From the NCBI GenBank assembly GCA_947040495.1, contig CAMRBQ010000003.1:1-64000 (forward strand): a stretch of 64,000 nucleotides of DNA. The letters run 5' to 3'. The stretch is from an uncultured Spirochaetia bacterium (lineage in GTDB: Bacteria > Spirochaetota > Brachyspiria > Brachyspirales > Brachyspiraceae). The translations under genes and the position numbers were made by a program. Positions 1-64,000 of the stretch are shown here, in pieces; position 1 is the first letter of the stretch; every line of letters begins with the position of its first letter. Under the pieces are notes generated by a model, which made no database searches, had not been told where the DNA came from, and was given only the letters and a program-made list of their open reading frames with translations.

Positions 1-599
1 GCAAACTGTGGTAATGCAATAACTGGTTTTCCATCCTCTAAAATTATTGCATCTCCTGCAATAATTGTTTTATGTTTTGGAAGAAATAAAGAAATATGAC
101 CCTCTGTATGTCCACTCGTATCTATAATTTCTAAACCACCACATAAATCTAGTACATCTCCACCATTTACAACTAAATCTGTAGTTACGGATTTAACCTG
201 ATTTAATATTGATATAAATTGTTCACCATAAGCTTTTTGTTCCTCTGGTAAGCTTTTTTGCATTTCCTCGGCTTGTTCAAGTCTTAAAGATTTTGATTTG
301 CCCGAAATATAATTAGACTCAACCTCACTTGAAATAATTTTAATATGAGGGTATTTTATCTTTAAATCATAGAGTGATCCCATATGGTCGTGGTCATGGT
401 GCGTAATTAAAACTTTGGTTAAAGATTCAGGTGAAATCCCATTTTTTAAAAGTTCAGTTTCGATATTTGGTAAAAACCCTATATACCCACAATCAATTAA
501 AATTGTTTCGTTGTTATCTAATAAAACAACAGGGTGTATGTTGTCTTTTGTTCCTCCGAAATCAAACGATATGTCTAAAATTATAATTTTTCCGTTCAT
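1..599 (-). CDS. MBL-fold metallo-hydrolase (3' end outside window)
   Basis: The reading frame opens with ATG at 599 and runs without a stop off the left edge, so about 199 residues are visible and the C-terminus is missing. It shows the metallo-beta-lactamase fold: a first strand pair with LIDCGY near residue 38, the zinc signature THHDHDHMGS near residues 66-75, a DTSGHTEGH motif near 161-169 that supplies the next His ligand, and IIAGDAI near 182. Such proteins bind two metal ions and hydrolyse thioesters, lactones or related substrates; the substrate cannot be told from sequence. No strong ribosome binding site precedes the ATG. It lies 76 bases downstream of the small lipoprotein gene, on the same strand. 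The family is clear, the specific function is not. Confidence 0.85.
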   Translation of the reverse strand, partial: MNGKIIILDISFDFGGTKDNIHPVVLLDNNETILIDCGYIGFLPNIETELLKNGISPESLTKVLITHHDHDHMGSLYDLKIKYPHIKIISSEVESNYISGKSKSLRLEQAEEMQKSLPEEQKAYGEQFISILNQVKSVTTDLVVNGGDVLDLCGGLEIIDTSGHTEGHISLFLPKHKTIIAGDAIILEDGKPVIALPQF

Positions 600-675
600 A
601 AAAACTACTATCTATTATATAATCTTTACGGCATTGCACCGTATTCGTTGTTTTTCGTGATTACTAAAATAATCT

Positions 676-1086
676 TTACCATATATCATACAGCAAATAC
701 TCGCATAATTCAAGCCTTTTAAATTCTGCACCATTTATAAGAATTTTACTAGAATCAATATATTGTATATCAAAAACTTCCCAATCGGAAAATTGATTAT
801 CATACAATCTTTCATAATATATACAATCTTCTAATTTCCACTCTAAATTACAGCAGAAAGGACTATCATGATCCTCTTTTCCGAGTGTTTCATGTGAACT
901 ATAATAACCTATAATATTATGATCATGAAATTTATAACTAAAATAATCATAATAACTATATGCATCTATAATATCTACCCATGCCCCTTTTCTAATCCTA
1001 TAGCACTTCCCTGTAAATCTAATGTCTGGGGAATCTTTATGCTCTAAGTTATTACATGACACTATAGCAAATAAAAATATACCCAC
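676..1086 (-). CDS. small putative lipoprotein, natural start out of frame
   Basis: The open frame begins at a GTG (1086) and encodes 136 residues with no recognised domain. It starts inside a hydrophobic stretch ending in IVSC, a spirochaetal lipobox. The rest is rich in Tyr, Asp and Cys and is probably exported. A much better start lies at ATG 1111, preceded by AAGAAGA, but it is followed by seven A bases (1102-1108). With six A the frame would read MKKLFFLLVGIFLFAIVSC and join this ORF perfectly; with seven it shifts and stops within 20 codons. The gene is therefore frameshifted at its start, phase-variable, or affected by a sequencing error. Function is unknown. Confidence 0.6.
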   Translation of the reverse strand: MGIFLFAIVSCNNLEHKDSPDIRFTGKCYRIRKGAWVDIIDAYSYYDYFSYKFHDHNIIGYYSSHETLGKEDHDSPFCCNLEWKLEDCIYYERLYDNQFSDWEVFDIQYIDSSKILINGAEFKRLELCEYLLYDIW

Positions 1087-1280
1087 AAGTAAGAAGAATA
1101 ATTTTTTTCATAAAAATATCTTCTTAAAATATTATAACAGCAGGGATACTCATTTTTTATATAAATTCAATAGCCATTAAAGATCAGAATGTCAATATTT
1201 AAATGTTAATATCTTTATAACATACAACTTAAACCCACACCGCGCTTGAATAAAAAATAAATATAAAATAGTATAACATT

Positions 1281-4200
1281 ATGAAGTTTAATAAAGAACA
1301 ACAACAAGCCCTTGATAGTTTTATATCGGATAAATCTGTATTTGTTAGTGCCTCAGCGGGCACTGGTAAAACAACTATGCTCGTTCATTCATATATCAGA
1401 CTGCTAGAAAAAAATGTAAAGCCAAGTGAAATAGTCTCTATTACATTTACCAAAAACGCCGCAAATGAAATGCTTATAAAAATACGCTCACTCATAAGAG
1501 ATAGAGTATATAAATCTAGCAATGCTGATAAAAAAAAATGGCTCAATATTTATAATAATTTTTCAAAAGAAGCAAATATTTCTACTATAGATTCATATGC
1601 TAGTTCAATAATTCGTACATATGGTTATCATTTAGACATTCTTCCAAATGTTAGTATAAGTAGTGGCAACGACCATAAATGTGAAAAGATAATGGATAGT
1701 GTTATTGAAAATATTTTGAAACATAAGGAAAAATATAAATCTATATATAATCCAATGAAATTGTATATATCAGCAAATAAAAAAGAATTTATAAATGAAA
1801 TGATATCCTTTACAAATATGATAAAGCCTAGAGCCGGTAGTTTTAATATATTTGAAGATATGGTTCGTAGTCTTTTTGAAATAAAAGATAATATAAAAAA
1901 TATTCATATTAAAATAAATGATAATATAAATCAAATCTTAAGTTTTGAGCATAGTGGCAAAACTGTAAATAATCTTCAAAGTCTAGTTAATATATATAAA
2001 AATAAAATTATAGATATTGATAGCATAGAAAATCTTGACAAACATCATATAAAAATACTTCTTGATGAGTTAGAATCTTTTAGAGATGGCATTAAATGTG
2101 GTACTGTCAAAATATTTAAAGATATTGCCGCAGAGCTTAGAGATACAAATCTACAGAAATATTATGACATAGTGTTTAAAATATATTATAAAGATTATAT
2201 AGAAAATATTTTATTATTTATGAAAGAACTATTTACTTCATATGAAAATAAAAAAATATTAAATAGTATACTTACATTTGATGACTTAGTTGAAAAATCA
2301 TGCCAACTTTTAGAGAATAAGAACATACAGGATAATATAAGCAATAAAATAAAATATGTTATAGTTGATGAAACGCAGGATACAAATAATCTACAATATA
2401 ATTTTATAAATCTCTTGCTATTTGGAACAAAAAATATCGATGAAAATATACTCAATAACTCTAACAAAGTAGCATTTATTGTTGGCGATAGGAAGCAATC
2501 AATATACAGATTTAGAAATGCAAATATAAACTCATTTTTAAATTATGGCGATATTTTTGAAAAATCTAAAAATAGTAATACAGTTTATTTGAAAACAAAT
2601 TATAGAAGTGATCAATATTTAATTAATTTTTTCAACAATTTTTTTGAAAATGTATTCTTAGGCGATGCTATAAATTATGCTGATTCTGATAATTTAAAGC
2701 CAAATGATTTTACTAGTAATAACAACAGTTGCGATAAAAAAATATCATTTCTTATGCTAAATCAAAATCAGTCTAGTGGTGATAAAAAAATAAACAGTGA
2801 AGATCAATCTATGCTTGAGGCGAATGCATTTGCTAGATATATTGAAAAAGAGTTAGAAAATGATAGTTCGCTAGAATATAATAAATTTGCACTGCTACTT
2901 CCAACATTAAAAAAACTTCATTACTATATAGAAGCATTTACAAAATATAAAATACCATTCTATATATATAGCGGTAGTGGATTTTTTTCTAGACCAGAGA
3001 TAAATAATATAATATTTTTTTTGAAATATTTAGTATTAAAAGAAGAGTCTCTTATATCATTTATAATTCGTAAAGAATTTTTTGATATTAGTGAAAACGA
3101 TCTTTACATTGTAAATAAAATATTAGTTGAAAATAACTATAGCCTTAAAGATATTTTTACAGATATAAGTATACTCTATTTATTTGATAACTTTTTTGAA
3201 ATAAAAAATAGACTTAGTGATATAAGAAAGATTATATTAGAACTTTCATATTATAGTAGTTTTGAAAATGCAAGTAATATAATAAACTTAATTATCTCAA
3301 AGACAAACTACAATGCATATTTAATGACAAAGCCAGATGGTGATTTTGCATATTCAAATATTGAAAAATTTATTGAAAAGGCTAGGCTATATGAAAGGCA
3401 GACTGGTGAAAATATATATGACTTTTTAGAAAATATAGATAATCTAATACAAGAAGATGATAGATATTCTACCGTACCACTGCTCAAAGTTAATGCCATA
3501 AGTATTATGAGTATACATGCCTCAAAGGGACTTGAATTTGATAATATACTACTTGGAGAACTTAGAAATAGACGCATATCTAATTTTAATAAATCCTCAT
3601 TTACATTTATAGATGACCATCCACATATACCAATATATACTGATGATTATAGTGTTATTGGGCTTTCAGAAATTGATAAAGAAACTAATAACGATAGAGA
3701 GCATTCGCAAAGGAAAAGACTACTCTATGTAGCACTTACTAGAGCAAAAAAAAATCTTGTAGTCTCTGGAGAAAATAGTAATAAAACATCATACCGACAA
3801 TTTTTTGATGAATACTATCAGGCATTAAATAAAGAAAATATTTTTGATGATAATAACACAATAGATAATAATAAAATTCCTTATAGCGAAAATATAACAG
3901 ACCTAATTCATATTAGTGAATTTAATGATAGCCTAAAACATAAATATATAGATATATACATATACGGATATGGCATATTAAATAAATATTCTTTGGATAA
4001 AAATAGTATAGCAAAACCTAATAGCGAATTAAATATTAACTATATAGAAAATAAAATAAAATCAGCAAATATAATTATAGAAAGAGCATCTCAAACAAAT
4101 AACTTAGATGAGCCAGAATTATATAATATAAAAGAATGCTTGACAAATATTATTTCAGAATATAACGAAAATAAAGATAATACAGAAATAAAAGAAGTTT

Positions 4201-4709
4201 CTATTATGACAGTTGGGACTATTGTACATAATCTACTTGAAATATTTGATTATAATCAATACAAAATTGAAAGCAATACATATATACAAAAATTAATAAC
4301 AAAAGCAGAATTTGAAATTAAAAACTATAGTAATAAAAATAGTGCCTTAGAAAAAATAGAACACGCTATTCATAATTATATAAACTCCATGCATACAAAA
4401 AATATATTAAATAAAAAAGAAATTATACTAATGAGAGAGCATTCATTTGAAAAAAGAATAGAAGAAGAAAATGGTGATATAAAAATAATACGTTCAAAAA
4501 TAGATTTGGTCACAAAAGATATTGAAAATATATACTATGTTATAGACTATAAACTTTCATCATTTAAAAATGGCATAGAAAATCAATATAAAAATCAAAT
4601 GCAAACATACAAAGATTTTATAATGAATATATTGAATTTAGAAAAAAAACAAGTTAGAGCAGATGTTATTCTGCTATTAGATGGAATTACTATAAACATT
4701 GAAGATTAA
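1281..4709 (+). CDS. addA: AddA-like UvrD-family helicase/RecB-type nuclease
   Basis: 1142 residues, close to the usual AddA length. Superfamily 1 helicase motifs are present in order: Walker A SASAGTGKTT (about 23-32), ITFTKNAANEM, VDETQDTNN (motif II), GDRKQSIYRFR (III), TNYRSDQ (IV), SIHASKGLEFD (V) and LLYVALTRAKK (VI). The C-terminus holds a PD-(D/E)XK nuclease: GTIVHNLLE, then KIDLV and VIDYK near residues 1065-1090 with the metal-binding Asp and catalytic Lys. AddA works with AddB to resect double-strand breaks for RecA loading. No addB is visible here, so the partner must lie elsewhere, just outside, or be absent. The name is firm at family level; a stand-alone helicase-nuclease is the alternative. 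Confidence 0.82.
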   Translation: MKFNKEQQQALDSFISDKSVFVSASAGTGKTTMLVHSYIRLLEKNVKPSEIVSITFTKNAANEMLIKIRSLIRDRVYKSSNADKKKWLNIYNNFSKEANISTIDSYASSIIRTYGYHLDILPNVSISSGNDHKCEKIMDSVIENILKHKEKYKSIYNPMKLYISANKKEFINEMISFTNMIKPRAGSFNIFEDMVRSLFEIKDNIKNIHIKINDNINQILSFEHSGKTVNNLQSLVNIYKNKIIDIDSIENLDKHHIKILLDELESFRDGIKCGTVKIFKDIAAELRDTNLQKYYDIVFKIYYKDYIENILLFMKELFTSYENKKILNSILTFDDLVEKSCQLLENKNIQDNISNKIKYVIVDETQDTNNLQYNFINLLLFGTKNIDENILNNSNKVAFIVGDRKQSIYRFRNANINSFLNYGDIFEKSKNSNTVYLKTNYRSDQYLINFFNNFFENVFLGDAINYADSDNLKPNDFTSNNNSCDKKISFLMLNQNQSSGDKKINSEDQSMLEANAFARYIEKELENDSSLEYNKFALLLPTLKKLHYYIEAFTKYKIPFYIYSGSGFFSRPEINNIIFFLKYLVLKEESLISFIIRKEFFDISENDLYIVNKILVENNYSLKDIFTDISILYLFDNFFEIKNRLSDIRKIILELSYYSSFENASNIINLIISKTNYNAYLMTKPDGDFAYSNIEKFIEKARLYERQTGENIYDFLENIDNLIQEDDRYSTVPLLKVNAISIMSIHASKGLEFDNILLGELRNRRISNFNKSSFTFIDDHPHIPIYTDDYSVIGLSEIDKETNNDREHSQRKRLLYVALTRAKKNLVVSGENSNKTSYRQFFDEYYQALNKENIFDDNNTIDNNKIPYSENITDLIHISEFNDSLKHKYIDIYIYGYGILNKYSLDKNSIAKPNSELNINYIENKIKSANIIIERASQTNNLDEPELYNIKECLTNIISEYNENKDNTEIKEVSIMTVGTIVHNLLEIFDYNQYKIESNTYIQKLITKAEFEIKNYSNKNSALEKIEHAIHNYINSMHTKNILNKKEIILMREHSFEKRIEEENGDIKIIRSKIDLVTKDIENIYYVIDYKLSSFKNGIENQYKNQMQTYKDFIMNILNLEKKQVRADVILLLDGITINIED

Positions 4710-4767
4710 TAAAATTTAATATAAATAACTTAGCATTATTAATCTAAAAGTATTTTTTACTAATAAA

Positions 4768-5055
4768 CTAATTTTTTTTAATTGTCTTTTTACTTGTATT
4801 AGTCTTTTCTAATTTATTAATTTTTTTCTTCATCTCTTCATTTTCAGATTTTAATTTTTTTATCTCATCAGTAATATCTTTAGTTTCCTCTTTAGCACAA
4901 TTTATAACACCCTCATATAAAGCAAAAAGATTGCCCGCATATTCAAGCTTATGCTTTAACATTGATATCTCTTCTTTATACATTACAACTTTGGCTTCAA
5001 GAAGTTTTTTATCTTCGTCTAAATCCATTATATCTTTTTCATTTATTAAACTCAT
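4768..5055 (-). CDS. small coiled-coil protein
   Basis: 95 residues, highly charged, with heptad-like runs at both ends (DKKLLEAKVVMYKEEISMLK, then ITDEIKKLKSENEEMKKKIN) and a Lys/Thr-rich tail. It has no signal peptide or membrane segment, so it is probably a cytoplasmic coiled-coil that self-associates. The ATG is preceded by GGCGGAGAAAG, a strong ribosome binding site, and a promoter-like TTGACA/TACTAT pair lies just upstream. It converges with addA and sits beyond cheA on the same strand, but its own promoter suggests it is transcribed separately. Function unknown. Confidence 0.7.
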   Translation of the reverse strand: MSLINEKDIMDLDEDKKLLEAKVVMYKEEISMLKHKLEYAGNLFALYEGVINCAKEETKDITDEIKKLKSENEEMKKKINKLEKTNTSKKTIKKN

Positions 5056-5090
5056 CTTTCTCCGCCCTCACTATTTTTACTTTACATTAA

Positions 5091-5120
5091 ATAGTATGTA
5101 AATTATAGTAGAAATGTCAA
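5091..5120 (-). promoter_or_regulatory. putative sigma-70 promoter of the coiled-coil gene
   Basis: On the minus strand TTGACA (5120-5115) is followed after 18 bases by TACTAT (5096-5091). It is about 35 bases upstream of the ATG at 5055, which is a normal leader length. The exact -35 match supports it; the spacer is one base long. Confidence 0.5.
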
Positions 5121-5330
5121 GTAATTTTATATTGACAAATATCATAGAATAGCAACTATTAGAAGACTTTTATATTAAAGCATATTTTGCTAATTAAATA
5201 GAGTAAAATAAGAAAAAATCACCCTATATAGTATACTATAAAGTAAATATAACATGAAATATAAAAATTAACCAATATATATTTTTCTAAAAAACACAAA
5301 TTTTATTTTTAAACCTAATATATGCTATCA

Positions 5331-7730
5331 TCATAACTCATTATCTATTTTTTTATCTAAATTTTCGCCATTATTTTCATAATGTTTTAATGAATTTATA
5401 AATGATTTTAAGTCAAATTTTTTCTGTAATACATTTTCTTTTGTTGTTTTTATGGATGCAGACATAACTATATCCTGTATATCCAAGATAAAACTTACAG
5501 TTCCATCTCCTAATATAGTCGCACCAACAATACCCTCTGTTTTTGCTATTTTATCATTTAATGCTTTAATAACTATATCTTGTTCACCTACCAATGTATT
5601 TACAAGCAACGCTACTTTTGTATTTTCAAAACTTATTATTACCGCATATTCAGAATCTTTTTCATATCTAGAAGGTAAACTAAATATATCTTTTAATCGA
5701 ACAACACCAATTATTTCATCCCGTATATTTATAACAGGTGCGCTCTCTAATTCATATACAGAGCTTGAATCGATACAAAGTGTTTCAACTATACTATTAA
5801 CAGGAACAGCATAATATTCTTGTTCAACATCAACAATTAAAGCCTCAATAATTGCAAGTGTCAAAGGAATACGCAAAGAAAAGACAGATCCCTTTCCAAA
5901 CTCAGTATCTACAGTAATAGAACCATTTATTTTTTCCAGGCTCTTTTTTACAACATCCATACCAACACCACGCCCAGATACACTTGTAATTTTTTCCGCG
6001 GTAGAAAAACCAGCTGCAAATATTAAATCAATTTTTTCTCTATCTGTAAGTATTTCATTAGCATTTACAATACCTTTTTTAACAGCACTCTTAAATATTT
6101 GCTCTGGTATCATGCCCTTTCCATCATCTGTAATTTTTATGATGATAAGGTTGCCCTCATGCGAAGCCATAAGTTTTATTTTACCGAGCCTTGCTTTTCC
6201 AGAACGTTCTCTCTCTTCAGGCGATTCAATGCCATGGTCCATCGCATTTCTAACAAGGTGTATCATCGGGTCGACAAGTACCTCTATAACTGACTTATCT
6301 AATTCTGTATCTTCTCCAATTATTTCAAGTGCAACCTCTTTACCCATATCTCTTGCTAAATCACGTATAAGACGTGGAAAACGATTAAAATTTTGCGCTA
6401 TTGGAACCATTCTTATTTTCATAACTGTAGCTTGAATATCACTTGTTACTCTTGAAAGTATTTGATATGAAGACCTATATTTATCTACAGTCAAACGTAG
6501 AAAAGCCTCACTACCAGCTATATTTTTAATATGCCCATTAAATTCATCAAGTATTTCATTACGTAAATCTTTTAACTCTTGCTTTTCCATCGTATTTTCT
6601 AATTTTTTTAATGTCTGTAAAACTGTTGTTCTAAAATATTTCTTAAGTTCATTTAGATAGATAGATATATTATTTGAATAAGATAAGAAATCATCTTCAT
6701 ATTGTTGATAAGCACTTTTATTAATTACAAGCTCTCCAACCTGATTCATCATGGCATCAATTCTATCACTTTCAACTCTAAGAAATGTATTATGTTTATC
6801 TTTTTTTGAATCTGATGTAACTTGTTTTTTATTTTTAGATATATCTTCATCTTTTTTAGATTTATCTTCTTCAGATTTTAATTCATCTTGTTCTTTCACT
6901 ACCTCTAAAACATTTTTATCTCTTGAAAATTTAACATATTCTTCAATATTTATATCTTCAATAGTTATAGACTTTGTTATCTCTTCTATGGTTATATATT
7001 CTTGAATTTTATCTTTATTCTTATCAGTAGATATAACATAAATAACACTTGGGTAAAATTCATCACCCTCAAGTTCTGTAAGGGGTGGGACAGTGGAAAT
7101 AACATCACCAATATCTTTCAAATTTACAAAAACTTGAACACCGCCAACTGTACGCATAGGACTTTCTATATCAAAATCTACAAATACAGTATATATATTA
7201 AGTCCATTTTCAAGTAAAGTTCTTATAGTTTCTATAAGGTCATTATCTAAATTTAAGTCTATTAGAGCTTCCTCTTCATTACTTTTATCTTCTGAAAGTT
7301 TTTCATCTAATTTACTACTAACATTATCTTTAGATAGCTTCTCCTTACGAAAATTCTCTATAATCTCTAGCTCATTTGCAACATTAATTGTAGCATCACG
7401 CTCATCGTATGCAGCCTCTACAAGGTCTTTTATATTATCTATACCACGTAGTAATACATCTATAGTTTCATCATCAATTTTTATTTCATTATTTCTAATT
7501 AAATCTAATAAATCCTCAAATCTATGGGTATAACTTGAAACTTCAGTTAGCTCTACAGCACCAGCACTGCCTTTGAGTGTATGCACAGCACGAAATATCT
7601 CCTGAATAGCATCTGAATCTTCATAGTTATTCGAAAGATTTAAAATATTACTTTCTAATCTTTCGAGCATCTCAAATGCTTCTTCAAAAAAATCTTTACG
7701 TAAGCTCAATATATATTCATCTATAGCCAT
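5331..7730 (-). CDS. cheA: chemotaxis histidine kinase CheA
   Basis: 799 residues with the full CheA layout. An HPt domain at the N-terminus has the phosphorylated His50 in AVHTLKGSAG. A variable P2-like region and an acidic/Lys-rich linker follow (about 130-310), then the dimerisation helices. The kinase core has the N box HLVRNAMDHGIE, the G1 box TDDGKGM and the G2 box SGRGVGMDVVKK. A CheW-like domain ends the protein. CheA passes signals from chemoreceptors to CheY and so controls periplasmic flagellar rotation. Its start has AGGTG nine bases upstream. It lies 116 bases downstream of the GH57 gene on the same strand, with no other chemotaxis gene adjacent. Confidence 0.96.
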   Translation of the reverse strand: MAIDEYILSLRKDFFEEAFEMLERLESNILNLSNNYEDSDAIQEIFRAVHTLKGSAGAVELTEVSSYTHRFEDLLDLIRNNEIKIDDETIDVLLRGIDNIKDLVEAAYDERDATINVANELEIIENFRKEKLSKDNVSSKLDEKLSEDKSNEEEALIDLNLDNDLIETIRTLLENGLNIYTVFVDFDIESPMRTVGGVQVFVNLKDIGDVISTVPPLTELEGDEFYPSVIYVISTDKNKDKIQEYITIEEITKSITIEDINIEEYVKFSRDKNVLEVVKEQDELKSEEDKSKKDEDISKNKKQVTSDSKKDKHNTFLRVESDRIDAMMNQVGELVINKSAYQQYEDDFLSYSNNISIYLNELKKYFRTTVLQTLKKLENTMEKQELKDLRNEILDEFNGHIKNIAGSEAFLRLTVDKYRSSYQILSRVTSDIQATVMKIRMVPIAQNFNRFPRLIRDLARDMGKEVALEIIGEDTELDKSVIEVLVDPMIHLVRNAMDHGIESPEERERSGKARLGKIKLMASHEGNLIIIKITDDGKGMIPEQIFKSAVKKGIVNANEILTDREKIDLIFAAGFSTAEKITSVSGRGVGMDVVKKSLEKINGSITVDTEFGKGSVFSLRIPLTLAIIEALIVDVEQEYYAVPVNSIVETLCIDSSSVYELESAPVINIRDEIIGVVRLKDIFSLPSRYEKDSEYAVIISFENTKVALLVNTLVGEQDIVIKALNDKIAKTEGIVGATILGDGTVSFILDIQDIVMSASIKTTKENVLQKKFDLKSFINSLKHYENNGENLDKKIDNEL

Positions 7731-7846
7731 TATATTTACACCTGTATAAATTTTTATTTCTTAAAACTATAAATAATTATAAAATTCAAAAAATATTAAT
7801 ACTATGAATATTATCGACATTTTTTATAGTTTCCATATAACAATTA

Positions 7847-10156
7847 CTAAAATTTAATTTTATCAACTGAAAAGTTTAACCAAGTACCAAGTGTCTTAAA
7901 ATCTTTATCATCTTTAAAAGATATATTATTTTTATACATATCATTAGCTATTATATAAAACATATTCTCTAATTGATATCTTTTTACTGGCATCTCATTT
8001 GTAGTAACAAATTTTACATCTTCTAATATATCTCTAACAAGGTCTTTCGAATAACCATCTTGTAATTTATTAAGTTTATTAAAAATAGTATTTTCTATAA
8101 GTCTTGCGATACCACTAGTTGATACACTTATTCTTGTAGACCTAAGACTTAAAAGCATATCACTTACTTTAGCATATGCTATTTGACCTTCTTTTTCAAT
8201 ATATCCACGTAGTATTGGAGAATATAAAGAGCCTAATATCCTGTCAAAATCATAATCACAATTAATTTCATTTTTGGCATATACATCAATCAAATCATCA
8301 AGAACACTCATTAGTTTATAAATATTATCATTGACACTTTCTATTTTTTCAGACAAATACATTGAACTAATATTATTTTTATCTTCAGATATTATATCTT
8401 TCATCGAAAGTTTTTTCTCTATAGACTTATCAATATTTTCTATTTCGTAGGATAATTTTATATAATTTTCGATATAATTTTCTGTTATGATGTTTTTTAC
8501 CTTGAAATATTTTTTTGGTATATATTTATGTGTAATAGCACCTATTATGATATTTTTATCAACATCTGTTACAATTATTTCATATCCATATACATTATTT
8601 ATATCATTTACATTTACTGCTTTTTTTTGTGCTATAATATCTATTATTCCATGATTTATAATATAGCATTCACTATATTCTTCTTGCTCAACCAGTCTAA
8701 ATAAATCTATCCCTGTTTGATTATCACAATTACTTATAGCCAATTCTAATTTTTTACAGAATTTATTATAAGCCTCATCAATATGAGGTATATGATTTCT
8801 AAGCTTACGTAATAATATAAAACTTCTATTCGCATATTTCATGTTTTGCATAGGCTCAATACCTGAAATATCTGCAAAAAACCAGCCACATGATGTAAAT
8901 GCAAATACAGAATATTTATATGCCTCCATAAGCAATATAAAATTTTCTTTTGAAATTTTGCTTGAACATGTATCATATATCTCATCAATTTTATCATTAT
9001 CATATATGTATTTTATATAGCTACTTCTAAGTACAATTCTCGTTTCTTCTGTAAAGCCAAGTTCTTTTGCAAATATAGTATCTTGCAGTTTTCGAAGTAC
9101 ATCAAAAGCCTCTCTCAAAGGTTTACGCCATTTCTGATTCCAACCATCCATGCCGCCTGTACTACAACCACAATCACTTCTCCATCTCTCAACACCATGT
9201 GCACAACTCCATGAAGTACCTTTCCCATCATAACCTGCATGTAGTATAGCCTCATTTTTAACATCATTTATAGATAGATAATGTGCATAGTTTGTAATAG
9301 TTACATCACCACTATCAACAACATTAGTAAAGTATCTTGATAAACACATATCACCAAAAGGTTCATGATGACCATATGATTCACCATCTGTAGCTAGGTT
9401 TAACATTCTAAGTCCAGAATCATGGGCAGCTCTTATACGATTTGAAAAGACATCTACATTTCTAAGTACATGTTCAAATGCTATTGATTGAGATATTTGA
9501 GCATCATAGAAAAATGCTGTAATAGAAGAGCCATCTTCAGAATATATCTTATATGGTATAGATGTATTGATTCTAGCATTAGATACATCCATAATTTCAC
9601 CATGTTCATTTTTTACAAAATTTGCTTGGAATGGTGATAAAACTACAAATTTTATACCCGCTTTACTTAGTACAGATATTGTATCCCCATTTATAGCAGT
9701 TTCAGAAAGCCACATCCCTTCAGGGAAATGGTTGAAATATTTTTGAAAATTATATATAGCCCACTCTACTTGTACATACATATCCTCTTTACTCGCAAGA
9801 GGCATTATTATATGATTATATGATTGTGCTATTGCATTCCCATGACCAAGCCTTAAAACACTTTTTCTATCGCCATCTACAATACGCTCAAGTACATCAG
9901 GTCTTGTTTCAGCTATATAATCAAGTAATGTTGGTCCAAAATTATAGCTCAAATATTCATAGTTGTTTACAAGACTAGTAATACGACCATAGTTATCAAG
10001 TAGACGTGAATAAGCATTTGGGGCATAACATTCATCTACAATGCGTTCATTCCAATCATGCGATGGTAATGCTGAAGCCTGTTCTGTTATAATATTTATA
10101 GAAGGATTCTCCCTTGGCGGCTGATAAAAATGTCCATGTATAATTATATATTTCAC
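7847..10156 (-). CDS. GH57-family glycoside hydrolase with DUF3536 region
   Basis: 769 residues, starting at GTG with AGGAG six bases upstream. The N-terminus HGHFYQPPRENP is typical of GH57 enzymes. The catalytic nucleophile is visible as Glu152 in GMWLSETA, and the likely acid/base as Asp257 in NLATDGESYGHHEP. The C-terminal half (from about 300) resembles DUF3536. There is no signal peptide, so it acts in the cytoplasm, probably on alpha-linked glucans or mannans (alpha-amylase, glucanotransferase or branching-type activity); the exact substrate cannot be read. Its ribosome site overlaps the stop codon of the upstream GH3 gene (9-base gap), so the two form an operon. Confidence 0.88.
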   Translation of the reverse strand: MKYIIIHGHFYQPPRENPSINIITEQASALPSHDWNERIVDECYAPNAYSRLLDNYGRITSLVNNYEYLSYNFGPTLLDYIAETRPDVLERIVDGDRKSVLRLGHGNAIAQSYNHIIMPLASKEDMYVQVEWAIYNFQKYFNHFPEGMWLSETAINGDTISVLSKAGIKFVVLSPFQANFVKNEHGEIMDVSNARINTSIPYKIYSEDGSSITAFFYDAQISQSIAFEHVLRNVDVFSNRIRAAHDSGLRMLNLATDGESYGHHEPFGDMCLSRYFTNVVDSGDVTITNYAHYLSINDVKNEAILHAGYDGKGTSWSCAHGVERWRSDCGCSTGGMDGWNQKWRKPLREAFDVLRKLQDTIFAKELGFTEETRIVLRSSYIKYIYDNDKIDEIYDTCSSKISKENFILLMEAYKYSVFAFTSCGWFFADISGIEPMQNMKYANRSFILLRKLRNHIPHIDEAYNKFCKKLELAISNCDNQTGIDLFRLVEQEEYSECYIINHGIIDIIAQKKAVNVNDINNVYGYEIIVTDVDKNIIIGAITHKYIPKKYFKVKNIITENYIENYIKLSYEIENIDKSIEKKLSMKDIISEDKNNISSMYLSEKIESVNDNIYKLMSVLDDLIDVYAKNEINCDYDFDRILGSLYSPILRGYIEKEGQIAYAKVSDMLLSLRSTRISVSTSGIARLIENTIFNKLNKLQDGYSKDLVRDILEDVKFVTTNEMPVKRYQLENMFYIIANDMYKNNISFKDDKDFKTLGTWLNFSVDKIKF

Positions 10157-10165
10157 TATCCACTC

Positions 10166-12649
10166 CTAAATGTAGTTATAATAAATTAAAAATTTAATCG
10201 CTTTCAAATATTTTTTATTAAGTAAAGCAATAAAAGCCTCTACTATCGCTCCGCCATTGCTACCAAGTGATGGAATATACATTCTTAGAGGCTGCTCTTT
10301 GACAAGATTTTTGAATAGTATATCCATACTTTCATCATTAACTATTTCCATATTTTTTAATATTTTTTTATATAAAATTTTACCGAAAAACGTATCTTTT
10401 ATTTCTTCTAATGTGGAATTTAATGAATAAGTACTTTCTAATGTATCTTGCATACATAGATTTTTATCTTCAAATAATGCATCAAAATATTTATCTTCTA
10501 TAATAAATCCATTATCGTCATTTTGTACTTTATCTATATTATAATATGGATAGAGTTTTTTTATGTCATATTGTGATTTTGAATCAAATAACTTTTCTTT
10601 TTCTATAACAAGTTTTTCAGATAATAATATATGCTCTGAATTTGTACCAAGTTCTACTATGTAAGTACCATCTTCAATATCCCAGTTTTTTTTAATTATA
10701 TTATAATATGCAAATGATCTATAGCTTATCTTAAAACTTATAGATTTTTTTTCACCTTTTTTTAGAAATACTTTTTCAAATCCTCTAAGCTCTCTTTTCG
10801 GCTTAAATATCGCTGGATTTTTTTGAGATATATAAAGCTGTACAACCTCAGCACCATTATAATTGCCAATATTTTCTAATTCAAAAGTAACTGTAATATT
10901 ACGCCTTGACAAAAGGTTATAATCGGTCGTACGCTTTTCAGATAGTTTTATATTTTTATATTCGAAGCTAGTATAACTGAGCCCAAATCCAAATGGAAAA
11001 AGTACCTGTTCTTTTTTATCTTTATCACTAAGCATTTGGTAATATCGATAACCAACAAATATACTCTCTCTATATTCAACATTCAAGTTTTCTTTTGCAA
11101 AGTAATTATATGAAGGACAATATTTTACATCTGTAGGATAGGTTTCTGTTGTTTTCCCGCTTGGATTTACATCGCCTAATAATATATCAACTATTGCAGA
11201 AGATATAGCCTCCCCTCCAAGATATACATGCAAAAGCCCCTTAGTCTTCGATAACCATGGCATTACAGGAGTAGAACAGCCATATAAAACTACAATAATA
11301 TTTTTATTTACTTTTGAAATTTCATCTAATAAAATTTGATGACTTTTTGGAATCTCTAAATTATCTTTATCAATGTATCCATTTTCAGATTCATCTGTAA
11401 GCCCTATAAATAATACTACCCTATATGCATCAGTTGCAACCTTGAGAGCCTCTTTTATAATCGACTTATTATTATTTTCTGATGATTTACTATTATACCC
11501 TCTAGCATATGTATACGGTATTTCATTTTTTTCGAGCTCTTCAAGAACTGTATCTATTTTTATAGCATTAACAGATGAACTACCCCTCGCCTGTATGCGT
11601 GGATATTTTGCATATTCACCTATAATTGCAATACCTTTTTTTTTACTCGCACTCCTTGATAAGGGTAAAATATTTCCGCTATTTTTTAATAATATTATAG
11701 ATTCACTTGCTATCTTTCTTGCAAGAGAATGATGTAAAAAAGGATTGTATTCAAAATTTTCTTTTTTTCTAGCAAGAGAATTTCTAATGGTATCTATATT
11801 TTTTTCTACAACATCATCCAAACATTTTATATCTAATTGTTTTGTTCTTATTGCATGGACAATTTTCTTTACAGTATATCCATGTGTAGAAGGCATTTCT
11901 ATATTTAGTCCAGAATGTATAGACTTACTAATATTATTTACTGACCCAGAGCCTGATATAATAAGCCCTCTATAACCCCATTTTTGTCTTAGTAAATCTT
12001 TCAAGAGCCATTCATTTTCTGTAGCATAAACACCATTTATCATATTATACGATGTCATTATAGTCCATGGGCGACCTTTCTTTACAGCTATCTCAAATCC
12101 ATAGAGGTATATCTCATGCAAAGCCCTTTCATCTACAACTGCATTTGACCTGAACTTTTCAGTCTCTTGATTATTTATAGCAAAATGTTTTAATGAAGCA
12201 CCAATACCTCGTGATTGTATACCCTGAATAAAGCTTGCCGCAAGTTCACCCGAAAGCAACGGGTCTTCTGAAAAATATTCAAAATTTCTTCCACATAATG
12301 GGCTACGTTTTATATTTATTTGAGGACCAAGCACTATAGAAACACTCTCTTGAAGTGCCTCTTCTGCTATAGCAACACCCATTCTATATAATAATGTATT
12401 ATCCCAAACACAGGCCGCAAGTGATGCTGTTGGGAAGCATGTCGATTTTTTTATGTCAGATAAATTAATATTTCGTTCAGATTTATTTGTCTTCTGAAGA
12501 CCATGCTGTCCTTCAGATATATTAATGGAAGATATACCTAGCCTATCTATATTTTTTGTATGCCAATTGTCTTTGCCAGAACACAAAGAAGACTTTTCTT
12601 TTAAAGATAACTCTTTTAAAAGTTTTTTGGCTTCCATAATATCTTTCAT
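10166..12649 (-). CDS. GH3-family beta-glucosidase-like protein lacking the usual nucleophile
   Basis: 827 residues, cytoplasmic (no signal peptide). It shows the GH3 barrel (KHFAINNQE, TSYNMINGVYATEN), the alpha/beta sandwich domain with the likely acid/base in DESENGYID, and a fibronectin-III-like domain (AEVVQLYISQ, ELRGFEKVFL). A further tail of roughly 140 residues, ending in a hydrophobic stretch, is not typical. At the place of the conserved SDW(G/A) nucleophile motif it reads ISGSGSVNNI: the Asp is Gly233 (codon 11953-11951). Family GH3 normally hydrolyses beta-glucosides; here hydrolysis may be lost or changed to phosphorolysis, binding or regulation. GGAGG is only one base from this ATG, so the ATG at 12637 is an alternative start. 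Confidence 0.85.
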   Translation of the reverse strand: MKDIMEAKKLLKELSLKEKSSLCSGKDNWHTKNIDRLGISSINISEGQHGLQKTNKSERNINLSDIKKSTCFPTASLAACVWDNTLLYRMGVAIAEEALQESVSIVLGPQINIKRSPLCGRNFEYFSEDPLLSGELAASFIQGIQSRGIGASLKHFAINNQETEKFRSNAVVDERALHEIYLYGFEIAVKKGRPWTIMTSYNMINGVYATENEWLLKDLLRQKWGYRGLIISGSGSVNNISKSIHSGLNIEMPSTHGYTVKKIVHAIRTKQLDIKCLDDVVEKNIDTIRNSLARKKENFEYNPFLHHSLARKIASESIILLKNSGNILPLSRSASKKKGIAIIGEYAKYPRIQARGSSSVNAIKIDTVLEELEKNEIPYTYARGYNSKSSENNNKSIIKEALKVATDAYRVVLFIGLTDESENGYIDKDNLEIPKSHQILLDEISKVNKNIIVVLYGCSTPVMPWLSKTKGLLHVYLGGEAISSAIVDILLGDVNPSGKTTETYPTDVKYCPSYNYFAKENLNVEYRESIFVGYRYYQMLSDKDKKEQVLFPFGFGLSYTSFEYKNIKLSEKRTTDYNLLSRRNITVTFELENIGNYNGAEVVQLYISQKNPAIFKPKRELRGFEKVFLKKGEKKSISFKISYRSFAYYNIIKKNWDIEDGTYIVELGTNSEHILLSEKLVIEKEKLFDSKSQYDIKKLYPYYNIDKVQNDDNGFIIEDKYFDALFEDKNLCMQDTLESTYSLNSTLEEIKDTFFGKILYKKILKNMEIVNDESMDILFKNLVKEQPLRMYIPSLGSNGGAIVEAFIALLNKKYLKAIKFLIYYNYI

Positions 12650-12724
12650 ACCTCCAAAATAACAACCATAACAAAATTCTAATTATAGCATATAATTTTA
12701 TAGATAATAACACAACAATTATAT

Positions 12725-12742
12725 AATTTCTATATAGAAATT
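12725..12742. promoter_or_regulatory. 18-bp perfect palindrome upstream of the GH3-GH57 operon
   Basis: AATTTCTATATAGAAATT is a perfect palindrome in the 147-base gap between icd and the GH3 gene. It lies upstream of a TATAAT-like box that serves the GH3 gene on the minus strand. Its place suits an operator for a dimeric regulator. High AT content makes chance palindromes more likely. Confidence 0.35.
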
Positions 12743-12796
12743 AATAAATATTAAAATAATACATTAAGTTTATATAAAAATAAAAGTGATTTTAAA

Positions 12797-14023
12797 CTAT
12801 AAATTATTAACAATTGCCTCTGCAAACTTAGAACAAGATAATTCTTTTGCCCCTTCCATTTGCCTTGCCAAATCATATGTAGTAGTTTTATCTGCAATTG
12901 TTCTTTCAAGCCCTTGCTCTAACATAGTCGCTGCTTCTTGCCAATTTAGATGGTCAAGCATCATCTTTGCAGAAAGTATTAATGATGATGGATTGGCTTT
13001 ATCAAGAGATGCATACTTTGGTGCTGTTCCATGTGTTGCTTCAAATACTGCTTCATTCTCACCAATATTTGCCCCTGGTGCCATACCAAGACCACCCGAT
13101 TGTGCCGCACATGCATCAGAAAAATAATCTCCATTTAGATTTGTTGTTGCTATAATATCATATTCATCTGTTCTTGTAAGAATTTGCTGGAACATATTAT
13201 CAGCTATTCTATCATTTATTATAACTTTATTTTCTACACTTTGTTGCCCAATTTCATCTTCAGCTATTGTGTATTTTGAAAATTCTTTTTTTGCAAGCTC
13301 ATAACCCCATTGCTTAAATGCACCTTCAGTAAATTTTTGTATATTACCTTTATGCATAAGTGTTACACTCTTTCTATTATTTTCTATAGCGTATTCAATC
13401 GCCATTTTGATTAAACGCTCACTACCAAACTGGCTAACTGGTTTTATACCTAGAGCAGACTTTTCTCTTATATCTACATTAAAATTATTTTTAAAATATT
13501 CGATAATTTGGTTCGCCTCTTTACTATCAGCTTTCCATTCTATGCCCGCATATACATCCTCAGTATTTTCTCTAAATATTACAACATTCATTTTTTCTGG
13601 ATGCCTCACAGGAGATGGGATGCCATTATAATAGCGAACAGGGCGTATACAAGCATATAAATCAAGCACCTGTCTAAGCATTACATTTATACTACGAAAA
13701 CCACCGCCAACTGGGGTTGTAAGTGGTCCTTTTATTGCAACACGAATATGTTTTATAGCATTAACTGTATCTTCTGGGAGGTAAGTATTAAATTTTTTGA
13801 ATGCATTTTCTCCTGCAAATAACGGATACCATGAAATTTTCTTTTTACCCAAATATGCTTTTTCTACAGACTTATCTACAACAAGTTTCATCGCAGGGGT
13901 AATATCGACACCTATTCCATCGCCCTCAATACATCCAATAATAGGATTATTTGGTACTATCAATTTACCATTTTCTTTTTTTATAATATCGCCATCTACA
14001 AGTTCTATTCCATTAAATTGCAT
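12797..14023 (-). CDS. icd: isocitrate dehydrogenase, NADP-type
   Basis: 408 residues, the usual length for bacterial Icd. Recognisable blocks are [14 protein letters not shown] at the N-terminus, the substrate-binding loop GGGFRSINV with the phosphorylatable Ser position, [14 protein letters not shown], the Lys/Asp metal-site region ([12 protein letters not shown]), and the coenzyme loop [15 protein letters not shown]. It oxidises isocitrate to 2-oxoglutarate plus CO2, making NADPH; in an anaerobic spirochaete this would supply 2-oxoglutarate for glutamate. It has its own TTGAAA/TATAAT promoter and a GAGGG ribosome site. No other TCA-cycle gene is nearby. Confidence 0.95.
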
Positions 14024-14061
14024 AAATAAAATCCCTCTATATTAATTATTATTAGAAATGT

Positions 14062-14089
14062 ATTATATCTTAAAATCGTATAATTTCAA
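14062..14089 (-). promoter_or_regulatory. putative sigma-70 promoter of icd
   Basis: On the minus strand TTGAAA (14089-14084), a 16-base spacer and TATAAT (14067-14062) lie about 40 bases before the icd start codon. Confidence 0.55.
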
Positions 14090-14182
14090 ATTAGATTTAA
14101 GTATGTTGTTTAGGGAGTAATATCTTAGACTATTTTTAGATATAAAATACTTTATAAATATTAGAAAGATTTAAATAAATTA

Positions 14183-15250
14183 TTATTGTTTAGGTAATTT
14201 ATTCTTTAAGTTTATAAATCTCTCATCATTTGGAAAAAACAGTAATGCTTCATTTAAAATAGAGCTTACATTACTATATCTCTTAGAACGATTTTCACTT
14301 AAAGCATAATTATAATATGCTACATTAAGATTTTTTCGTAACAGTTCTGTATCAGTATCAGTCTTCATCGCATTAATAGCCTCTTTGTAAATTTTTATTG
14401 CTAATGGATAGTCTTTTTGGCTTAGATAAGTATGTCCTCTTATATTATAGTAATATATTTTATTTCTTCTTGTAAAATCATATGTAGGGTATATCTTTTC
14501 AGCGTCTAATATATAATTTATAGCTTTGTCATAATTTCCTTTTTCCATACTATCTAAAGCTACTCTATTCATATAAATTAAAGTATTGTTTTTAAATAAT
14601 TCGACATGAGGGGCGAATTAATATGATTTTTTATATATTGCAAGACCTTCATAAGGATTACTTATAGAATCATCATCAAAAACAAAAGCTATAAGTCTCA
14701 TTATTGTAATCTCTTCTCTATCTTTATATCTATTGTTAGAATTAAATCCACCCGCCTGTGTTGTTTCAACATCAATTTTCTTTTTTTAAATTATGACAAT
14801 AGGAAATGTATGATCTGGAACATTTATTGCCTTAACTTGAAAGTCAAACTCCATATACATTAAAGCATAAACTATACTAGAACTTACACAATTAAAGTCG
14901 CCTTTGTCAAATATGTTTTTGGCAAACTTTGCCCCACTAACATACTTTTTTAATATCCCTTTATCGCTGTGAAGCCAAAGAAGAAGTTCTCTTCCTAAAA
15001 CTTTTTCGCCTTTTTTAGCATAATCTGCAAGATATTCTTGTGCTCTTGCTCTTAGCTCATTAATTTGTGTTTTGTATTTATTAAACTCTTTATCATGAAT
15101 TATACCAGACGCTATTAAAAAAGCGTCCCAATAAGTGTCTACAGTTATATTGCCATCATCTATATTTTTGAATAATTTTCTTTCAACTAGTGTAAGCTCC
15201 CCTTTTTGAAATAGAACTCTGTCAGATGGTTTTGAATATAAAATAGTGTA
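14183..15250 (-). pseudogene. decayed transglutaminase-like/TPR protein gene
   Basis: One minus-strand frame reads through about 1 kb but is broken by two in-frame TAA stops, near 14787 and 14620, and is truncated at its 5' end near 15250. The upstream part reads ...KLFKNIDDGNITVDTYWDAF and later GDFNCVSSSIVYALMY and VPDHTFPIVI; a Cys in NCVSSS and a His in PDHTF suggest a transglutaminase-like domain. The downstream open part (14183-14572, 129 residues) holds TPR-like helices such as GNYDKAINYILDAEK and YPLAIKIYKEAI. Because both stops leave the frame unchanged, loss is recent or involves substitutions only. The 129-residue piece may still be translated. The product is not identified beyond these domains. 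Confidence 0.65.
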
Positions 15251-15332
15251 TTAATAACTAGTTAATTTATTCATTTTATTAGTCAAAATATTACTATTTG
15301 AATAAAATATAAATTAACTGTATATAGCAAAG

Positions 15333-16440
15333 ATAAGGAATTCTACTATAAAAAGAGTAATTGATGCTTCTTACGTTAGAGAGGTTAATCAAAAAATTAT
15401 TCTTCATGCTATATATCACATTGGTACAACATCAAGGAGTAATCTTTCTAAAGGATTAAATCTTAGTAAACCTGCCATCTCAGAGCATCTCTTGCCACTT
15501 ATAAATATGGGAATTATTAAGAAAGTTGGAGAAGGAATGATAGCATGTCTAGATGGAAGAAAACTGATGATGTTAGATTTTTAATGAAAAATACTGCTAT
15601 ATCATAGCTATTGACCTAAATTATAAAGCACCAATCTTTGTATTGAGTAAATTTAAAAAATGAAATATGACAAAAGAAAAATAGTTTCTGGTAAAATATT
15701 TATAAATTGAAAAGAGGTTGTTCATAAAGCATCGAAAGATGCAATAAATAACGAAATTGCTCTAATAACAGAGGATAGAAATGAAGATGGTTTTATAGGG
15801 TTTTGAGTATCAAAAAAAATATTTCACTGGCATCTTTAAAAAATCAGTAAATATGCCTCAATTATTGAAAATAAAGAAAAGAATATAGTCTTAAAATAAT
15901 GGTTTGATGTAGAGTATCATGTGAGTGGATGTCAAATCAAATTTGATAAAACTTCCGGTTGGATTGAAAATCCTGTATTAAGTAATTATGATAATCTAGA
16001 GAAAAATCTATTTTTTGATACCGATAGTGCATTATATAAAACTGAGAAAAATTAGTACGCTATGCCGTGAGCAGACGGATGCTAAAGACTTAGTTGGTTT
16101 TCCAGACCATAATATTTTAAGAGATTGTTTGGAAGCAGTTCGAGATACAACAGACTATTAAATGGACATCTATCATAATGATGAGATGGTTAAAAAAACA
16201 GATGATATTATAACTAAAGATTTCATTAAATTATATAATAATTTTGATACAATTATCAAGAGTGCTGGATCTATGAGTTGTAACTGGACCGTAATTCCTT
16301 CTTTTGGAAAATTCTATGTGCCAACTGCAGATACAACCAGCATGTTTTCTACTGAGATGTATTAGAATTTCTATTTTGATACTAATGAAGAAGAACAGCA
16401 TTCAATTATAAAAAATATGCATATTAGATAGATTTATAAT
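15333..16440 (+). pseudogene. degenerate ROK-family (NagC/XylR-type) regulator
   Basis: No intact gene exists here, but the plus strand carries the remains of one. From about 15351 the frame reads a winged helix-turn-helix typical of ROK repressors (YVREVNQKIILHAIYHIG, SNLSKGLNLSKPAISEHLLP, DGRKLMMLDF), then stops at TAATGA (15582-15587). In another frame it continues YIIAIDLNYKAPIFVLSKF, which matches the start of the ROK sugar-kinase-like domain. Further fragments with many stops follow to about 16440, including a 67-codon open stretch at 16162-16365. No start codon is seen at the 5' end. The first part is a confident ROK match; the later fragments I assign only by position. Confidence 0.6.
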
Positions 16441-16471
16441 GGGCTACTTAAGGCCTATGCAGTAGTAAGAA

Positions 16472-16509
16472 AAAGCCCATAGACTCAGTTATCAAGTCTA
16501 TAGGCTTTA
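16472..16509. terminator. bidirectional hairpin terminator
   Basis: AAAGCCCATAGACT and AGTCTATAGGCTTT form a long stem with one mismatch around a short loop, flanked by A and T runs. It sits between the ROK pseudogene (plus) and the end of adhE (minus) and can stop transcription from either side. Confidence 0.75.
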
Positions 16510-16537
16510 AAAATTTATATCGTTTATTAATTACTAA

Positions 16538-19144
16538 TTAACAAACCCCATTGTATCCATCAATATACATTTGTTTAATCTCTTTCATTAGAGGGTAAAC
16601 AGGGTTTGCACCAGTACACTGATCATCAAATGCAAGATCAACTAACTCTTCAAGTTTAGCATCAAAGACTTCTTGAGTAACACCATAGTCTTTTATTGAT
16701 AAAGGAATGTCTATATCCTTTTTCAATTGCTGTATATAATCTATAAACTTAGCAACTTTTTCATCATCATTTTTTCCACCAAGTGAAAGAGTGTCAGCTA
16801 TTTCAGCATATCTTTTTTTGGCTTCTGGATAATGATACTGTGAGAATAGCCCTTGCTTTAATGGGTTGTCATTTGCATTAAACTTTATTACCTGGCATAT
16901 AAGTAGAGCATTAGCAATACCATGTGGTATATTAAATGCAGAACCAAGTTTATGTGCCATTGAGTGACAAATACCTAGCATACCATTAGCAAATGCCATA
17001 CCAGCCAACGTTGAAGCATTATGCATTTTTTCTCTAGCGATAGGATTTTCAGAACCTTCTTTGTATGATTTAGCCAAATACTTAGAAACACTCTTTATAG
17101 CCTCAATACTATTACATTGTGTAAACTCTGTAGCAGTAATAGCAACATAAGATTCAACAGCATGTGTAAGTACATCTATACCACTAGCAGCACAAAGACC
17201 TTTAGGCATACTCATAACAAAATCGGCATCAATGATTGCCATATTAGGAGTTAATGCATAATCCGCTATTGGATATTTTATATGTGTTTCATCATCAGTT
17301 ATAACAGCAAATGGAGTGACCTCACTTCCTGTTCCACTTGTAGTTGGTATTGCTACAAGATGTGCCTTTGCTCCAAGTTCAGGTATATCACAGATACGTT
17401 TTCTTATATCCATAAATCTCATAGCAATATCTTCAAATTTAAGCTCTGGATTTTCATATAGTAACCATAATATTTTTGCAGCATCTATTGGAGAACCACC
17501 ACCAAGAGCAATGATAAGATCAGGTTTGAAATTATTTGCTTCATTGAGAGCACTCATAACTGTATCTATAGATGGATCACTTTTTACATCAAAGAATATA
17601 TTATGAACAATACCCATATCATCTAATATATTTGTTACAGTTTTTGTTACACCAAGATTATAAAGTGAATGATCTGTTATAATCAGTGCTCTTTTTTTAT
17701 CTTTATAATCTCTAAGAGCTAATTCTGTACAGCCTCTTTTTAAGTAAATTTTTGGTGGTACACGATACCATAACATATTTTCTCTCCTTGATGCAACCGA
17801 TTTTACATTTAATAAATGCTTTACACCAACATTTTCACTTGTGGCATTTTTACCCCAGCTGCCGCAACCTAATGTAAGTGAAGGCTCTAATCTAAAATTA
17901 TATATATCACCAATCGCACCTTGAGATGCAGGTGTATTTATTAATATTCTACCTGTAGGCATTGTAGAATAAAATTTCTCTACTTTGTCTTTATTTTTAC
18001 TTTCATCTATATACAGAACTGATGTATGACCCAAACCACCAAACTTTACAAGTTTATAGGCTTTCTCTACTGCCTCATCAAATGTCTTTGCTTTATATAA
18101 ACCAAGTATAGGAGATAGTTTTTCATATGAGAATGGTTCACTCACATCGACTTCTTCTGCTTCCCCTATCAAAACTTTTGTTGATTCTGGAACTTTTATA
18201 CCAGCCATCTCAGCTATAACATATGCAGGTTGACCTACTATTTTAGCATTCAATGCACCGTTTATAATCATAACTTTACCGACTGCTTGCTTTTCTTTTT
18301 CATTTAAGATATAAGCACCACGAAGCAAAAATTCTTTCTTTACTTTTTCATACACGCTACTTACAGCAACAATACTTTGTTCACTTGCACATATCATACC
18401 ATTATCAAATGTTTTACTTATAAGTATAGAACTTATAGCCATTTCGATAGCAGCACTTTCATCAATAATAGCAGGTGTATTACCAGCACCTACACCTAAG
18501 GCAGGTTTACCACATGAATATGCGGCTTTAACCATACCAGGTCCACCTGTCGCAAGGATAATGTTTACATCATTATGATTCATAAGTGCAGCTGATAGTG
18601 GAACTGTAGGTTCTGCTATACAACCTATCAAACCAGCAGGGGCACCAGCTTCTATAGCAGCATCATTTACTACTTTACATGCCTCAAAAGTACATTTCTT
18701 CGCACGTGGGTGTGGAGAAAATACTATAGCATTTCTAGTTTTTAATGTTATCAAGGCCTTAAATATTGCTGTTGATGTTGGATTAGTTGTTGGAATTACA
18801 CCAGCTATAATACCAATTGGTTCAACAACACGTTTTATCCCGCCAGGCTCATCACTAAATACTATACCACATGTCTTAGTATTTTTATACTTATTATAGA
18901 TAAACTCTGAAGCAAAATGATTTTTTATAACTTTATCTTCAACTATACCCATACCAGTTTCTTCAACTGCCATCTTTGCAAGTGGTATTCTCATTCTATT
19001 CGCAGCAATTGAAGCCGCTTTGAATATTTTATCAACTTGCTCTTGTGTAAAAGTTGCATATATAGCCTGTGCTTCTTTTGCTTTTTCTAAAAGAATATCT
19101 AACTCTTCAGTACCTAGATTTACATTTTCCTTTTTAGATTCCAT
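16538..19144 (-). CDS. adhE: bifunctional aldehyde-alcohol dehydrogenase AdhE
   Basis: About 868 residues, the normal AdhE length. The N-terminal half is an acetylating aldehyde dehydrogenase ([20 protein letters not shown]; catalytic Cys in [11 protein letters not shown], near residue 250). The C-terminal half is an iron-dependent alcohol dehydrogenase ([10 protein letters not shown]; metal ligands in [10 protein letters not shown] and [11 protein letters not shown] and in FNIPHG). It turns acetyl-CoA to ethanol and reoxidises two NADH, the main ethanol route in fermentation; AdhE usually forms filaments (spirosomes). I take the ATG at 19144: the in-frame GTG at 19159 overlaps the AGGAG ribosome site and is too close to use. 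It has its own promoter and a terminator downstream. Confidence 0.96.
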
Positions 19145-19181
19145 ATAAAAGATTCTCACTCCTTTTAATTTTAATATATAT

Positions 19182-19209
19182 AATATAACGCCTATTCACA
19201 AAAAGTCAA
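19182..19209 (-). promoter_or_regulatory. putative adhE promoter
   Basis: On the minus strand TTGACT (19209-19204), a 16-base spacer and TATATT (19187-19182) precede adhE. The spacer contains TTGTGAA, one half of a Rex redox-repressor site, but no second half-site follows, so control by Rex is not supported. Confidence 0.5.
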
Positions 19210-19266
19210 TATAATCATTTTTTTATAGGAAAAAAATCACATTATATTTAGTTTATTTCTAAAATT

Positions 19267-19304
19267 GTCGATAGTAAAATATTATATAGTATTTTATTAT
19301 CGAC
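19267..19304. repeat. long inverted repeat between adhE and the DUF2225 gene
   Basis: Arms of 15 bases, GTCGATAGTAAAATA (19267-19281) and its near-exact complement (19290-19304), match at 14 of 15 positions around an 8-base loop. It lies in the 297-base (from the GTG) divergent gap upstream of both genes. There is no T run after it, so a shared operator or an RNA element is more likely than a terminator. Nothing else is recognised in this gap besides the adhE promoter. Confidence 0.55.
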
Positions 19305-19456
19305 ATAAAATTTAAACAAAATATCTATATTTTAGTAAAATACCACGTAAATAAATATTATATACATATATAAGTATTTGACATTACAAATTATATTGTT
19401 TATAATATAAAATAAGATTAAGTATATAATGTACTACTCTATGAAAAATAATAAAA

Positions 19457-20347
19457 ATGGAAATAACAGTGGCTACTGATAAAAAAATAACATTTTATGA
19501 AAAAAGCCCCCGCTCATGTCCCGTCTGTGGGCAAGAGTTTTACCATGAACAAATTCTAACAGGCGGTGGTCGGCTTATAGCAGGCTCTCTTAGAAAGGAT
19601 TTAAGAAGATTATATGAAAAAACAAAAAAATATGGGATCGTGTGTCCTCTTATATACTCAATTGTAGTATGCCCTCAATGCTTATATGCTTCATTTAGTG
19701 AAGATTTTAATAATATATCTGGTGCTGATGCTACTGAAGCTCTTAATGATAAAAACTCAAGAGAAAAAAACATGCATGCCCTATTCGGCTCTGATGTAGA
19801 TTTTAATCAAAATAGAACATTATTATCAGGTGCTGCTTCATATTTCCTTGCTATAACAAGCTACTATTGGCATAAAGGAATATCATTTCCAACATTTAAA
19901 AAAGCTCTATCTTCACTTAGACTAAGCTGGGTACTAGAAGATTTAGCTGCAGAAAATAATATTGAAAATTTTGATGCCTTAATACCGCTCTTTCAATATA
20001 AGGCAAAAGAATTTTATAATTCTTCTATAGATTTAATGTCAACAGATAAAGAAACAACAGATAATCTCAAGTCATTTGGACCAGATTTAGATAAAAATTA
20101 TGGCTTTGAAGGCATGCTTTATATGGCAGCCTTACTTAGTTCCACTTTTTCATTTTTTATAGAAGAGCCACAAGCTAGAGGCAAAGAACTTTTACAAGCT
20201 AAAAGAAAACTCAGTAAAATATTTGGGGCAGGTAAAGCAAGCAAATCAAAACCATCTATATTACTTGACTTAGTAAAAGAATTATATACTGATATTAATC
20301 AGCAACTTGAAAAATTGTCATCTGAAACCGGGACTAAATTTGAATGA
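19457..20347 (+). CDS. DUF2225 family protein
   Basis: 296 residues. The N-terminus has two Cys pairs, CPVCGQEF near residue 20 and CPQC near 72, which probably bind one zinc ion; this arrangement is the signature of DUF2225. The rest is helical, with TPR-like character and no signal peptide. Function is not established. It overlaps the next gene (LptF/G family) by four bases in the ATGA style, so the two are translationally coupled, which hints at a role near the cell envelope. Confidence 0.75.
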   Translation: MEITVATDKKITFYEKSPRSCPVCGQEFYHEQILTGGGRLIAGSLRKDLRRLYEKTKKYGIVCPLIYSIVVCPQCLYASFSEDFNNISGADATEALNDKNSREKNMHALFGSDVDFNQNRTLLSGAASYFLAITSYYWHKGISFPTFKKALSSLRLSWVLEDLAAENNIENFDALIPLFQYKAKEFYNSSIDLMSTDKETTDNLKSFGPDLDKNYGFEGMLYMAALLSSTFSFFIEEPQARGKELLQAKRKLSKIFGAGKASKSKPSILLDLVKELYTDINQQLEKLSSETGTKFE

Positions 20348-21441
20348 AACGTCTAAATAAATATTTAGTCTCCGAGTATATAAAAATATTTTTTGGTTCG
20401 CTATTCTTTTTTGTAATGCTATTAACACTTGCAGATATAATTCCTAGAATGGAACATTATTTTGAATTTCCAGAACTAGTAAAAAATTTTATATTCTTTC
20501 ACCTCACAAGGGCAGCATATAATGCCTACTTCTCATTTCCATTATCATCTATGTTTGCCTCTACTTTTATATTAGGCACTATGGTTAAAAACAAAGAAAT
20601 GCTAGCATGTTATAATGCGGGAGTAAGCTTATTTAGATTCGCTACGCCACTATTTATTTTTGTTATAAGCCTATCCGTACTTCTAATACCATATTGGGAA
20701 TATATTGTAAGCCCATTTAATGAAATTTCATTTGTACATGAACAAATAGCATATCATAGGTCTTCATCAACAGAGCGAAATAATATACTTTTTTTTGGTT
20801 CAGATAACTATGTATATCACATAGATTCATATAATAATGTCAGTGATACAATGTCTAATTTAGTGCTCTTAAAAAAAGATAACAATGGTGATGATGAAAG
20901 TAGAATTAAAGCAAAGACAGCAACATGGGATACTAATAAAAATATATGGATTGCCAAAGATGTATCCATTGTAGATTTTAATTTTCCACTGGGTGGTATA
21001 GTAACAAATATTGATGATGCATATAATTTACGAACACATGATGAGTTTATCCTTGATGTAAAAGAAGAGCCTAGGCATTTCCAAAGAGAAAAAAGATTTG
21101 AAACACTATCATTTAGTAATATAAAAGAGCTTATAGATATAAGAAAATCTATAAATACTGATACAAAAGACCTTGAAACAGAATTCCAATTCCGACTTGC
21201 ATTTGCTTTTGCACCATTTGTCATTGTTGTTCTCTCTACATTATTTGCAAAATTTTCTACACAAAGTGTTTTGGTCGTAAGTCTAGCATTTGTTATAATA
21301 AGTGCCCTGATATACTATACAATACTTATGCTTGGTGTATCATTTGGACGTTCTGGATCTTTACCACCTATTGTTGGAGCATGGGCTGCTAATTTTATTT
21401 TTCTTGCAACATCCACCTATATTTTTAGAAGGTACTACTAA
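20344..21441 (+). CDS. LptF/LptG family permease (YjgP/YjgQ)
   Basis: 365 residues. The start, LNKYLVSEYIKIFFGSLFFF, is the family's hallmark: an amphipathic entry helix then the first membrane helix. Two or three membrane helices lie in the first 120 residues, a large periplasmic beta-jellyroll in the middle (about 120-270), and three helices at the end. LptF/G permeases with LptB drive lipopolysaccharide or similar glycolipid from the inner membrane to the outer membrane. A single copy is visible and cannot be told apart as F or G. Its ATG overlaps the stop of the DUF2225 gene, and a terminator follows. Confidence 0.88.
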   Translation: MKRLNKYLVSEYIKIFFGSLFFFVMLLTLADIIPRMEHYFEFPELVKNFIFFHLTRAAYNAYFSFPLSSMFASTFILGTMVKNKEMLACYNAGVSLFRFATPLFIFVISLSVLLIPYWEYIVSPFNEISFVHEQIAYHRSSSTERNNILFFGSDNYVYHIDSYNNVSDTMSNLVLLKKDNNGDDESRIKAKTATWDTNKNIWIAKDVSIVDFNFPLGGIVTNIDDAYNLRTHDEFILDVKEEPRHFQREKRFETLSFSNIKELIDIRKSINTDTKDLETEFQFRLAFAFAPFVIVVLSTLFAKFSTQSVLVVSLAFVIISALIYYTILMLGVSFGRSGSLPPIVGAWAANFIFLATSTYIFRRYY

Positions 21442-21483
21442 ATTTTCGTAAAATATATTCTTATTCATAGCTTAGTATATAAA

Positions 21484-21522
21484 AAATCCATAGATTTTAT
21501 TATAATTAAAACCTATGGATTT
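21484..21522. terminator. bidirectional hairpin terminator
   Basis: AAATCCATAG and CTATGGATTT form a 10-bp perfect stem with a 19-base AT loop, placed between the convergent LptF/G-family and FAD-oxidoreductase genes. It is flanked by A and T runs. Confidence 0.7.
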
Positions 21523-21562
21523 ATAAATATATTAGAATTATTTAATTTGGAATTATCTAATA

Positions 21563-22816
21563 CTATATCGCATATTCAAATGCACCTTTCTCATCTACCT
21601 TATAAAAATCTGAATATCGTATCTTATGTAATGGCTTTTTTATTTTACTTACATCGATATTGTTTTTTATAATATGGAGCCATATTCCCATCCTTGCAAT
21701 ACTACCTTGCAAAAGAACAGCGACAATTTTATTATCTTTAATTACATATCTATAGTATAGATTTCTATCTTCATATACATCCGACTGACAATTTGTATCA
21801 TCAACATTAACATTGCCAATAGTAAGTGTTGTAAGTCCATAGAAATTCATAGTATTTTTCATAGCATAAATATCAGTATACTCTTCTTTGCATCCAAGCA
21901 TATTCTTTGCAGCAACTACACCCTGATTTTTAGCATTAGGCCAAATTCCAGATTGCCCCGCACAATCGCCAGCAGCATATACATCGATATCTGAACTCTG
22001 CATATTTCTTTTTACTAATATTGACTTATCTGTTTGAATCCCAGAATCTTTTAAGAAAGCAAAGTTTGGTCGAACACCCGCAACAACAATTAAAAAATCG
22101 CATGGTATTTTTTCATTATTATCAAAACTCACAGCAGAAGCAAATACAGTATTTACAGCTGTTGCATTGCTATTTTCATCTAAATCTACAGATATTACTC
22201 TGCGACCAAGATAAAACTTAGCACCATGCTCTTCAAATAATTTTTGATATGTATATGCTGCTTTATCATCAAGCTGAAGTGGAGATATTCTAGGGAACAT
22301 CTCTATAAGGCTTACATCAACACCCTTTTCAAGTAGCCCATATGCAGCATCAAGGGCAGCAACACCAGCACCTACGATAACACATTTACTATTTGGTTTT
22401 GCATTTTCTATAATCTTATCGACATCATCAATATCTCTAAATACACATCTATTTTTTGCATCATGAAGCCCTTCTATAGGGGGAACAAATGGCTTTGCAC
22501 CAGTTGCAATTAATAGCTTATCATAGCCTACTTTTGTACCATCATCGAATATAACATTTTTTAAAACACTATCTACTTCACTAACATTTTTTGATGGCAT
22601 AACTGTAAGTCTATTATTGTCTGTAAAGAATCCCTTTGGAGCAAAATTTAAATTATCAAAACTACGCTCTCCATCAAGGTAATAATGTAGCATACATCTC
22701 GAATATGGTGCTTTATCACTCGCTATAATTGTAACCTCAACACTTGCATCTTCTTGTAATAAAGTTTCAGCACAGGCTATACCAGCAGGTCCCATTCCAA
22801 TAATAACACATTTCAT
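21563..22816 (-). CDS. FAD/NAD(P)-dependent oxidoreductase of the CODH operon
   Basis: 417 residues of the two-dinucleotide-fold oxidoreductase family. FAD binding is seen in VIIGMGPAGIACAE at the N-terminus and in VYAAGDCA near residue 286; NAD(P) binding in CVIVGAGVAALDAAYGL near 145-160. There is no redox-active Cys pair of the disulphide reductase kind. It begins in a TAATG overlap with the cooF stop, so it is the third gene of cooS-cooF-FNOR. In such operons the flavoprotein is thought to pass electrons from CO through the CooF ferredoxin to NAD(P)+, or to a peroxide or oxygen defence pathway. The acceptor is inferred. Confidence 0.85.
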   Translation of the reverse strand: MKCVIIGMGPAGIACAETLLQEDASVEVTIIASDKAPYSRCMLHYYLDGERSFDNLNFAPKGFFTDNNRLTVMPSKNVSEVDSVLKNVIFDDGTKVGYDKLLIATGAKPFVPPIEGLHDAKNRCVFRDIDDVDKIIENAKPNSKCVIVGAGVAALDAAYGLLEKGVDVSLIEMFPRISPLQLDDKAAYTYQKLFEEHGAKFYLGRRVISVDLDENSNATAVNTVFASAVSFDNNEKIPCDFLIVVAGVRPNFAFLKDSGIQTDKSILVKRNMQSSDIDVYAAGDCAGQSGIWPNAKNQGVVAAKNMLGCKEEYTDIYAMKNTMNFYGLTTLTIGNVNVDDTNCQSDVYEDRNLYYRYVIKDNKIVAVLLQGSIARMGIWLHIIKNNIDVSKIKKPLHKIRYSDFYKVDEKGAFEYAI

Positions 22817-23277
22817 TATAGTACCTCCTCAACAACTATAGCTTTCTTTGGGCATGAATCTACACATGAAGGCTTATGCTCTTTATCCTTACAAAAATCA
22901 CATTTTACAACATGGGTATTTGTAAGTCTATCTGGACTTGCCATTCCATATGGGCAGCTCATAACACACATGAAGCATTTGCCACATATATCTTTATCAT
23001 ATTCGACATAACCACTTTTTAGATTTTTGACAAGTGCACCACTCATACATGCCTCAACACATTTTGGGTCATCACAATGCCGACAAAATAAAGGTATATA
23101 TCTACCTTTGCCATCGCTATCTATATGATTGCGTGATTGATTTGATTCGCTTAGCATATTGAGTGTATAAAATGAATCATCTTTAGACTGACTTTCATCT
23201 CTATGGGCACTCATGCATGCAAATGAACAATTTAGACAACCATCGCATTTATCGGTTTTAATTATTATCCTTTTCAT
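22816..23277 (-). CDS. cooF: CooF-like 4Fe-4S electron-transfer protein
   Basis: 153 residues with four groups of Cys for iron-sulphur clusters: CDGCLNCSFAC near residue 11, CRHCDDPKCVEAC near 65-77, CGKCFMCVMSCP near 98-109, and CDFCKDKEHKPSC with DSCP near 127-143. This is the CooF/HycB-type polyferredoxin pattern. It would carry electrons from the CO dehydrogenase to the flavoprotein encoded next. It starts 12 bases after cooS and overlaps the flavoprotein gene by one base, so the three genes should be co-translated. Confidence 0.88.
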   Translation of the reverse strand: MKRIIIKTDKCDGCLNCSFACMSAHRDESQSKDDSFYTLNMLSESNQSRNHIDSDGKGRYIPLFCRHCDDPKCVEACMSGALVKNLKSGYVEYDKDICGKCFMCVMSCPYGMASPDRLTNTHVVKCDFCKDKEHKPSCVDSCPKKAIVVEEVL

Positions 23278-23289
23278 AAATGCTCTCTC

Positions 23290-25176
23290 CTATATACCAA
23301 GTAAAGAACGTTTTTCTAGTATAATAGCTTCCAATTTATCAGCACTACTTTTTACTTCCATATCTATAATAAGCTGCCCACCTGTAAGTTCTTTCATTTG
23401 ATTTGTAAATACATCGACAGCAACATTACTTCCAGTAACAAATGGAGGCAATCCTAAATGTAATGGCAAGCCAAGTGCAAGACCAAAACATCCATCTGCC
23501 AAAGCCTGTTCTTCGAGCCACTGCGGTGCACTTAATACTACAGGCAACTGTGGTAAATCGACACCAGCAAGTTCTGCAAGTTCAACGACAACAAGCTCAA
23601 GGCGTCCTATTGATAAACATGGTCCAAAGTTTAAAGCAGGTGGTATACCAAGTTGTTCACATACTGCTTTTAAATTTGGTCCAGCAAAATTAGCAGCAGC
23701 AGGGGTCATAAGTCCACAATTTTCTATACCACCAGTAGAACAGCCCGCAGAGAGAACTAATATATCACGAGCAATCAATTCTTTTGTTAGTTCAACTGTG
23801 AATACATCATGCCCAAGGGCAGTCATGTTAGAACAACCGACAATACCAGCAACACCCTTTATCATTCCCTTCAATATTAAGTCAAGTAATGGCTGAAGAT
23901 TTCCACCAAGTAATTTTCCTAATGAACCCTCACTTACTCCAGTTATTGTTTCTTTATTACCATGATTTGGTATATTAATTTTAACATTAGGACGGCGTGC
24001 TTTATATGAATTGATAAATTTATCTATAATTTTATCTGATAACTCTTTTTCATCATTATCATAAAAAGGCATATATTCCGCATTAGCTTTTTTTGCAACA
24101 TCATCAAGACATATTTGTACAATACCTAAATCATCACAAATAGGCTCTATACCGGGTAGTGTACAGTTAAATTCTGACAATACTCCATCTATAGCACCAG
24201 TAGAAAGTACTGCTTCACTTGTGAAGTTATTACCAGCATGCCCTGCAAATACTTCCTTGTAGTGCACACCACGTAATTGTAAATCTTGCCCGACACATGT
24301 ACAACCCACAAGCTTAAAACCTTTTGCACCAGCATCTTGTGCTTTTTTAACAACATCTGGGTCTATCATTTTATCTTGTAAATAGGCTATCATTGAATGC
24401 TGATGCCCTGTTATCATTACATTTATATAATCTGGGTCAATAACATGTAAGCCAACAGCAGCTTGTACTATTTCAGGCTCGCCAAGCATAACATCATTTA
24501 AAAGGTTTGTCAGTGTAAGTCCATATAAACCAGTAGAAATACCCAGTTTTAAACAATGTAAATACATATTAACTGGGTCACTATTTAGATTTGTAGAGCT
24601 TTTTACAATACCGTTAAATACCTCGCCTTTTGCACCGCCGGGAAGTATACCAAGTTCTTTCCATTTTTCATAACGTGGCTTATATGCTATTTTTTCAACC
24701 AATTTCATCTTTTCATATTCAGGAGCATATAGATCAGCCAAAACCATGTCTGCAACTTTGACACATTTTTCATGGTCATCCATAGAACTAGCATCAATAC
24801 CAAATTTCTTGCATAAAGAATTGAGGGCATTTTTACCCTTTATAGTACCTTTATTAAGACCAGTGTTTCTAAGATTGAGTGCTGTATTCTCTACAACATG
24901 GATATAACAACCACTACCAGCAGCAACTGCCCTCAGGAAATTTCTAGCGACAATAGTATCTGCATTCGCACCACAAATACCATGCTGCCCCTCTGGTGTT
25001 ATACGGCATGGTCCATTAGAGCATAACCTACAACATATCCCTTGTAAACCAAAGCCACACTTCACACTCTGTCCTTCAACACGGTGATGAGCAATTTCTC
25101 TATCTAATGTACTTATAAACTCTTTTAATGGCTTATCTGCACATTCACATATATTATGACTATAAACATCATTCAT
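23290..25176 (-). CDS. cooS: anaerobic Ni-Fe-S carbon monoxide dehydrogenase, catalytic subunit
   Basis: 628 residues, the usual CooS length. Cluster ligands are visible: D-cluster Cys40 and Cys48; B-cluster Cys49, Cys52, Cys57 and Cys68 in CGFGLQGICCRLCSNGPC and HGICGA. C-cluster candidates are the His in TGHQHS and the Cys in VGCTCVGQD, IEPICDD, GIVGCSN, SAGCSTGG and NFGPCLSIG. It oxidises CO with water to CO2, two protons and two electrons. The start has GGAGG seven bases upstream. No cooC (nickel insertion ATPase), acetyl-CoA synthase or energy-conserving hydrogenase gene is in the window, so the operon fits CO detoxification or electron supply, not autotrophy. Confidence 0.95.
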   Translation of the reverse strand: MNDVYSHNICECADKPLKEFISTLDREIAHHRVEGQSVKCGFGLQGICCRLCSNGPCRITPEGQHGICGANADTIVARNFLRAVAAGSGCYIHVVENTALNLRNTGLNKGTIKGKNALNSLCKKFGIDASSMDDHEKCVKVADMVLADLYAPEYEKMKLVEKIAYKPRYEKWKELGILPGGAKGEVFNGIVKSSTNLNSDPVNMYLHCLKLGISTGLYGLTLTNLLNDVMLGEPEIVQAAVGLHVIDPDYINVMITGHQHSMIAYLQDKMIDPDVVKKAQDAGAKGFKLVGCTCVGQDLQLRGVHYKEVFAGHAGNNFTSEAVLSTGAIDGVLSEFNCTLPGIEPICDDLGIVQICLDDVAKKANAEYMPFYDNDEKELSDKIIDKFINSYKARRPNVKINIPNHGNKETITGVSEGSLGKLLGGNLQPLLDLILKGMIKGVAGIVGCSNMTALGHDVFTVELTKELIARDILVLSAGCSTGGIENCGLMTPAAANFAGPNLKAVCEQLGIPPALNFGPCLSIGRLELVVVELAELAGVDLPQLPVVLSAPQWLEEQALADGCFGLALGLPLHLGLPPFVTGSNVAVDVFTNQMKELTGGQLIIDMEVKSSADKLEAIILEKRSLLGI

Positions 25177-25242
25177 AAAAAGTCCTCCAAAATTTATAAG
25201 TGTCTATATAATTCAATATACAAACATCTTCATATACCATAT

Positions 25243-25270
25243 AGTCTATCAATTATTATCCCCTTGTCAA
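25243..25270 (-). promoter_or_regulatory. putative promoter of the cooS operon
   Basis: On the minus strand TTGACA (25270-25265), a 16-base spacer and TAGACT (25248-25243) lie about 70 bases before cooS. The -35 is exact, the -10 matches at four of six positions. Confidence 0.4.
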
Positions 25271-25438
25271 TAAAATACTAAATAAAAAGCAATATTTACT
25301 AGTTTATATTATCAATAATAAATATATATTTTCTAATATCATATAAATAAATTATACCACATAAAAATTGTGTATGTATTATGACTATTCATATATAGTT
25401 AACAATATCTAATCTAAGAATACAGGAGCGTTTCCATC

Positions 25439-25528
25439 ATGAAAAGTAATAAAAGTGGTATAATAATGCTAGCTATTTGTGTAATTTCAGTAATTGCTAC
25501 ATTTATAATTATTACCTTATATGTGTAA
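25439..25528 (+). CDS. 29-residue single-span membrane peptide
   Basis: A short ORF in the 530-base gap between cooS and the GLUG lipoprotein gene. ATG at 25439 has AGGAG ten bases upstream. The product starts with a charged stretch (MKSNKSG) followed by about 20 hydrophobic residues (IIMLAICVISVIATFIIITL) and ends YV. It would be a tiny N-in membrane protein. The good ribosome site and clean topology argue for a real gene; its small size argues for caution. The rest of this gap holds only the cooS promoter and AT-rich sequence in which I see nothing else. Confidence 0.45.
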   Translation: MKSNKSGIIMLAICVISVIATFIIITLYV

Positions 25529-25706
25529 TATATAAAGTAAATTTCTAACTTTTATAATAAAAAATATGATATTATCATTAGTATTTGCAATCAAAATACT
25601 ATATATAGCTTGACTTTTAATTTGTTATCATTATATTAAATAGTATATGATACCTTTTATTAGATAGGCTCATATAATTATAAAATATTTTAATTGGGAG
25701 TACGAG

Positions 25707-27020
25707 ATGAAAACTAAATTAATGTTATTGATTTTTTCTCTTTTGTTTATGGTCATAGCATCATGTTCTAAAGAGGGAGACGATGAAACTTCTGATCCAA
25801 CACCTACATGGGATGGTACTACAGAAAGTAAACCTGAAGGTGCTGATGGTGACAGTTTTGAGATAACCGAGCCTGAACACTTAGCTTGGCTTGCTAAGGC
25901 AGTAAATGAAGGAAATTCATTCAAAAATAAAACCATTACACTTAAAACAGATATCGATTTAGATAATAAAGAATGGCCTATGATAGGTACATTAACAGCT
26001 GATCCAAATGGTGAGTATAATACAAAAGACTATACAGGTGAACCATTTAGTGGTACATTTAATGGTGATAATAATATCATAAAAAATCTAAAGATTGAGC
26101 AGCCTGATAGAATAGGTGTTGGACTATTTGGTTTTGTAGCAGATGGAGCAACAATAAAAAACCTAAGAGTAGAGGGTGGTGCAGTTAATGGTGGTGGATT
26201 TGTAGGAGGTATAGTTGGTAAAGGCGTTGGTAGAACATCAAATGATGACGCTACAACTAGCATAGTTAATACTACTGAGGCTACTAAGATTACTCTAGAA
26301 AGAGTATCTGTTGGTGCACCTCTCACAGTAACTGGTGGGACCGCATCAAAGGCTTCCATCGTTAATAATGCTAATGCTCCGTTTAATGCAAGACCTACTG
26401 GTGGTGTTGCTGGCTCTATATTAGGTGGCGATATGTCATATGCATATAATGATGGGGCTCTTGTTAAAGGTACTGATTGGGTAGCCGGTGTTATTGCTTG
26501 TTTACATGATGGTCAACTTATACATAGTTATAATTCAGCCAATGTAGGAATTGTGGAAGGTGGATATGGAAACATTATTGGTGGTGTAACAGCCCACTCA
26601 TTAGCAGATAATAAAAGAGATTGGCCAACTACTGTAAGCGCTAGAACATTTAATGTATTCAATCAGGGTACAATAGATGGAAAGGAACAAGTTGGTGGAG
26701 TTTTGGCTTGGCATGAATTAGGAGATATCAGTGGATCATTTAATATAGGTAATGTTGATGGTGATGCAGGTACAACAGGTCAAATAGTTGGAAAAACAAT
26801 TACTGTAAGTCCTAATCCAACAGTTGGTCTTAAAGGAAAAAATAAATATTTACCAAACAAAGGTCTTGAAGTTGGTAATGGTGAATATGGTCCTAGCGGT
26901 ATAGCAGGTGAGGAATTTACTGGTCAAATTGACGGTAATGAACTTGCAGAGGCGTTGAATGCTCAAGCTGGCGGCGAGGATATTTGGGTAGAAGACGGTA
27001 GTGGAGTTAAATTAAAATAG
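25707..27020 (+). CDS. GLUG-repeat surface lipoprotein
   Basis: 437 residues. The N-terminus is a lipoprotein signal (hydrophobic core then VIASC), so it is anchored by a lipid on Cys21. After an acidic, Thr/Glu/Pro-rich spacer comes a repeat region from about 130 with Gly-rich units such as GGFVGGIVGKG, GGVAGSILGG, VAGVIACLHD and VGGVLAWHEL, each followed by Ser/Asn/Tyr-rich strands. These resemble GLUG motifs of bacterial surface adhesins and proteases, which fold as a beta-helix. GGGAG precedes the ATG. A strong terminator follows directly, so it is monocistronic. A role in adhesion or surface display is an inference. Confidence 0.75.
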   Translation: MKTKLMLLIFSLLFMVIASCSKEGDDETSDPTPTWDGTTESKPEGADGDSFEITEPEHLAWLAKAVNEGNSFKNKTITLKTDIDLDNKEWPMIGTLTADPNGEYNTKDYTGEPFSGTFNGDNNIIKNLKIEQPDRIGVGLFGFVADGATIKNLRVEGGAVNGGGFVGGIVGKGVGRTSNDDATTSIVNTTEATKITLERVSVGAPLTVTGGTASKASIVNNANAPFNARPTGGVAGSILGGDMSYAYNDGALVKGTDWVAGVIACLHDGQLIHSYNSANVGIVEGGYGNIIGGVTAHSLADNKRDWPTTVSARTFNVFNQGTIDGKEQVGGVLAWHELGDISGSFNIGNVDGDAGTTGQIVGKTITVSPNPTVGLKGKNKYLPNKGLEVGNGEYGPSGIAGEEFTGQIDGNELAEALNAQAGGEDIWVEDGSGVKLK

Positions 27021-27054
27021 TTTGAAACTATAAAGATTTAAATCTGATAACAAT

Positions 27055-27091
27055 AAAAAAGCATTCACTATTTATTAGTGAGTGCTTTTTT
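27055..27091 (+). terminator. Rho-independent terminator
   Basis: AAAAAAGCATTCACTA pairs with TAGTGAGTGCTTTTTT, a 16-bp stem with one mismatch and a 5-base loop and a T run. It ends the GLUG lipoprotein gene and may also serve hydG arriving from the other strand. Confidence 0.85.
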
Positions 27092-27119
27092 ATTATACTT
27101 TATTTAGATATAGTATCTG

Positions 27120-28532
27120 CTAATAATAAATATCTCTTTTGCCATTTTCTATTTCGGCTAGATTTGCCCTTATATCTTTTTTCGTCTTTTCATTTTCGAT
27201 ATCGCTATCAATCATTTTATCAATGAGTTCAAAGCCTTTTTGTTTGAGACTATCATCTGCAAAATCATGCAAATATTCGGCATATGTAAATATCGCATTC
27301 GGCAAACAATGAGCCTTGATTAAACCGGGCTTTGCCAAATCCATAAAATCTTTACCAACACGCCCAAGCCTATAGCAGCCCGTACAAAATGATGGTATAT
27401 GATTATGTGCCGTTACATCTTCAATGACCTCATGTAGGCTTCTATGGTCACCTAGAGAGAACTGGCTTTCCTTCCCAACATTATTATCCCCTTCACTATC
27501 CTCTTCATGCGTATAGCCGCCGGGGTTTGTCCTACTGCCCGCAGAAATTTGCGATATGCCAAGTTCAAATGCATCAGTACGCATTTTGGCATTTTCCCTT
27601 GTGCTCAATATTAGCCCCGTATATGGAACTGCTATCCTCAAAACCGCTATAATTTTTTTGAAATCATCATCACTTATATCAAATGGTGGCGACATACTGA
27701 TATCACTACCCAAGGCAGGCTCAATTCTAGGCATAGATATTGTATGTACGCCTATTCCAAACTCCCTTTCAAGATATTTTATATGCTCAAGTAATGCAAG
27801 TATCTCATATTTATAATCATAAAGACCAAAGAGCACACCAACACCGACATCTTTAATACCACCCATAAATGCCCTATCCATTCCATGCATCCTATAGCCA
27901 TAATCTTTTTTAAGCCCACCTATATGTAGCTTTTTATATGTCTCTTCATGATATGTCTCTTGGAATAATTGATATGTGCCTATATTATATTTTGCAAGTT
28001 TTGTAAATTCATCCACCGACAGTGGTGCTATATTTATATTAACACGCCTTATATTATGTTTGTCTAGATTTGTATCATACACAGTCTTTATAGATTCAAA
28101 TACATATTCTAGCCCCTCTTTTGGATAACTCTCCCCCGCAACAAGCAATACCCTTTTATGCCCTTGCCTAAGTAGCTCTTTAGTTTCATTTCTAATTGCA
28201 TCTTGACCTAAGGCTTTGCGAACAAGTGTTTTATTGCTACTGCGAAATGCACAATATAAACATTCATTAGTACATAAATTTGATATATAAAGTGGTGCAA
28301 AAAGTACAAGCCTATTGCCATATATAGTTTGCTTTATATATTTTGCTGTGTCATATATTTTATTTATTAAATCTTTGTCATCTGTTTTGAGAAGCGATAA
28401 AACCTCATTGCTATCAATACCATTTAATTCACGGGCTTTTTGAATAATGCCATCAATATGTGAACTACTTGTATCGATATCTTTATTTAGCATATCCATA
28501 ATTTTATTATTATCTATAATATTTTGTTCCAT
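27120..28532 (-). CDS. hydG: [FeFe]-hydrogenase maturase HydG
   Basis: 470 residues. The radical-SAM cluster motif CTNECLYC (Cys87, Cys91, Cys94) is of the CX3CX2C type. The C-terminus carries the second HydG cluster motif: FCTGCYR and, 22 residues later, HCLPNA. These distinguish it from ThiH. HydG splits tyrosine to give the CO and cyanide ligands of the [FeFe]-hydrogenase H-cluster. AGGAG lies seven bases before the ATG. The partner maturases HydE and HydF and the hydrogenase itself are not in the window. Confidence 0.93.
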   Translation of the reverse strand: MEQNIIDNNKIMDMLNKDIDTSSSHIDGIIQKARELNGIDSNEVLSLLKTDDKDLINKIYDTAKYIKQTIYGNRLVLFAPLYISNLCTNECLYCAFRSSNKTLVRKALGQDAIRNETKELLRQGHKRVLLVAGESYPKEGLEYVFESIKTVYDTNLDKHNIRRVNINIAPLSVDEFTKLAKYNIGTYQLFQETYHEETYKKLHIGGLKKDYGYRMHGMDRAFMGGIKDVGVGVLFGLYDYKYEILALLEHIKYLEREFGIGVHTISMPRIEPALGSDISMSPPFDISDDDFKKIIAVLRIAVPYTGLILSTRENAKMRTDAFELGISQISAGSRTNPGGYTHEEDSEGDNNVGKESQFSLGDHRSLHEVIEDVTAHNHIPSFCTGCYRLGRVGKDFMDLAKPGLIKAHCLPNAIFTYAEYLHDFADDSLKQKGFELIDKMIDSDIENEKTKKDIRANLAEIENGKRDIYY

Positions 28533-28556
28533 AGCAATACTCCTAATAAATAAATA

Positions 28557-28595
28557 GGCTATGCTTTCAAACTATAAAAATAGAGAAACATAGCC
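28557..28595 (-). terminator. hairpin between the activase gene and hydG
   Basis: GGCTATG and CATAGCC form the outer stem, with TTTC/GAAA continuing it inside. On the minus strand it follows the activase gene and is trailed only by TATTTATTTATTA, so termination would be weak; it could instead be a hydG leader element. Confidence 0.4.
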
Positions 28596-28644
28596 CAAGT
28601 ATTAAGTTATTTTATTTAATAAATTATCATCAAAAAAATATTAT

Positions 28645-31600
28645 TTATATGACGACAACCTCTCTAACATTTTCAGTTTTTGTTTTATCAACAGACTTCA
28701 TTGAATCTTTGGCACTCCTTGCAAAAAACTCAAGCCTATTTACAGTATTAACTTCACTAATACCGCTATCCATATCAATATATAATAAATTTAAATCTGG
28801 ATATTGTTTTTTTAATCTTGTTTCAATACCACGTGCGATAATATGATTTGCAATACAACCAAAAGGCTGTACACAGAGTACATTATTTATACCCTCCTCT
28901 GCAAATGTAGCTATCTCTCCGGGGAGCAACCAAGCCTCACCAAATTGATTAGTCATCGCAACTACCTTTTTGGCATTTTCTGCAATATGCCCTATATGAT
29001 GAAATGGAGAAAAACCTTTGAAATCGCTTAATATATTATTTAAGCTATCAATCCTTTTATCAATAACTTTTTCACCAAATTGTGCAAGCTTATATTTTAA
29101 ATAGCTAATATCTCTTGTATGATTTTTATAATTCACCTGAGCACTTATGGCTTTTTGAATAAAGAAGTCGAGAAGTGGAGAAATCACAACTTCAATACCC
29201 CTACTCATTAACCAATCAGCCGTATATCCATTTGAAAAATTATTATACTTCACATATATCTCGCCAACAATACCCGCCTTTGGGTATACTCCATTATTAG
29301 TTTCTATCATATTAAATTCTTTGACAGCTTTGCCTAACATTTTATCTGTCTCTCTTTTGTTAAAACTATGTGGATGTAAATGTATATATTTTTCTGCCAA
29401 TGCCCTAGATTCGCCTTGCTTTACTTCACGTACAGCCGAATAATAATACATATTTGCAATCGCATCAGCATATGGTAGCCCTACAAGCCCTTGCTTCATA
29501 AGGTCCCACTTAGCAATTTTAAAGCCAGGCTGATTATTTATTGTTCTAAGACCTACTGTAACTACAGGCACATCTTCAAAGCCAGCATTAATTAAAGCAC
29601 GCTTCATTAAAAATGCATAATTACTTGCCCTACATTGTCCACCTGTTTGTGATATTGCAGCTGTTGTATTTTTTGGATCATATTTACCACTTTTAAGTGC
29701 TTTTATAACATCGCCTATAACAACTGTAGCAGGATAACATATATCATGATTTGCATATCTTAGTCCAAGTTCAACAGATTCTATATCTGGTGCTGGGAGG
29801 GTCTCAAAGTCATAATTTTTCGCAATAAGCGTTCCTATTAACGGTGAATAAAATTCTGAAAACATAGGGCCTATTACTTTCATCTTTTTTTTGTCAGACT
29901 TTTCAAATATTTTATTGAGCATTCTACTTGGTTTTTTTACATCATTATTTTTTTCTTTCATCTTCATGCTTTCAACAAGTGAACGTATACGTAATCGAAT
30001 ACTACCCGGGCTTGCAATATCATCAACCCTGATTAAAGTTGGATTTTTACCATATGAATTTAATAAACTTTTTATTTCATCAATTGTAGTCGCATCAGGA
30101 CCACAACCAAAGCTATTCATTTGAACTGCTTCTACTGAAAAACTAGTATCATGCTTTGCAACCCATAATGCCGCTTTATACATTCTATTTGGATAAGCCC
30201 ATTGTGTAAGAACTTGTACATCATGTAAAGATTCTTCCCCTTCGATAACATCCTCTGTAATAACATTGATACCAAATGATGTTATGATTTCAGGTATTTT
30301 ATGATTTATAAGTGGGTCTATATGATAAGGCCTGCCTATAAGTAATATGAGAGGTGTTTTATTTTTTTTACTATCTTCAAGTATAATTTTTCCCTCATTG
30401 ATTATATCTGCCACTGCCTTTTTTTGTTCGAGCAATGCTACCTTAAATGCCGCATTAAATACTTTTTTATCGACACCAAGTTTATTTACAAAATATTCAC
30501 TACATCCTTTAAGTAAAACTTTATCATTAATAAAACTTATACTAGGGGCATCAAATGGTACCCCCTCTCTATGTGTTGGGTCAATAGCACTATCAATAAC
30601 ATCTGGGTAGCCTGTAACTACGGGGCAGTTAAAACTATTGACAGCATCTTTTTGGTCATCCGCCTCAAGGATTATTGATGGATAAAATATACGATCAACA
30701 TTTGATTCTATCAGGTCATATATATGTCCATTAGCTATCTTCGCAGGGAAGCATATATTATCACTCATAATAGTGCCCGAGCCTTTTTCGGCGAGCGCCA
30801 TACTTGATTGTGATGATAATTTTATTTGAAAACCACTCTCTGTAAATAATGTAGCCCAAAATGGAAAATTTTGATACATATTGAGTACACGAGGTATCCC
30901 AATTACTATATTAGACTTTATATTATCTGGTACAAATGGTCTATCAAAAAGGATGTCAAGTTTCTTTTGTGTTATATCAAGACCTATATGACGACTTGCT
31001 TTCCCTATATTGCTATATATTTTTTCACATTTATTGCCTGTATAAAATGTATTATTATCATCAAATTTTAATCTTGTTATAGCACAGTTATTTTCGCAGC
31101 CCTTACAAGTTAGCTGATTTCTAGTATAATTTGTTGCAGCAGCAAGGTTATCAAAGCCTACAAAAGTAGATTCCTTATGCTCACTTTGCTTATTATATCT
31201 ATCTAATGCAACAAGGGCAGAACCATATGCACCCATAAGTTCAGATATATCTGGTCTTATAACACTCTTACCCAAAAATTTCTCTACAGAACGTAGGACA
31301 GCATGATTTTTAAATGTCCCACCCTGCACAACTATACTCTCTCCCAAAACAGCAACATCAGCTATCTTTAACACCTTTGTAAAACAATTTCTAACAACAC
31401 TCATTGCAAGACCAGCAGAAATGTCAGCAACACTTGCACCCTCACGTAATGATTGTTTTACTTTACTATTCATAAAAACAGTACATCTTGAGCCCAAGTC
31501 ACATGGAGATTTACTATCGCATGCTATTTCCGCAAATTTTGCAGTAGTATGACCCATGCCTCTGGCAAATGTTTCTATAAAAGAGCCACAACCAGAAGAA

Positions 31601-32952
31601 CATGCTTCATTTATCTCTATATTTTCTATAATGCCATGTTTGATAAATATAGCTTTCATATCCTGTCCACCAATATCTAATATGAAAGATACATTATCAT
31701 CAAAACTTTTTGCCGCTCTATAATGTGCTATCGTTTCAACAATACCATAATCAAGCTTAAATGCAGCTTTTATTAAATCTTCTCCATAGCCTGTAACAGC
31801 AGATGAAGCAAGATACACATGTATTCCAGCACGACCAAGTTCATCAGATATTTTTTGCAATGCCTCTTTGACAGCATTAATAGGATTACCATTGTTATTT
31901 CTATAATCCTTTGCAGCAACTTTACCCTCGCTATCTATAAGCACTACCTTTGTCGTTGTACTACCAGAATCTATACCCAAAAAGCATCTAGCACCATAAA
32001 GCTCATTAATCGATATAGATTTTACTTTATGTTTTTGATGCTCTTCCTTCCACTCTATAAACTCTTTTTTATTTAAAAATAATGATTTACTAGTAAACTC
32101 TTCATTCTCTCTATGATTTGCTATAGAACCTACAAGATTCAATAAATCGCTTGCTTTTATTAATGATTTATCATCTTCTTCGCTGAATGCAGCCCCAATA
32201 GCAGCTATAAGCTCTGCTCGTTCTACATTGTATACATCTTCTTCAGTACATTTAAGAATATTTAAAAATGCCTTTCTAAGCTCTGGTAAAAATGTAAGTG
32301 GGCCGCCTGTAAATAATAATTTTGGTGCTACATGAGAGCCTTTAGCAAGTGTATTTACAATCTGTAGTGCCACAGCATTAAATATACTTTTTGCTATATC
32401 TGTTTTTGGTATATCACGGCTTATAAGTGTCTGCACATCTGTCTTTGCAAATACACCACATCTACTGGCCATTGGATATGTATGTGTTGCCTCTGATGCA
32501 AGTGTTGATAAATTAGAAGGCTCTACATTTAAAAGTGTTGCCATTTGATCTATAAATGCACCTGTCCCACCAGCACAATTACCATTCATTCTTATATCAG
32601 CTTTGAAATTTTCATCAAAAAATATTATCTTTGCATCCTCGCCACCTATGTCTATAAGTGTACGACAATATGGATATATTTTCCTTATTGCTGTAGATGA
32701 TGCTATAACTTCTTGTACAAAGCTTATATGTATTTTTTCAGAAATACCCATCCCAGCTGTACCTGTTATAGCTATAGATAACTCAATATCTCCTTCTTTA
32801 CTAATAAAACTTTCAAGTATTTTGTATAAAGTCTCTTTAACTTCAGCATTATGTCTAACATATGTTGAAAAAATCATTTTATTATTATTATCAAAAACAA
32901 CCATTTTAGCTGTTGTAGAACCTATATCAATTCCTGCTTTATATGCTTTCAT
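28645..32952 (-). CDS. 2-hydroxyacyl-CoA dehydratase activase fusion (BadF/BadG, two ASKHA domains + DUF2229 + HgdB-like)
   Basis: 1435 residues. Two activase domains occur in series: the first begins AGIDIGSTTAKMVV with IDIGGEDAK and NGNCAGGTGAFIDQMA; the second begins GIDSGSTTTKVVL (about residue 325) with LDIGGQDMK and EACSSGCGSFIE. Each brings one Cys-rich loop that, in the dimeric activase, holds a shared 4Fe-4S cluster. A Cys motif near 645 (CKGCENNC), a DUF2229 region and a CoA-dehydratase-like C-terminal region follow. Activases use ATP to inject a high-energy electron into dehydratases; this giant fused class has no settled substrate. A GGAGG-like ribosome site precedes the ATG. It has no dehydratase partner nearby. 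Confidence 0.88.
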   Translation of the reverse strand: MKAYKAGIDIGSTTAKMVVFDNNNKMIFSTYVRHNAEVKETLYKILESFISKEGDIELSIAITGTAGMGISEKIHISFVQEVIASSTAIRKIYPYCRTLIDIGGEDAKIIFFDENFKADIRMNGNCAGGTGAFIDQMATLLNVEPSNLSTLASEATHTYPMASRCGVFAKTDVQTLISRDIPKTDIAKSIFNAVALQIVNTLAKGSHVAPKLLFTGGPLTFLPELRKAFLNILKCTEEDVYNVERAELIAAIGAAFSEEDDKSLIKASDLLNLVGSIANHRENEEFTSKSLFLNKKEFIEWKEEHQKHKVKSISINELYGARCFLGIDSGSTTTKVVLIDSEGKVAAKDYRNNNGNPINAVKEALQKISDELGRAGIHVYLASSAVTGYGEDLIKAAFKLDYGIVETIAHYRAAKSFDDNVSFILDIGGQDMKAIFIKHGIIENIEINEACSSGCGSFIETFARGMGHTTAKFAEIACDSKSPCDLGSRCTVFMNSKVKQSLREGASVADISAGLAMSVVRNCFTKVLKIADVAVLGESIVVQGGTFKNHAVLRSVEKFLGKSVIRPDISELMGAYGSALVALDRYNKQSEHKESTFVGFDNLAAATNYTRNQLTCKGCENNCAITRLKFDDNNTFYTGNKCEKIYSNIGKASRHIGLDITQKKLDILFDRPFVPDNIKSNIVIGIPRVLNMYQNFPFWATLFTESGFQIKLSSQSSMALAEKGSGTIMSDNICFPAKIANGHIYDLIESNVDRIFYPSIILEADDQKDAVNSFNCPVVTGYPDVIDSAIDPTHREGVPFDAPSISFINDKVLLKGCSEYFVNKLGVDKKVFNAAFKVALLEQKKAVADIINEGKIILEDSKKNKTPLILLIGRPYHIDPLINHKIPEIITSFGINVITEDVIEGEESLHDVQVLTQWAYPNRMYKAALWVAKHDTSFSVEAVQMNSFGCGPDATTIDEIKSLLNSYGKNPTLIRVDDIASPGSIRLRIRSLVESMKMKEKNNDVKKPSRMLNKIFEKSDKKKMKVIGPMFSEFYSPLIGTLIAKNYDFETLPAPDIESVELGLRYANHDICYPATVVIGDVIKALKSGKYDPKNTTAAISQTGGQCRASNYAFLMKRALINAGFEDVPVVTVGLRTINNQPGFKIAKWDLMKQGLVGLPYADAIANMYYYSAVREVKQGESRALAEKYIHLHPHSFNKRETDKMLGKAVKEFNMIETNNGVYPKAGIVGEIYVKYNNFSNGYTADWLMSRGIEVVISPLLDFFIQKAISAQVNYKNHTRDISYLKYKLAQFGEKVIDKRIDSLNNILSDFKGFSPFHHIGHIAENAKKVVAMTNQFGEAWLLPGEIATFAEEGINNVLCVQPFGCIANHIIARGIETRLKKQYPDLNLLYIDMDSGISEVNTVNRLEFFARSAKDSMKSVDKTKTENVREVVVI

Positions 32953-33181
32953 ATCTATAATCCTCCGAATATTGCTTCTTTATATATATTTATCCATATT
33001 ATCTGAATATACGAGTCTATTATATACATATATATGTAGACAATTACTCTATGAAAGATATTATATATATGCTATATAATAATGCAAGCTCTTTCAGTAT
33101 TGTTTTCTAATTAGTAATTAGTATGAATAAGTATTAGTTAGATATTATTAGAATAGTAATAAATATTATAAATGTCGCAAC

Positions 33182-33517
33182 TTACTTGATAGAATCAAAT
33201 GAAGAATGGTATCCTGTTATAGATATATATTCAAATTTTTCTTCATATTCAGTAATAGGGCATATACTTGTAACCTTTTCTTCACACTCATTTAGTAAAC
33301 TACCATAATCAAGTATTTTATATTTATTAAATGCCATTAAAAAATATTGCAGGTCATGAGGTGTAAAAGGCGGCTTATTTATTGCAAAAGAAACAAATTT
33401 ATCAGTATCTTCTTTTAAACATATATTTACAGATTTTACGCTATATTTATTTCTTGTTACAACACAGCCATGTTCTTCACAATATTTTAGGAATTTAAAA
33501 TAACATAGTGTTTTCAT
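33182..33517 (-). CDS. unknown protein, 111 residues
   Basis: No family recognised. It has no signal peptide or membrane segment, five scattered Cys and a mixed alpha/beta composition. It lies 18 bases after the 156-residue unknown gene on the same strand, so the two probably share an mRNA. Confidence 0.55.
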   Translation of the reverse strand: MKTLCYFKFLKYCEEHGCVVTRNKYSVKSVNICLKEDTDKFVSFAINKPPFTPHDLQYFLMAFNKYKILDYGSLLNECEEKVTSICPITEYEEKFEYISITGYHSSFDSIK

Positions 33518-33535
33518 TATCTAGTCCATTTTTTA

Positions 33536-34006
33536 TTAAATATAAATAATATTATTATATTGTTCTTCATAACTATTATTTTGCAATTTAATATTTTTAT
33601 TGTTTAATTTTTTGATAGAAGAGTTTATTTTAGATTTAATTTTAATATACTGATAAAATAATATTAATGATTTAGATATATTTCTATTAATATTAGATAA
33701 TGCTTTTTTTTCATTAAAATTATTTTTATAATAATTTACATAGAAATCTAACTGGGGGGATATGTTTTTTGTTATAGAATCGACTACATCAAAGTGCCCT
33801 TTTTCTTCTATCTTGCTCCAGCCCGTTATTTTTTCCATAGATATAAAATCTATGCTTATAATATACAAGCAGTCTATTTCTTTAATATATGAAAAATAAA
33901 ATCTTAATTTTTTTATAATTTTTTTATTATCTACACTGAATGTAACCTTGCAAGATGTAAGCCCTTTAAAATTATCAATAGATTCTTTTACAAAAATATT
34001 TGCCAT
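33536..34006 (-). CDS. unknown protein, 156 residues
   Basis: I choose the ATG at 34006 because GGGAG lies eight bases upstream; the earlier in-frame ATG at 34021 contains that ribosome site. The product begins MANIFVKESIDNFKGLTSC, has alternating strands in its first 80 residues and a Lys/Asn-rich helical end. No signal peptide, membrane helix or known domain is seen. First gene of a probable pair with the 111-residue unknown. Confidence 0.55.
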   Translation of the reverse strand: MANIFVKESIDNFKGLTSCKVTFSVDNKKIIKKLRFYFSYIKEIDCLYIISIDFISMEKITGWSKIEEKGHFDVVDSITKNISPQLDFYVNYYKNNFNEKKALSNINRNISKSLILFYQYIKIKSKINSSIKKLNNKNIKLQNNSYEEQYNNIIYI

Positions 34007-34170
34007 GAATAACACTCCCATATATTTAATGCATATTCCATTTTATTAATTTAACCCTCAACTAGTTTAAAATATATAAGTATAGTATAAATAACACTAT
34101 ATAAAAAATGTATTATTAGATATAATGCTTAAAATAAAAATATATTCTAAGATATGAAAATACATAGCTA

Positions 34171-34231
34171 TATAAAAAAATTTGCAATTTGTAAAATTTA
34201 TAATATAAAGCTATTAGATATAATGGAGTAA
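34171..34231 (+). pseudogene. 3' relic of a PadR regulator gene
   Basis: The roughly 60-70 bases directly before the first HAAS gene align with the 3' end of the intact padR at 42890-42953: both contain ATATAAAAAA, then GCAATTTG, AAAATTTATAATA and end GGAGTAA before the HAAS start. In this copy one base is gained and one lost, so the frame is scrambled, and the rest of the gene is gone. The HAAS gene thus once followed its own padR here. Confidence 0.65.
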
Positions 34232-34236
34232 AATAA

Positions 34237-34881
34237 ATGAGTATAAACGATTTTTGCAATGCATTAAAAAATAAATATCCAAATACAAAAGAAGTGCTAG
34301 AACAAATTGAAGAGATTAGAGATACGCTATATATGAAAGTAGAAGAGTATCAAGAAAAAGGCTATAAATATGAAGATGCCTCAAAAGAAGCTATAACATC
34401 TCTTGGTGATATAGATTGCCTTTTTGAAGAGCTTACAACAGATGTCAAAACTATCTATAAAGGAAAAGCTATGGTATTGGCAAATATAATATCAGCTTTG
34501 GTAGTGTTTTCTGTCGCAACGATTATATCTATACTAGCTCAATTTATACCATTTTTATATGCATTCAAACCAACAGTGAAGTTTGGATATTGGCAACTTA
34601 TATTTGCATTTATGATTGTTTTTTTTATGCGATTTCAATATATTGTGAATATAAATAAAGTATCAGTAATAAAAATTGACGCAAAAGATAAAATAAAAAG
34701 TATAAAAACTGCCGTTATCGTAACTATTATATTTTCTATTGCAATGATTATAATGAACTTCTATCAAACATCATTTAAAATTATCTGGTTCCCATGGCCT
34801 ATTATAGGGATATCTAATTGGCCTATTTGTCTTTCAATTTATTCTAAATTTATAGAAAGCAATAAATTTGATACCAAATAA
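34237..34881 (+). CDS. HAAS-domain membrane protein (copy 1)
   Basis: 214 residues. Residues 1-75 form a soluble helical HAAS-type domain (VLEQIEEIRDTL, YEDASKEAI, SLGDIDCLFEELT), followed by four membrane helices. HAAS proteins are usually encoded right after PadR regulators and are thought to act as their membrane partners. The N-terminal domain is nearly identical to copy 2 at 42958, while the membrane part has diverged. GGAG lies eight bases before the ATG. It stands after a padR relic, so it may now answer to the distant PadR. A consensus promoter begins 34 bases after its stop. Confidence 0.75.
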   Translation: MSINDFCNALKNKYPNTKEVLEQIEEIRDTLYMKVEEYQEKGYKYEDASKEAITSLGDIDCLFEELTTDVKTIYKGKAMVLANIISALVVFSVATIISILAQFIPFLYAFKPTVKFGYWQLIFAFMIVFFMRFQYIVNINKVSVIKIDAKDKIKSIKTAVIVTIIFSIAMIIMNFYQTSFKIIWFPWPIIGISNWPICLSIYSKFIESNKFDTK

Positions 34882-34914
34882 ATAAGAATTTTTTACATTT
34901 TCTAACATAGTATA

Positions 34915-34943
34915 TTGACAAACATAATACATTGGATTATAAT
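34915..34943 (+). promoter_or_regulatory. consensus sigma-70 promoter with 9-bp direct repeats (copy 1)
   Basis: TTGACA (34915-34920), a 17-base spacer and TATAAT (34938-34943) match the consensus at all twelve positions. ACATAGTAT (34905-34913) and ACATAATAC (34922-34930) are 9-bp direct repeats with a period of 17 around the -35, placed like a repressor site. The predicted transcript start is at or next to the ATG at 34950. The same arrangement recurs at 43639-43677. Confidence 0.8.
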
Positions 34944-34949
34944 ATAATT

Positions 34950-36008
34950 ATGTCAAATAAAATATATCATAATATTAAGCATAGTTTTTTAGTATTAATT
35001 ATTTTTGTATTACTTTCAAACTTAGCATTTGCACAAGAGCCCGAAACAACTGAAGACTACAAGGTGTCTAAATTTTATTATGACTTTCAATATTTTGGTT
35101 TTCCATTTTCTGCAAATATAGGCTATCAATATAGAAATGATTCTTCCGAGTTATTTGTTCCAATAGTTGGACTAAGCTATGAGTATGGTTTATATGCAAT
35201 AACTCTATATGCCGATGCTAAAATGGAATATAGATATAAAAGATTTTTCTTTGAGATAGGTTTTAAACAGGGCTTGATACCCGAAGTTGGTGATGGCTAT
35301 GAATACAAAAACCTTGAGAGTCTAGGGAGATTTAAAATTGGCTACTATTTTGAAAATGTTGGTATTTCGTATAATATTGATGTTGGCAATGGTTATACTA
35401 GAGAGATTGAAAGTAGAAATCTAGTTAACAAATTTCAAGTTAAACAAAATTTATCTCTATCTGCCTTGCTTCATGTTGATGCAAAAAACACCCTATCTTT
35501 TGATACTGCTGTAGGTGTGCAATCTCTTCCGTATTCTGACCAGCATACATATTCATTCTTTGCAAGAATTCCATATACATTCTTTCATTATTGGGGTGAG
35601 TTTGGTATAATGCCTGCAATACGGTATTCAGCATACTTTGCAGATTCAACAAGAGAATATACAATAGGTTCTCTTTATTTATATGATTTAATGATGATAC
35701 CTCTCACAGGTAATAATTCAGATTATAATAATTTATTAGACTTCCTATCATATGTTCATGTAGAGTATAAATTCTTTTTAAGATTTTTACCTGCTGGATT
35801 TAATAACATATTTCTTGTTGTTTTTGGCGATATAGGCTATGGTAAGCAAATTAATAAAAATTTTGATAATGGACAAATGCTTTATGTAGTTGGTGGTGGT
35901 ATCGGTTATAGTTTTTTTGGCACACCTTTCCAACTTACAGTGGGTGTTGATCAATTAGAAAATGTTGTATTAAATATACTTATAACACCTATCATGCATA
36001 GATTTTAA
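34950..36008 (+). CDS. secreted outer-membrane beta-barrel protein
   Basis: 352 residues from ATG 34950. A TTG at 34932 is in frame but lies within the -10 region of the promoter, so it cannot be the start. A signal peptide follows (hydrophobic core FLVLIIFVLL, cleavage after AFA). The mature part is made of alternating Tyr/Phe-rich strands and ends in MHRF, the terminal Phe recognised by the BAM machinery, so it is an outer-membrane barrel of roughly 16 strands. No ribosome site precedes the ATG, in line with a leaderless mRNA. First gene of the seven-gene envelope operon; its substrate is unknown. Confidence 0.7.
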   Translation: MSNKIYHNIKHSFLVLIIFVLLSNLAFAQEPETTEDYKVSKFYYDFQYFGFPFSANIGYQYRNDSSELFVPIVGLSYEYGLYAITLYADAKMEYRYKRFFFEIGFKQGLIPEVGDGYEYKNLESLGRFKIGYYFENVGISYNIDVGNGYTREIESRNLVNKFQVKQNLSLSALLHVDAKNTLSFDTAVGVQSLPYSDQHTYSFFARIPYTFFHYWGEFGIMPAIRYSAYFADSTREYTIGSLYLYDLMMIPLTGNNSDYNNLLDFLSYVHVEYKFFLRFLPAGFNNIFLVVFGDIGYGKQINKNFDNGQMLYVVGGGIGYSFFGTPFQLTVGVDQLENVVLNILITPIMHRF

Positions 36009-36034
36009 TTAATATTTAAATAAAGGAATAAAAA

Positions 36035-36760
36035 ATGAAAAAATTCATTTTGCTTGCTATAATACTTTTAGTTTCTACGCAACTAGCTTTTAGCTATAGT
36101 AAAGAAATGACTAGCCTACAAAACAACTGGTATTCAAACTCTAATACTAACGATACTAAAAATTTATATACCGCAATGGATAAAACTATAAATAGTGGTA
36201 CTTCAAAGATTGAAAAACAAACCTATAAAAATATTGTTGTCATTATGAAAGCAAATATGCATATTGATTCCAAAAGAGAAATACATAGTATGCTAAAAAA
36301 TACACTTGCCGAAAATGAGCCTCTACTCTCTGAAAGCAATGCCGACTATATGACATCAGTAGCTGATTTAATGAGTACTTTAATAGGATATTCCACATTG
36401 AAAGATGTAATTAAACTTTCTGGTAAATCAAGAGAGCTATATGAAAAATCATTAAAAACAGAGCCGAATAATTTTAAAACATTGCTTGGTAGTGCTCTAT
36501 TTACTGCTTTCACACCAAAAATGTATGGCGGGGGGATTGATAAGGCGATGCCAATATTGCAAAAAGCAGAAAAAAATGCAAAAGAAAATTGGCAGAAACA
36601 TGCTGTATATATTTGGCTATCACAAGCTTATATGAAAATTGGCGACAAAAATAACTATAAAAAATATATGACACTCGCAGAAAAAATATTCCCAGATGGT
36701 AATTTTTTTAATCGTGTTAAATCTATGAATGATGAAAATAAATATATGTTTGGTAAATAG
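36035..36760 (+). CDS. secreted helical-repeat (TPR-like) protein
   Basis: 241 residues with a signal peptide (MKKFILLAIILLVSTQLAFS). The rest is helical, with TPR-like pairs such as YEKSLKTEPNNFKTLLGSALF and a C-terminal YKKYMTLAEKIFPDGNFF. Probably periplasmic. AAGGAA lies before the ATG; the gap from the barrel gene is 26 bases. Its C-terminal block AEKxxPDGxF is shared with the next gene, so the two are paralogues. A scaffold or chaperone role for the export system is inferred from position only. Confidence 0.65.
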   Translation: MKKFILLAIILLVSTQLAFSYSKEMTSLQNNWYSNSNTNDTKNLYTAMDKTINSGTSKIEKQTYKNIVVIMKANMHIDSKREIHSMLKNTLAENEPLLSESNADYMTSVADLMSTLIGYSTLKDVIKLSGKSRELYEKSLKTEPNNFKTLLGSALFTAFTPKMYGGGIDKAMPILQKAEKNAKENWQKHAVYIWLSQAYMKIGDKNNYKKYMTLAEKIFPDGNFFNRVKSMNDENKYMFGK

Positions 36761-36779
36761 TTTTTTAAAAGGAAAATTT

Positions 36780-37616
36780 ATGACTGATTTAAAAAAATAT
36801 TTTATAATGATTATAATTTTGAGTGTATCTCAATATTCATTATTTGCTAATATTTCAGAAGAGGCACAGGCTTTTTTAAAAGAGATAGACATAAAAAATA
36901 ATGAATCTTATTCTGGCTCAAGGCTTGTAAGACCAAGTGAAGCTAAGGTTATTATTAAAAATATTGAAAGCTCTAATGCATTGACAGATAAAGAAAAAAT
37001 GTATTTAAAAATTGAAGCCTACTCACTTTGGGCAGCAACAAGTATAACATCAGGTACTTTTGAAGAAGACTATATTATCCTCAAAGATATATACAAAAAT
37101 ATAAGAAAAAGTAAGGCTTTCTGGAATGGGCAATTAAACTCAAATATTTATTCTTCATTCTCTGATTTTGGCAACTCATTAATTCCATTAGCAATGTTTA
37201 ATGATGATGCATACTGGTTTCTTATTGCTATGGATGCATCAGAATATTCGAGACTTGCTTTGCTAAAAAATCCTAATAATAAAAGAGCAAGTGCTTTATA
37301 TGCTATATCTAATACCATGACAGTATTTTATATGCATAACAATCAATATTCAAAAAGTCTAACATTTTTTGAAAATGCTGAAAATGGATTGCCAGAATAT
37401 ATGGTTTTTAGAACATACATATATAAATCTATGATGTACATGAGAATCAATGAAACTCAGAAAGCATTTGATGAGTTAGCAAAAGCAGAAAAAATGTATC
37501 CAGATGGTATGTTTGTTCATATGCTTAAAAGCTCATATGCGAAGGGTGAAAGTGGTTTTGCAAGTGCTAAGGGAAGCGATTTTGATAGTATCGCTAATTT
37601 TGATAATGAAGGATAA
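36780..37616 (+). CDS. secreted helical-repeat (TPR-like) protein, paralogue
   Basis: 278 residues from ATG 36780, chosen because AGGA lies eight bases upstream and a signal peptide follows (YFIMIIILSVSQYSLFA); an earlier in-frame ATG at 36729 overlaps the previous gene. The mature part is helical and ends with LAKAEKMYPDGMFVHMLKSS, matching the end of the preceding protein, then a Gly/Ser-rich tail. Probably periplasmic. It is followed after 13 bases by the ABC ATPase gene. Confidence 0.62.
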   Translation: MTDLKKYFIMIIILSVSQYSLFANISEEAQAFLKEIDIKNNESYSGSRLVRPSEAKVIIKNIESSNALTDKEKMYLKIEAYSLWAATSITSGTFEEDYIILKDIYKNIRKSKAFWNGQLNSNIYSSFSDFGNSLIPLAMFNDDAYWFLIAMDASEYSRLALLKNPNNKRASALYAISNTMTVFYMHNNQYSKSLTFFENAENGLPEYMVFRTYIYKSMMYMRINETQKAFDELAKAEKMYPDGMFVHMLKSSYAKGESGFASAKGSDFDSIANFDNEG

Positions 37617-37629
37617 GGAGTAATATAAT

Positions 37630-38301
37630 ATGATAAAATCTGAAAATATTTGTAAAGAATATAAAACTAAATACTATGATATTGTAGCAAACGACAATAT
37701 TAATATAGAGATTGCATATGGTGAAATTGTTTGGGTGAGCGGAGTATCAGGTGCTGGCAAATCTACTCTACTTCATATACTTGCAAGTATAGATGTTCCT
37801 ACAAGTGGTCATGTCTATTGGGACGACAAAGAAATTTCTGCATTAAATGACAAAGAGAGGAGTTACTTCAGACTCAATAATATAGGATTAATACTACAGT
37901 CGCTTGAATTATTAAAAACACAAACTGTATTTGACAATGTCGCTTTGCCGCTTCGTTTTATGAAATATGATAGTCAAAAAATAAATACAAAAGTTAATAA
38001 TATATTAGAAGAATTAAATATAATTGATTTAAAAACTAAAAAGCCCGAACAACTCTCTGGCGGACAAAAGCAGCGTGTCGCCATTGCTCGTGCTTTGGTT
38101 ACAGAAGCCCCATATATTTTAGGCGATGAGATTAGTGCAAACCTTGATGGTGATACTAGTAAGTTTATATATGACTATGTTAGAACTGCTATTAAAAAAA
38201 GAAATGGAATAGGATTTTTTATTTCGCATGACGAGGCAATAAAAGACTATGTCGACACAATGTACACTATGAAAGATGGAATATTGGAGGCAGTAAAATG
38301 A
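37630..38301 (+). CDS. ABC transporter ATPase, LolD/MacB type
   Basis: 223 residues: Walker A SGVSGAGKSTLL, Q-loop LILQSLELL, signature LSGGQKQRVAIARAL, Walker B YILGDEIS, D-loop ANLDG and H-loop FFISHDEA. Length and sequence fit the LolD/MacB/FtsE class, whose partners are FtsX-fold permeases that handle lipoproteins, lipids or peptides at the membrane without moving them through a channel. AAGGAG precedes the ATG, and the stop overlaps the permease start (ATGA), which fixes its partner. Confidence 0.92.
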   Translation: MIKSENICKEYKTKYYDIVANDNINIEIAYGEIVWVSGVSGAGKSTLLHILASIDVPTSGHVYWDDKEISALNDKERSYFRLNNIGLILQSLELLKTQTVFDNVALPLRFMKYDSQKINTKVNNILEELNIIDLKTKKPEQLSGGQKQRVAIARALVTEAPYILGDEISANLDGDTSKFIYDYVRTAIKKRNGIGFFISHDEAIKDYVDTMYTMKDGILEAVK

Positions 38302-39512
38302 ATATAATAAAACTAGCATGGGATAATCTTTGGTATAACAAAACAAGAACAATATTAAATATTGTATTAATAGTTGCCGCTTTCAGTTCTTTAATGTTTA
38401 TAAGCGGATATAATAACTATGCAGAAGATGGAATAATGCTGGGGATTACTGAGGCTAATGGTTCTGTTGTAATAGCGGATAAATCGCATTGGGATGTAAA
38501 CAGTGAAAAAGAAAATATGCTCTATGCTTCCGATATAAAAATAATAAGTGAAAAGCTTGATAGCTATGATGATGTTTCTGCCTATCAGAAAAAATTGAAT
38601 GTGAGCGGTATTATTGGAACAGAGAATAAAAGTAAATTTTTTATGGGTAGTGCATATGAAGATGTATCGAGAATGCTAAAAGGTTTATCATTAAAAGAGG
38701 GTACTCCTTTATTTAATGATGATACTGATACTCTACTTTTAGGGGTTGACTTAGCAGAGTACCTTAATGTATCTTATGATGAAGAAACCTACCTAAATGT
38801 AATGGCTGACTTTGACGGAATAAGCTTGGGATCATTTTTGGCTGTAGGCTCTGTATCTTTTTTTAATAGTCAAGCCGATGGGGCAGCAACACTTTTTCCA
38901 CTGCCTGCAATATATAATGTATTTAATATTGAAAATGGCTCAGCCAATAATTTGATTGTATATTTAGAAGATTATAATAAAGCGGGAGAAATAAAAACTA
39001 ATTTAAATGAATATTTTGCTTCAAATGATATGCCTTATGAAGCCAAAGACTGGAAAGATTTAAATGAATTTATGCTTAGTGTACTTGATATGAATGCTAA
39101 TAATTATTTTATAGTGCTTATAATACTTAGTGCTTTGGTGTTTTTCTCTATTATGCAAACCCTTACGACAAATTTTCTCGAACGTTTGAGCGAGTTTGGA
39201 ACTATGAGGGCAATAGGTATTAATATAAAAAATGTTACTCTACTACTTTTTTCAGAGATAATTTTGTTAGTTATTGTAAGTACAGTAGTCGCTATTATTA
39301 TGTCATATGTAAGTGCGACTATATTTAATAATATGGATATAACATTTACACCTCCCGGTGCTTCGGAAGGCTATCCTTTTAGTCTCATTCTTAGAGTTAA
39401 AGATAGCCTATTTATATTTGTATGGGTATTAGCTATTTCATTACTTGCCGCTGTGTACCCTGTATATAAAGTTATAAAATTAAAAATTATAGAGGTTATA
39501 AAATATGTATAA
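38298..39512 (+). CDS. FtsX-fold ABC permease (LolC/E or MacB type)
   Basis: 404 residues. It opens with the cytoplasmic KLAWDNLWYNKTRT elbow and a first membrane helix (about 15-37), then a periplasmic domain of about 220 residues, then three helices near 270, 315 and 370, with ERLSEFGTMRAIGI, the coupling helix typical of this fold. The large periplasmic domain would hand cargo to a soluble carrier, as LolE/LolC does to LolA. Starts inside the ATPase stop and overlaps the LolA-like gene by eight bases, so the three are translated together. Confidence 0.9.
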   Translation: MNIIKLAWDNLWYNKTRTILNIVLIVAAFSSLMFISGYNNYAEDGIMLGITEANGSVVIADKSHWDVNSEKENMLYASDIKIISEKLDSYDDVSAYQKKLNVSGIIGTENKSKFFMGSAYEDVSRMLKGLSLKEGTPLFNDDTDTLLLGVDLAEYLNVSYDEETYLNVMADFDGISLGSFLAVGSVSFFNSQADGAATLFPLPAIYNVFNIENGSANNLIVYLEDYNKAGEIKTNLNEYFASNDMPYEAKDWKDLNEFMLSVLDMNANNYFIVLIILSALVFFSIMQTLTTNFLERLSEFGTMRAIGINIKNVTLLLFSEIILLVIVSTVVAIIMSYVSATIFNNMDITFTPPGASEGYPFSLILRVKDSLFIFVWVLAISLLAAVYPVYKVIKLKIIEVIKYV

Positions 39513-40203
39513 AATAATAGTCATTCTGATATTTTCATTTATATCTATACAAGGATTATTCAGCCAAAATCTATTTTTAGAATTTGCTAATATGTATACA
39601 GGTGATAATAAACAAATAAAAATATCTGGCAGTCTAATTAATATAAAAGATGGTGTAAAAAGTCCTGACCCTTTTGAGATGATTAAAAGCAAAGACTATA
39701 CTTTATTATACTTTACAGCCAAAAATACAAAATCACTATTTCTTGCCAATAATCAAGGATTTTTCATACAGGGCAAGAATCAAAAATCTGCCATGAAAAT
39801 ATCTGGCAACTACACAGTAACAGGCTCTGCCAATACAAGCGATGTTATGAGTTTTGATTATTTAAAAGATTATGAAGTTAAAAATATAATAAGTGATGAT
39901 GAAGTGTATTTAAAAAGAATAAGGCGAGATGTTGCATATAATGAGGCTATACTCAAGAGGGCTTCATTTGGCTATACAATTGATTTTCTCGACAATAGTG
40001 GAAAGGAAGTAAAAAGAGGGATTTATAAAATAGGTGTTGTTTCGGGACAAAAGGCATTTAGCAGAATGGAATTTCATAATTTAATAATAAACAAAAATAT
40101 TATAACTGTTTATACTATGACAAAAATAGAGTCTGTTAATATATCGATATCTTTCTTTAGAAGTGAAAATATGGGTAGGCTATTTACATTATTTGAAGAC
40201 TAA
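39505..40203 (+). CDS. LolA-like outer-membrane lipoprotein-sorting protein
   Basis: 232 residues with a signal peptide (IIVILIFSFISIQGLFS). The mature part follows the pattern of the LolA-like sorting family: YTLLYFTAKNTKSLFLANNQ, FFIQGKNQKSAMKISGNYTV, then TSDVMSFDYLKDYEV, a half-barrel that shields acyl chains. In the family such carriers bind lipoproteins or lipids released by an FtsX-fold permease. It overlaps the permease gene and sits two bases before a barrel gene. The assignment rests on remote pattern similarity and strong context. Confidence 0.7.
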   Translation: MYKIIVILIFSFISIQGLFSQNLFLEFANMYTGDNKQIKISGSLINIKDGVKSPDPFEMIKSKDYTLLYFTAKNTKSLFLANNQGFFIQGKNQKSAMKISGNYTVTGSANTSDVMSFDYLKDYEVKNIISDDEVYLKRIRRDVAYNEAILKRASFGYTIDFLDNSGKEVKRGIYKIGVVSGQKAFSRMEFHNLIINKNIITVYTMTKIESVNISISFFRSENMGRLFTLFED

Positions 40204-40205
40204 TC

Positions 40206-41270
40206 ATGAAATATATAAAATTAACTTTACTCTTTTTATTATTGTTATGCATACCATTATATGCAAGCATTACACCAAATTTTGGAATAGAAACAGATTT
40301 TACATACATAGATTTAAAAGATTCTGAGTTTGCCCCAAATAATATTTTTAGTAATGAAACATCATTTTATGCTGGTTTTGAATACCTTAGCTTTAATCTT
40401 TATGTTTCTGTTAAACCTGCATTTAAAATATATACTACTAATAATTTTAGCGTTAAATTTGAAAATGGGGACATTATAAAAAATAATAAAGCATTAGCAA
40501 AAATAACATTCTTCTTTGGAGACATTTATTTTTCTTATGTGGGTAATAATTTTGCTCTTTATTTTGGAAAGAGAATATTTCACTTTGGTGAAGGCTTTAA
40601 CAGGCAATATATGTTTATCGGGGATAGTGTGCTCAATGATAATTATAATGCTTTATATAATGCTCAAGTTAATATTTATCAAGGCAATATTACTCATGGG
40701 CTAGGCTTAATGCCCGACACTGATTCTATAGATAAACTTGAAGAGCCGCTATATTATTTAGGTTGGTATTCTATTAATTATTCTACATCTTCATTGGGAT
40801 TGCTTGGTATAGCTGAGTATGAATATAATGTGGCTGATAACAATAATAATCTGAAATTAGGATTTGAAACTTCTTATATTTTTAACACGGGTATAAAAGT
40901 ATATGGTAATATTTTATATGACTTAATAAATCAAAATAATATAGGAAGTTCAACAAGCAATATAAATTCACAAATTGGAATTAACTATACATGGCTATAT
41001 GATAACCATATGTTAATGCCAGTTGTTGAATACTTTTATGAAGATAGTCATTCTTTTTATTCTATCGCCATTTATGCTTCATTTTTTGACAGCCTATTTT
41101 CATTAACTGCTTCTTTTGTTCATTCACCAAATTATAAAATGCATTTTATAACAATGGCTACTCTTAATATAGATGATCAGTTTAATATGTCTTTCACATA
41201 TAATACACCATTAAATACTAGTGATGAGCTGTTAAATATTTTTGAACTTTCATTAGAATATAATTACTAA
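40206..41270 (+). CDS. outer-membrane beta-barrel protein of the ABC operon
   Basis: 354 residues with a signal peptide (YIKLTLLFLLLLCIPLYA). The mature protein is a series of amphipathic strands rich in Tyr, Phe and Asn and ends LSLEYNY, an aromatic terminus. It is the natural outer-membrane acceptor for the LolA-like carrier encoded before it. It has no close match to LolB, which is a lipoprotein, so the outer-membrane step here would be of another kind. Last gene of the operon. Confidence 0.7.
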   Translation: MKYIKLTLLFLLLLCIPLYASITPNFGIETDFTYIDLKDSEFAPNNIFSNETSFYAGFEYLSFNLYVSVKPAFKIYTTNNFSVKFENGDIIKNNKALAKITFFFGDIYFSYVGNNFALYFGKRIFHFGEGFNRQYMFIGDSVLNDNYNALYNAQVNIYQGNITHGLGLMPDTDSIDKLEEPLYYLGWYSINYSTSSLGLLGIAEYEYNVADNNNNLKLGFETSYIFNTGIKVYGNILYDLINQNNIGSSTSNINSQIGINYTWLYDNHMLMPVVEYFYEDSHSFYSIAIYASFFDSLFSLTASFVHSPNYKMHFITMATLNIDDQFNMSFTYNTPLNTSDELLNIFELSLEYNY

Positions 41271-41311
41271 ATTAATAATAATTTTATATCATGAATATTC
41301 TCGATAACTAA

Positions 41312-41340
41312 TTGATTTTGTTGTGGTATTTTGATATAGT
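41312..41340 (+). promoter_or_regulatory. putative sigma-70 promoter
   Basis: TTGATT (41312-41317), a 17-base spacer and TATAGT (41335-41340) precede the 374-residue TPR gene by about 43 bases. This suggests it is transcribed apart from the ABC operon. Confidence 0.5.
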
Positions 41341-41383
41341 AAAGAGATGAAAATATTATCCATAATTTAAAAGGCATACAAAA

Positions 41384-42508
41384 ATGAATATAGATAGCAT
41401 AAGAAAAGAAATTAGCGAAAAACTTCAAACGACTAGTAGCCATATAGATGTATATAATGTTAGCGAGCCATATAAAAATATTTTAGAGTCATGTATTAAT
41501 TCAAATCCCAAAAATATTTCTGCCTATTGTTTATTAGCAATGGTAATGGAAGGAATGAACCAGGACGATGAAAGAACGGCTACATTAGAAAAATATTATG
41601 AAGAAAATAGGGATACTTTTTCTAATGATGAATATGCTATGTGGGCAACATGTAATGCATATTTTATTTTTGATGACTATGGCTATGTAGAAAGTAAAGA
41701 CAATTATAAAGCCTATAAATTTTTAGAAGAAGCAGTCAAACGTAAGTCTAGTTTTTATCAAACATATTATGCTCTAGGCTGGTACTATTTTGAAAATAAG
41801 TTATTTGAAAAAGCCTCTGAAATGTTTCAAACTGCATACTCAATATCAAAAAATAAAAAATATTTATATTGTCAGGCCTCAAGTTTACTTAAAAGTTCTA
41901 AACATAAAGATGGATTAGAAATACTTGAATCTATATATACCTACCCTTTTATTGAGGAAGAGCTAGAATTAAATTTTGAAATTGCACTTACACTTGGCTT
42001 TACACTGGCACTTATGGATGAAACAGGTAGAGCATCTGAAGTTGCGGAAATATTATTAAATACAAACACAGACAAATTTTACAATGCAAATGCCGACTGG
42101 CCTCTTACAGACTTTCTATATACATTAGGAAATTTTGAATATATCATTAATTATTATGATGAAAATAAGTATTCAGAAGATGCTTCATGGCGAGGACAAT
42201 ATTTTTATTCTCTTAAAATGCTTGGAAAAGAAAAAGAGGCTCATCTAAAACTAAAAAGCCTTATTAAAGAATATGAAGAGTCTATCCATGAAGAAGAAAA
42301 TAATACAAGCTATGGGACTGAGGACGCTGATTGGGAAACAGATGAAGATAGAATAGAGTATATAGTTGAAACAAAAGAGATGCTTGAATCAATAAATAAA
42401 TGCTATAATGATGTGTTTAAGCATAATATAAAGCCCACAAGAGATCCATACTATGATATTATTTATGAATGCTATTATATAGGCTGCCCTCGCCATTATA
42501 TAGATTAA
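41384..42508 (+). CDS. cytoplasmic TPR protein
   Basis: 374 residues without signal peptide. Several TPR-like helix pairs are visible: NPKNISAYCLLAMVMEG, FYQTYYALGWYYFENKLFEK, ASEMFQTAYSISKNKKYLYC, RGQYFYSLKMLGKEKEAHLK. An acidic stretch (EEENNTSYGTEDADWETDED) and a Tyr/Cys-rich end follow. TPR proteins bind other proteins; the partner is unknown. It lies between the ABC operon and padR and has its own promoter. Confidence 0.7.
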   Translation: MNIDSIRKEISEKLQTTSSHIDVYNVSEPYKNILESCINSNPKNISAYCLLAMVMEGMNQDDERTATLEKYYEENRDTFSNDEYAMWATCNAYFIFDDYGYVESKDNYKAYKFLEEAVKRKSSFYQTYYALGWYYFENKLFEKASEMFQTAYSISKNKKYLYCQASSLLKSSKHKDGLEILESIYTYPFIEEELELNFEIALTLGFTLALMDETGRASEVAEILLNTNTDKFYNANADWPLTDFLYTLGNFEYIINYYDENKYSEDASWRGQYFYSLKMLGKEKEAHLKLKSLIKEYEESIHEEENNTSYGTEDADWETDEDRIEYIVETKEMLESINKCYNDVFKHNIKPTRDPYYDIIYECYYIGCPRHYID

Positions 42509-42620
42509 TATAGTGTAATTATATAAATAAGCTAAAATAAAAAAGATGAAAAAATATTAAATATGCTGTACTATGTCTATTATTATAAACAATATTTAAA
42601 ACAATAATATAAACCAACAT

Positions 42621-42953
42621 ATGGAAATACAAAGCGATATAATAAGAGGACATCTTGAGCCCATCATACTCAAATGCCTATTAAAAGAAGATAGGTATGG
42701 CTATGAACTTTCAAAAATAATCACAGAAAAAACTGATAATGAATATGAAATTAATGCACAGTCTTTATATAGTGCAATTAGAAGGCTAGAATCTCAAAAA
42801 CTCTTAAAATCATATTGGGGTGATGAAACAAAAGGTGGTAGAAGAAAATATTACAAAATAACAGATAATGGCAAAGAGGCATTTAAGCAACATATAAAAA
42901 ATTGGCAATTTGCAAAATTTATAATAGATAAACTCTTAGAGATAAAGGAGTAA
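42621..42953 (+). CDS. PadR-family transcriptional regulator
   Basis: 110 residues: a winged helix-turn-helix with [20 protein letters not shown], then [21 protein letters not shown] and the wing [10 protein letters not shown], ending in a dimerisation helix. PadR proteins are repressors that usually control a neighbouring membrane or efflux gene. It is followed after four bases by the HAAS gene, its typical partner. No clear ribosome site precedes the ATG. A likely target is the direct-repeat element at the two consensus promoters (34905-34930 and 43639-43664); this is an inference. Confidence 0.9.
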
Positions 42954-42957
42954 TAAA

Positions 42958-43605
42958 ATGGATATAATAAATAATTATTGTAATAATTTAAAAAGTAAAT
43001 ATATAAATACCAAAGAAGTACTCGAGCAAATTGAAGAACTTAGAGATACAATACATATAAAAACAGAAGAGTATCAAGAAAAAGGTTACAAATATAGTGA
43101 TGCCGCAAAAGAAGCTATAGCATCTCTTGGCGACATAGATTGCCTTTTTGAAGAGCTTACAACAGATGTAAAAATGGTCTATGATGCTCGTATTAGTCTA
43201 CTTACAAATATATTATCTACAATTATAATATTTGCCTTGGCTATAACTATATGGCGGCTCTCTATCGCTATACCATTTTTGAATGGCATAAATGAAACCG
43301 TATTTTTAGGCTTTATAAACCTCTCAATTGCAACTTTTGTTGTATATGCTGTACAATTTAATGATATGGTATATTTAAATGAAAAAAGAATTGTCAAAAA
43401 TAGTAGCAAAAAAAAATATAGAAATATAAAAAATAGTATTATGATTTTTATAATAATTTCTATTATCACAGTTATAATAAATTTTTATACAACAAAATTG
43501 AATGGTATATGGTTTGTATGGTTTATTATAGGTGTAGCAAATTGGCCTATTGCAACGTTAATATATTATAAACTTCTCGAGAGTAATAAATTTGATCTAA
43601 AATAA
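42958..43605 (+). CDS. HAAS-domain membrane protein (copy 2)
   Basis: 215 residues. Same plan as the copy at 34237: an N-terminal HAAS domain (VLEQIEELRDTI, YSDAAKEAI, SLGDIDCLFEELTTDVK) and four membrane helices, ending ESNKFDLK where copy 1 has ESNKFDTK. AAAGGAG lies before the ATG and the gap from padR is four bases, so it is co-translated with it. It probably modulates PadR from the membrane. Confidence 0.78.
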   Translation: MDIINNYCNNLKSKYINTKEVLEQIEELRDTIHIKTEEYQEKGYKYSDAAKEAIASLGDIDCLFEELTTDVKMVYDARISLLTNILSTIIIFALAITIWRLSIAIPFLNGINETVFLGFINLSIATFVVYAVQFNDMVYLNEKRIVKNSSKKKYRNIKNSIMIFIIISIITVIINFYTTKLNGIWFVWFIIGVANWPIATLIYYKLLESNKFDLK

Positions 43606-43638
43606 ACTAAAAATTAGAGGATTTTTTTACAACTTCTA

Positions 43639-43677
43639 ACATAATACATTGACATACATAATACTTAATAGTATAAT
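43639..43677 (+). promoter_or_regulatory. consensus sigma-70 promoter with 9-bp direct repeats (copy 2)
   Basis: TTGACA (43649-43654), 17 bases and TATAAT (43672-43677), again a full consensus match. ACATAATAC occurs twice, at 43639-43647 and 43656-43664, exactly 17 bases apart around the -35. Here the gene start is 29 bases downstream of the -10 and has a normal ribosome site, unlike copy 1. Confidence 0.8.
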
Positions 43678-43706
43678 CAATATACAAATAATAAAAGGAG
43701 AAAATT

Positions 43707-44309
43707 ATGAAAAAGTTATGCTTACTCATTTTTACGCTAGTTTTATCTACTACAGCATTATACTCGCAAGATAATTTTGATTATTCTAAGTTTAATGGAA
43801 TATCTATCGGTGGTGGTGCAACTGTTACATCAGATATTAGTGGTGGTTTTTTTGATTTTGGTTTTAACTTCTATTCAAAAAATACTACTACGGGTAATTT
43901 TTCTATAAGAAACTATATAGAAGTTATGGGTGGTGGTTTTGCTTCTGGTACTGGTGGCTATGGAATACTTGGTTTTAGAGAACGTATTATATTTGCAGGT
44001 ATTACTCCAATAACTGACAAATTTGGAATCAGGACATATGGTGGAATCGACTTTGGTATTTCCTTTTATAGTGGTGATAATGGCATTGATAAAAAAACAG
44101 ATTTATTTGAAGAGCCTTTCATGCTAGAACCCCGTGGTTTTGGTGGTATAGAGTTTTTATTTACAGAGCAAAAAGGAAGAGTAAGTGGCTCTATATTTGT
44201 AGAAGGTGGCGGTGGCGGTAGAATATTTGTTTCTGGAAATAAAGATTCTACCATAGGCATTGCGGGCGGCTCTGCATTCATAAACGTTGGTGGAAGAATT
44301 TATTTTTAA
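43707..44309 (+). CDS. small secreted Gly-rich barrel protein
   Basis: 200 residues with a signal peptide (LCLLIFTLVLSTTALYS) and a mature part of Gly/Phe/Tyr-rich strands (ISIGGGATVTSDISGGFFDF, GFRERIIFAGITP, EPRGFGGIEF) that ends GGRIYF, an outer-membrane barrel terminus. An eight-strand barrel fits the size. AAAGGAG precedes the ATG. It is driven by the second consensus promoter and followed by a strong terminator, so it is a single-gene unit under the same type of control as the ABC operon. Function unknown. Confidence 0.68.
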   Translation: MKKLCLLIFTLVLSTTALYSQDNFDYSKFNGISIGGGATVTSDISGGFFDFGFNFYSKNTTTGNFSIRNYIEVMGGGFASGTGGYGILGFRERIIFAGITPITDKFGIRTYGGIDFGISFYSGDNGIDKKTDLFEEPFMLEPRGFGGIEFLFTEQKGRVSGSIFVEGGGGGRIFVSGNKDSTIGIAGGSAFINVGGRIYF

Positions 44310-44333
44310 TAATTTATAATACTATAAATTTCT

Positions 44334-44365
44334 AAGTGCATCATTAAAATGGTGCACTTTTTTTA
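44334..44365 (+). terminator. Rho-independent terminator
   Basis: AAGTGCATCATT pairs with AATGGTGCACTT (one G-T pair, two-base spacer in the loop region) and is followed by a run of seven T. It ends the Gly-rich barrel gene. Confidence 0.9.
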
Positions 44366-44491
44366 TTTAAACTACTACATACATTTTTTCAATAAGTTGA
44401 CTATAATTAAAAATATTATATGATTTGTTTTCTAACTAAAATAACTATATTTTTATATCTTATAGCTGTTTCATTATTAAAGGGAGAAATT

Positions 44492-45601
44492 ATGAATAAG
44501 CGTATACTTTCATTAAAAGAAATTATTGATTATAGAGGAGTATTTTTTATAGGCGAGGTTGGGGTAAATCATGATGGCTTGCTACAAAATGCATTATCAT
44601 ATGTCAATGAAGCTGCCTCTTCAAATATAAGTGCTATAAAGTTTCAGTCTTTTACTAAAGATAGTCTTTTTGCAGAAGAAGAATATTGTAAAATATTAAA
44701 TTTAGAAAAAGATGCATTATCAAAAATGGATGATATAGTTTTTAAACAAAACTGGTATAAAATAATATTAGCTAGGGCTATCGAAAAAAAGATTATATTT
44801 ATGAGCACTCCATTCTCTGTTGAATCCGTAGATGATATGGAAAGTATTAATGTAGCCATATATAAAGTTGCATCATGTGATATAAATAATATACCATTAC
44901 TAAATGCTATTTCTAAAACACATAAGCCTGTAATTCTTTCGCTTGGGCTTGCTAGCAATGAAGAGATAAAAAATGCACTTTCTATATTAAAAAATAATGA
45001 AGTGGCTTTGCTACATTGTATAGTAGAATATCCTACTGATATTGATAAATTAAAACTTAATAGAATAGTTGCATTAAAAGAACAATTTCCAAACAATATA
45101 ATAGGCTTTTCAGACCATAGCATTGGTCTATTGGCTCCAAAGATAGCTATAGCACTTGGGGCACAGATAATAGAAAAGCATTTCACAATTGAGCCTACTA
45201 GAGAAGATGGCGACCATAAAATAAGTATAAGTCAATATGACTTTCAAGAATTAATAAAAGAAGCATATATTATACAAAATACTGATAATCCATTATTTTA
45301 TCTTTCACATGATAATGATAAAGTTATTGAAGAATCTATTGTAAAGCAGGCTTTGGGTACTGAAAGTGATAAAAAAAATGAAAAAATATTTACCGAAAAA
45401 GAAAAGTCTGAATTTGTTTATGCCAAAAGAGGTATCTATTTCAGGCATGATATGAATGAAGGGGATATTATAAAAGAAAGTGATATTATAGCATTAAGAC
45501 CATGCAGCGAAATTAGTGTTAGCAAATGGAATAATGTCATCGGTAAAAAATTACTGCTAGCAAAAAAATCAAATTCACCACTAAAACAAAGTGATATATA
45601 A
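44492..45601 (+). CDS. NeuB-family sugar-acid synthase
   Basis: 369 residues from ATG 44492, which has AAAGGGAG before it; an upstream in-frame ATG at 44420 would put that site inside the gene. The TIM barrel shows FFIGEVGVNHDG, AIKFQSFT, FMSTPFSVESVDDM, YKVASCDINN, VALLHCIVEYPT, GFSDHS, IIEKHFT and DGDHKIS, the active-site blocks of NeuB; an antifreeze-like SAF domain ends it (KRGIYFRHDMNEGDII). It condenses phosphoenolpyruvate with a hexosamine to give sialic, legionaminic or pseudaminic acid; which one cannot be read. It leads a probable operon with the glycosyltransferase 17 bases downstream. Confidence 0.88.
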   Translation: MNKRILSLKEIIDYRGVFFIGEVGVNHDGLLQNALSYVNEAASSNISAIKFQSFTKDSLFAEEEYCKILNLEKDALSKMDDIVFKQNWYKIILARAIEKKIIFMSTPFSVESVDDMESINVAIYKVASCDINNIPLLNAISKTHKPVILSLGLASNEEIKNALSILKNNEVALLHCIVEYPTDIDKLKLNRIVALKEQFPNNIIGFSDHSIGLLAPKIAIALGAQIIEKHFTIEPTREDGDHKISISQYDFQELIKEAYIIQNTDNPLFYLSHDNDKVIEESIVKQALGTESDKKNEKIFTEKEKSEFVYAKRGIYFRHDMNEGDIIKESDIIALRPCSEISVSKWNNVIGKKLLLAKKSNSPLKQSDI

Positions 45602-45618
45602 ATTAGTTATATATAATT

Positions 45619-46728
45619 ATGTCAAAAAAAATAAAAAATAAATTAAATATAATTGTAGTATCTGCACTAGGTGAAAATACTGGCTGTGCTTTGAGGGCAA
45701 AATATATAGCTGCCTCATTAAAAAATAATAATGTAAATGCTAGATATATCAAAGGTATAAATACAAAGCCTTTTATGCTAGATTTTATTATAACATTATT
45801 TATAAATGTAAGGATACTTTTTATCCCATCTGATATAATCATAGGCTGCAAGCCATATCCAAATATTGCAATATATATGTGTATAGCAAAAATAATATTT
45901 AGAAAAAAAATAATATTTGATATAGATGATATGGATACATTTAGAAAAGGGCTTATTGGTAAATTTGGCTCTCTAATACAAAAGCCATATCCAAAGCATG
46001 CAGATATTGTAACATATCATAGTCATAATCTACATAAATATATAATAGAACATTTTTCTGTAACAGAGGAAAAATTATACCAGCTTATACAAGGTGTGAA
46101 TTTAGAGTATTTCCATCCAATAACAGAAGATGATAATAAATTATTTGATATTTGGCAAAAACACTTTTTAATACAAAATAGCCTTGTTGATAAAAATATA
46201 CTTTTATATATAGGACATTTAAATATAGCCTGTGATTTAAAAAGTATATTTGAAATACTTTTGATGGCTATAGAAGAAGGTCTCACTGATATAAGACTTG
46301 TTGTTATCGGTGGTGGAGATATGTTAAATCATTTTAAAAATCTATCTATAAAAATGGGGCTGGAAGAATATATAGTATTTACAGGCTATATCGACTATAA
46401 AGATATCATACGTTATAGCTCCATAAGTAATAGGAGTATTGTTTATTATAGCGATATAAAAGAAAACTATGTCAGACAGTCTATGAAAATTAGAGAACTA
46501 CTTGCTATGAAAAAATATGTTATATGCAATGATATAGGCGATTTAAAAGAATTTGAAGAATATACATATCAAATAAATGCCTTTTCATATAATGATATGA
46601 GCAAAATGATAACAAATACTTTTTTAGAAACATTGGATGATAGAAATGAAAAAGGCTATGAATATATAAAAAATAATTTTGATTGGAATATAATAGGGAA
46701 AAAATTTTTAAATAGGATAATTAATTAG
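45619..46728 (+). CDS. GT-B glycosyltransferase (family 4-like)
   Basis: 369 residues. The N-terminal domain has IIVVSALGENTGCALRAKYIA; the C-terminal nucleotide-sugar domain has LLYIGHLN, LVVIGGGDML, EEYIVFTGYIDYKDII and a SMKIRELLAMKKYVI block near the usual E-x7-E donor site. There is no signal peptide; it acts at the cytoplasmic face on surface polysaccharide or protein glycans. Placed right after the NeuB-family gene, it may transfer the sugar acid or build the same glycan. Donor and acceptor unknown. Confidence 0.75.
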   Translation: MSKKIKNKLNIIVVSALGENTGCALRAKYIAASLKNNNVNARYIKGINTKPFMLDFIITLFINVRILFIPSDIIIGCKPYPNIAIYMCIAKIIFRKKIIFDIDDMDTFRKGLIGKFGSLIQKPYPKHADIVTYHSHNLHKYIIEHFSVTEEKLYQLIQGVNLEYFHPITEDDNKLFDIWQKHFLIQNSLVDKNILLYIGHLNIACDLKSIFEILLMAIEEGLTDIRLVVIGGGDMLNHFKNLSIKMGLEEYIVFTGYIDYKDIIRYSSISNRSIVYYSDIKENYVRQSMKIRELLAMKKYVICNDIGDLKEFEEYTYQINAFSYNDMSKMITNTFLETLDDRNEKGYEYIKNNFDWNIIGKKFLNRIIN

Positions 46729-46830
46729 ATATATATAAGACTTGCCAGATATTTATATATTGATAGATGCTATTGCAATATATTATAAGTATTATATATT
46801 TAAAATACAGTTTAAGATTCTATCATACTT

Positions 46831-46848
46831 GACAATCGGGGGGTTGTC
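46831..46848 (+). terminator. short hairpin, possible terminator
   Basis: GACAATC-GGGG-GGTTGTC gives a 7-bp stem with one G-T pair, followed by TATTTT. It lies in the 164-base gap between the glycosyltransferase and transglycosylase genes. The T run is short, so termination would be weak. Confidence 0.4.
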
Positions 46849-46892
46849 TATTTTAAATAGATAATAATAAATTATTTTAGCTGGGGATATTC

Positions 46893-47426
46893 ATGATAAA
46901 ATATTTGTTACTTATATTTATATTTACTTTGTCTGGTCTAAAACTAGGCACACAAAATTTTGATATATCAACATATAAAGATATAAAAGTTGATTATAAT
47001 ATTGATATAATAAAAGATATTGCCATGTATTATAAACAAGATTTTAACCTTATAAAACATATTTTTGATATATGCGGCCAATTTGACCTAGACCCACTGC
47101 TTTTAATATCTCTTATAAAAGTAGAAAGTGACTTTATACCAGGAGCCGTATCTTCAAGCAATGCCATTGGATATTGTCAGATAAAACCTATCGTATTAGA
47201 AGATATTGGCTATGATTTAGATCAATATAATCCATCAGAGAATATTATGATAGGAGCTATATTTCTAGCAAAACTAATAAATATATATAATAATAATGTT
47301 GAAGAGGCTTTAATACATTATAATGCTGGTACTATGGATAGTATTAGAGAAAAGGGTATCGAATATGCTAGTAATGTATTATACGAATATAATACAATTA
47401 AAATATTTAAAGAAAGGTATAAATAA
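46893..47426 (+). CDS. SLT-type lytic transglycosylase
   Basis: 177 residues with an N-terminal hydrophobic export signal. The catalytic domain shows LLLISLIKVESDFIPGAVSS with the acid Glu in VESDF, then NAIGYCQIKP and EALIHYNAGT, the three blocks of soluble-lytic-transglycosylase folds. It cuts peptidoglycan between MurNAc and GlcNAc, in the periplasm. It is short, essentially the catalytic domain only. It lies between the glycosyltransferase and dxs; a role in flagellar or envelope insertion is possible but not shown. Confidence 0.85.
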   Translation: MIKYLLLIFIFTLSGLKLGTQNFDISTYKDIKVDYNIDIIKDIAMYYKQDFNLIKHIFDICGQFDLDPLLLISLIKVESDFIPGAVSSSNAIGYCQIKPIVLEDIGYDLDQYNPSENIMIGAIFLAKLINIYNNNVEEALIHYNAGTMDSIREKGIEYASNVLYEYNTIKIFKERYK

Positions 47427-47476
47427 AAAATATATTTATTTTTAAAATATGCTATAATATATAATAAAGTTTTAAT

Positions 47477-49369
47477 ATGTATAATACAAATGATTTAAAA
47501 TACTTGGGTAATATTAATAGCCCTGATGATTTAAAAAAAATAAATATTGACAAACTAAATATTGTAGCAGATGAAATCAGAAATGTTATCATTGATACTG
47601 TATCAGAGAATGGCGGACATTTGGCTAGTAATCTAGGTATTGTTGAACTTACGATGATGCTACATTATATATTTAATTCACCTAATGATAAATTTATATT
47701 TGATGTTGGTCATCAAACATATACACATAAAATACTTACAGGCAGACTAAAAGAATTTGATACCATAAGGAAAAAAGATGGATTATCTGGTTTCCCAAAA
47801 CGTATAGAATCTATGCATGATATTGCAGAAACAGGGCATGCCTCTACATCACTTTCAGTTTCACTTGGTGTTGAAGTTGCTAATAAATATTATAATTCAA
47901 AAAATTTTGTTGTAGCTATTATAGGCGATGGTGCTATGACAGGCGGTCTTGCACTTGAGGCTATAAATAATATCTCACATATACCTAATAATTTAATTGT
48001 TATAGTAAACAATAATGAGATGTCTATTGGTAATAATATAGGTGGTATTTCAAAATCATTAAATAATACAATAAATGATAGACATGTACAAGATATGTCA
48101 AAAAAAATAAAAGAGGCTATTGGTATACTCCCATTTGGTAATACAGCAAATGAAATAATTCGTAGGCTTGAAGGCTCTATTAGAAATTTTATAGCACCTG
48201 GCATAATATTTAGAGATTTGGGATTCAAATATTTTGGTCCTGTTGATGGACATGATATAAAAGAATTAGCCAATATATTTAATCAAGTAAAATCAGTAGA
48301 TGGGCCTATTATCATACAAATTAATACAAAAAAAGGCAAAGGATATAAGCCTGCCGAAGAGCATCCTGAAAGTTTTCATGGAACAGGTAGTTTTCATATA
48401 TCAACTGGTAAATTAAAATCAAATAAAGTTAAAACATTTTCATCTGTAGCTGGTGATATTATAATCAATGAAGCATTAATTAATAAATCTATAGTTGCAA
48501 TAACAGCAGCAATGACTGCAGGAACGGGCTTAACAGATTTTGCCAATAAGTATCCTGACAGATTTTTTGATGTTGGAATTGCAGAAGGGCATGCTTCTTC
48601 TTTTGCTTCAGGGCTTTCAATAAATGGTCTAATACCCGTTCTTTTTTTATATTCAACATTTTTACAAAGGGCATATGACCAAGTAATACATGATATAGCT
48701 TTAATGAATCTACATATAATAATAATGATAGATAGAGCAGGCATTGTACCCGATGATGGAGAGACTCATCAAGGTATATTTGATATTGCATATCTTAGAA
48801 TAATACCAAATATTGTAATACTCTCCCCAACAAATGACAAAGATTTTGAGGCGATGTTTAATCTTGCATCCATTACAAAAAGCCCATTTGCGATAAGGTA
48901 TCCAAAAGATAAAATTGAAAATGAATATCCAAAAAACATTACAACAACAAATATATCTATAGGAAAATGCCATATAGTAACTGAAGGCTCTGAGGCTATC
49001 ATAATAAGCTATTCTACAACTGTAAATACAATATACAAGGCATTAGAAAAAATGGGGGACACATCTTCATTTACTCTAATAAATTTGCTCTCACTAAAAC
49101 CACTAGATGAAGAAACATTAATTAAATATTTTAAAAAGCATAATAAAGTTCTCATTATAGAAGAGGCTATTGAATATGGCAGCATAGCAAGTGCTATACT
49201 AGAACTTATAAATAAAAATAATATTAACGATAATGAAATAAAATCAAAAGTATATATACATGCCTTACCAAATACATTTATAGAAACAGCAACTAGAGCA
49301 GAGCTACTTCATAAATATGGTTTAGATGAAGAAGGCATCATAAATATTATAAAAAAATATCTAAAATAA
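47477..49369 (+). CDS. dxs: 1-deoxy-D-xylulose-5-phosphate synthase
   Basis: 630 residues, the standard Dxs length. Recognised blocks: HLASNLGIVELT, FDVGHQTYTHKILTGR, the thiamine-diphosphate motif GDGAMTGGLALEAINN to NNNEMSIGNN, the transketolase middle domain with DRAGIVPDDGETHQG, and the C-terminal domain. It joins pyruvate and glyceraldehyde-3-phosphate in the first step of the non-mevalonate isoprenoid pathway. The start has no strong ribosome site. It converges with thyX, only five bases separating the two stops. Confidence 0.95.
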   Translation: MYNTNDLKYLGNINSPDDLKKINIDKLNIVADEIRNVIIDTVSENGGHLASNLGIVELTMMLHYIFNSPNDKFIFDVGHQTYTHKILTGRLKEFDTIRKKDGLSGFPKRIESMHDIAETGHASTSLSVSLGVEVANKYYNSKNFVVAIIGDGAMTGGLALEAINNISHIPNNLIVIVNNNEMSIGNNIGGISKSLNNTINDRHVQDMSKKIKEAIGILPFGNTANEIIRRLEGSIRNFIAPGIIFRDLGFKYFGPVDGHDIKELANIFNQVKSVDGPIIIQINTKKGKGYKPAEEHPESFHGTGSFHISTGKLKSNKVKTFSSVAGDIIINEALINKSIVAITAAMTAGTGLTDFANKYPDRFFDVGIAEGHASSFASGLSINGLIPVLFLYSTFLQRAYDQVIHDIALMNLHIIIMIDRAGIVPDDGETHQGIFDIAYLRIIPNIVILSPTNDKDFEAMFNLASITKSPFAIRYPKDKIENEYPKNITTTNISIGKCHIVTEGSEAIIISYSTTVNTIYKALEKMGDTSSFTLINLLSLKPLDEETLIKYFKKHNKVLIIEEAIEYGSIASAILELINKNNINDNEIKSKVYIHALPNTFIETATRAELLHKYGLDEEGIINIIKKYLK

Positions 49370-49374
49370 ATATT

Positions 49375-50061
49375 CTAGCGATTTTCTAATGTAGGAAATC
49401 TACCGCATGAAAATGAGCCTTCTGGGCAATACAAAAGTGTATCACAGCTTGCCCCAGAATTAGAAAAAACATTTGGAGCAATCGCCTTTACTATCTCACA
49501 CATAGAGGTAGCCATTTTTCTAATTTCCCATTGTGCACGCATACACATTCTAAGATTAAAGAAATGCATGAGTTCACGAGCATTCATAGTTACAATAATT
49601 TTTGCTTCTTTGGCATTAGGTAAAACAAAACGTGCATCCTCTTTTGCTATACCATTTTCTATAAAGTCATTATATAAATTATATGAATCTTGCATAAACT
49701 TATTATACTTTGCTTTAAATTTTTCATTTTTTTCAATAGAATCTGGAGTTATATAATCAAAAATAGTTTTTTCTTTTATATACCTTTGGCTTTGTTGTGA
49801 ATAACTTGCAAGCCTATGACGTACAAGCTCATGCGTTGTTACACGGGATATACCTTCAATTGCAAATGTAAATGATGCATGTTCAAAGGCACTTAAATGA
49901 CCAAGTGATAATAGTTTTTGTATAAATGTACCTATATCATCTTTTGATATTTTGTCAGCTAGTTCAGTAACATTTGAACCACTATAACACATTTTTGCCG
50001 CTGTTGCTATCACAGTCTCTACATTTTGTGTATATGATAATAATACTATATTTTGTTTCAT
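49375..50061 (-). CDS. thyX: flavin-dependent thymidylate synthase ThyX
   Basis: 228 residues from ATG 50061; a TTG 60 bases upstream is in frame but adds a stretch unlike the family, so I prefer the ATG. The ThyX signature RHRLASYSQQSQRY is complete, preceded by HASFTFAIEGISR and followed by NARELMHFFNLRMC. It makes dTMP from dUMP using FAD, NADPH and methylene-tetrahydrofolate, and is common where ThyA is absent. It lies downstream of the tail of a lost membrane gene and converges with dxs. Confidence 0.94.
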   Translation of the reverse strand: MKQNIVLLSYTQNVETVIATAAKMCYSGSNVTELADKISKDDIGTFIQKLLSLGHLSAFEHASFTFAIEGISRVTTHELVRHRLASYSQQSQRYIKEKTIFDYITPDSIEKNEKFKAKYNKFMQDSYNLYNDFIENGIAKEDARFVLPNAKEAKIIVTMNARELMHFFNLRMCMRAQWEIRKMATSMCEIVKAIAPNVFSNSGASCDTLLYCPEGSFSCGRFPTLENR

Positions 50062-50117
50062 AGAAATATTTAATCCAGTAATAATGAATTTTTTTATAAT
50101 ACTCAATAATCGGTAAA

Positions 50118-50237
50118 TCAAACAGTTTTATTTAATATAGTTATTATCCCACCAACTATTAATACTATATTAAGTAAGTAATCAAAAAATAACTTAGATA
50201 CTTTATTTGCAACTATATTACCAAGCCATACAGAAAT
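50118..50237 (-). pseudogene. C-terminal relic of a membrane permease (TauE/SafE-like)
   Basis: An open minus-strand frame of about 38 codons runs from the end of tkt to TGA at 50120-50118. It reads SVWLGNIVANKVSKLFFDYL and then NIVLIVGGIITILNKTV, the look of the last membrane helix of a TauE/SafE-type exporter. There is no start codon or upstream part, so it is a remnant left by a deletion at the tkt end. Confidence 0.4.
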
Positions 50238-50238
50238 A

Positions 50239-52338
50239 TTATTTTATTATAGATTTTGCTTTATTATATACATTGTCAATAGTAAATCCAAAATACTCTG
50301 CTACCTTATCAGCAGGACCAGATACTCCAAATTGCTCTATATCGATAGATGTAATTCTTTTGTCAAACATAACATTTAAACCTCGAGAAGAGGATGCCTC
50401 AACAAATAATATAGGCTCATCAGTCCCTATAATAGATGCTCTATATTTATCATCAGTATTTGCAAAAATCTCCATAGATGGCATACTTACAACTCTGACA
50501 TTTTTTCCATCAACCTCTAATTTTTTAGCCGCCTCTAATGATATACCAAGCTCACTACCTGTAGCTATTATAATAATATCAGCCTTATTACTATTTGTTT
50601 CATGGAATATATAAGCGCCATTTTTGAAATTATTATAAGCAATCTCTCTATCAAAAGACTTTGCAATAACACTCTCTTCCATATTCTGCCTACTCAAAAT
50701 AATAACAGCAGGCTTATCATTTTCTAAGAAGTATAAATATGAGAATGCGGCTTCCATATCGCTAGCAGGCCTTAGCACTGTTAGGTTTGGAATAAGCCTT
50801 AATGAATTTAAATGCTCAATAGGCTGATGTGTAGGTCCATCTTCGCCAACATATATTGAATCATGACTGAACACAAATAAATGTTTTATATTCATTAAAG
50901 CAGCAAGCCTTATAGGGGCACGCATATAATCTGAAAATACAAAAAATGTCGATGTAAATGGAATGAAAAGTTTATTTGCTCCAATACCATTAGCAATTGC
51001 CCCCATCGCATGCTCTCGTATACCAAATGCGATATTACGCCCTGTGAAGTCGGACTTTTCTATATACTTATCATTTTTAACCGTAGCCTTTGTCGATTCC
51101 ACAAGATCGGCATTGCCGCCAACAATTGAAAGCATTTTATCCGTACAAATAGAAAATACATCGGCACCGATATTTCTTGTAGCATCAGTTGGTTTTGAAA
51201 TTTTATAATTTATTAAAGCATCTCTTAGAACACTCGGCATAATACCTTTCTCAAGATTTTCTAGCATCGCATATTCTTCTTTATGCTCATTTTTATATTG
51301 CTCAAGCATTTCTACCCAATTGTTATATTGATTTTTATTTTCAGAAATACTCTCTTTCATATATGCTAATACTTCTTCATTTTCAAAAAGTGGGCTTTTT
51401 TCAGCCAATGACTTTTCGATAGATTTTTTCATTTCGTCAATATTTTTAGCATTATATTTTTTAGCAAAGAATTCTTTTAATTTACTATTACACATAAAAT
51501 ATGCTATTTCATCGATACCTGCAGGGGCACCATGTATTTTATTTGTACCAGCTAATTTATCAAGCCCTTTACCAATTGTAGTTTTGAGAACTAATACTTT
51601 TGGTTTGCCTTTCATAGATTTTAGTTTAATTATTTTATTAAATGTTTCTTCAATATTATTTGCATCAGCATGCTCAACATGCCAATTTAACGCCTCATAC
51701 CTTGCCTGTATATCTTCAGTAAATGCAATAGATGTACTGCCGTCTATCGTAATACTATTATCATCATATATAGCAATGAGATTGTCCAGTTTCAAATGAC
51801 CAGCCAAACTCATAGCCTCATACGAAATTCCTTCCATATGGCAGCCATCTCCAAGTATTGTAAAAATAGAATAATCAAATAAATCATATCCATTTTTATT
51901 AAATCTAGAGCCAAGCATTTTGCCTTCAATAGCCATACCAACACTATTAGCAATACCTTGACCAAGCGGCCCTGTTGTAACCTCTATACCCTCTTTGATG
52001 TTATATTCTGGATGTCCTGCTGTTATGCTTTTATACTGACGAAAATTTAATAAGTCGTCTAAGCAGAATGGAAACCCTGCCAAATATAAAAATGAATACA
52101 AGAACATAGAGCCATGCCCTGCCGATAAAACAAATCTATCTCTATTTAACCAATACGGTTTTTCACTATTATAATTGAGTATATCATGAAACAGTATCGC
52201 ACCAATATCCGCACAACCCAGTGGCATACCCGGATGACCGCTCTTTGATGTTTGAATAGACATTAAAGTAAGGTAGCGTACATAATCGCCTATAGCAGTA
52301 ATTTTTTCTTGATTGAATTCACAATTATTCTTATTCAT
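50239..52338 (-). CDS. tkt: transketolase
   Basis: 699 residues, full length. The N-terminus shows SKSGHPGMPLG, DRFVLSAGHGS, TTGPLGQGIANSVGMAI and the thiamine-diphosphate motif GDGCHMEG to YDDNSITIDG; the middle domain has FGIREHAMGAIANG and THDSI-like SHDSIYVGEDGPTHQPIEH, and a C-terminal domain closes it. It moves two-carbon units between sugar phosphates in the non-oxidative pentose phosphate pathway. It is a single-gene unit on the minus strand, with a short ORF-free gap upstream. Confidence 0.95.
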   Translation of the reverse strand: MNKNNCEFNQEKITAIGDYVRYLTLMSIQTSKSGHPGMPLGCADIGAILFHDILNYNSEKPYWLNRDRFVLSAGHGSMFLYSFLYLAGFPFCLDDLLNFRQYKSITAGHPEYNIKEGIEVTTGPLGQGIANSVGMAIEGKMLGSRFNKNGYDLFDYSIFTILGDGCHMEGISYEAMSLAGHLKLDNLIAIYDDNSITIDGSTSIAFTEDIQARYEALNWHVEHADANNIEETFNKIIKLKSMKGKPKVLVLKTTIGKGLDKLAGTNKIHGAPAGIDEIAYFMCNSKLKEFFAKKYNAKNIDEMKKSIEKSLAEKSPLFENEEVLAYMKESISENKNQYNNWVEMLEQYKNEHKEEYAMLENLEKGIMPSVLRDALINYKISKPTDATRNIGADVFSICTDKMLSIVGGNADLVESTKATVKNDKYIEKSDFTGRNIAFGIREHAMGAIANGIGANKLFIPFTSTFFVFSDYMRAPIRLAALMNIKHLFVFSHDSIYVGEDGPTHQPIEHLNSLRLIPNLTVLRPASDMEAAFSYLYFLENDKPAVIILSRQNMEESVIAKSFDREIAYNNFKNGAYIFHETNSNKADIIIIATGSELGISLEAAKKLEVDGKNVRVVSMPSMEIFANTDDKYRASIIGTDEPILFVEASSSRGLNVMFDKRITSIDIEQFGVSGPADKVAEYFGFTIDNVYNKAKSIIK

Positions 52339-52462
52339 TTTGTTTCCTATATATTATTTTATTCTTTAAATTAAACATACTTTATATTATACTTTAAGAA
52401 TATTCAATAGTTGTATAATTAGTTTTGCTTGATAAATTATGAGCCTTGATGATTTATGATAT

Positions 52463-52499
52463 AAAAAAGCCCTAGCTTAATTAAAAACTAGAGCTCTTT
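52463..52499 (-). terminator. terminator of the lipoprotein-barrel operon
   Basis: Read on the minus strand, AAAGAGCTCTAG pairs imperfectly with CTAGGGCTTT around an AT loop and is followed by TTTTTT. It lies about 100 bases after the stop at 52602 and before the start of tkt. Confidence 0.65.
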
Positions 52500-52601
52500 A
52501 TATGCATGTCGTTTAAGTTGTACATCGCAATGCAATAGAAAACACAAATATATATAAGTGTTAGATATCTTTACAATGTGCTACTTAAGCCACAGCCAAT
52601 G

Positions 52602-54074
52602 CTAGAATCTGTATGAAAGTTGTACACCATAATTTCTTATGTCAAACAAATCAAATGTATTAGCTGTAGCATTACCTACATTCTGAAATGCATCATTATC
52701 TTCATCTATGAAGTTACCAGCAGCGATAAATACATCAATGAAGAAATCTTCGCCAAGTATAAATCCAAATCCACTGTAAACTTCAAACTGAGATGTAAAT
52801 GCATAGCTATATTCGCTTAATTTTCCACCTTCTTGAAGCTTATAACTTTCAGTTTTAGTATTGTTTGCCCAATTAAGTTTATAATGTAGACCTGCTCTAA
52901 ATTCAAACCACTCTGTAAACAGAATAGCAGTACCAATATTAGCCTCTAAATATGGAGTAACAATATTATTATAAGTCGACATAGTCGGTTCATATACCGT
53001 TTCTTTTGCAGGTATAGCAGGGTCAGAATAAGTTATAGTTACTGTAGTTGTACGCTCCCCTTGATTTAGATGTTCATAGTCGATACCTATTGTAGGCTCA
53101 GCTATAAAAGTAATTTTATCTCCCCAAGTCTTCCACTCCATAGTTGTTTGAAGATATGTTCCAACTTCTATATGAGATTGACCTTTTGTTTCAGTAACTG
53201 TTTTCTCTTCTTTATTAGCTGTAGGATATGGTGCCTCATCAACACTAGTACCCGAATAAGTAGTAAGATTATCAACACTACCTGGTGCAAAAATACCCGA
53301 TTTGAAATTTATACCAGTTTGAAATTGTGTAATAGGTCCAATTTGAACAGGGAAACTAATTTCAGGGTTAATATATAAACTTACAACTGAATTGTCTGTT
53401 TTATTCAAAGTATTTTCAATTTTAGTTGGGGTACCTGTTGCATCATAATCAGCATAATTTATTGAGTTCATATTTATAAGAGCACCAATTGGGACATATA
53501 ATTTAAACATATCTGTATTCCACGCAAAACCGATTTCATGCTCCCATTTAGTACCACTATTATAAGTTCCATTAGTTTGAGATAGTGTACCAGAAGGAAC
53601 TATTGTAGTATTGCGTTCATCAGAATTATAATTTCCTGAACGAGCTATACGATATGAAAATGCAAAAGCACCAAATTTAAAAACTGGGCGTATATTGAAA
53701 GCAGAATTCTCATTGAGTGTTATACTTGAATTTACACCATTAGCACCATTTAACACAGAAGTTTCAGCTCTATCTGCAAACATTTTATATTCGCCTGCGA
53801 TACCAACTGTCATTATATCATTTATAGGCATAGCCCAAAAGCCAGTCATATTGCCCATAGAGTTCTCATTACCCAAAGTCAAAGCAGGTTGATAACCAGC
53901 TGAGAAAAATGTTCTCTCAACATCAAAAATGTCACTAGCATCTAGATTATCAGAATCGCTACTAAACTGACCTGCTGTAGCTTTCTGTCTAGCAGAATCT
54001 GTAAAATCTGTTTGAGCAAAAGCTGTACCAAATGCAGTCAAACATATCAAAATCAAAATTAACTTTTTATTCAT
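52602..54074 (-). CDS. outer-membrane beta-barrel surface protein (copy 1)
   Basis: 490 residues with a signal peptide (MNKKLILILICLTAFGTAFA). The mature protein alternates conserved strand blocks (FFSAGYQPALTLGN, GFWAMPINDIMTVGIAGEYK, FKLYVPIGALINMNS, VSLYINPEISFPVQIGPIT) with loops rich in Thr, Ser and Asn, and ends NYGVQLSYRF, a BAM signal with terminal Phe. It is an outer-membrane barrel of unknown role, possibly a porin or variable surface antigen. Its closest relative is the copy at 54948, also 490 residues. It is the last gene of a four-gene operon. Confidence 0.8.
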   Translation of the reverse strand: MNKKLILILICLTAFGTAFAQTDFTDSARQKATAGQFSSDSDNLDASDIFDVERTFFSAGYQPALTLGNENSMGNMTGFWAMPINDIMTVGIAGEYKMFADRAETSVLNGANGVNSSITLNENSAFNIRPVFKFGAFAFSYRIARSGNYNSDERNTTIVPSGTLSQTNGTYNSGTKWEHEIGFAWNTDMFKLYVPIGALINMNSINYADYDATGTPTKIENTLNKTDNSVVSLYINPEISFPVQIGPITQFQTGINFKSGIFAPGSVDNLTTYSGTSVDEAPYPTANKEEKTVTETKGQSHIEVGTYLQTTMEWKTWGDKITFIAEPTIGIDYEHLNQGERTTTVTITYSDPAIPAKETVYEPTMSTYNNIVTPYLEANIGTAILFTEWFEFRAGLHYKLNWANNTKTESYKLQEGGKLSEYSYAFTSQFEVYSGFGFILGEDFFIDVFIAAGNFIDEDNDAFQNVGNATANTFDLFDIRNYGVQLSYRF

Positions 54075-54109
54075 AATTTTTTATCCTTGTCTTTTTATTT
54101 ATTACAACT

Positions 54110-54838
54110 TTATTGTTGTTGATATTGCTCTACAACCCAAACCCTAACTTTTGTGCCAATGTCTAAACTACCAGATGGAAGTGCAGGTATATCAATCTTT
54201 CCGCCTGTTCCATCTACAGTAATGTTGGCTATATCAGTATCAGTAATCTTTGAAAAAATGTCAGAGCCTTTAGGAGCCGTAGCAATATAAGCTATATGTG
54301 AATCCTTAGCTAGAGGAGGAGTACCAGTACCAACTGCCTTATAATCGGGAACTAATATAGGCTCCTGTGCCGTATCACTCGTAGTAAACTCTCTTGTTGG
54401 TTTGGTTATAGCTAGTTGATCAAAATCAACATTAGCAATTGTCGTATTCTTAGAAAATTGAATATATATATTAGCGGCAGCATATTCATTAGTGTTAACC
54501 TCTAAAAGGCTAATAGTATAAGTGTTGTTAGCGGCATTATACGCAATATTTGCTTCTGTTGTAAACTTCTTACCTTGAGAATTTACTGCTATAGCTACAC
54601 CTGTAGGTGTTCCATTATTCTCAATAGTAGCAGCAGAAATACCAATACGCTTATGGTATGCCACAGTGCTATCTTGCCTACCATTAAGGTCACTCAAGCT
54701 AACAGTATTAATATAGCTTGTCACTGGGGCATCATTTATAGGTTCTTTCTGCAATTCTAATTTTTCTGGATTCAATGCATTAACTCCGCAAGATACAAGA
54801 GCTAAAGCAAAAAATATCAATATCATAATTTTTTTCAT
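54110..54838 (-). CDS. surface lipoprotein paired with barrel copy 1
   Basis: 242 residues. Lipoprotein signal MKKIMILIFFALALVSCGV with lipobox LVSC. The first 33 residues, to LQKEP, are nearly identical to the lipoprotein at 56454; the mature part has diverged but keeps the same ending pattern (SHIAYIATAPKGSDIF, IDIPALPSG, VRVWVVEQYQ). The fold is probably beta-rich. Each such lipoprotein precedes a barrel gene by about 35 bases, suggesting the pair works as a unit. Confidence 0.75.
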   Translation of the reverse strand: MKKIMILIFFALALVSCGVNALNPEKLELQKEPINDAPVTSYINTVSLSDLNGRQDSTVAYHKRIGISAATIENNGTPTGVAIAVNSQGKKFTTEANIAYNAANNTYTISLLEVNTNEYAAANIYIQFSKNTTIANVDFDQLAITKPTREFTTSDTAQEPILVPDYKAVGTGTPPLAKDSHIAYIATAPKGSDIFSKITDTDIANITVDGTGGKIDIPALPSGSLDIGTKVRVWVVEQYQQQ

Positions 54839-54947
54839 TTTAAATTTCCTTTTAATTAAATTTTTATTTCTTATAAAGCAATCTAAAACAAAAATATATT
54901 TACGTTTTAGTATACTCTATAATATCCAACTTAAGCCACAGCCAGTG

Positions 54948-56420
54948 CTAGAATCTATATGATAGCTGAACACCATAATTTCTTATGTCAAATAAACTAA
55001 ATTGAGTAGTAGTCGCAGGATCAACAGGGAAGTTATTACTACCGCTATTATCTATAAAATTACCAGCAGCAATATATATATCAATAAAGAAATCTTCACC
55101 AAGTATAAATCCAACTCCACTATAAACTTCAAACTCAGATTTAAAATCATAACCATACTTGCTTAATTTTCCACCTTCTTGAAGTTCATAACTTTGAGTA
55201 CTAATTGTATTTTCCCAAATAAATTTATATAGTAAACCCGCTCTCAATTCAAACCACTCTGTAAATTTAATAGTACTACCAATATTAGCCTCTAAATATG
55301 GAGTCACAGTATCCATATAACCCGATACAGTAGGATTTATTACAGTTTCTACTGCATCACCATCAACAGGTGTCTCAGTTATTGTTGTTGTTTGGTATCC
55401 TCTATTTCTATGAGTATAGTCAATACCGATTTCAGGCTCAGCTATAAAAGTAATTTTATCTTCCCAAGTCTTCCATTCCATAGTTGTTTGAAGAAAAGTT
55501 CCAACTGCTATGCTAGATTGACCCTCTGTTTTAATAATGTATTTATCTTCTTTAATACTAGTATTTGGAGTTGTGCTAGATTCATAATCAGTACCCGAAT
55601 AAGTAGTAAGATTATCAGTACTACGAGGAGCTAAAATACCTATTGTAAAATTTATACCAGTTTGAAATTGTGTAATAGGTCCAATTTCTACAGGGAAACT
55701 AATTTCAGGGTTAATATATAAACTTACAACTTTATTGTCTGTTTTATTTAATTTATCGATAGTTGTTGCTGGAGCATTTATTGAATTATTTTCAGCCTCA
55801 TTGATTGAGGTGTTCATATTTATAAGAGCACCAATTGGGACATATAATTTAAACATATCTGTCTTCCAAGCAAAACCAATTTCATGTTCCCATTTAGTAC
55901 CACTACCAGAAGTTTTATTAGTATAAACATCTGTACCAGAAGGAATCAATGTAGTCTTCTTTTCAACAGAATTATAATTATTATTGCGAGCTATACGATA
56001 TGAAAACGCAAAAGCACCAAATTTAAAAACTGGGCGTATATTGAAAGCAGAATTCTCATTGAGTGTTATACTTGAATTTACACCATTAGCACCATTTAAC
56101 ACAGAAGTTTCAGCTCTATCTGCAAACATTTTATATTCGCCTGCGATACCAACTGTCATTATATCATTTATAGGCATAGCCCAAAAGCCACTCATCTTAC
56201 CAAAAGAATTACCATTCCCCAAAGTCAAAGCAGGCTGATAACCAGCAGAGAAAAATGTTCTTCCAACATCAAAAATGTCATTAGCATTTACATTGTCAGA
56301 GTCGCTTGTAATTGTACCAGAGGTAGCTTTACTTTTAGCTGAAGGTGTAAAATCTGTTTGTGCAAAAGCCGTACCAAATGCAGTCAAACATATCAAAATC
56401 AAAATTAATTTTTTATTCAT
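54948..56420 (-). CDS. outer-membrane beta-barrel surface protein (copy 2)
   Basis: 490 residues, same signal peptide as copy 1 and same end (NYGVQLSYRF). Strand blocks are almost the same as in copy 1 and loops differ strongly, for example around residues 130-150, 190-210, 260-290 and 330-350. The DNA 5' part of both genes is practically identical over about 190 bases. It follows its lipoprotein gene by 33 bases and precedes the next lipoprotein gene by about 110 bases. Confidence 0.8.
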   Translation of the reverse strand: MNKKLILILICLTAFGTAFAQTDFTPSAKSKATSGTITSDSDNVNANDIFDVGRTFFSAGYQPALTLGNGNSFGKMSGFWAMPINDIMTVGIAGEYKMFADRAETSVLNGANGVNSSITLNENSAFNIRPVFKFGAFAFSYRIARNNNYNSVEKKTTLIPSGTDVYTNKTSGSGTKWEHEIGFAWKTDMFKLYVPIGALINMNTSINEAENNSINAPATTIDKLNKTDNKVVSLYINPEISFPVEIGPITQFQTGINFTIGILAPRSTDNLTTYSGTDYESSTTPNTSIKEDKYIIKTEGQSSIAVGTFLQTTMEWKTWEDKITFIAEPEIGIDYTHRNRGYQTTTITETPVDGDAVETVINPTVSGYMDTVTPYLEANIGSTIKFTEWFELRAGLLYKFIWENTISTQSYELQEGGKLSKYGYDFKSEFEVYSGVGFILGEDFFIDIYIAAGNFIDNSGSNNFPVDPATTTQFSLFDIRNYGVQLSYRF

Positions 56421-56453
56421 AATTTTTTATCCTTGTCTTTTTATTTATTTACT

Positions 56454-57203
56454 TTAATTTTTTGGTTGATATTGTTCTAAAACCCAAATCTTATACTTCC
56501 CACCATTATAATCATTACCAACAACAGCAGTAGGTATATTAATCTTTCCACCTACCTTTCCGATTGTTACTAAATTAATTTGAATTAGATTAAGACTACC
56601 GAAAACTTCAGAACCTTTCTTAGCTTTAGCAACATAGGCAACATGTGAAACAAGAGTAGGAGGAGTACCAGATGGATCAGCAAGCTTAAAATCAGAAACT
56701 GGATAAGTCAATGGATTAGCTACTGCCTCTATCGTACCAGTTGTTGTAGGCTTGGTTACAGCTAATTCTTTTAAAAAATTAGGGCCAACTTCACCCTCAA
56801 AAAGTTTATAAATATAGATCATTATATCTGTTACTGGTAAATTATTTGGATTATTAGATATATCACTAAAAACTTGAATAGTATAAGTATTGTTAACAGG
56901 GTTAATAAAGATAAAGATAGGTATAAGAGGAAGGCTACCTGAATTACCAAATTTTACATAACCTTCTGTTGGAAGTGATAATACATCACTAAATATAGAC
57001 AGAGGAATATTTTCTATAAGATTACCATTAAATGTTGCTCCTGCAGTCACCAAATCGCTATCATTAATGGTAGTACTCACTTTTAACATTGGGGTACCGT
57101 ATACAGGCTCTTTCTGCAATTCTAACTTTTCTGGATTCAATGCATTAACTCCGCAAGATACAAGAGCTAAAGCAAAAAATATCAATAACGTAATTTTTTT
57201 CAT
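56454..57203 (-). CDS. surface lipoprotein paired with barrel copy 2
   Basis: 249 residues with signal MKKITLLIFFALALVSCGV and lipobox LVSC. After NPEKLELQKEP the sequence diverges from the paralogue at 54110, but both keep SHVAYVAKAKKGSEVF-type and WVLEQYQ-type motifs near the end. First gene of the four-gene operon; a promoter lies about 45 bases upstream. Function unknown. Confidence 0.75.
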   Translation of the reverse strand: MKKITLLIFFALALVSCGVNALNPEKLELQKEPVYGTPMLKVSTTINDSDLVTAGATFNGNLIENIPLSIFSDVLSLPTEGYVKFGNSGSLPLIPIFIFINPVNNTYTIQVFSDISNNPNNLPVTDIMIYIYKLFEGEVGPNFLKELAVTKPTTTGTIEAVANPLTYPVSDFKLADPSGTPPTLVSHVAYVAKAKKGSEVFGSLNLIQINLVTIGKVGGKINIPTAVVGNDYNGGKYKIWVLEQYQPKN

Positions 57204-57246
57204 AATTAAAAATCTCCTTTTAATTCTTTTTTTTCATTGCGAAAGA

Positions 57247-57274
57247 ATTGTATAATAATCAAAACTTATGTCAA
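57247..57274 (-). promoter_or_regulatory. putative promoter of the lipoprotein-barrel operon
   Basis: On the minus strand TTGACA (57274-57269), a 16-base spacer and TACAAT (57252-57247) lie about 45 bases before the first lipoprotein gene. Confidence 0.6.
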
Positions 57275-57336
57275 GACTTATGTTAATTTTTTGTCCTCTA
57301 AGCTAGAACATTTATATCTAAGAATTAAGTGATATA

Positions 57337-58170
57337 TTAGTAGATTGTTTGATTTATGGCTTCAAAAACGCCATTATTGTCATTTGATGAGACAACATAG
57401 TCGGCAATAGATTTTATATTATCATTGGCATTGCCCATTGCAACACTAATCCCTGCCGCTTGTAACATTTCTATATCATTGTCATTATCGCCTATAGCCA
57501 TAACATTTGACATATCTATATCGAGATATTTAGCGAGCCTTTCTAAAGATTTACCTTTATCAACTGCAATTGATAGAATGTCTAAAATATTTTTAAATGA
57601 AAAAACAGTTTTAATAGATGGCAACATTGACAATTTATTATTTACATCATATGAAATATCTTTTGATGAAAGCGTATCAATAAAAATTTTATTTACTTTT
57701 TTATCTGTATTTCTAATAAATATATTATAATTATCTACATAGTTTATATGATGAGAAAAATTTTCAATATAGCCCTCTGGGAGTGTTGATTGTAAAATAT
57801 ATTTTTCAAATTTTTTGCCGCAATATGGCTCCCCATCCAAAAAAGTCATAGGAAGCACCATGTCATAGCTTGTAATTATATCCACTATTTTTATAGATAC
57901 ATCTTTTTCAATATAGCCTTCAAATATTTGTTTGTCTTCTATATAATCATGTATAAGAGCACCATTGCCTGTAATCATATAATCAAGATTGAGATACTCT
58001 CTTACAAATACACTTTCAAAAGGCATGCGACCAGTTGCAACCACAGTTATTATATTATCTTCTTTGAGCCTTTTAAAAATATCTATCGTTTTTTGAGATA
58101 TTGATTGATTAGAACATAAAGAGGTACCATCTAAATCGACAACGAGCATTTTTATATTTTTTATATTCAT
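57337..58170 (-). CDS. Cof-type HAD phosphatase
   Basis: 277 residues. HAD motif I is VVDLDGTSL with the nucleophile Asp, motif II VVATGRMPF, motif III the Lys in VDKGKSLE, and motif IV GDNDNDIEML. A C2-type cap lies between. Such enzymes dephosphorylate sugar phosphates, phosphorylated vitamins or nucleotides; the substrate is not readable. It starts 20 bases after the end of rarA and is the last gene of that operon. Confidence 0.88.
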   Translation of the reverse strand: MNIKNIKMLVVDLDGTSLCSNQSISQKTIDIFKRLKEDNIITVVATGRMPFESVFVREYLNLDYMITGNGALIHDYIEDKQIFEGYIEKDVSIKIVDIITSYDMVLPMTFLDGEPYCGKKFEKYILQSTLPEGYIENFSHHINYVDNYNIFIRNTDKKVNKIFIDTLSSKDISYDVNNKLSMLPSIKTVFSFKNILDILSIAVDKGKSLERLAKYLDIDMSNVMAIGDNDNDIEMLQAAGISVAMGNANDNIKSIADYVVSSNDNNGVFEAINQTIY

Positions 58171-58190
58171 TTTATAAATTCCAGTTAATT

Positions 58191-59519
58191 TTATTTATCG
58201 CCAAAAATATGCTTTTTCATCCATTCAAATCTTTGCTTTAATAATTTTTCATCGCCAAGTTCGCCGGGTTCATAATATTTTTTATTGATCCCATCAGGTA
58301 AATAATTTTGCTTCACAATATGATATTGATAGTCATGGGCATATTTGTACTCGGCATTTTGTCTTTTATCTAGCCCTGCTGAATGGCTATCTTTTAAATG
58401 ATTTGGTACTTCATATATTTCACCATTTCTTACATCTGCCAATGCCATGTTTATAGCATTATAAGCAGAGTTTGACTTTGGACAAAGGGCAAGATAAACA
58501 GTTACCTCGCTAAGAACAATCAAAGCCTCAGGCATGCCAATAAAATCAACTATACTTATCATAGAAGAAACAACATTTAATGCATTCGGTTCTGAAAGCC
58601 CAATATCCTCAGAAGCAAGTATAGCCAAACGCCTTGCAATAAAGCGAGGGTCTTCACCACTTTCAAGCATCCTAGCAAGCCAATATATGGCAGCATTAGC
58701 ATCACTACCACGCACGCTTTTTATGAATGCACTTATTATATTATAATGTTCTTCACCAGTTCCATCATACTTTAATCCCTGATTTTGTGTTACTTCTTTA
58801 ATAGTATCTACTGTTATTGTCGGTTTATCATTAGAATCGTCTAGCTCTACAGATAAAAAAGCAAGCTCCAAATATGTAAGTGCTTTTCTAACATCACCTA
58901 GTGCATTCTTTACTATAAGGTCTATAGCCATATTATCTATAACTATATCATATTCTCCAAGCCCCCTCTTGTCTTTGATTGCATTTTCTATAGATTTTTT
59001 TATATCATCATTTGTAAGGTCTTTAAGCCCAAATAATGTTACACGAGAAAGTAGTGCATTTGTAAGATAAAAATATGGATTTTGAGTTGTGCTTCCTATA
59101 AGTACAATAGAGCCATTCTCTACGGCTGGCAAAAGTGCATCTTGCTGTGTTTTATTAAATCTATGTATTTCATCTATAAATAATATAGTTTTTTTACCCA
59201 ATTTTAAATTTGTTTCGCCTTTTTTAATAGACGAACGTATTTCAGCTATATTAGAAAGCACAGCATTTAATTGTATATATTCACTTTTTGTTGTTTTTGT
59301 AATAATATTAGCGAGAGTAGACTTGCCAATCCCCGGGCAACCAAAAAATACTAGCGATGAAATCCTATCCGTTTCTATCATCCTTCTTAATACAGCATTT
59401 CTTCCAATAAGATGAGTTTGACCAACCATTTCATCAAGTGTATTTGGTCGCATCCTATCTGCTAGAGGGCTTAGATCTTTATTTTTATCATTATTATCAT
59501 TAAAATCAAGGAGAGACAA
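58191..59519 (-). CDS. rarA: replication-associated recombination ATPase RarA (MgsA)
   Basis: 442 residues. LADRMRPNTLDEMVGQTHLIG opens the protein, followed by the AAA+ Walker A FFGCPGIGKSTLA, Walker B ILFIDEIHRFN, sensor 1 GSTTQNP and the C-terminal tetramerisation domain (AIYWLARMLESGEDPRFIARR). RarA acts at stalled replication forks with SSB. It overlaps the end of the upstream unknown gene by 14 bases, so the two are translationally coupled. Confidence 0.94.
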   Translation of the reverse strand: MSLLDFNDNNDKNKDLSPLADRMRPNTLDEMVGQTHLIGRNAVLRRMIETDRISSLVFFGCPGIGKSTLANIITKTTKSEYIQLNAVLSNIAEIRSSIKKGETNLKLGKKTILFIDEIHRFNKTQQDALLPAVENGSIVLIGSTTQNPYFYLTNALLSRVTLFGLKDLTNDDIKKSIENAIKDKRGLGEYDIVIDNMAIDLIVKNALGDVRKALTYLELAFLSVELDDSNDKPTITVDTIKEVTQNQGLKYDGTGEEHYNIISAFIKSVRGSDANAAIYWLARMLESGEDPRFIARRLAILASEDIGLSEPNALNVVSSMISIVDFIGMPEALIVLSEVTVYLALCPKSNSAYNAINMALADVRNGEIYEVPNHLKDSHSAGLDKRQNAEYKYAHDYQYHIVKQNYLPDGINKKYYEPGELGDEKLLKQRFEWMKKHIFGDK

Positions 59520-60507
59520 TTTTTAATCCAATATCTCTTTCTATTATTACAATATAGTCGCCAAGCAATGAAATTTTGTCTTTTACTTCGTATTCTAGTA
59601 TATCTGCAACAGAAACATAGTCATTATTTTGAAATGCTTCTATTATATTGTTCATATTTGAATTTAGCTCATCAATGAATATTAAAAAGCCTACTTCATT
59701 GTAATTAATATCATTAAAATCTAAATCATATACATTGAGTGATTTTGATATTATAGTACATAAAATTTCAATAGATTTTGAAAATTTTTCTATTTTTAAA
59801 AAGCCCGATTTATCATCACCAGTCTGTATGCATGAAACTATATCATCTATACTATTTAAAAGTGGCTCTATAAATGATTTTAATATACCTATACGATATA
59901 GAGCATTAGTTTCTAATATATTATTAGATAAAGATATAAGCAAATTAATCTCTACATCATCAAGCAAAATAAGTAATGTTTTTAAGAATGTATCTTTTAA
60001 AAATGGCTGTATATCTGTTCTAAAAAAATTGCTGCCCTCAATTGTATTATCAAGTTCTTTAAGCCTTTCTACCCTTGCCTCGAGCACTTTTATATCTGAC
60101 ATAATGTCATGTTTTTCTAAGGCCGTTCCAAGTAAAAATGTTGTTCTAGGAATACTATCTATAATAAGATTTGTACCTTCAATGATATCTGAAATATTCA
60201 TACTATCTGTAACTTCTGCCAAAGATATTCTTCTAACATAATCAATAATACCAATAAATGAATTATAAGCATATTCAAAATAACTGATAGCCTCAATATC
60301 CACTCTTTTTATATCATCTTTATTTTTGAATATATCAGCCTCTTTATCATTAATAGAGTAAAATAGATGTTGCTCATTAATAGTAATACTATTTATAACG
60401 AGGTCATTATCTTGACACCATTTATCCAAATTATCAAAAATAATTTGCAAAGTTTCAGTACCATCAAGAGTAATGTCAAATTTTTGAGAGTTTATAAAAA
60501 ATTCCAT
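59506..60507 (-). CDS. unknown protein coupled to RarA, 333 residues
   Basis: The ATG at 60507 has GGAT seven bases upstream; an in-frame TTG at 60519 is a less likely start. The product is acidic and mostly helical after residue 80, with long amphipathic stretches and no signal peptide, membrane segment or recognised domain. The N-terminal 70 residues look like a small beta-rich unit. The 14-base overlap with rarA ties its expression to that gene, which may point to DNA metabolism or merely to shared housekeeping. Confidence 0.6.
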   Translation of the reverse strand: MEFFINSQKFDITLDGTETLQIIFDNLDKWCQDNDLVINSITINEQHLFYSINDKEADIFKNKDDIKRVDIEAISYFEYAYNSFIGIIDYVRRISLAEVTDSMNISDIIEGTNLIIDSIPRTTFLLGTALEKHDIMSDIKVLEARVERLKELDNTIEGSNFFRTDIQPFLKDTFLKTLLILLDDVEINLLISLSNNILETNALYRIGILKSFIEPLLNSIDDIVSCIQTGDDKSGFLKIEKFSKSIEILCTIISKSLNVYDLDFNDINYNEVGFLIFIDELNSNMNNIIEAFQNNDYVSVADILEYEVKDKISLLGDYIVIIERDIGLKIVSP

Positions 60508-60573
60508 AGACTTATCCAAATATATTATACTAATATAGTATCGACAGATATTCCATTAATATAAAATAATTAA

Positions 60574-60610
60574 TAAAAAAACCCGCACTATAAAAGTACG
60601 GGCATTTTTT
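60574..60610 (-). terminator. Rho-independent terminator of flaB
   Basis: On the minus strand TGCCCGTACT pairs with AGTGCGGG (one mismatch), followed by TTTTTTT. It lies 26 bases after the flaB stop. Confidence 0.88.
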
Positions 60611-60635
60611 ATTTGTAATAAACAGATTCAGTAAA

Positions 60636-61478
60636 CTAACCTAATAATCTTAGGACAGCCTGATTTCTTGTATTAGCAGTTGCTAACATAGCGACAGCAG
60701 ATTGTTGTAAAATTTGATCTCTAGAAAAATCAACCATAGCAGATGCCATGTCAGTATCTCTTATGATACTTTCACTAGCAATAGTATTTTCAGATGCGAT
60801 CTCAAGACCACGAACTAAATGCTCAAGTCTATTTTGATAAGCACCAAGATCAGCTCTCTGTGTTGACAATCTTTGTAGACCTTCATCAATTCTACCAATA
60901 GACATATTAGCGGCATCTGTAGTAGAAATACTAATAGAAGCATTTTGTCCATCAGATAAGTTAAGTGCAGCAGAAGTCATTGTACCTATAGATACATTGA
61001 TTCTTTGATCCATATTAGCACCAACTTGGAAATTCATAGGAACAGGACCACCAGCAGCAAAACGACCTGTAAGAAGGTTCATTTTGTTAAACTCAGCATG
61101 AGAAGCAATTCTATCTACTTCTGATACTAGCTGACTAATTTCTACTTGAATAAGAGCTCTATCGCTATCGCTATAGATACCATTAGCTGCCTGAATAGCT
61201 AATTCTCTTACTCTCTGCATAATTGACTGAGTCTCTTCAAGATATCCTTCTGTAGTTTGAATAAAAGAAATACCACTCTGAGCATTACGAGTTGCCTGCT
61301 GTAAACCACGATATTGTGATATCATCTTTTCAGATACGGCAAGACCAGAAGCATCATCCCCTGCTTTGTTTATGCGTTTGCCACTTGCAAGTTTTTCCAT
61401 CGTTTTAACTGAATCAGTTTCATTAAAAGATAGCTGACGATTCGCATACAACGCTGCGACATTTGTGTTGATAACCAT
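60636..61478 (-). CDS. flaB: periplasmic flagellar core protein FlaB
   Basis: 280 residues. The conserved flagellin ends are clear: [17 protein letters not shown] and [20 protein letters not shown] at the N-terminus, [20 protein letters not shown] and [17 protein letters not shown] at the C-terminus. The short middle is typical of spirochaetal FlaB, which has no signal peptide and is exported by the flagellar machine to form the core of the periplasmic filament. GGAGGG lies six bases before the ATG. It is a single-gene unit with its own terminator and a long leader. The flaB paralogue number cannot be assigned. Confidence 0.95.
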
Positions 61479-61916
61479 TGATTACCCTCCATGATTAATG
61501 TAAATAAATTATAAAAGTTAATACCCCGAGTATCCCTCTCAAAGGTAGTTCTTCCAACAAAAAAATATTTACTAGAATAGATAAGCAAATGTATGATGCT
61601 TAAGTCACTCTAAAAAATACTTTATTATGAGGTTTAGTATAATATATTTTAGAAAAAAGTAAAGACTGATTAATCAAATAATAAGCAATATAACAATATT
61701 ATAGTAATTAATTTACATAAAATAAATTATATATGTTATATTATATATGGTATAAAACAGCATAATATGTTATTTTAGAAAAAATATCTTATTTTTTTAA
61801 AAATATACGCTTTATCTGTATAGAGATTTATTATAACTATCAAGAATTAATCAATACAGTACGAAACTTATATATAGATATGTTATAATGATAGATAATT
61901 ATATAAGGATATACTT
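61479..61916. promoter_or_regulatory. divergent intergenic region with flaB promoter and leader
   Basis: This 438-base gap has no gene. On the minus strand TTTACT (61663-61658), 16 bases and TATACT (61641-61636) make a plausible flaB promoter, giving a leader of about 150 bases. The leader contains an inverted repeat TAAGCA/TGCTTA (61582-61602) and several GGA motifs, one in the GGAGGG ribosome site. No clear sigma-28 promoter was found. On the plus strand TGTTATAAT (61881-61889) is an extended -10 for the 616-residue gene. The middle is AT-rich with nothing recognised. Confidence 0.4.
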
Positions 61917-63767
61917 ATGAAAAGATTAATTTTACTGATAATAACTTTAACCATAGCTAGCTCGATGCTTTCCGCCCAAACAGTAGATGGAGGAATATTT
62001 AGAGCACATATGGAAAAGATGTTACAGCAAAATCCATCTGCCATGCTTTCATGGTTTAGAAAAGTTCCATATTCAATAAAACTTGGTGTCAAAAAATATG
62101 AGTATGATTTTTATTATGGTGTTGCAAATTATTATAATTATGCAGCATTACATGGTGGTTTAATTAGTAAAAGTGATGCCTCAGAATATTTTAAAGATGT
62201 TATAAACTCTCGTATACGAAATGATTTTGCCAATTACAGTGTAAGATCATATTTATATCTAGGCGCTATCTACAGGCCTATTGTAAAAGAAGAAGAAATA
62301 GGTGCTCGTATATTTAAATATGTTTATGATAGTCTATCACAAAGTAATCAATACTACTATACAGCATTATTTTGGACATTATATTCAGGATATCTTGATA
62401 GAGTGACATATAATAGCCTGTACCAAATATTATATAAAGCAAATGATAGAGCATTTCTTTATGACTATACCGCATCTAGGCCAGAAACAAAAATGTCTAT
62501 GATATCAAAACTGCCTAGACCTGAAAAATATAAACCTAAATATTATACTTGGACTATAGGTAGTAGTATTGCTACATTAATTGCAGATGATTCATTCCTT
62601 GCTCCATTAGATAGAAATGATATAGCAAATACTCAATATGAACCAATTAAAAATTCAAATGTAAACCCTATACCGTCGACCCAAGAAAAAGCACAAAAAT
62701 CAATAGTAAATATAAATATAATAAAAAATAAAAAAATAAAAGATGTTTCTGTTTCTATTAACAATAAAAAATTAGTTTTTTATTCAGATGATCCAAAATC
62801 ATTACAGCTAGAACCTGGAAACTATGAGGTAGACATAAAGGTTGGTAGAAGAACATATAAAAGTAATATTAAAATACTATCTGGAAATCATATATATACT
62901 CTTGTAGTAGGGGAAAATGATAAAGAAAATATTTTGTTTAATGATACTTCTAACCTAAAAGCCCTTAAAGGGGATGTCGATAGACAAAGAAATATTAAAC
63001 AAAAAGATAAAAGTACTATTTATAATATAAAGTGGTTTAAAAGTAATCCATATTCAAAATCTCTTAAAATGGATTTAGAAAAATATAGTTATTTAAGAGG
63101 TATTGCTTATTATAATGGCTATATAACTGGAGAAAATGCTAGTGATATTGCATTAAATCAATCTGAAAGTGATTTTAAATCTGTCATTAAAGGAAATGGA
63201 ACAGATAATATAAATGCATCTATGTATTTAACATTTATTAATTTAATGAAAAAGGGCGATTCAAAAATATCTGACGATATAATCTCAAAAACAATAAAAT
63301 CTAGTGGACAAAGTGATTATTTATATCCATCAATGCTATATTGGAGAACTAGAATAGCTTATCTCACAAAAGAAGAAGAATTTGTTTATACTAAAAGATT
63401 AAATGAAATGCCTACTGATACACCAATATTTGATTATACTACAGGCACTACTATGACATTAAGTGATGCCTTGCCTACAATAAAGCAACCCGTAGGGGCT
63501 TCTATACTTGCAAATCTAATGAATACTAGAGCAGCTATGAAAAATGATACTCAACCAACAGTAGCATCTCAAATAAATTATTTGAATATGGATGAAAATA
63601 CTTCTATAGCATTGCAAAAAAATTCAATATCAACTAAACTAAATTTTAATAATTTTATATATGAAGGTAATAATATTATTGAAGTTAAAGATGATAAAAC
63701 ATCTATGTCTATTATGATAGATGTTAATCCAGTAAACAAATATATATTTACCTTTATATCTGTATAA
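61917..63767 (+). CDS. secreted two-repeat protein with PEGA-like domain
   Basis: 616 residues with a signal peptide (LILLIITLTIASSMLSA). Residues about 40-200 and about 370-510 are two copies of a helical domain: SWFRKVPYSIKLGVKKYEYD against KWFKSNPYSKSLKMDLEKYS, then SDASEYFKDVI against SESDFKSVI. Between them (about 265-335) is a PEGA-like beta-domain (VSVSINNKKLVFYSDD, LQLEPGNYEVDIKVGRRTY). Ends in a beta-rich segment. Probably periplasmic and protein-binding; function unknown. AAGGAT precedes the ATG. It is followed after 27 bases by hisS, possibly in one transcript. Confidence 0.65.
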   Translation: MKRLILLIITLTIASSMLSAQTVDGGIFRAHMEKMLQQNPSAMLSWFRKVPYSIKLGVKKYEYDFYYGVANYYNYAALHGGLISKSDASEYFKDVINSRIRNDFANYSVRSYLYLGAIYRPIVKEEEIGARIFKYVYDSLSQSNQYYYTALFWTLYSGYLDRVTYNSLYQILYKANDRAFLYDYTASRPETKMSMISKLPRPEKYKPKYYTWTIGSSIATLIADDSFLAPLDRNDIANTQYEPIKNSNVNPIPSTQEKAQKSIVNINIIKNKKIKDVSVSINNKKLVFYSDDPKSLQLEPGNYEVDIKVGRRTYKSNIKILSGNHIYTLVVGENDKENILFNDTSNLKALKGDVDRQRNIKQKDKSTIYNIKWFKSNPYSKSLKMDLEKYSYLRGIAYYNGYITGENASDIALNQSESDFKSVIKGNGTDNINASMYLTFINLMKKGDSKISDDIISKTIKSSGQSDYLYPSMLYWRTRIAYLTKEEEFVYTKRLNEMPTDTPIFDYTTGTTMTLSDALPTIKQPVGASILANLMNTRAAMKNDTQPTVASQINYLNMDENTSIALQKNSISTKLNFNNFIYEGNNIIEVKDDKTSMSIMIDVNPVNKYIFTFISV

Positions 63768-63794
63768 TTAAAAGTTTAACAATAAAGGTTTGAG

Positions 63795-64000
63795 ATGTCA
63801 CAAATAAGTAGAATACGCGGTACAAATGATTTTCTTTATAATGATAGCAGAAAACTAAGATACATAGAGGAGATACTGCATAAAAAATCGCGTATATATA
63901 ATTTTGAACAAATAAGGCTTCCTATATTTGAATATACCGATTTATTCCAACGTGGGATTGGTGAAGAAACTGATATTGTTTCTAAAGAAATGTTTACATT
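63795..64000 (+). CDS. hisS: histidyl-tRNA synthetase, 5' part
   Basis: 68 codons are visible before the right edge. The product begins SQISRIRGTNDFLYNDSRKL and continues with FEQIRLPIFEYTDLFQRGIG and EETDIVSKEMF, which is motif 1 of class II histidyl-tRNA synthetases. It charges tRNA-His. The remainder lies outside the window. Confidence 0.93.
   Translation, partial: MSQISRIRGTNDFLYNDSRKLRYIEEILHKKSRIYNFEQIRLPIFEYTDLFQRGIGEETDIVSKEMFT

Follow-up and report, generated by a model that had tools for sequence, protein, structure and literature searches.

Bacteria without LolB pose an open question in the field: how does cargo carried by LolA-type proteins enter the outer membrane? In the published model for the Borrelia BBJ23-BBJ29 cluster, BBJ25 is the possible insertase and BBJ29 is left without a role. 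We analysed a 64,000-nucleotide stretch of DNA (the window) from a Brachyspiraceae genome, in which seven ORFs (g1 to g7), all on the + strand at 34950-41270, encode the same protein families. They are listed here with the modules, A and B, to which we assign them below.

34950..36008, + strand: g1, outer-membrane barrel A, BBJ25 orthologue, module A
36035..36760, + strand: g2, secreted TPR-like protein, type g2, module B
36780..37616, + strand: g3, secreted TPR-like protein, type g3, module A
37630..38301, + strand: g4, LolD-like ABC ATPase
38298..39512, + strand: g5, FtsX/LolC-E-type permease
39505..40203, + strand: g6, periplasmic LolA-fold carrier, PF17131 / NE2245-like branch
40206..41270, + strand: g7, outer-membrane barrel B, BBJ29 orthologue, proposed carrier partner

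The initial annotation had described seven closely spaced genes on one strand, and this layout is borne out by the ORF calls, by the spacing from g1 to g7 (gaps of 26, 19 and 13 bases, overlaps of 4 and 8, then 2 bases) and by relatives, many of which hold full-length ORFs of all seven genes together. Mechanical ORF starts lie further upstream for g1 (34932) and g3 (36729). NeuB and glycosyltransferase genes lie 3-5 kb downstream of the operon in the window; like the downstream SLT and DXS genes, they were not counted as operon parts.

We do not regard the cluster as novel, because the Borrelia set has already been published (PMC13078400). All seven protein families occur contiguously in both organisms, and the Borreliaceae loci that we read (e.g., L080) contain the same families, whereas the window set is chromosomal, belongs to a gut-type spirochaete, runs in the order g1, g2, g3, g4-g7 and has a PadR-type operator-promoter where Borrelia uses RpoS. 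The Borrelia paper, from February 2026, reported the complete cluster only in that genus, with two pseudogenes in the Brachyspira cluster and unrelated neighbours around the Treponema homologues (PMC13078400). Intact complete clusters in the Brachyspira and Treponema groups contradict this claim. We found complete sets in 16 Brachyspiraceae, six Treponemataceae, seven Borreliaceae and one member of a further family, with shuffled gene orders, so the search of other spirochaetes that the initial annotation had proposed returned contiguous sets in several families. No Brachyspira-specific pseudogenes were seen in the 16 loci, where the genes are full length. The genome search for g1 flagged in-frame TAA codons, which probably sit where profiles overrun the natural stop, the ORFs being full length.

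The transporter at the center of the set consists of g4 and g5. The g4 protein matches PF00005 (E 8e-30) with Walker A, Walker B and signature all intact, and its best NCBIfam family is LolD, at 179.1 bits and below the cut-off of 307.75. The g5 protein matches PF02687 (FtsX; E 1.3e-14) at 54.7 bits, above the cut-off of 25.5, which places it among the FtsX/MacB-type (type VII) permeases; against TIGR02212 it scores 54.9 bits, below the cut-off of 362.45. The genome's other LolC/E-like permease also falls below this last cut-off (E 5e-80), which therefore appears strict for spirochaetes. Because the permease is encoded by a single gene, g5 is probably a homodimer. In the tree, the g5-type permeases of Brachyspiraceae, Treponemataceae, Borreliaceae and families f35 and f49 form one group (support 100/99); the permease is monophyletic, and the transporter of the seven-gene clusters is of common descent.

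FtsX-type permeases include MacB-like exporters, and efflux pumps are often under PadR-type regulators. Both points would suit a reading without a lipid or lipoprotein route, in which a small amphipathic molecule, either a compound or a peptide, leaves through the barrels by MacB-like mechanotransmission while the carrier acts in the periplasm as a sponge that binds it. The resemblance of the g7 model to general porins, Occ channels and AlgE would suit it as well. We consider such efflux improbable, since the best family of both permease and ATPase is LolCDE and a LolA-fold carrier would be unusual in a pump of this kind. Moreover, compared with MacAB-TolC, g4 and g5 are separate genes, and the operon encodes no MacA-type adaptor and no TolC-type channel.

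The identity of the carrier was examined by profile and by structure. The g6 family profile matches PDB 3buu (E 1.9e-7), and hhalign aligns the family with PF17131 members at 98.9% (E 1.7e-17, 228 columns). The AF2 model (pLDDT 82) retrieves 3buu as its best Foldseek match (E 1.5e-10, TM 0.68/0.71), followed by LolA3 (9tp6) as the second-ranked distinct structure. The window g6 sequence alone gives no PF17131 match, a model that four of the 21 g6 family members do match. Likewise, a PF17131 search of its own genome fails to pick up g6, so single-sequence searches under-call carriers of the PF17131 branch. Judged from profiles and the predicted structure, g6 is a true LolA-fold protein of this branch, and the LolA half-barrel on which the initial annotation had staked its reading is present in the model.

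The genome encodes a separate LolA and a LolC/E-like permease besides g4-g7, and a search for LolB (PF03550) gave no match in 11 genomes while detecting the protein in the E. coli control. These findings support the earlier proposal that the operon is a second, specialised Lol-like route. Like E. coli LolCDE-LolA-LolB, it combines a LolD-type ATPase, a LolC/E-type permease and a LolA-fold carrier. It differs in that a single gene encodes the permease, LolB is missing, and two barrels as well as two secreted TPR proteins are present; its carrier is of the PF17131 / NE2245 branch rather than PF03548, and its scores lie far below the LolD and LolCE cut-offs. Extra LolA-fold paralogues for which separate pathways have been proposed are known elsewhere, namely LolA3 in Porphyromonas gingivalis and LolA2/LolB2 in Flavobacterium (PMC13103446, PMC11885536), but those loci are not described as joining an FtsX-type pair, TPR proteins and barrels in one operon.

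We next compared the two barrels. The case for g1 as a barrel is made by the presence of a signal peptide, the length of the protein, weak Pfam matches to outer-membrane families and the AlphaFold3 model published for BBJ25, for which a 16-strand Omp85-type barrel fold and AlphaFold3/DALI likeness to SAM/TamA/BamA were reported (PMC13078400). A PDB profile search with g1 gave nothing, 20 members showed no Omp85 or POTRA Pfam match and the L6-type motif [VILF]RG[FYW] is absent from 22 of 22 g1 ORFs. The g7 AF2 model, of modest confidence (pLDDT 69), is all-beta, with Foldseek matches to porins, Occ channels and AlgE (TM up to 0.63); its PDB profile search returned weak porin matches only. By hhalign, g7 aligns with the barrel family that lies beside PF17131 carriers at 97.4% (E 1.5e-11). 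Homology between g1 and g7 (hhalign 22%) and between g1 and the distant ~430-aa barrel family (17%) was rejected.

The proteins g2 and g3, previously described as secreted and helical, proved to be TPR-like. The first matches TPR_8 (E 3.4e-4), and its profile matches designed TPR structures; the second has a weak TPR_2 match and belongs to the same superfamily. Each served as the seed for its own TPR-type HMM. TPR proteins from distant cassettes were rejected as g2 or g3 orthologues: they show profile similarity yet no score to the type HMMs and represent a different TPR type.

A TPR protein beside a barrel in both modules, together with AlgE among the best g7 fold matches and the NeuB and glycosyltransferase genes downstream, evokes a polysaccharide or glycolipid exporter in which each TPR-barrel pair acts like AlgK-AlgE and the ABC transporter supplies a lipid-linked substrate. 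We rate this as very unlikely: the barrel model is of low confidence, the cluster lacks a glycan polymerase and no conserved link between it and the downstream glycan genes was found.

Gene content across spirochaetes divides the set in two. In several genomes, stand-alone g1 genes pair with g3-type TPR proteins, with no carrier or matching permease, whereas g7 adjoins g6 in every complete locus with g6. One family has the carrier and g7 without g1. Distant spirochaetes carry cassettes of an ABC ATPase, one or two FtsX permeases, a PF17131 carrier, a ~430-aa barrel and a TPR protein; the ATPase, permease, carrier and g7-related barrel are homologous to those of the window, but these cassettes have no g1, another TPR type, often two permeases and a separate permease tree group. 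As a new result, the seven-gene set comprises two separable modules: g3 + g1 (A), which is found by itself, and g2 + g4-g7 (B), which is found without A. Either module has a single TPR type and a single barrel. The initial annotation of a dedicated Lol-like trans-envelope set is upheld in its LolD/LolC-E-type ABC pair, LolA-fold carrier and adjoining barrel, but not as one linear pathway. Because g6 goes with g7 and not with g1, the outer-membrane partner of the carrier is probably g7 (BBJ29) rather than the published BBJ25, which forms part of the same new result.

These distributions bear directly on the linear path of Nixon et al. 2026, in which a non-polar ligand moves from the ABC transporter to the LolA-like carrier and, guided by the TPR proteins, on to the Omp85-like BBJ25 (g1), which inserts it in the outer membrane, BBJ29 (g7) having no known role. 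The reported likeness of BBJ25 to SAM/TamA/BamA speaks for that path, as does the presence of g1 in the great majority of clusters in the phylum search. We nevertheless think it unlikely in view of the g1 and g3-type pairs that stand alone, the carrier and g7 without g1 in one family and, as related protein families, across distant spirochaetes, and the Omp85 match and L6-type motif missing from g1. The initial annotation had named sets without carrier and barrel as evidence against its reading. Such sets exist, in two Treponema-family genomes that keep g1-g5 without g6 and g7, but they look like secondary joint loss because another genome of that genus keeps all seven; the ABC transporter can therefore do something without them.

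Together, we favor, with some confidence, a second, specialised Lol-like trans-envelope system of two joined modules. In module B, g4 and g5 would form an ATP-driven (g4)2(g5)2 extractor, its homodimeric state and direction being presumed, that draws out of the inner membrane a cargo that is hydrophobic and probably acylated. The carrier g6, with its LolA fold, would ferry this cargo across the periplasm to g7, which may accept it at the outer membrane, with g2 as a periplasmic helper. Module A, g3 and g1, would be an independent barrel-plus-TPR unit, and the modules may share an operon so that cargo or product ends up in the outer membrane or crosses it. A more specific version is tentative: in the absence of LolB the carrier would hand acylated cargo straight to its cognate barrel g7/BBJ29, which would deliver it into the outer membrane or across it; the separately evolved g3 + g1 would be coupled to this barrel route, and the whole would be shared by host-associated spirochaetes. 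The Borrelia orthologues are co-regulated (PMC13078400), and a BBJ26 transposon insertion is among the listed candidates required for full mouse infectivity. Counting against two modules are the two genomes that keep g1-g5 without g6 and g7, the weak or absent BBJ29 expression reported in Borrelia (PMC13078400), which also favors the linear path, the g4 and g5 scores, which fall well short of the NCBIfam cut-offs for LolD and LolCE, and the modest g7 model.

The surrounding DNA contains candidate regulatory elements, as follows.

34237..34881, + strand: HAAS-like (DUF1700-type) membrane protein, by resemblance to PMC11237479
34910..34930, + strand: imperfect dyad of 21 bp, GTATATTGACAAACATAATAC, spanning the -35 box; candidate operator for PadR
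34915..34943, + strand: operon promoter TTGACA-17-TATAAT, 12/12 consensus, kept in relatives
42621..42953, + strand: PadR-family regulator, candidate repressor (PF03551, E 2.6e-20)
42958..43605, + strand: second HAAS-like membrane protein, separated from PadR by 4 bases; homologue of the 34237 gene and of HAAS genes in relatives
43644..43664, + strand: second operator-promoter copy, 2 mismatches to consensus, with a full-consensus promoter at 43649-43677
43707..44309, + strand: small secreted Gly-rich protein with C-terminal Phe, operator 43 bases upstream

The full-consensus promoter initially annotated is indeed a 12/12 match; three such matches occur within the 64 kb, and the operon's is beyond chance because it is kept before g1 in relatives. 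At up to 3 mismatches, the dyad has two matches in the window against 0.04 expected. Its 16-bp core occurs only twice in the 2.55 Mb genome, before the operon and before the small secreted protein gene. In most of the Brachyspiraceae loci that we read, the operator-promoter is kept ahead of g1, usually beside PadR/HAAS genes. As a second new result, the 21-bp dyad over the -35 box marks the operon promoter in Brachyspiraceae. In most Brachyspira-genus loci read, including L021, PadR and then one or two HAAS genes directly precede g1, whereas the window's PadR copy lies downstream of the operon. The 34237..34881 gene has no Pfam model over threshold, and its product is a probable signalling partner of the PadR regulator. 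PadR with its HAAS partners probably switches the Brachyspiraceae operon, with PadR presumably binding the operator. We propose the gene at 43707..44309 as a second target of the same regulator; its product, to which homologues from the two nearest relatives are 40-56% identical, is likely a small outer-membrane barrel.

The distribution of the cluster contradicts its interpretation as a tick-host adaptation, and the carrier's likely partner is re-assigned to BBJ29. The conserved operator and the two-promoter candidate regulon could reveal the inducing signal.

Seven genes in a row occupy 34950-41270 (+) in this Brachyspiraceae genome: barrel A (g1, the BBJ25 orthologue), two secreted TPR-like proteins (g2 and g3), an ABC ATPase (g4, BBJ26), a permease (g5), a carrier (g6) and barrel B (g7, the BBJ29 orthologue). 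Re-measuring the window ORFs confirmed the gene spacings reported in the initial annotation, as well as its full-consensus promoter, TTGACA-17-TATAAT, ahead of g1. There are 6 bases between the end of the -10 box (34938-34943) and the g1 start codon (34950), so the g1 message would be leaderless or nearly so, whereas relatives have a longer leader. The proposed Lol/MacB-type ABC pair also stands: g4 is LolD-like with intact motifs, and g5 is an FtsX/LolC-E-type permease, by which the nearest relatives of the window genome include Brachyspira. No secreted protein of the window has a lipobox. Directly 3' of g7, outside the conserved cluster, lies a cytoplasmic TPR protein (41384-42508; tandem copies in locus L022), and NeuB, a glycosyltransferase and an SLT transglycosylase follow at 44420-47426.

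The seven-gene set is already known from Borrelia (BBJ23-BBJ29), where the published account describes the cluster as confined to that genus and perhaps reflecting its two-host life, with the Brachyspira genes separated by two pseudogenes and Treponema homologues sitting among unrelated genes (PMC13078400). Our sequence data disagree with this Borrelia-only account. Complete clusters are present in 16 Brachyspiraceae (the window, L021-L024, L108-L115, L117, L119 and L121), six Treponemataceae-type genomes (L025 and L068-L072), among them a named Treponema, seven Borreliaceae, of which one has a short g4, and a single genome of family f35. Neither TPR gene is a pseudogene in Brachyspira; both have full length. 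Gene order is g1 through g7 in Brachyspiraceae and g2-g3-g4-g5-g6-g7-g1 in Treponema, and Borrelia has two orders. In the permease tree, these four families and a fifth, f49, form one group (support 100/99) with each family a single clade, which argues that the system is old or rarely transferred. It is absent from two complete Brachyspira-genus genomes (G002 and G005). The phylum search covered 393 sampled genomes with few candidates scored in each, so an absence that did not go through a second search is soft.

Individual loci vary. In Brachyspira-genus loci (L108-L115, L119, L122, L123), genes are set apart by 100-1700 bp of additional sequence, mainly at g1/g2 and g4/g5 and once at g6/g7, which the window lacks. 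In Brachyspira locus L116 (G010; 9174-11990), an ORF of 938 aa with a HAAS domain at its start replaces g1. In L118 (G007), the cluster is interrupted after g4 and g1 lies on a different contig, through rearrangement or an assembly break. The carrier is split in two frames in Treponema-family L071 (7900-8653), and the short ATPase gene of a Borrelia plasmid copy (L084, 9980-10324) is accompanied by an intact second copy in the same genome.

The window g6 sequence alone matched no family. Its family profile, however, hit the LolA-superfamily structure 3buu (E 1.9e-7), PF17131 matched 4 of 21 family members, and profile-profile comparison with 14 clear PF17131 proteins gave 98.9% over 228 columns. 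AlphaFold2 (single chains, six sequences for each protein) modeled g6 with pLDDT 82, its best structural matches including 3buu, P. gingivalis LolA3 and the PF17131-type Vibrio 3bk5, in agreement with the LolA-like carrier first suggested. The suggested second barrel likewise holds at the level of prediction: the g7 model, of moderate confidence (pLDDT 69), is an all-beta barrel whose nearest structures are porins, Occ channels and AlgE.

Within the five-family group, g6 and g7 occur together in every locus complete around g6. Gene sets lacking carrier and barrel, which the initial annotation would have counted against a dedicated pathway, do exist in two genomes (G044, G134), where both genes are cleanly lost with no copy elsewhere. 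Distant spirochaete families have 17 loci in which a secreted protein of ~430 aa, often with an aromatic C-terminus, usually adjoins an ATPase, a PF17131 carrier and one or two permeases; 13 of these proteins group together, and their family aligns with that of g7 at 97.4% over 247 columns but does not match g1 (17%). On the basis of this co-occurrence, joint loss and related family beside distant carriers, we propose g7 as the probable outer-membrane partner of g6. The weak expression reported for BBJ29 in Borrelia counts against this assignment (PMC13078400). At the level of sequence hallmarks, the g1 family gives no support to the Omp85 label of BBJ25.

Gene content suggests that the set falls into two modules, g3 with g1 and g2 with g4-g7, a strong pattern rather than proof because stand-alone cases are few. 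Barrel g1 sits beside one TPR gene without ABC pair or carrier in L144 (G165), L145 (G228) and L151; in L147 and L148 this arrangement is an additional copy. No matching permease exists anywhere in G165 or G228. HMMs for the first and for the second TPRs are cleanly distinct, and each of these TPR neighbors is of g3 type. Extra copies in L149 and L150 comprise both TPR types plus g1. Conversely, f49 (L082, L083) and the sister row L088 have ATPase, permease, carrier and only a g2-type TPR, with no g1; f49 also has g7. In the f35 locus (L077), g3-g1 precedes g2-g4-g5-g6-g7, placing the modules side by side.

A 21-bp element, GTATATTGACA(A/G)ACATAATAC, spans the -35 box ahead of g1 in most of the Brachyspiraceae loci that were read. 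The window genome has two occurrences of its 16-bp core, the reverse control none, and most relatives tested have one, ahead of g1. In most Brachyspira loci, PadR and one or two HAAS-like genes lie directly upstream; B. pilosicoli-like loci have neither element nor PadR. We infer that PadR binds the element. Pairs of PadR and HAAS proteins have been proposed to sense membrane stress, and some are fused to FtsX-type proteins (PMC11237479). The window has another copy:

43644-44309: second operator-promoter copy, starting at 43644, before a small secreted Gly-rich protein (43707-44309)

This protein is found otherwise mainly in the two nearest relatives, where degenerate versions of the element precede its homologues.

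The window genome also encodes a PF03548 LolA on contig 15 and, on contig 8, a stronger LolC/E-like permease; a PF03550 LolB was not found in it. The operon is thus an additional, specialised route, as had been raised as a possibility. Borrelia chromosomal LolA BB0346 serves other lipoproteins. Surface lipoproteins there depend on an LptD homologue (PMC13317210), and a large screen that its authors called preliminary listed a BBJ26 (g4) transposon mutant among candidates needed for full infectivity in mice (PMC3485029). The system most likely exports hydrophobic or acylated cargo.
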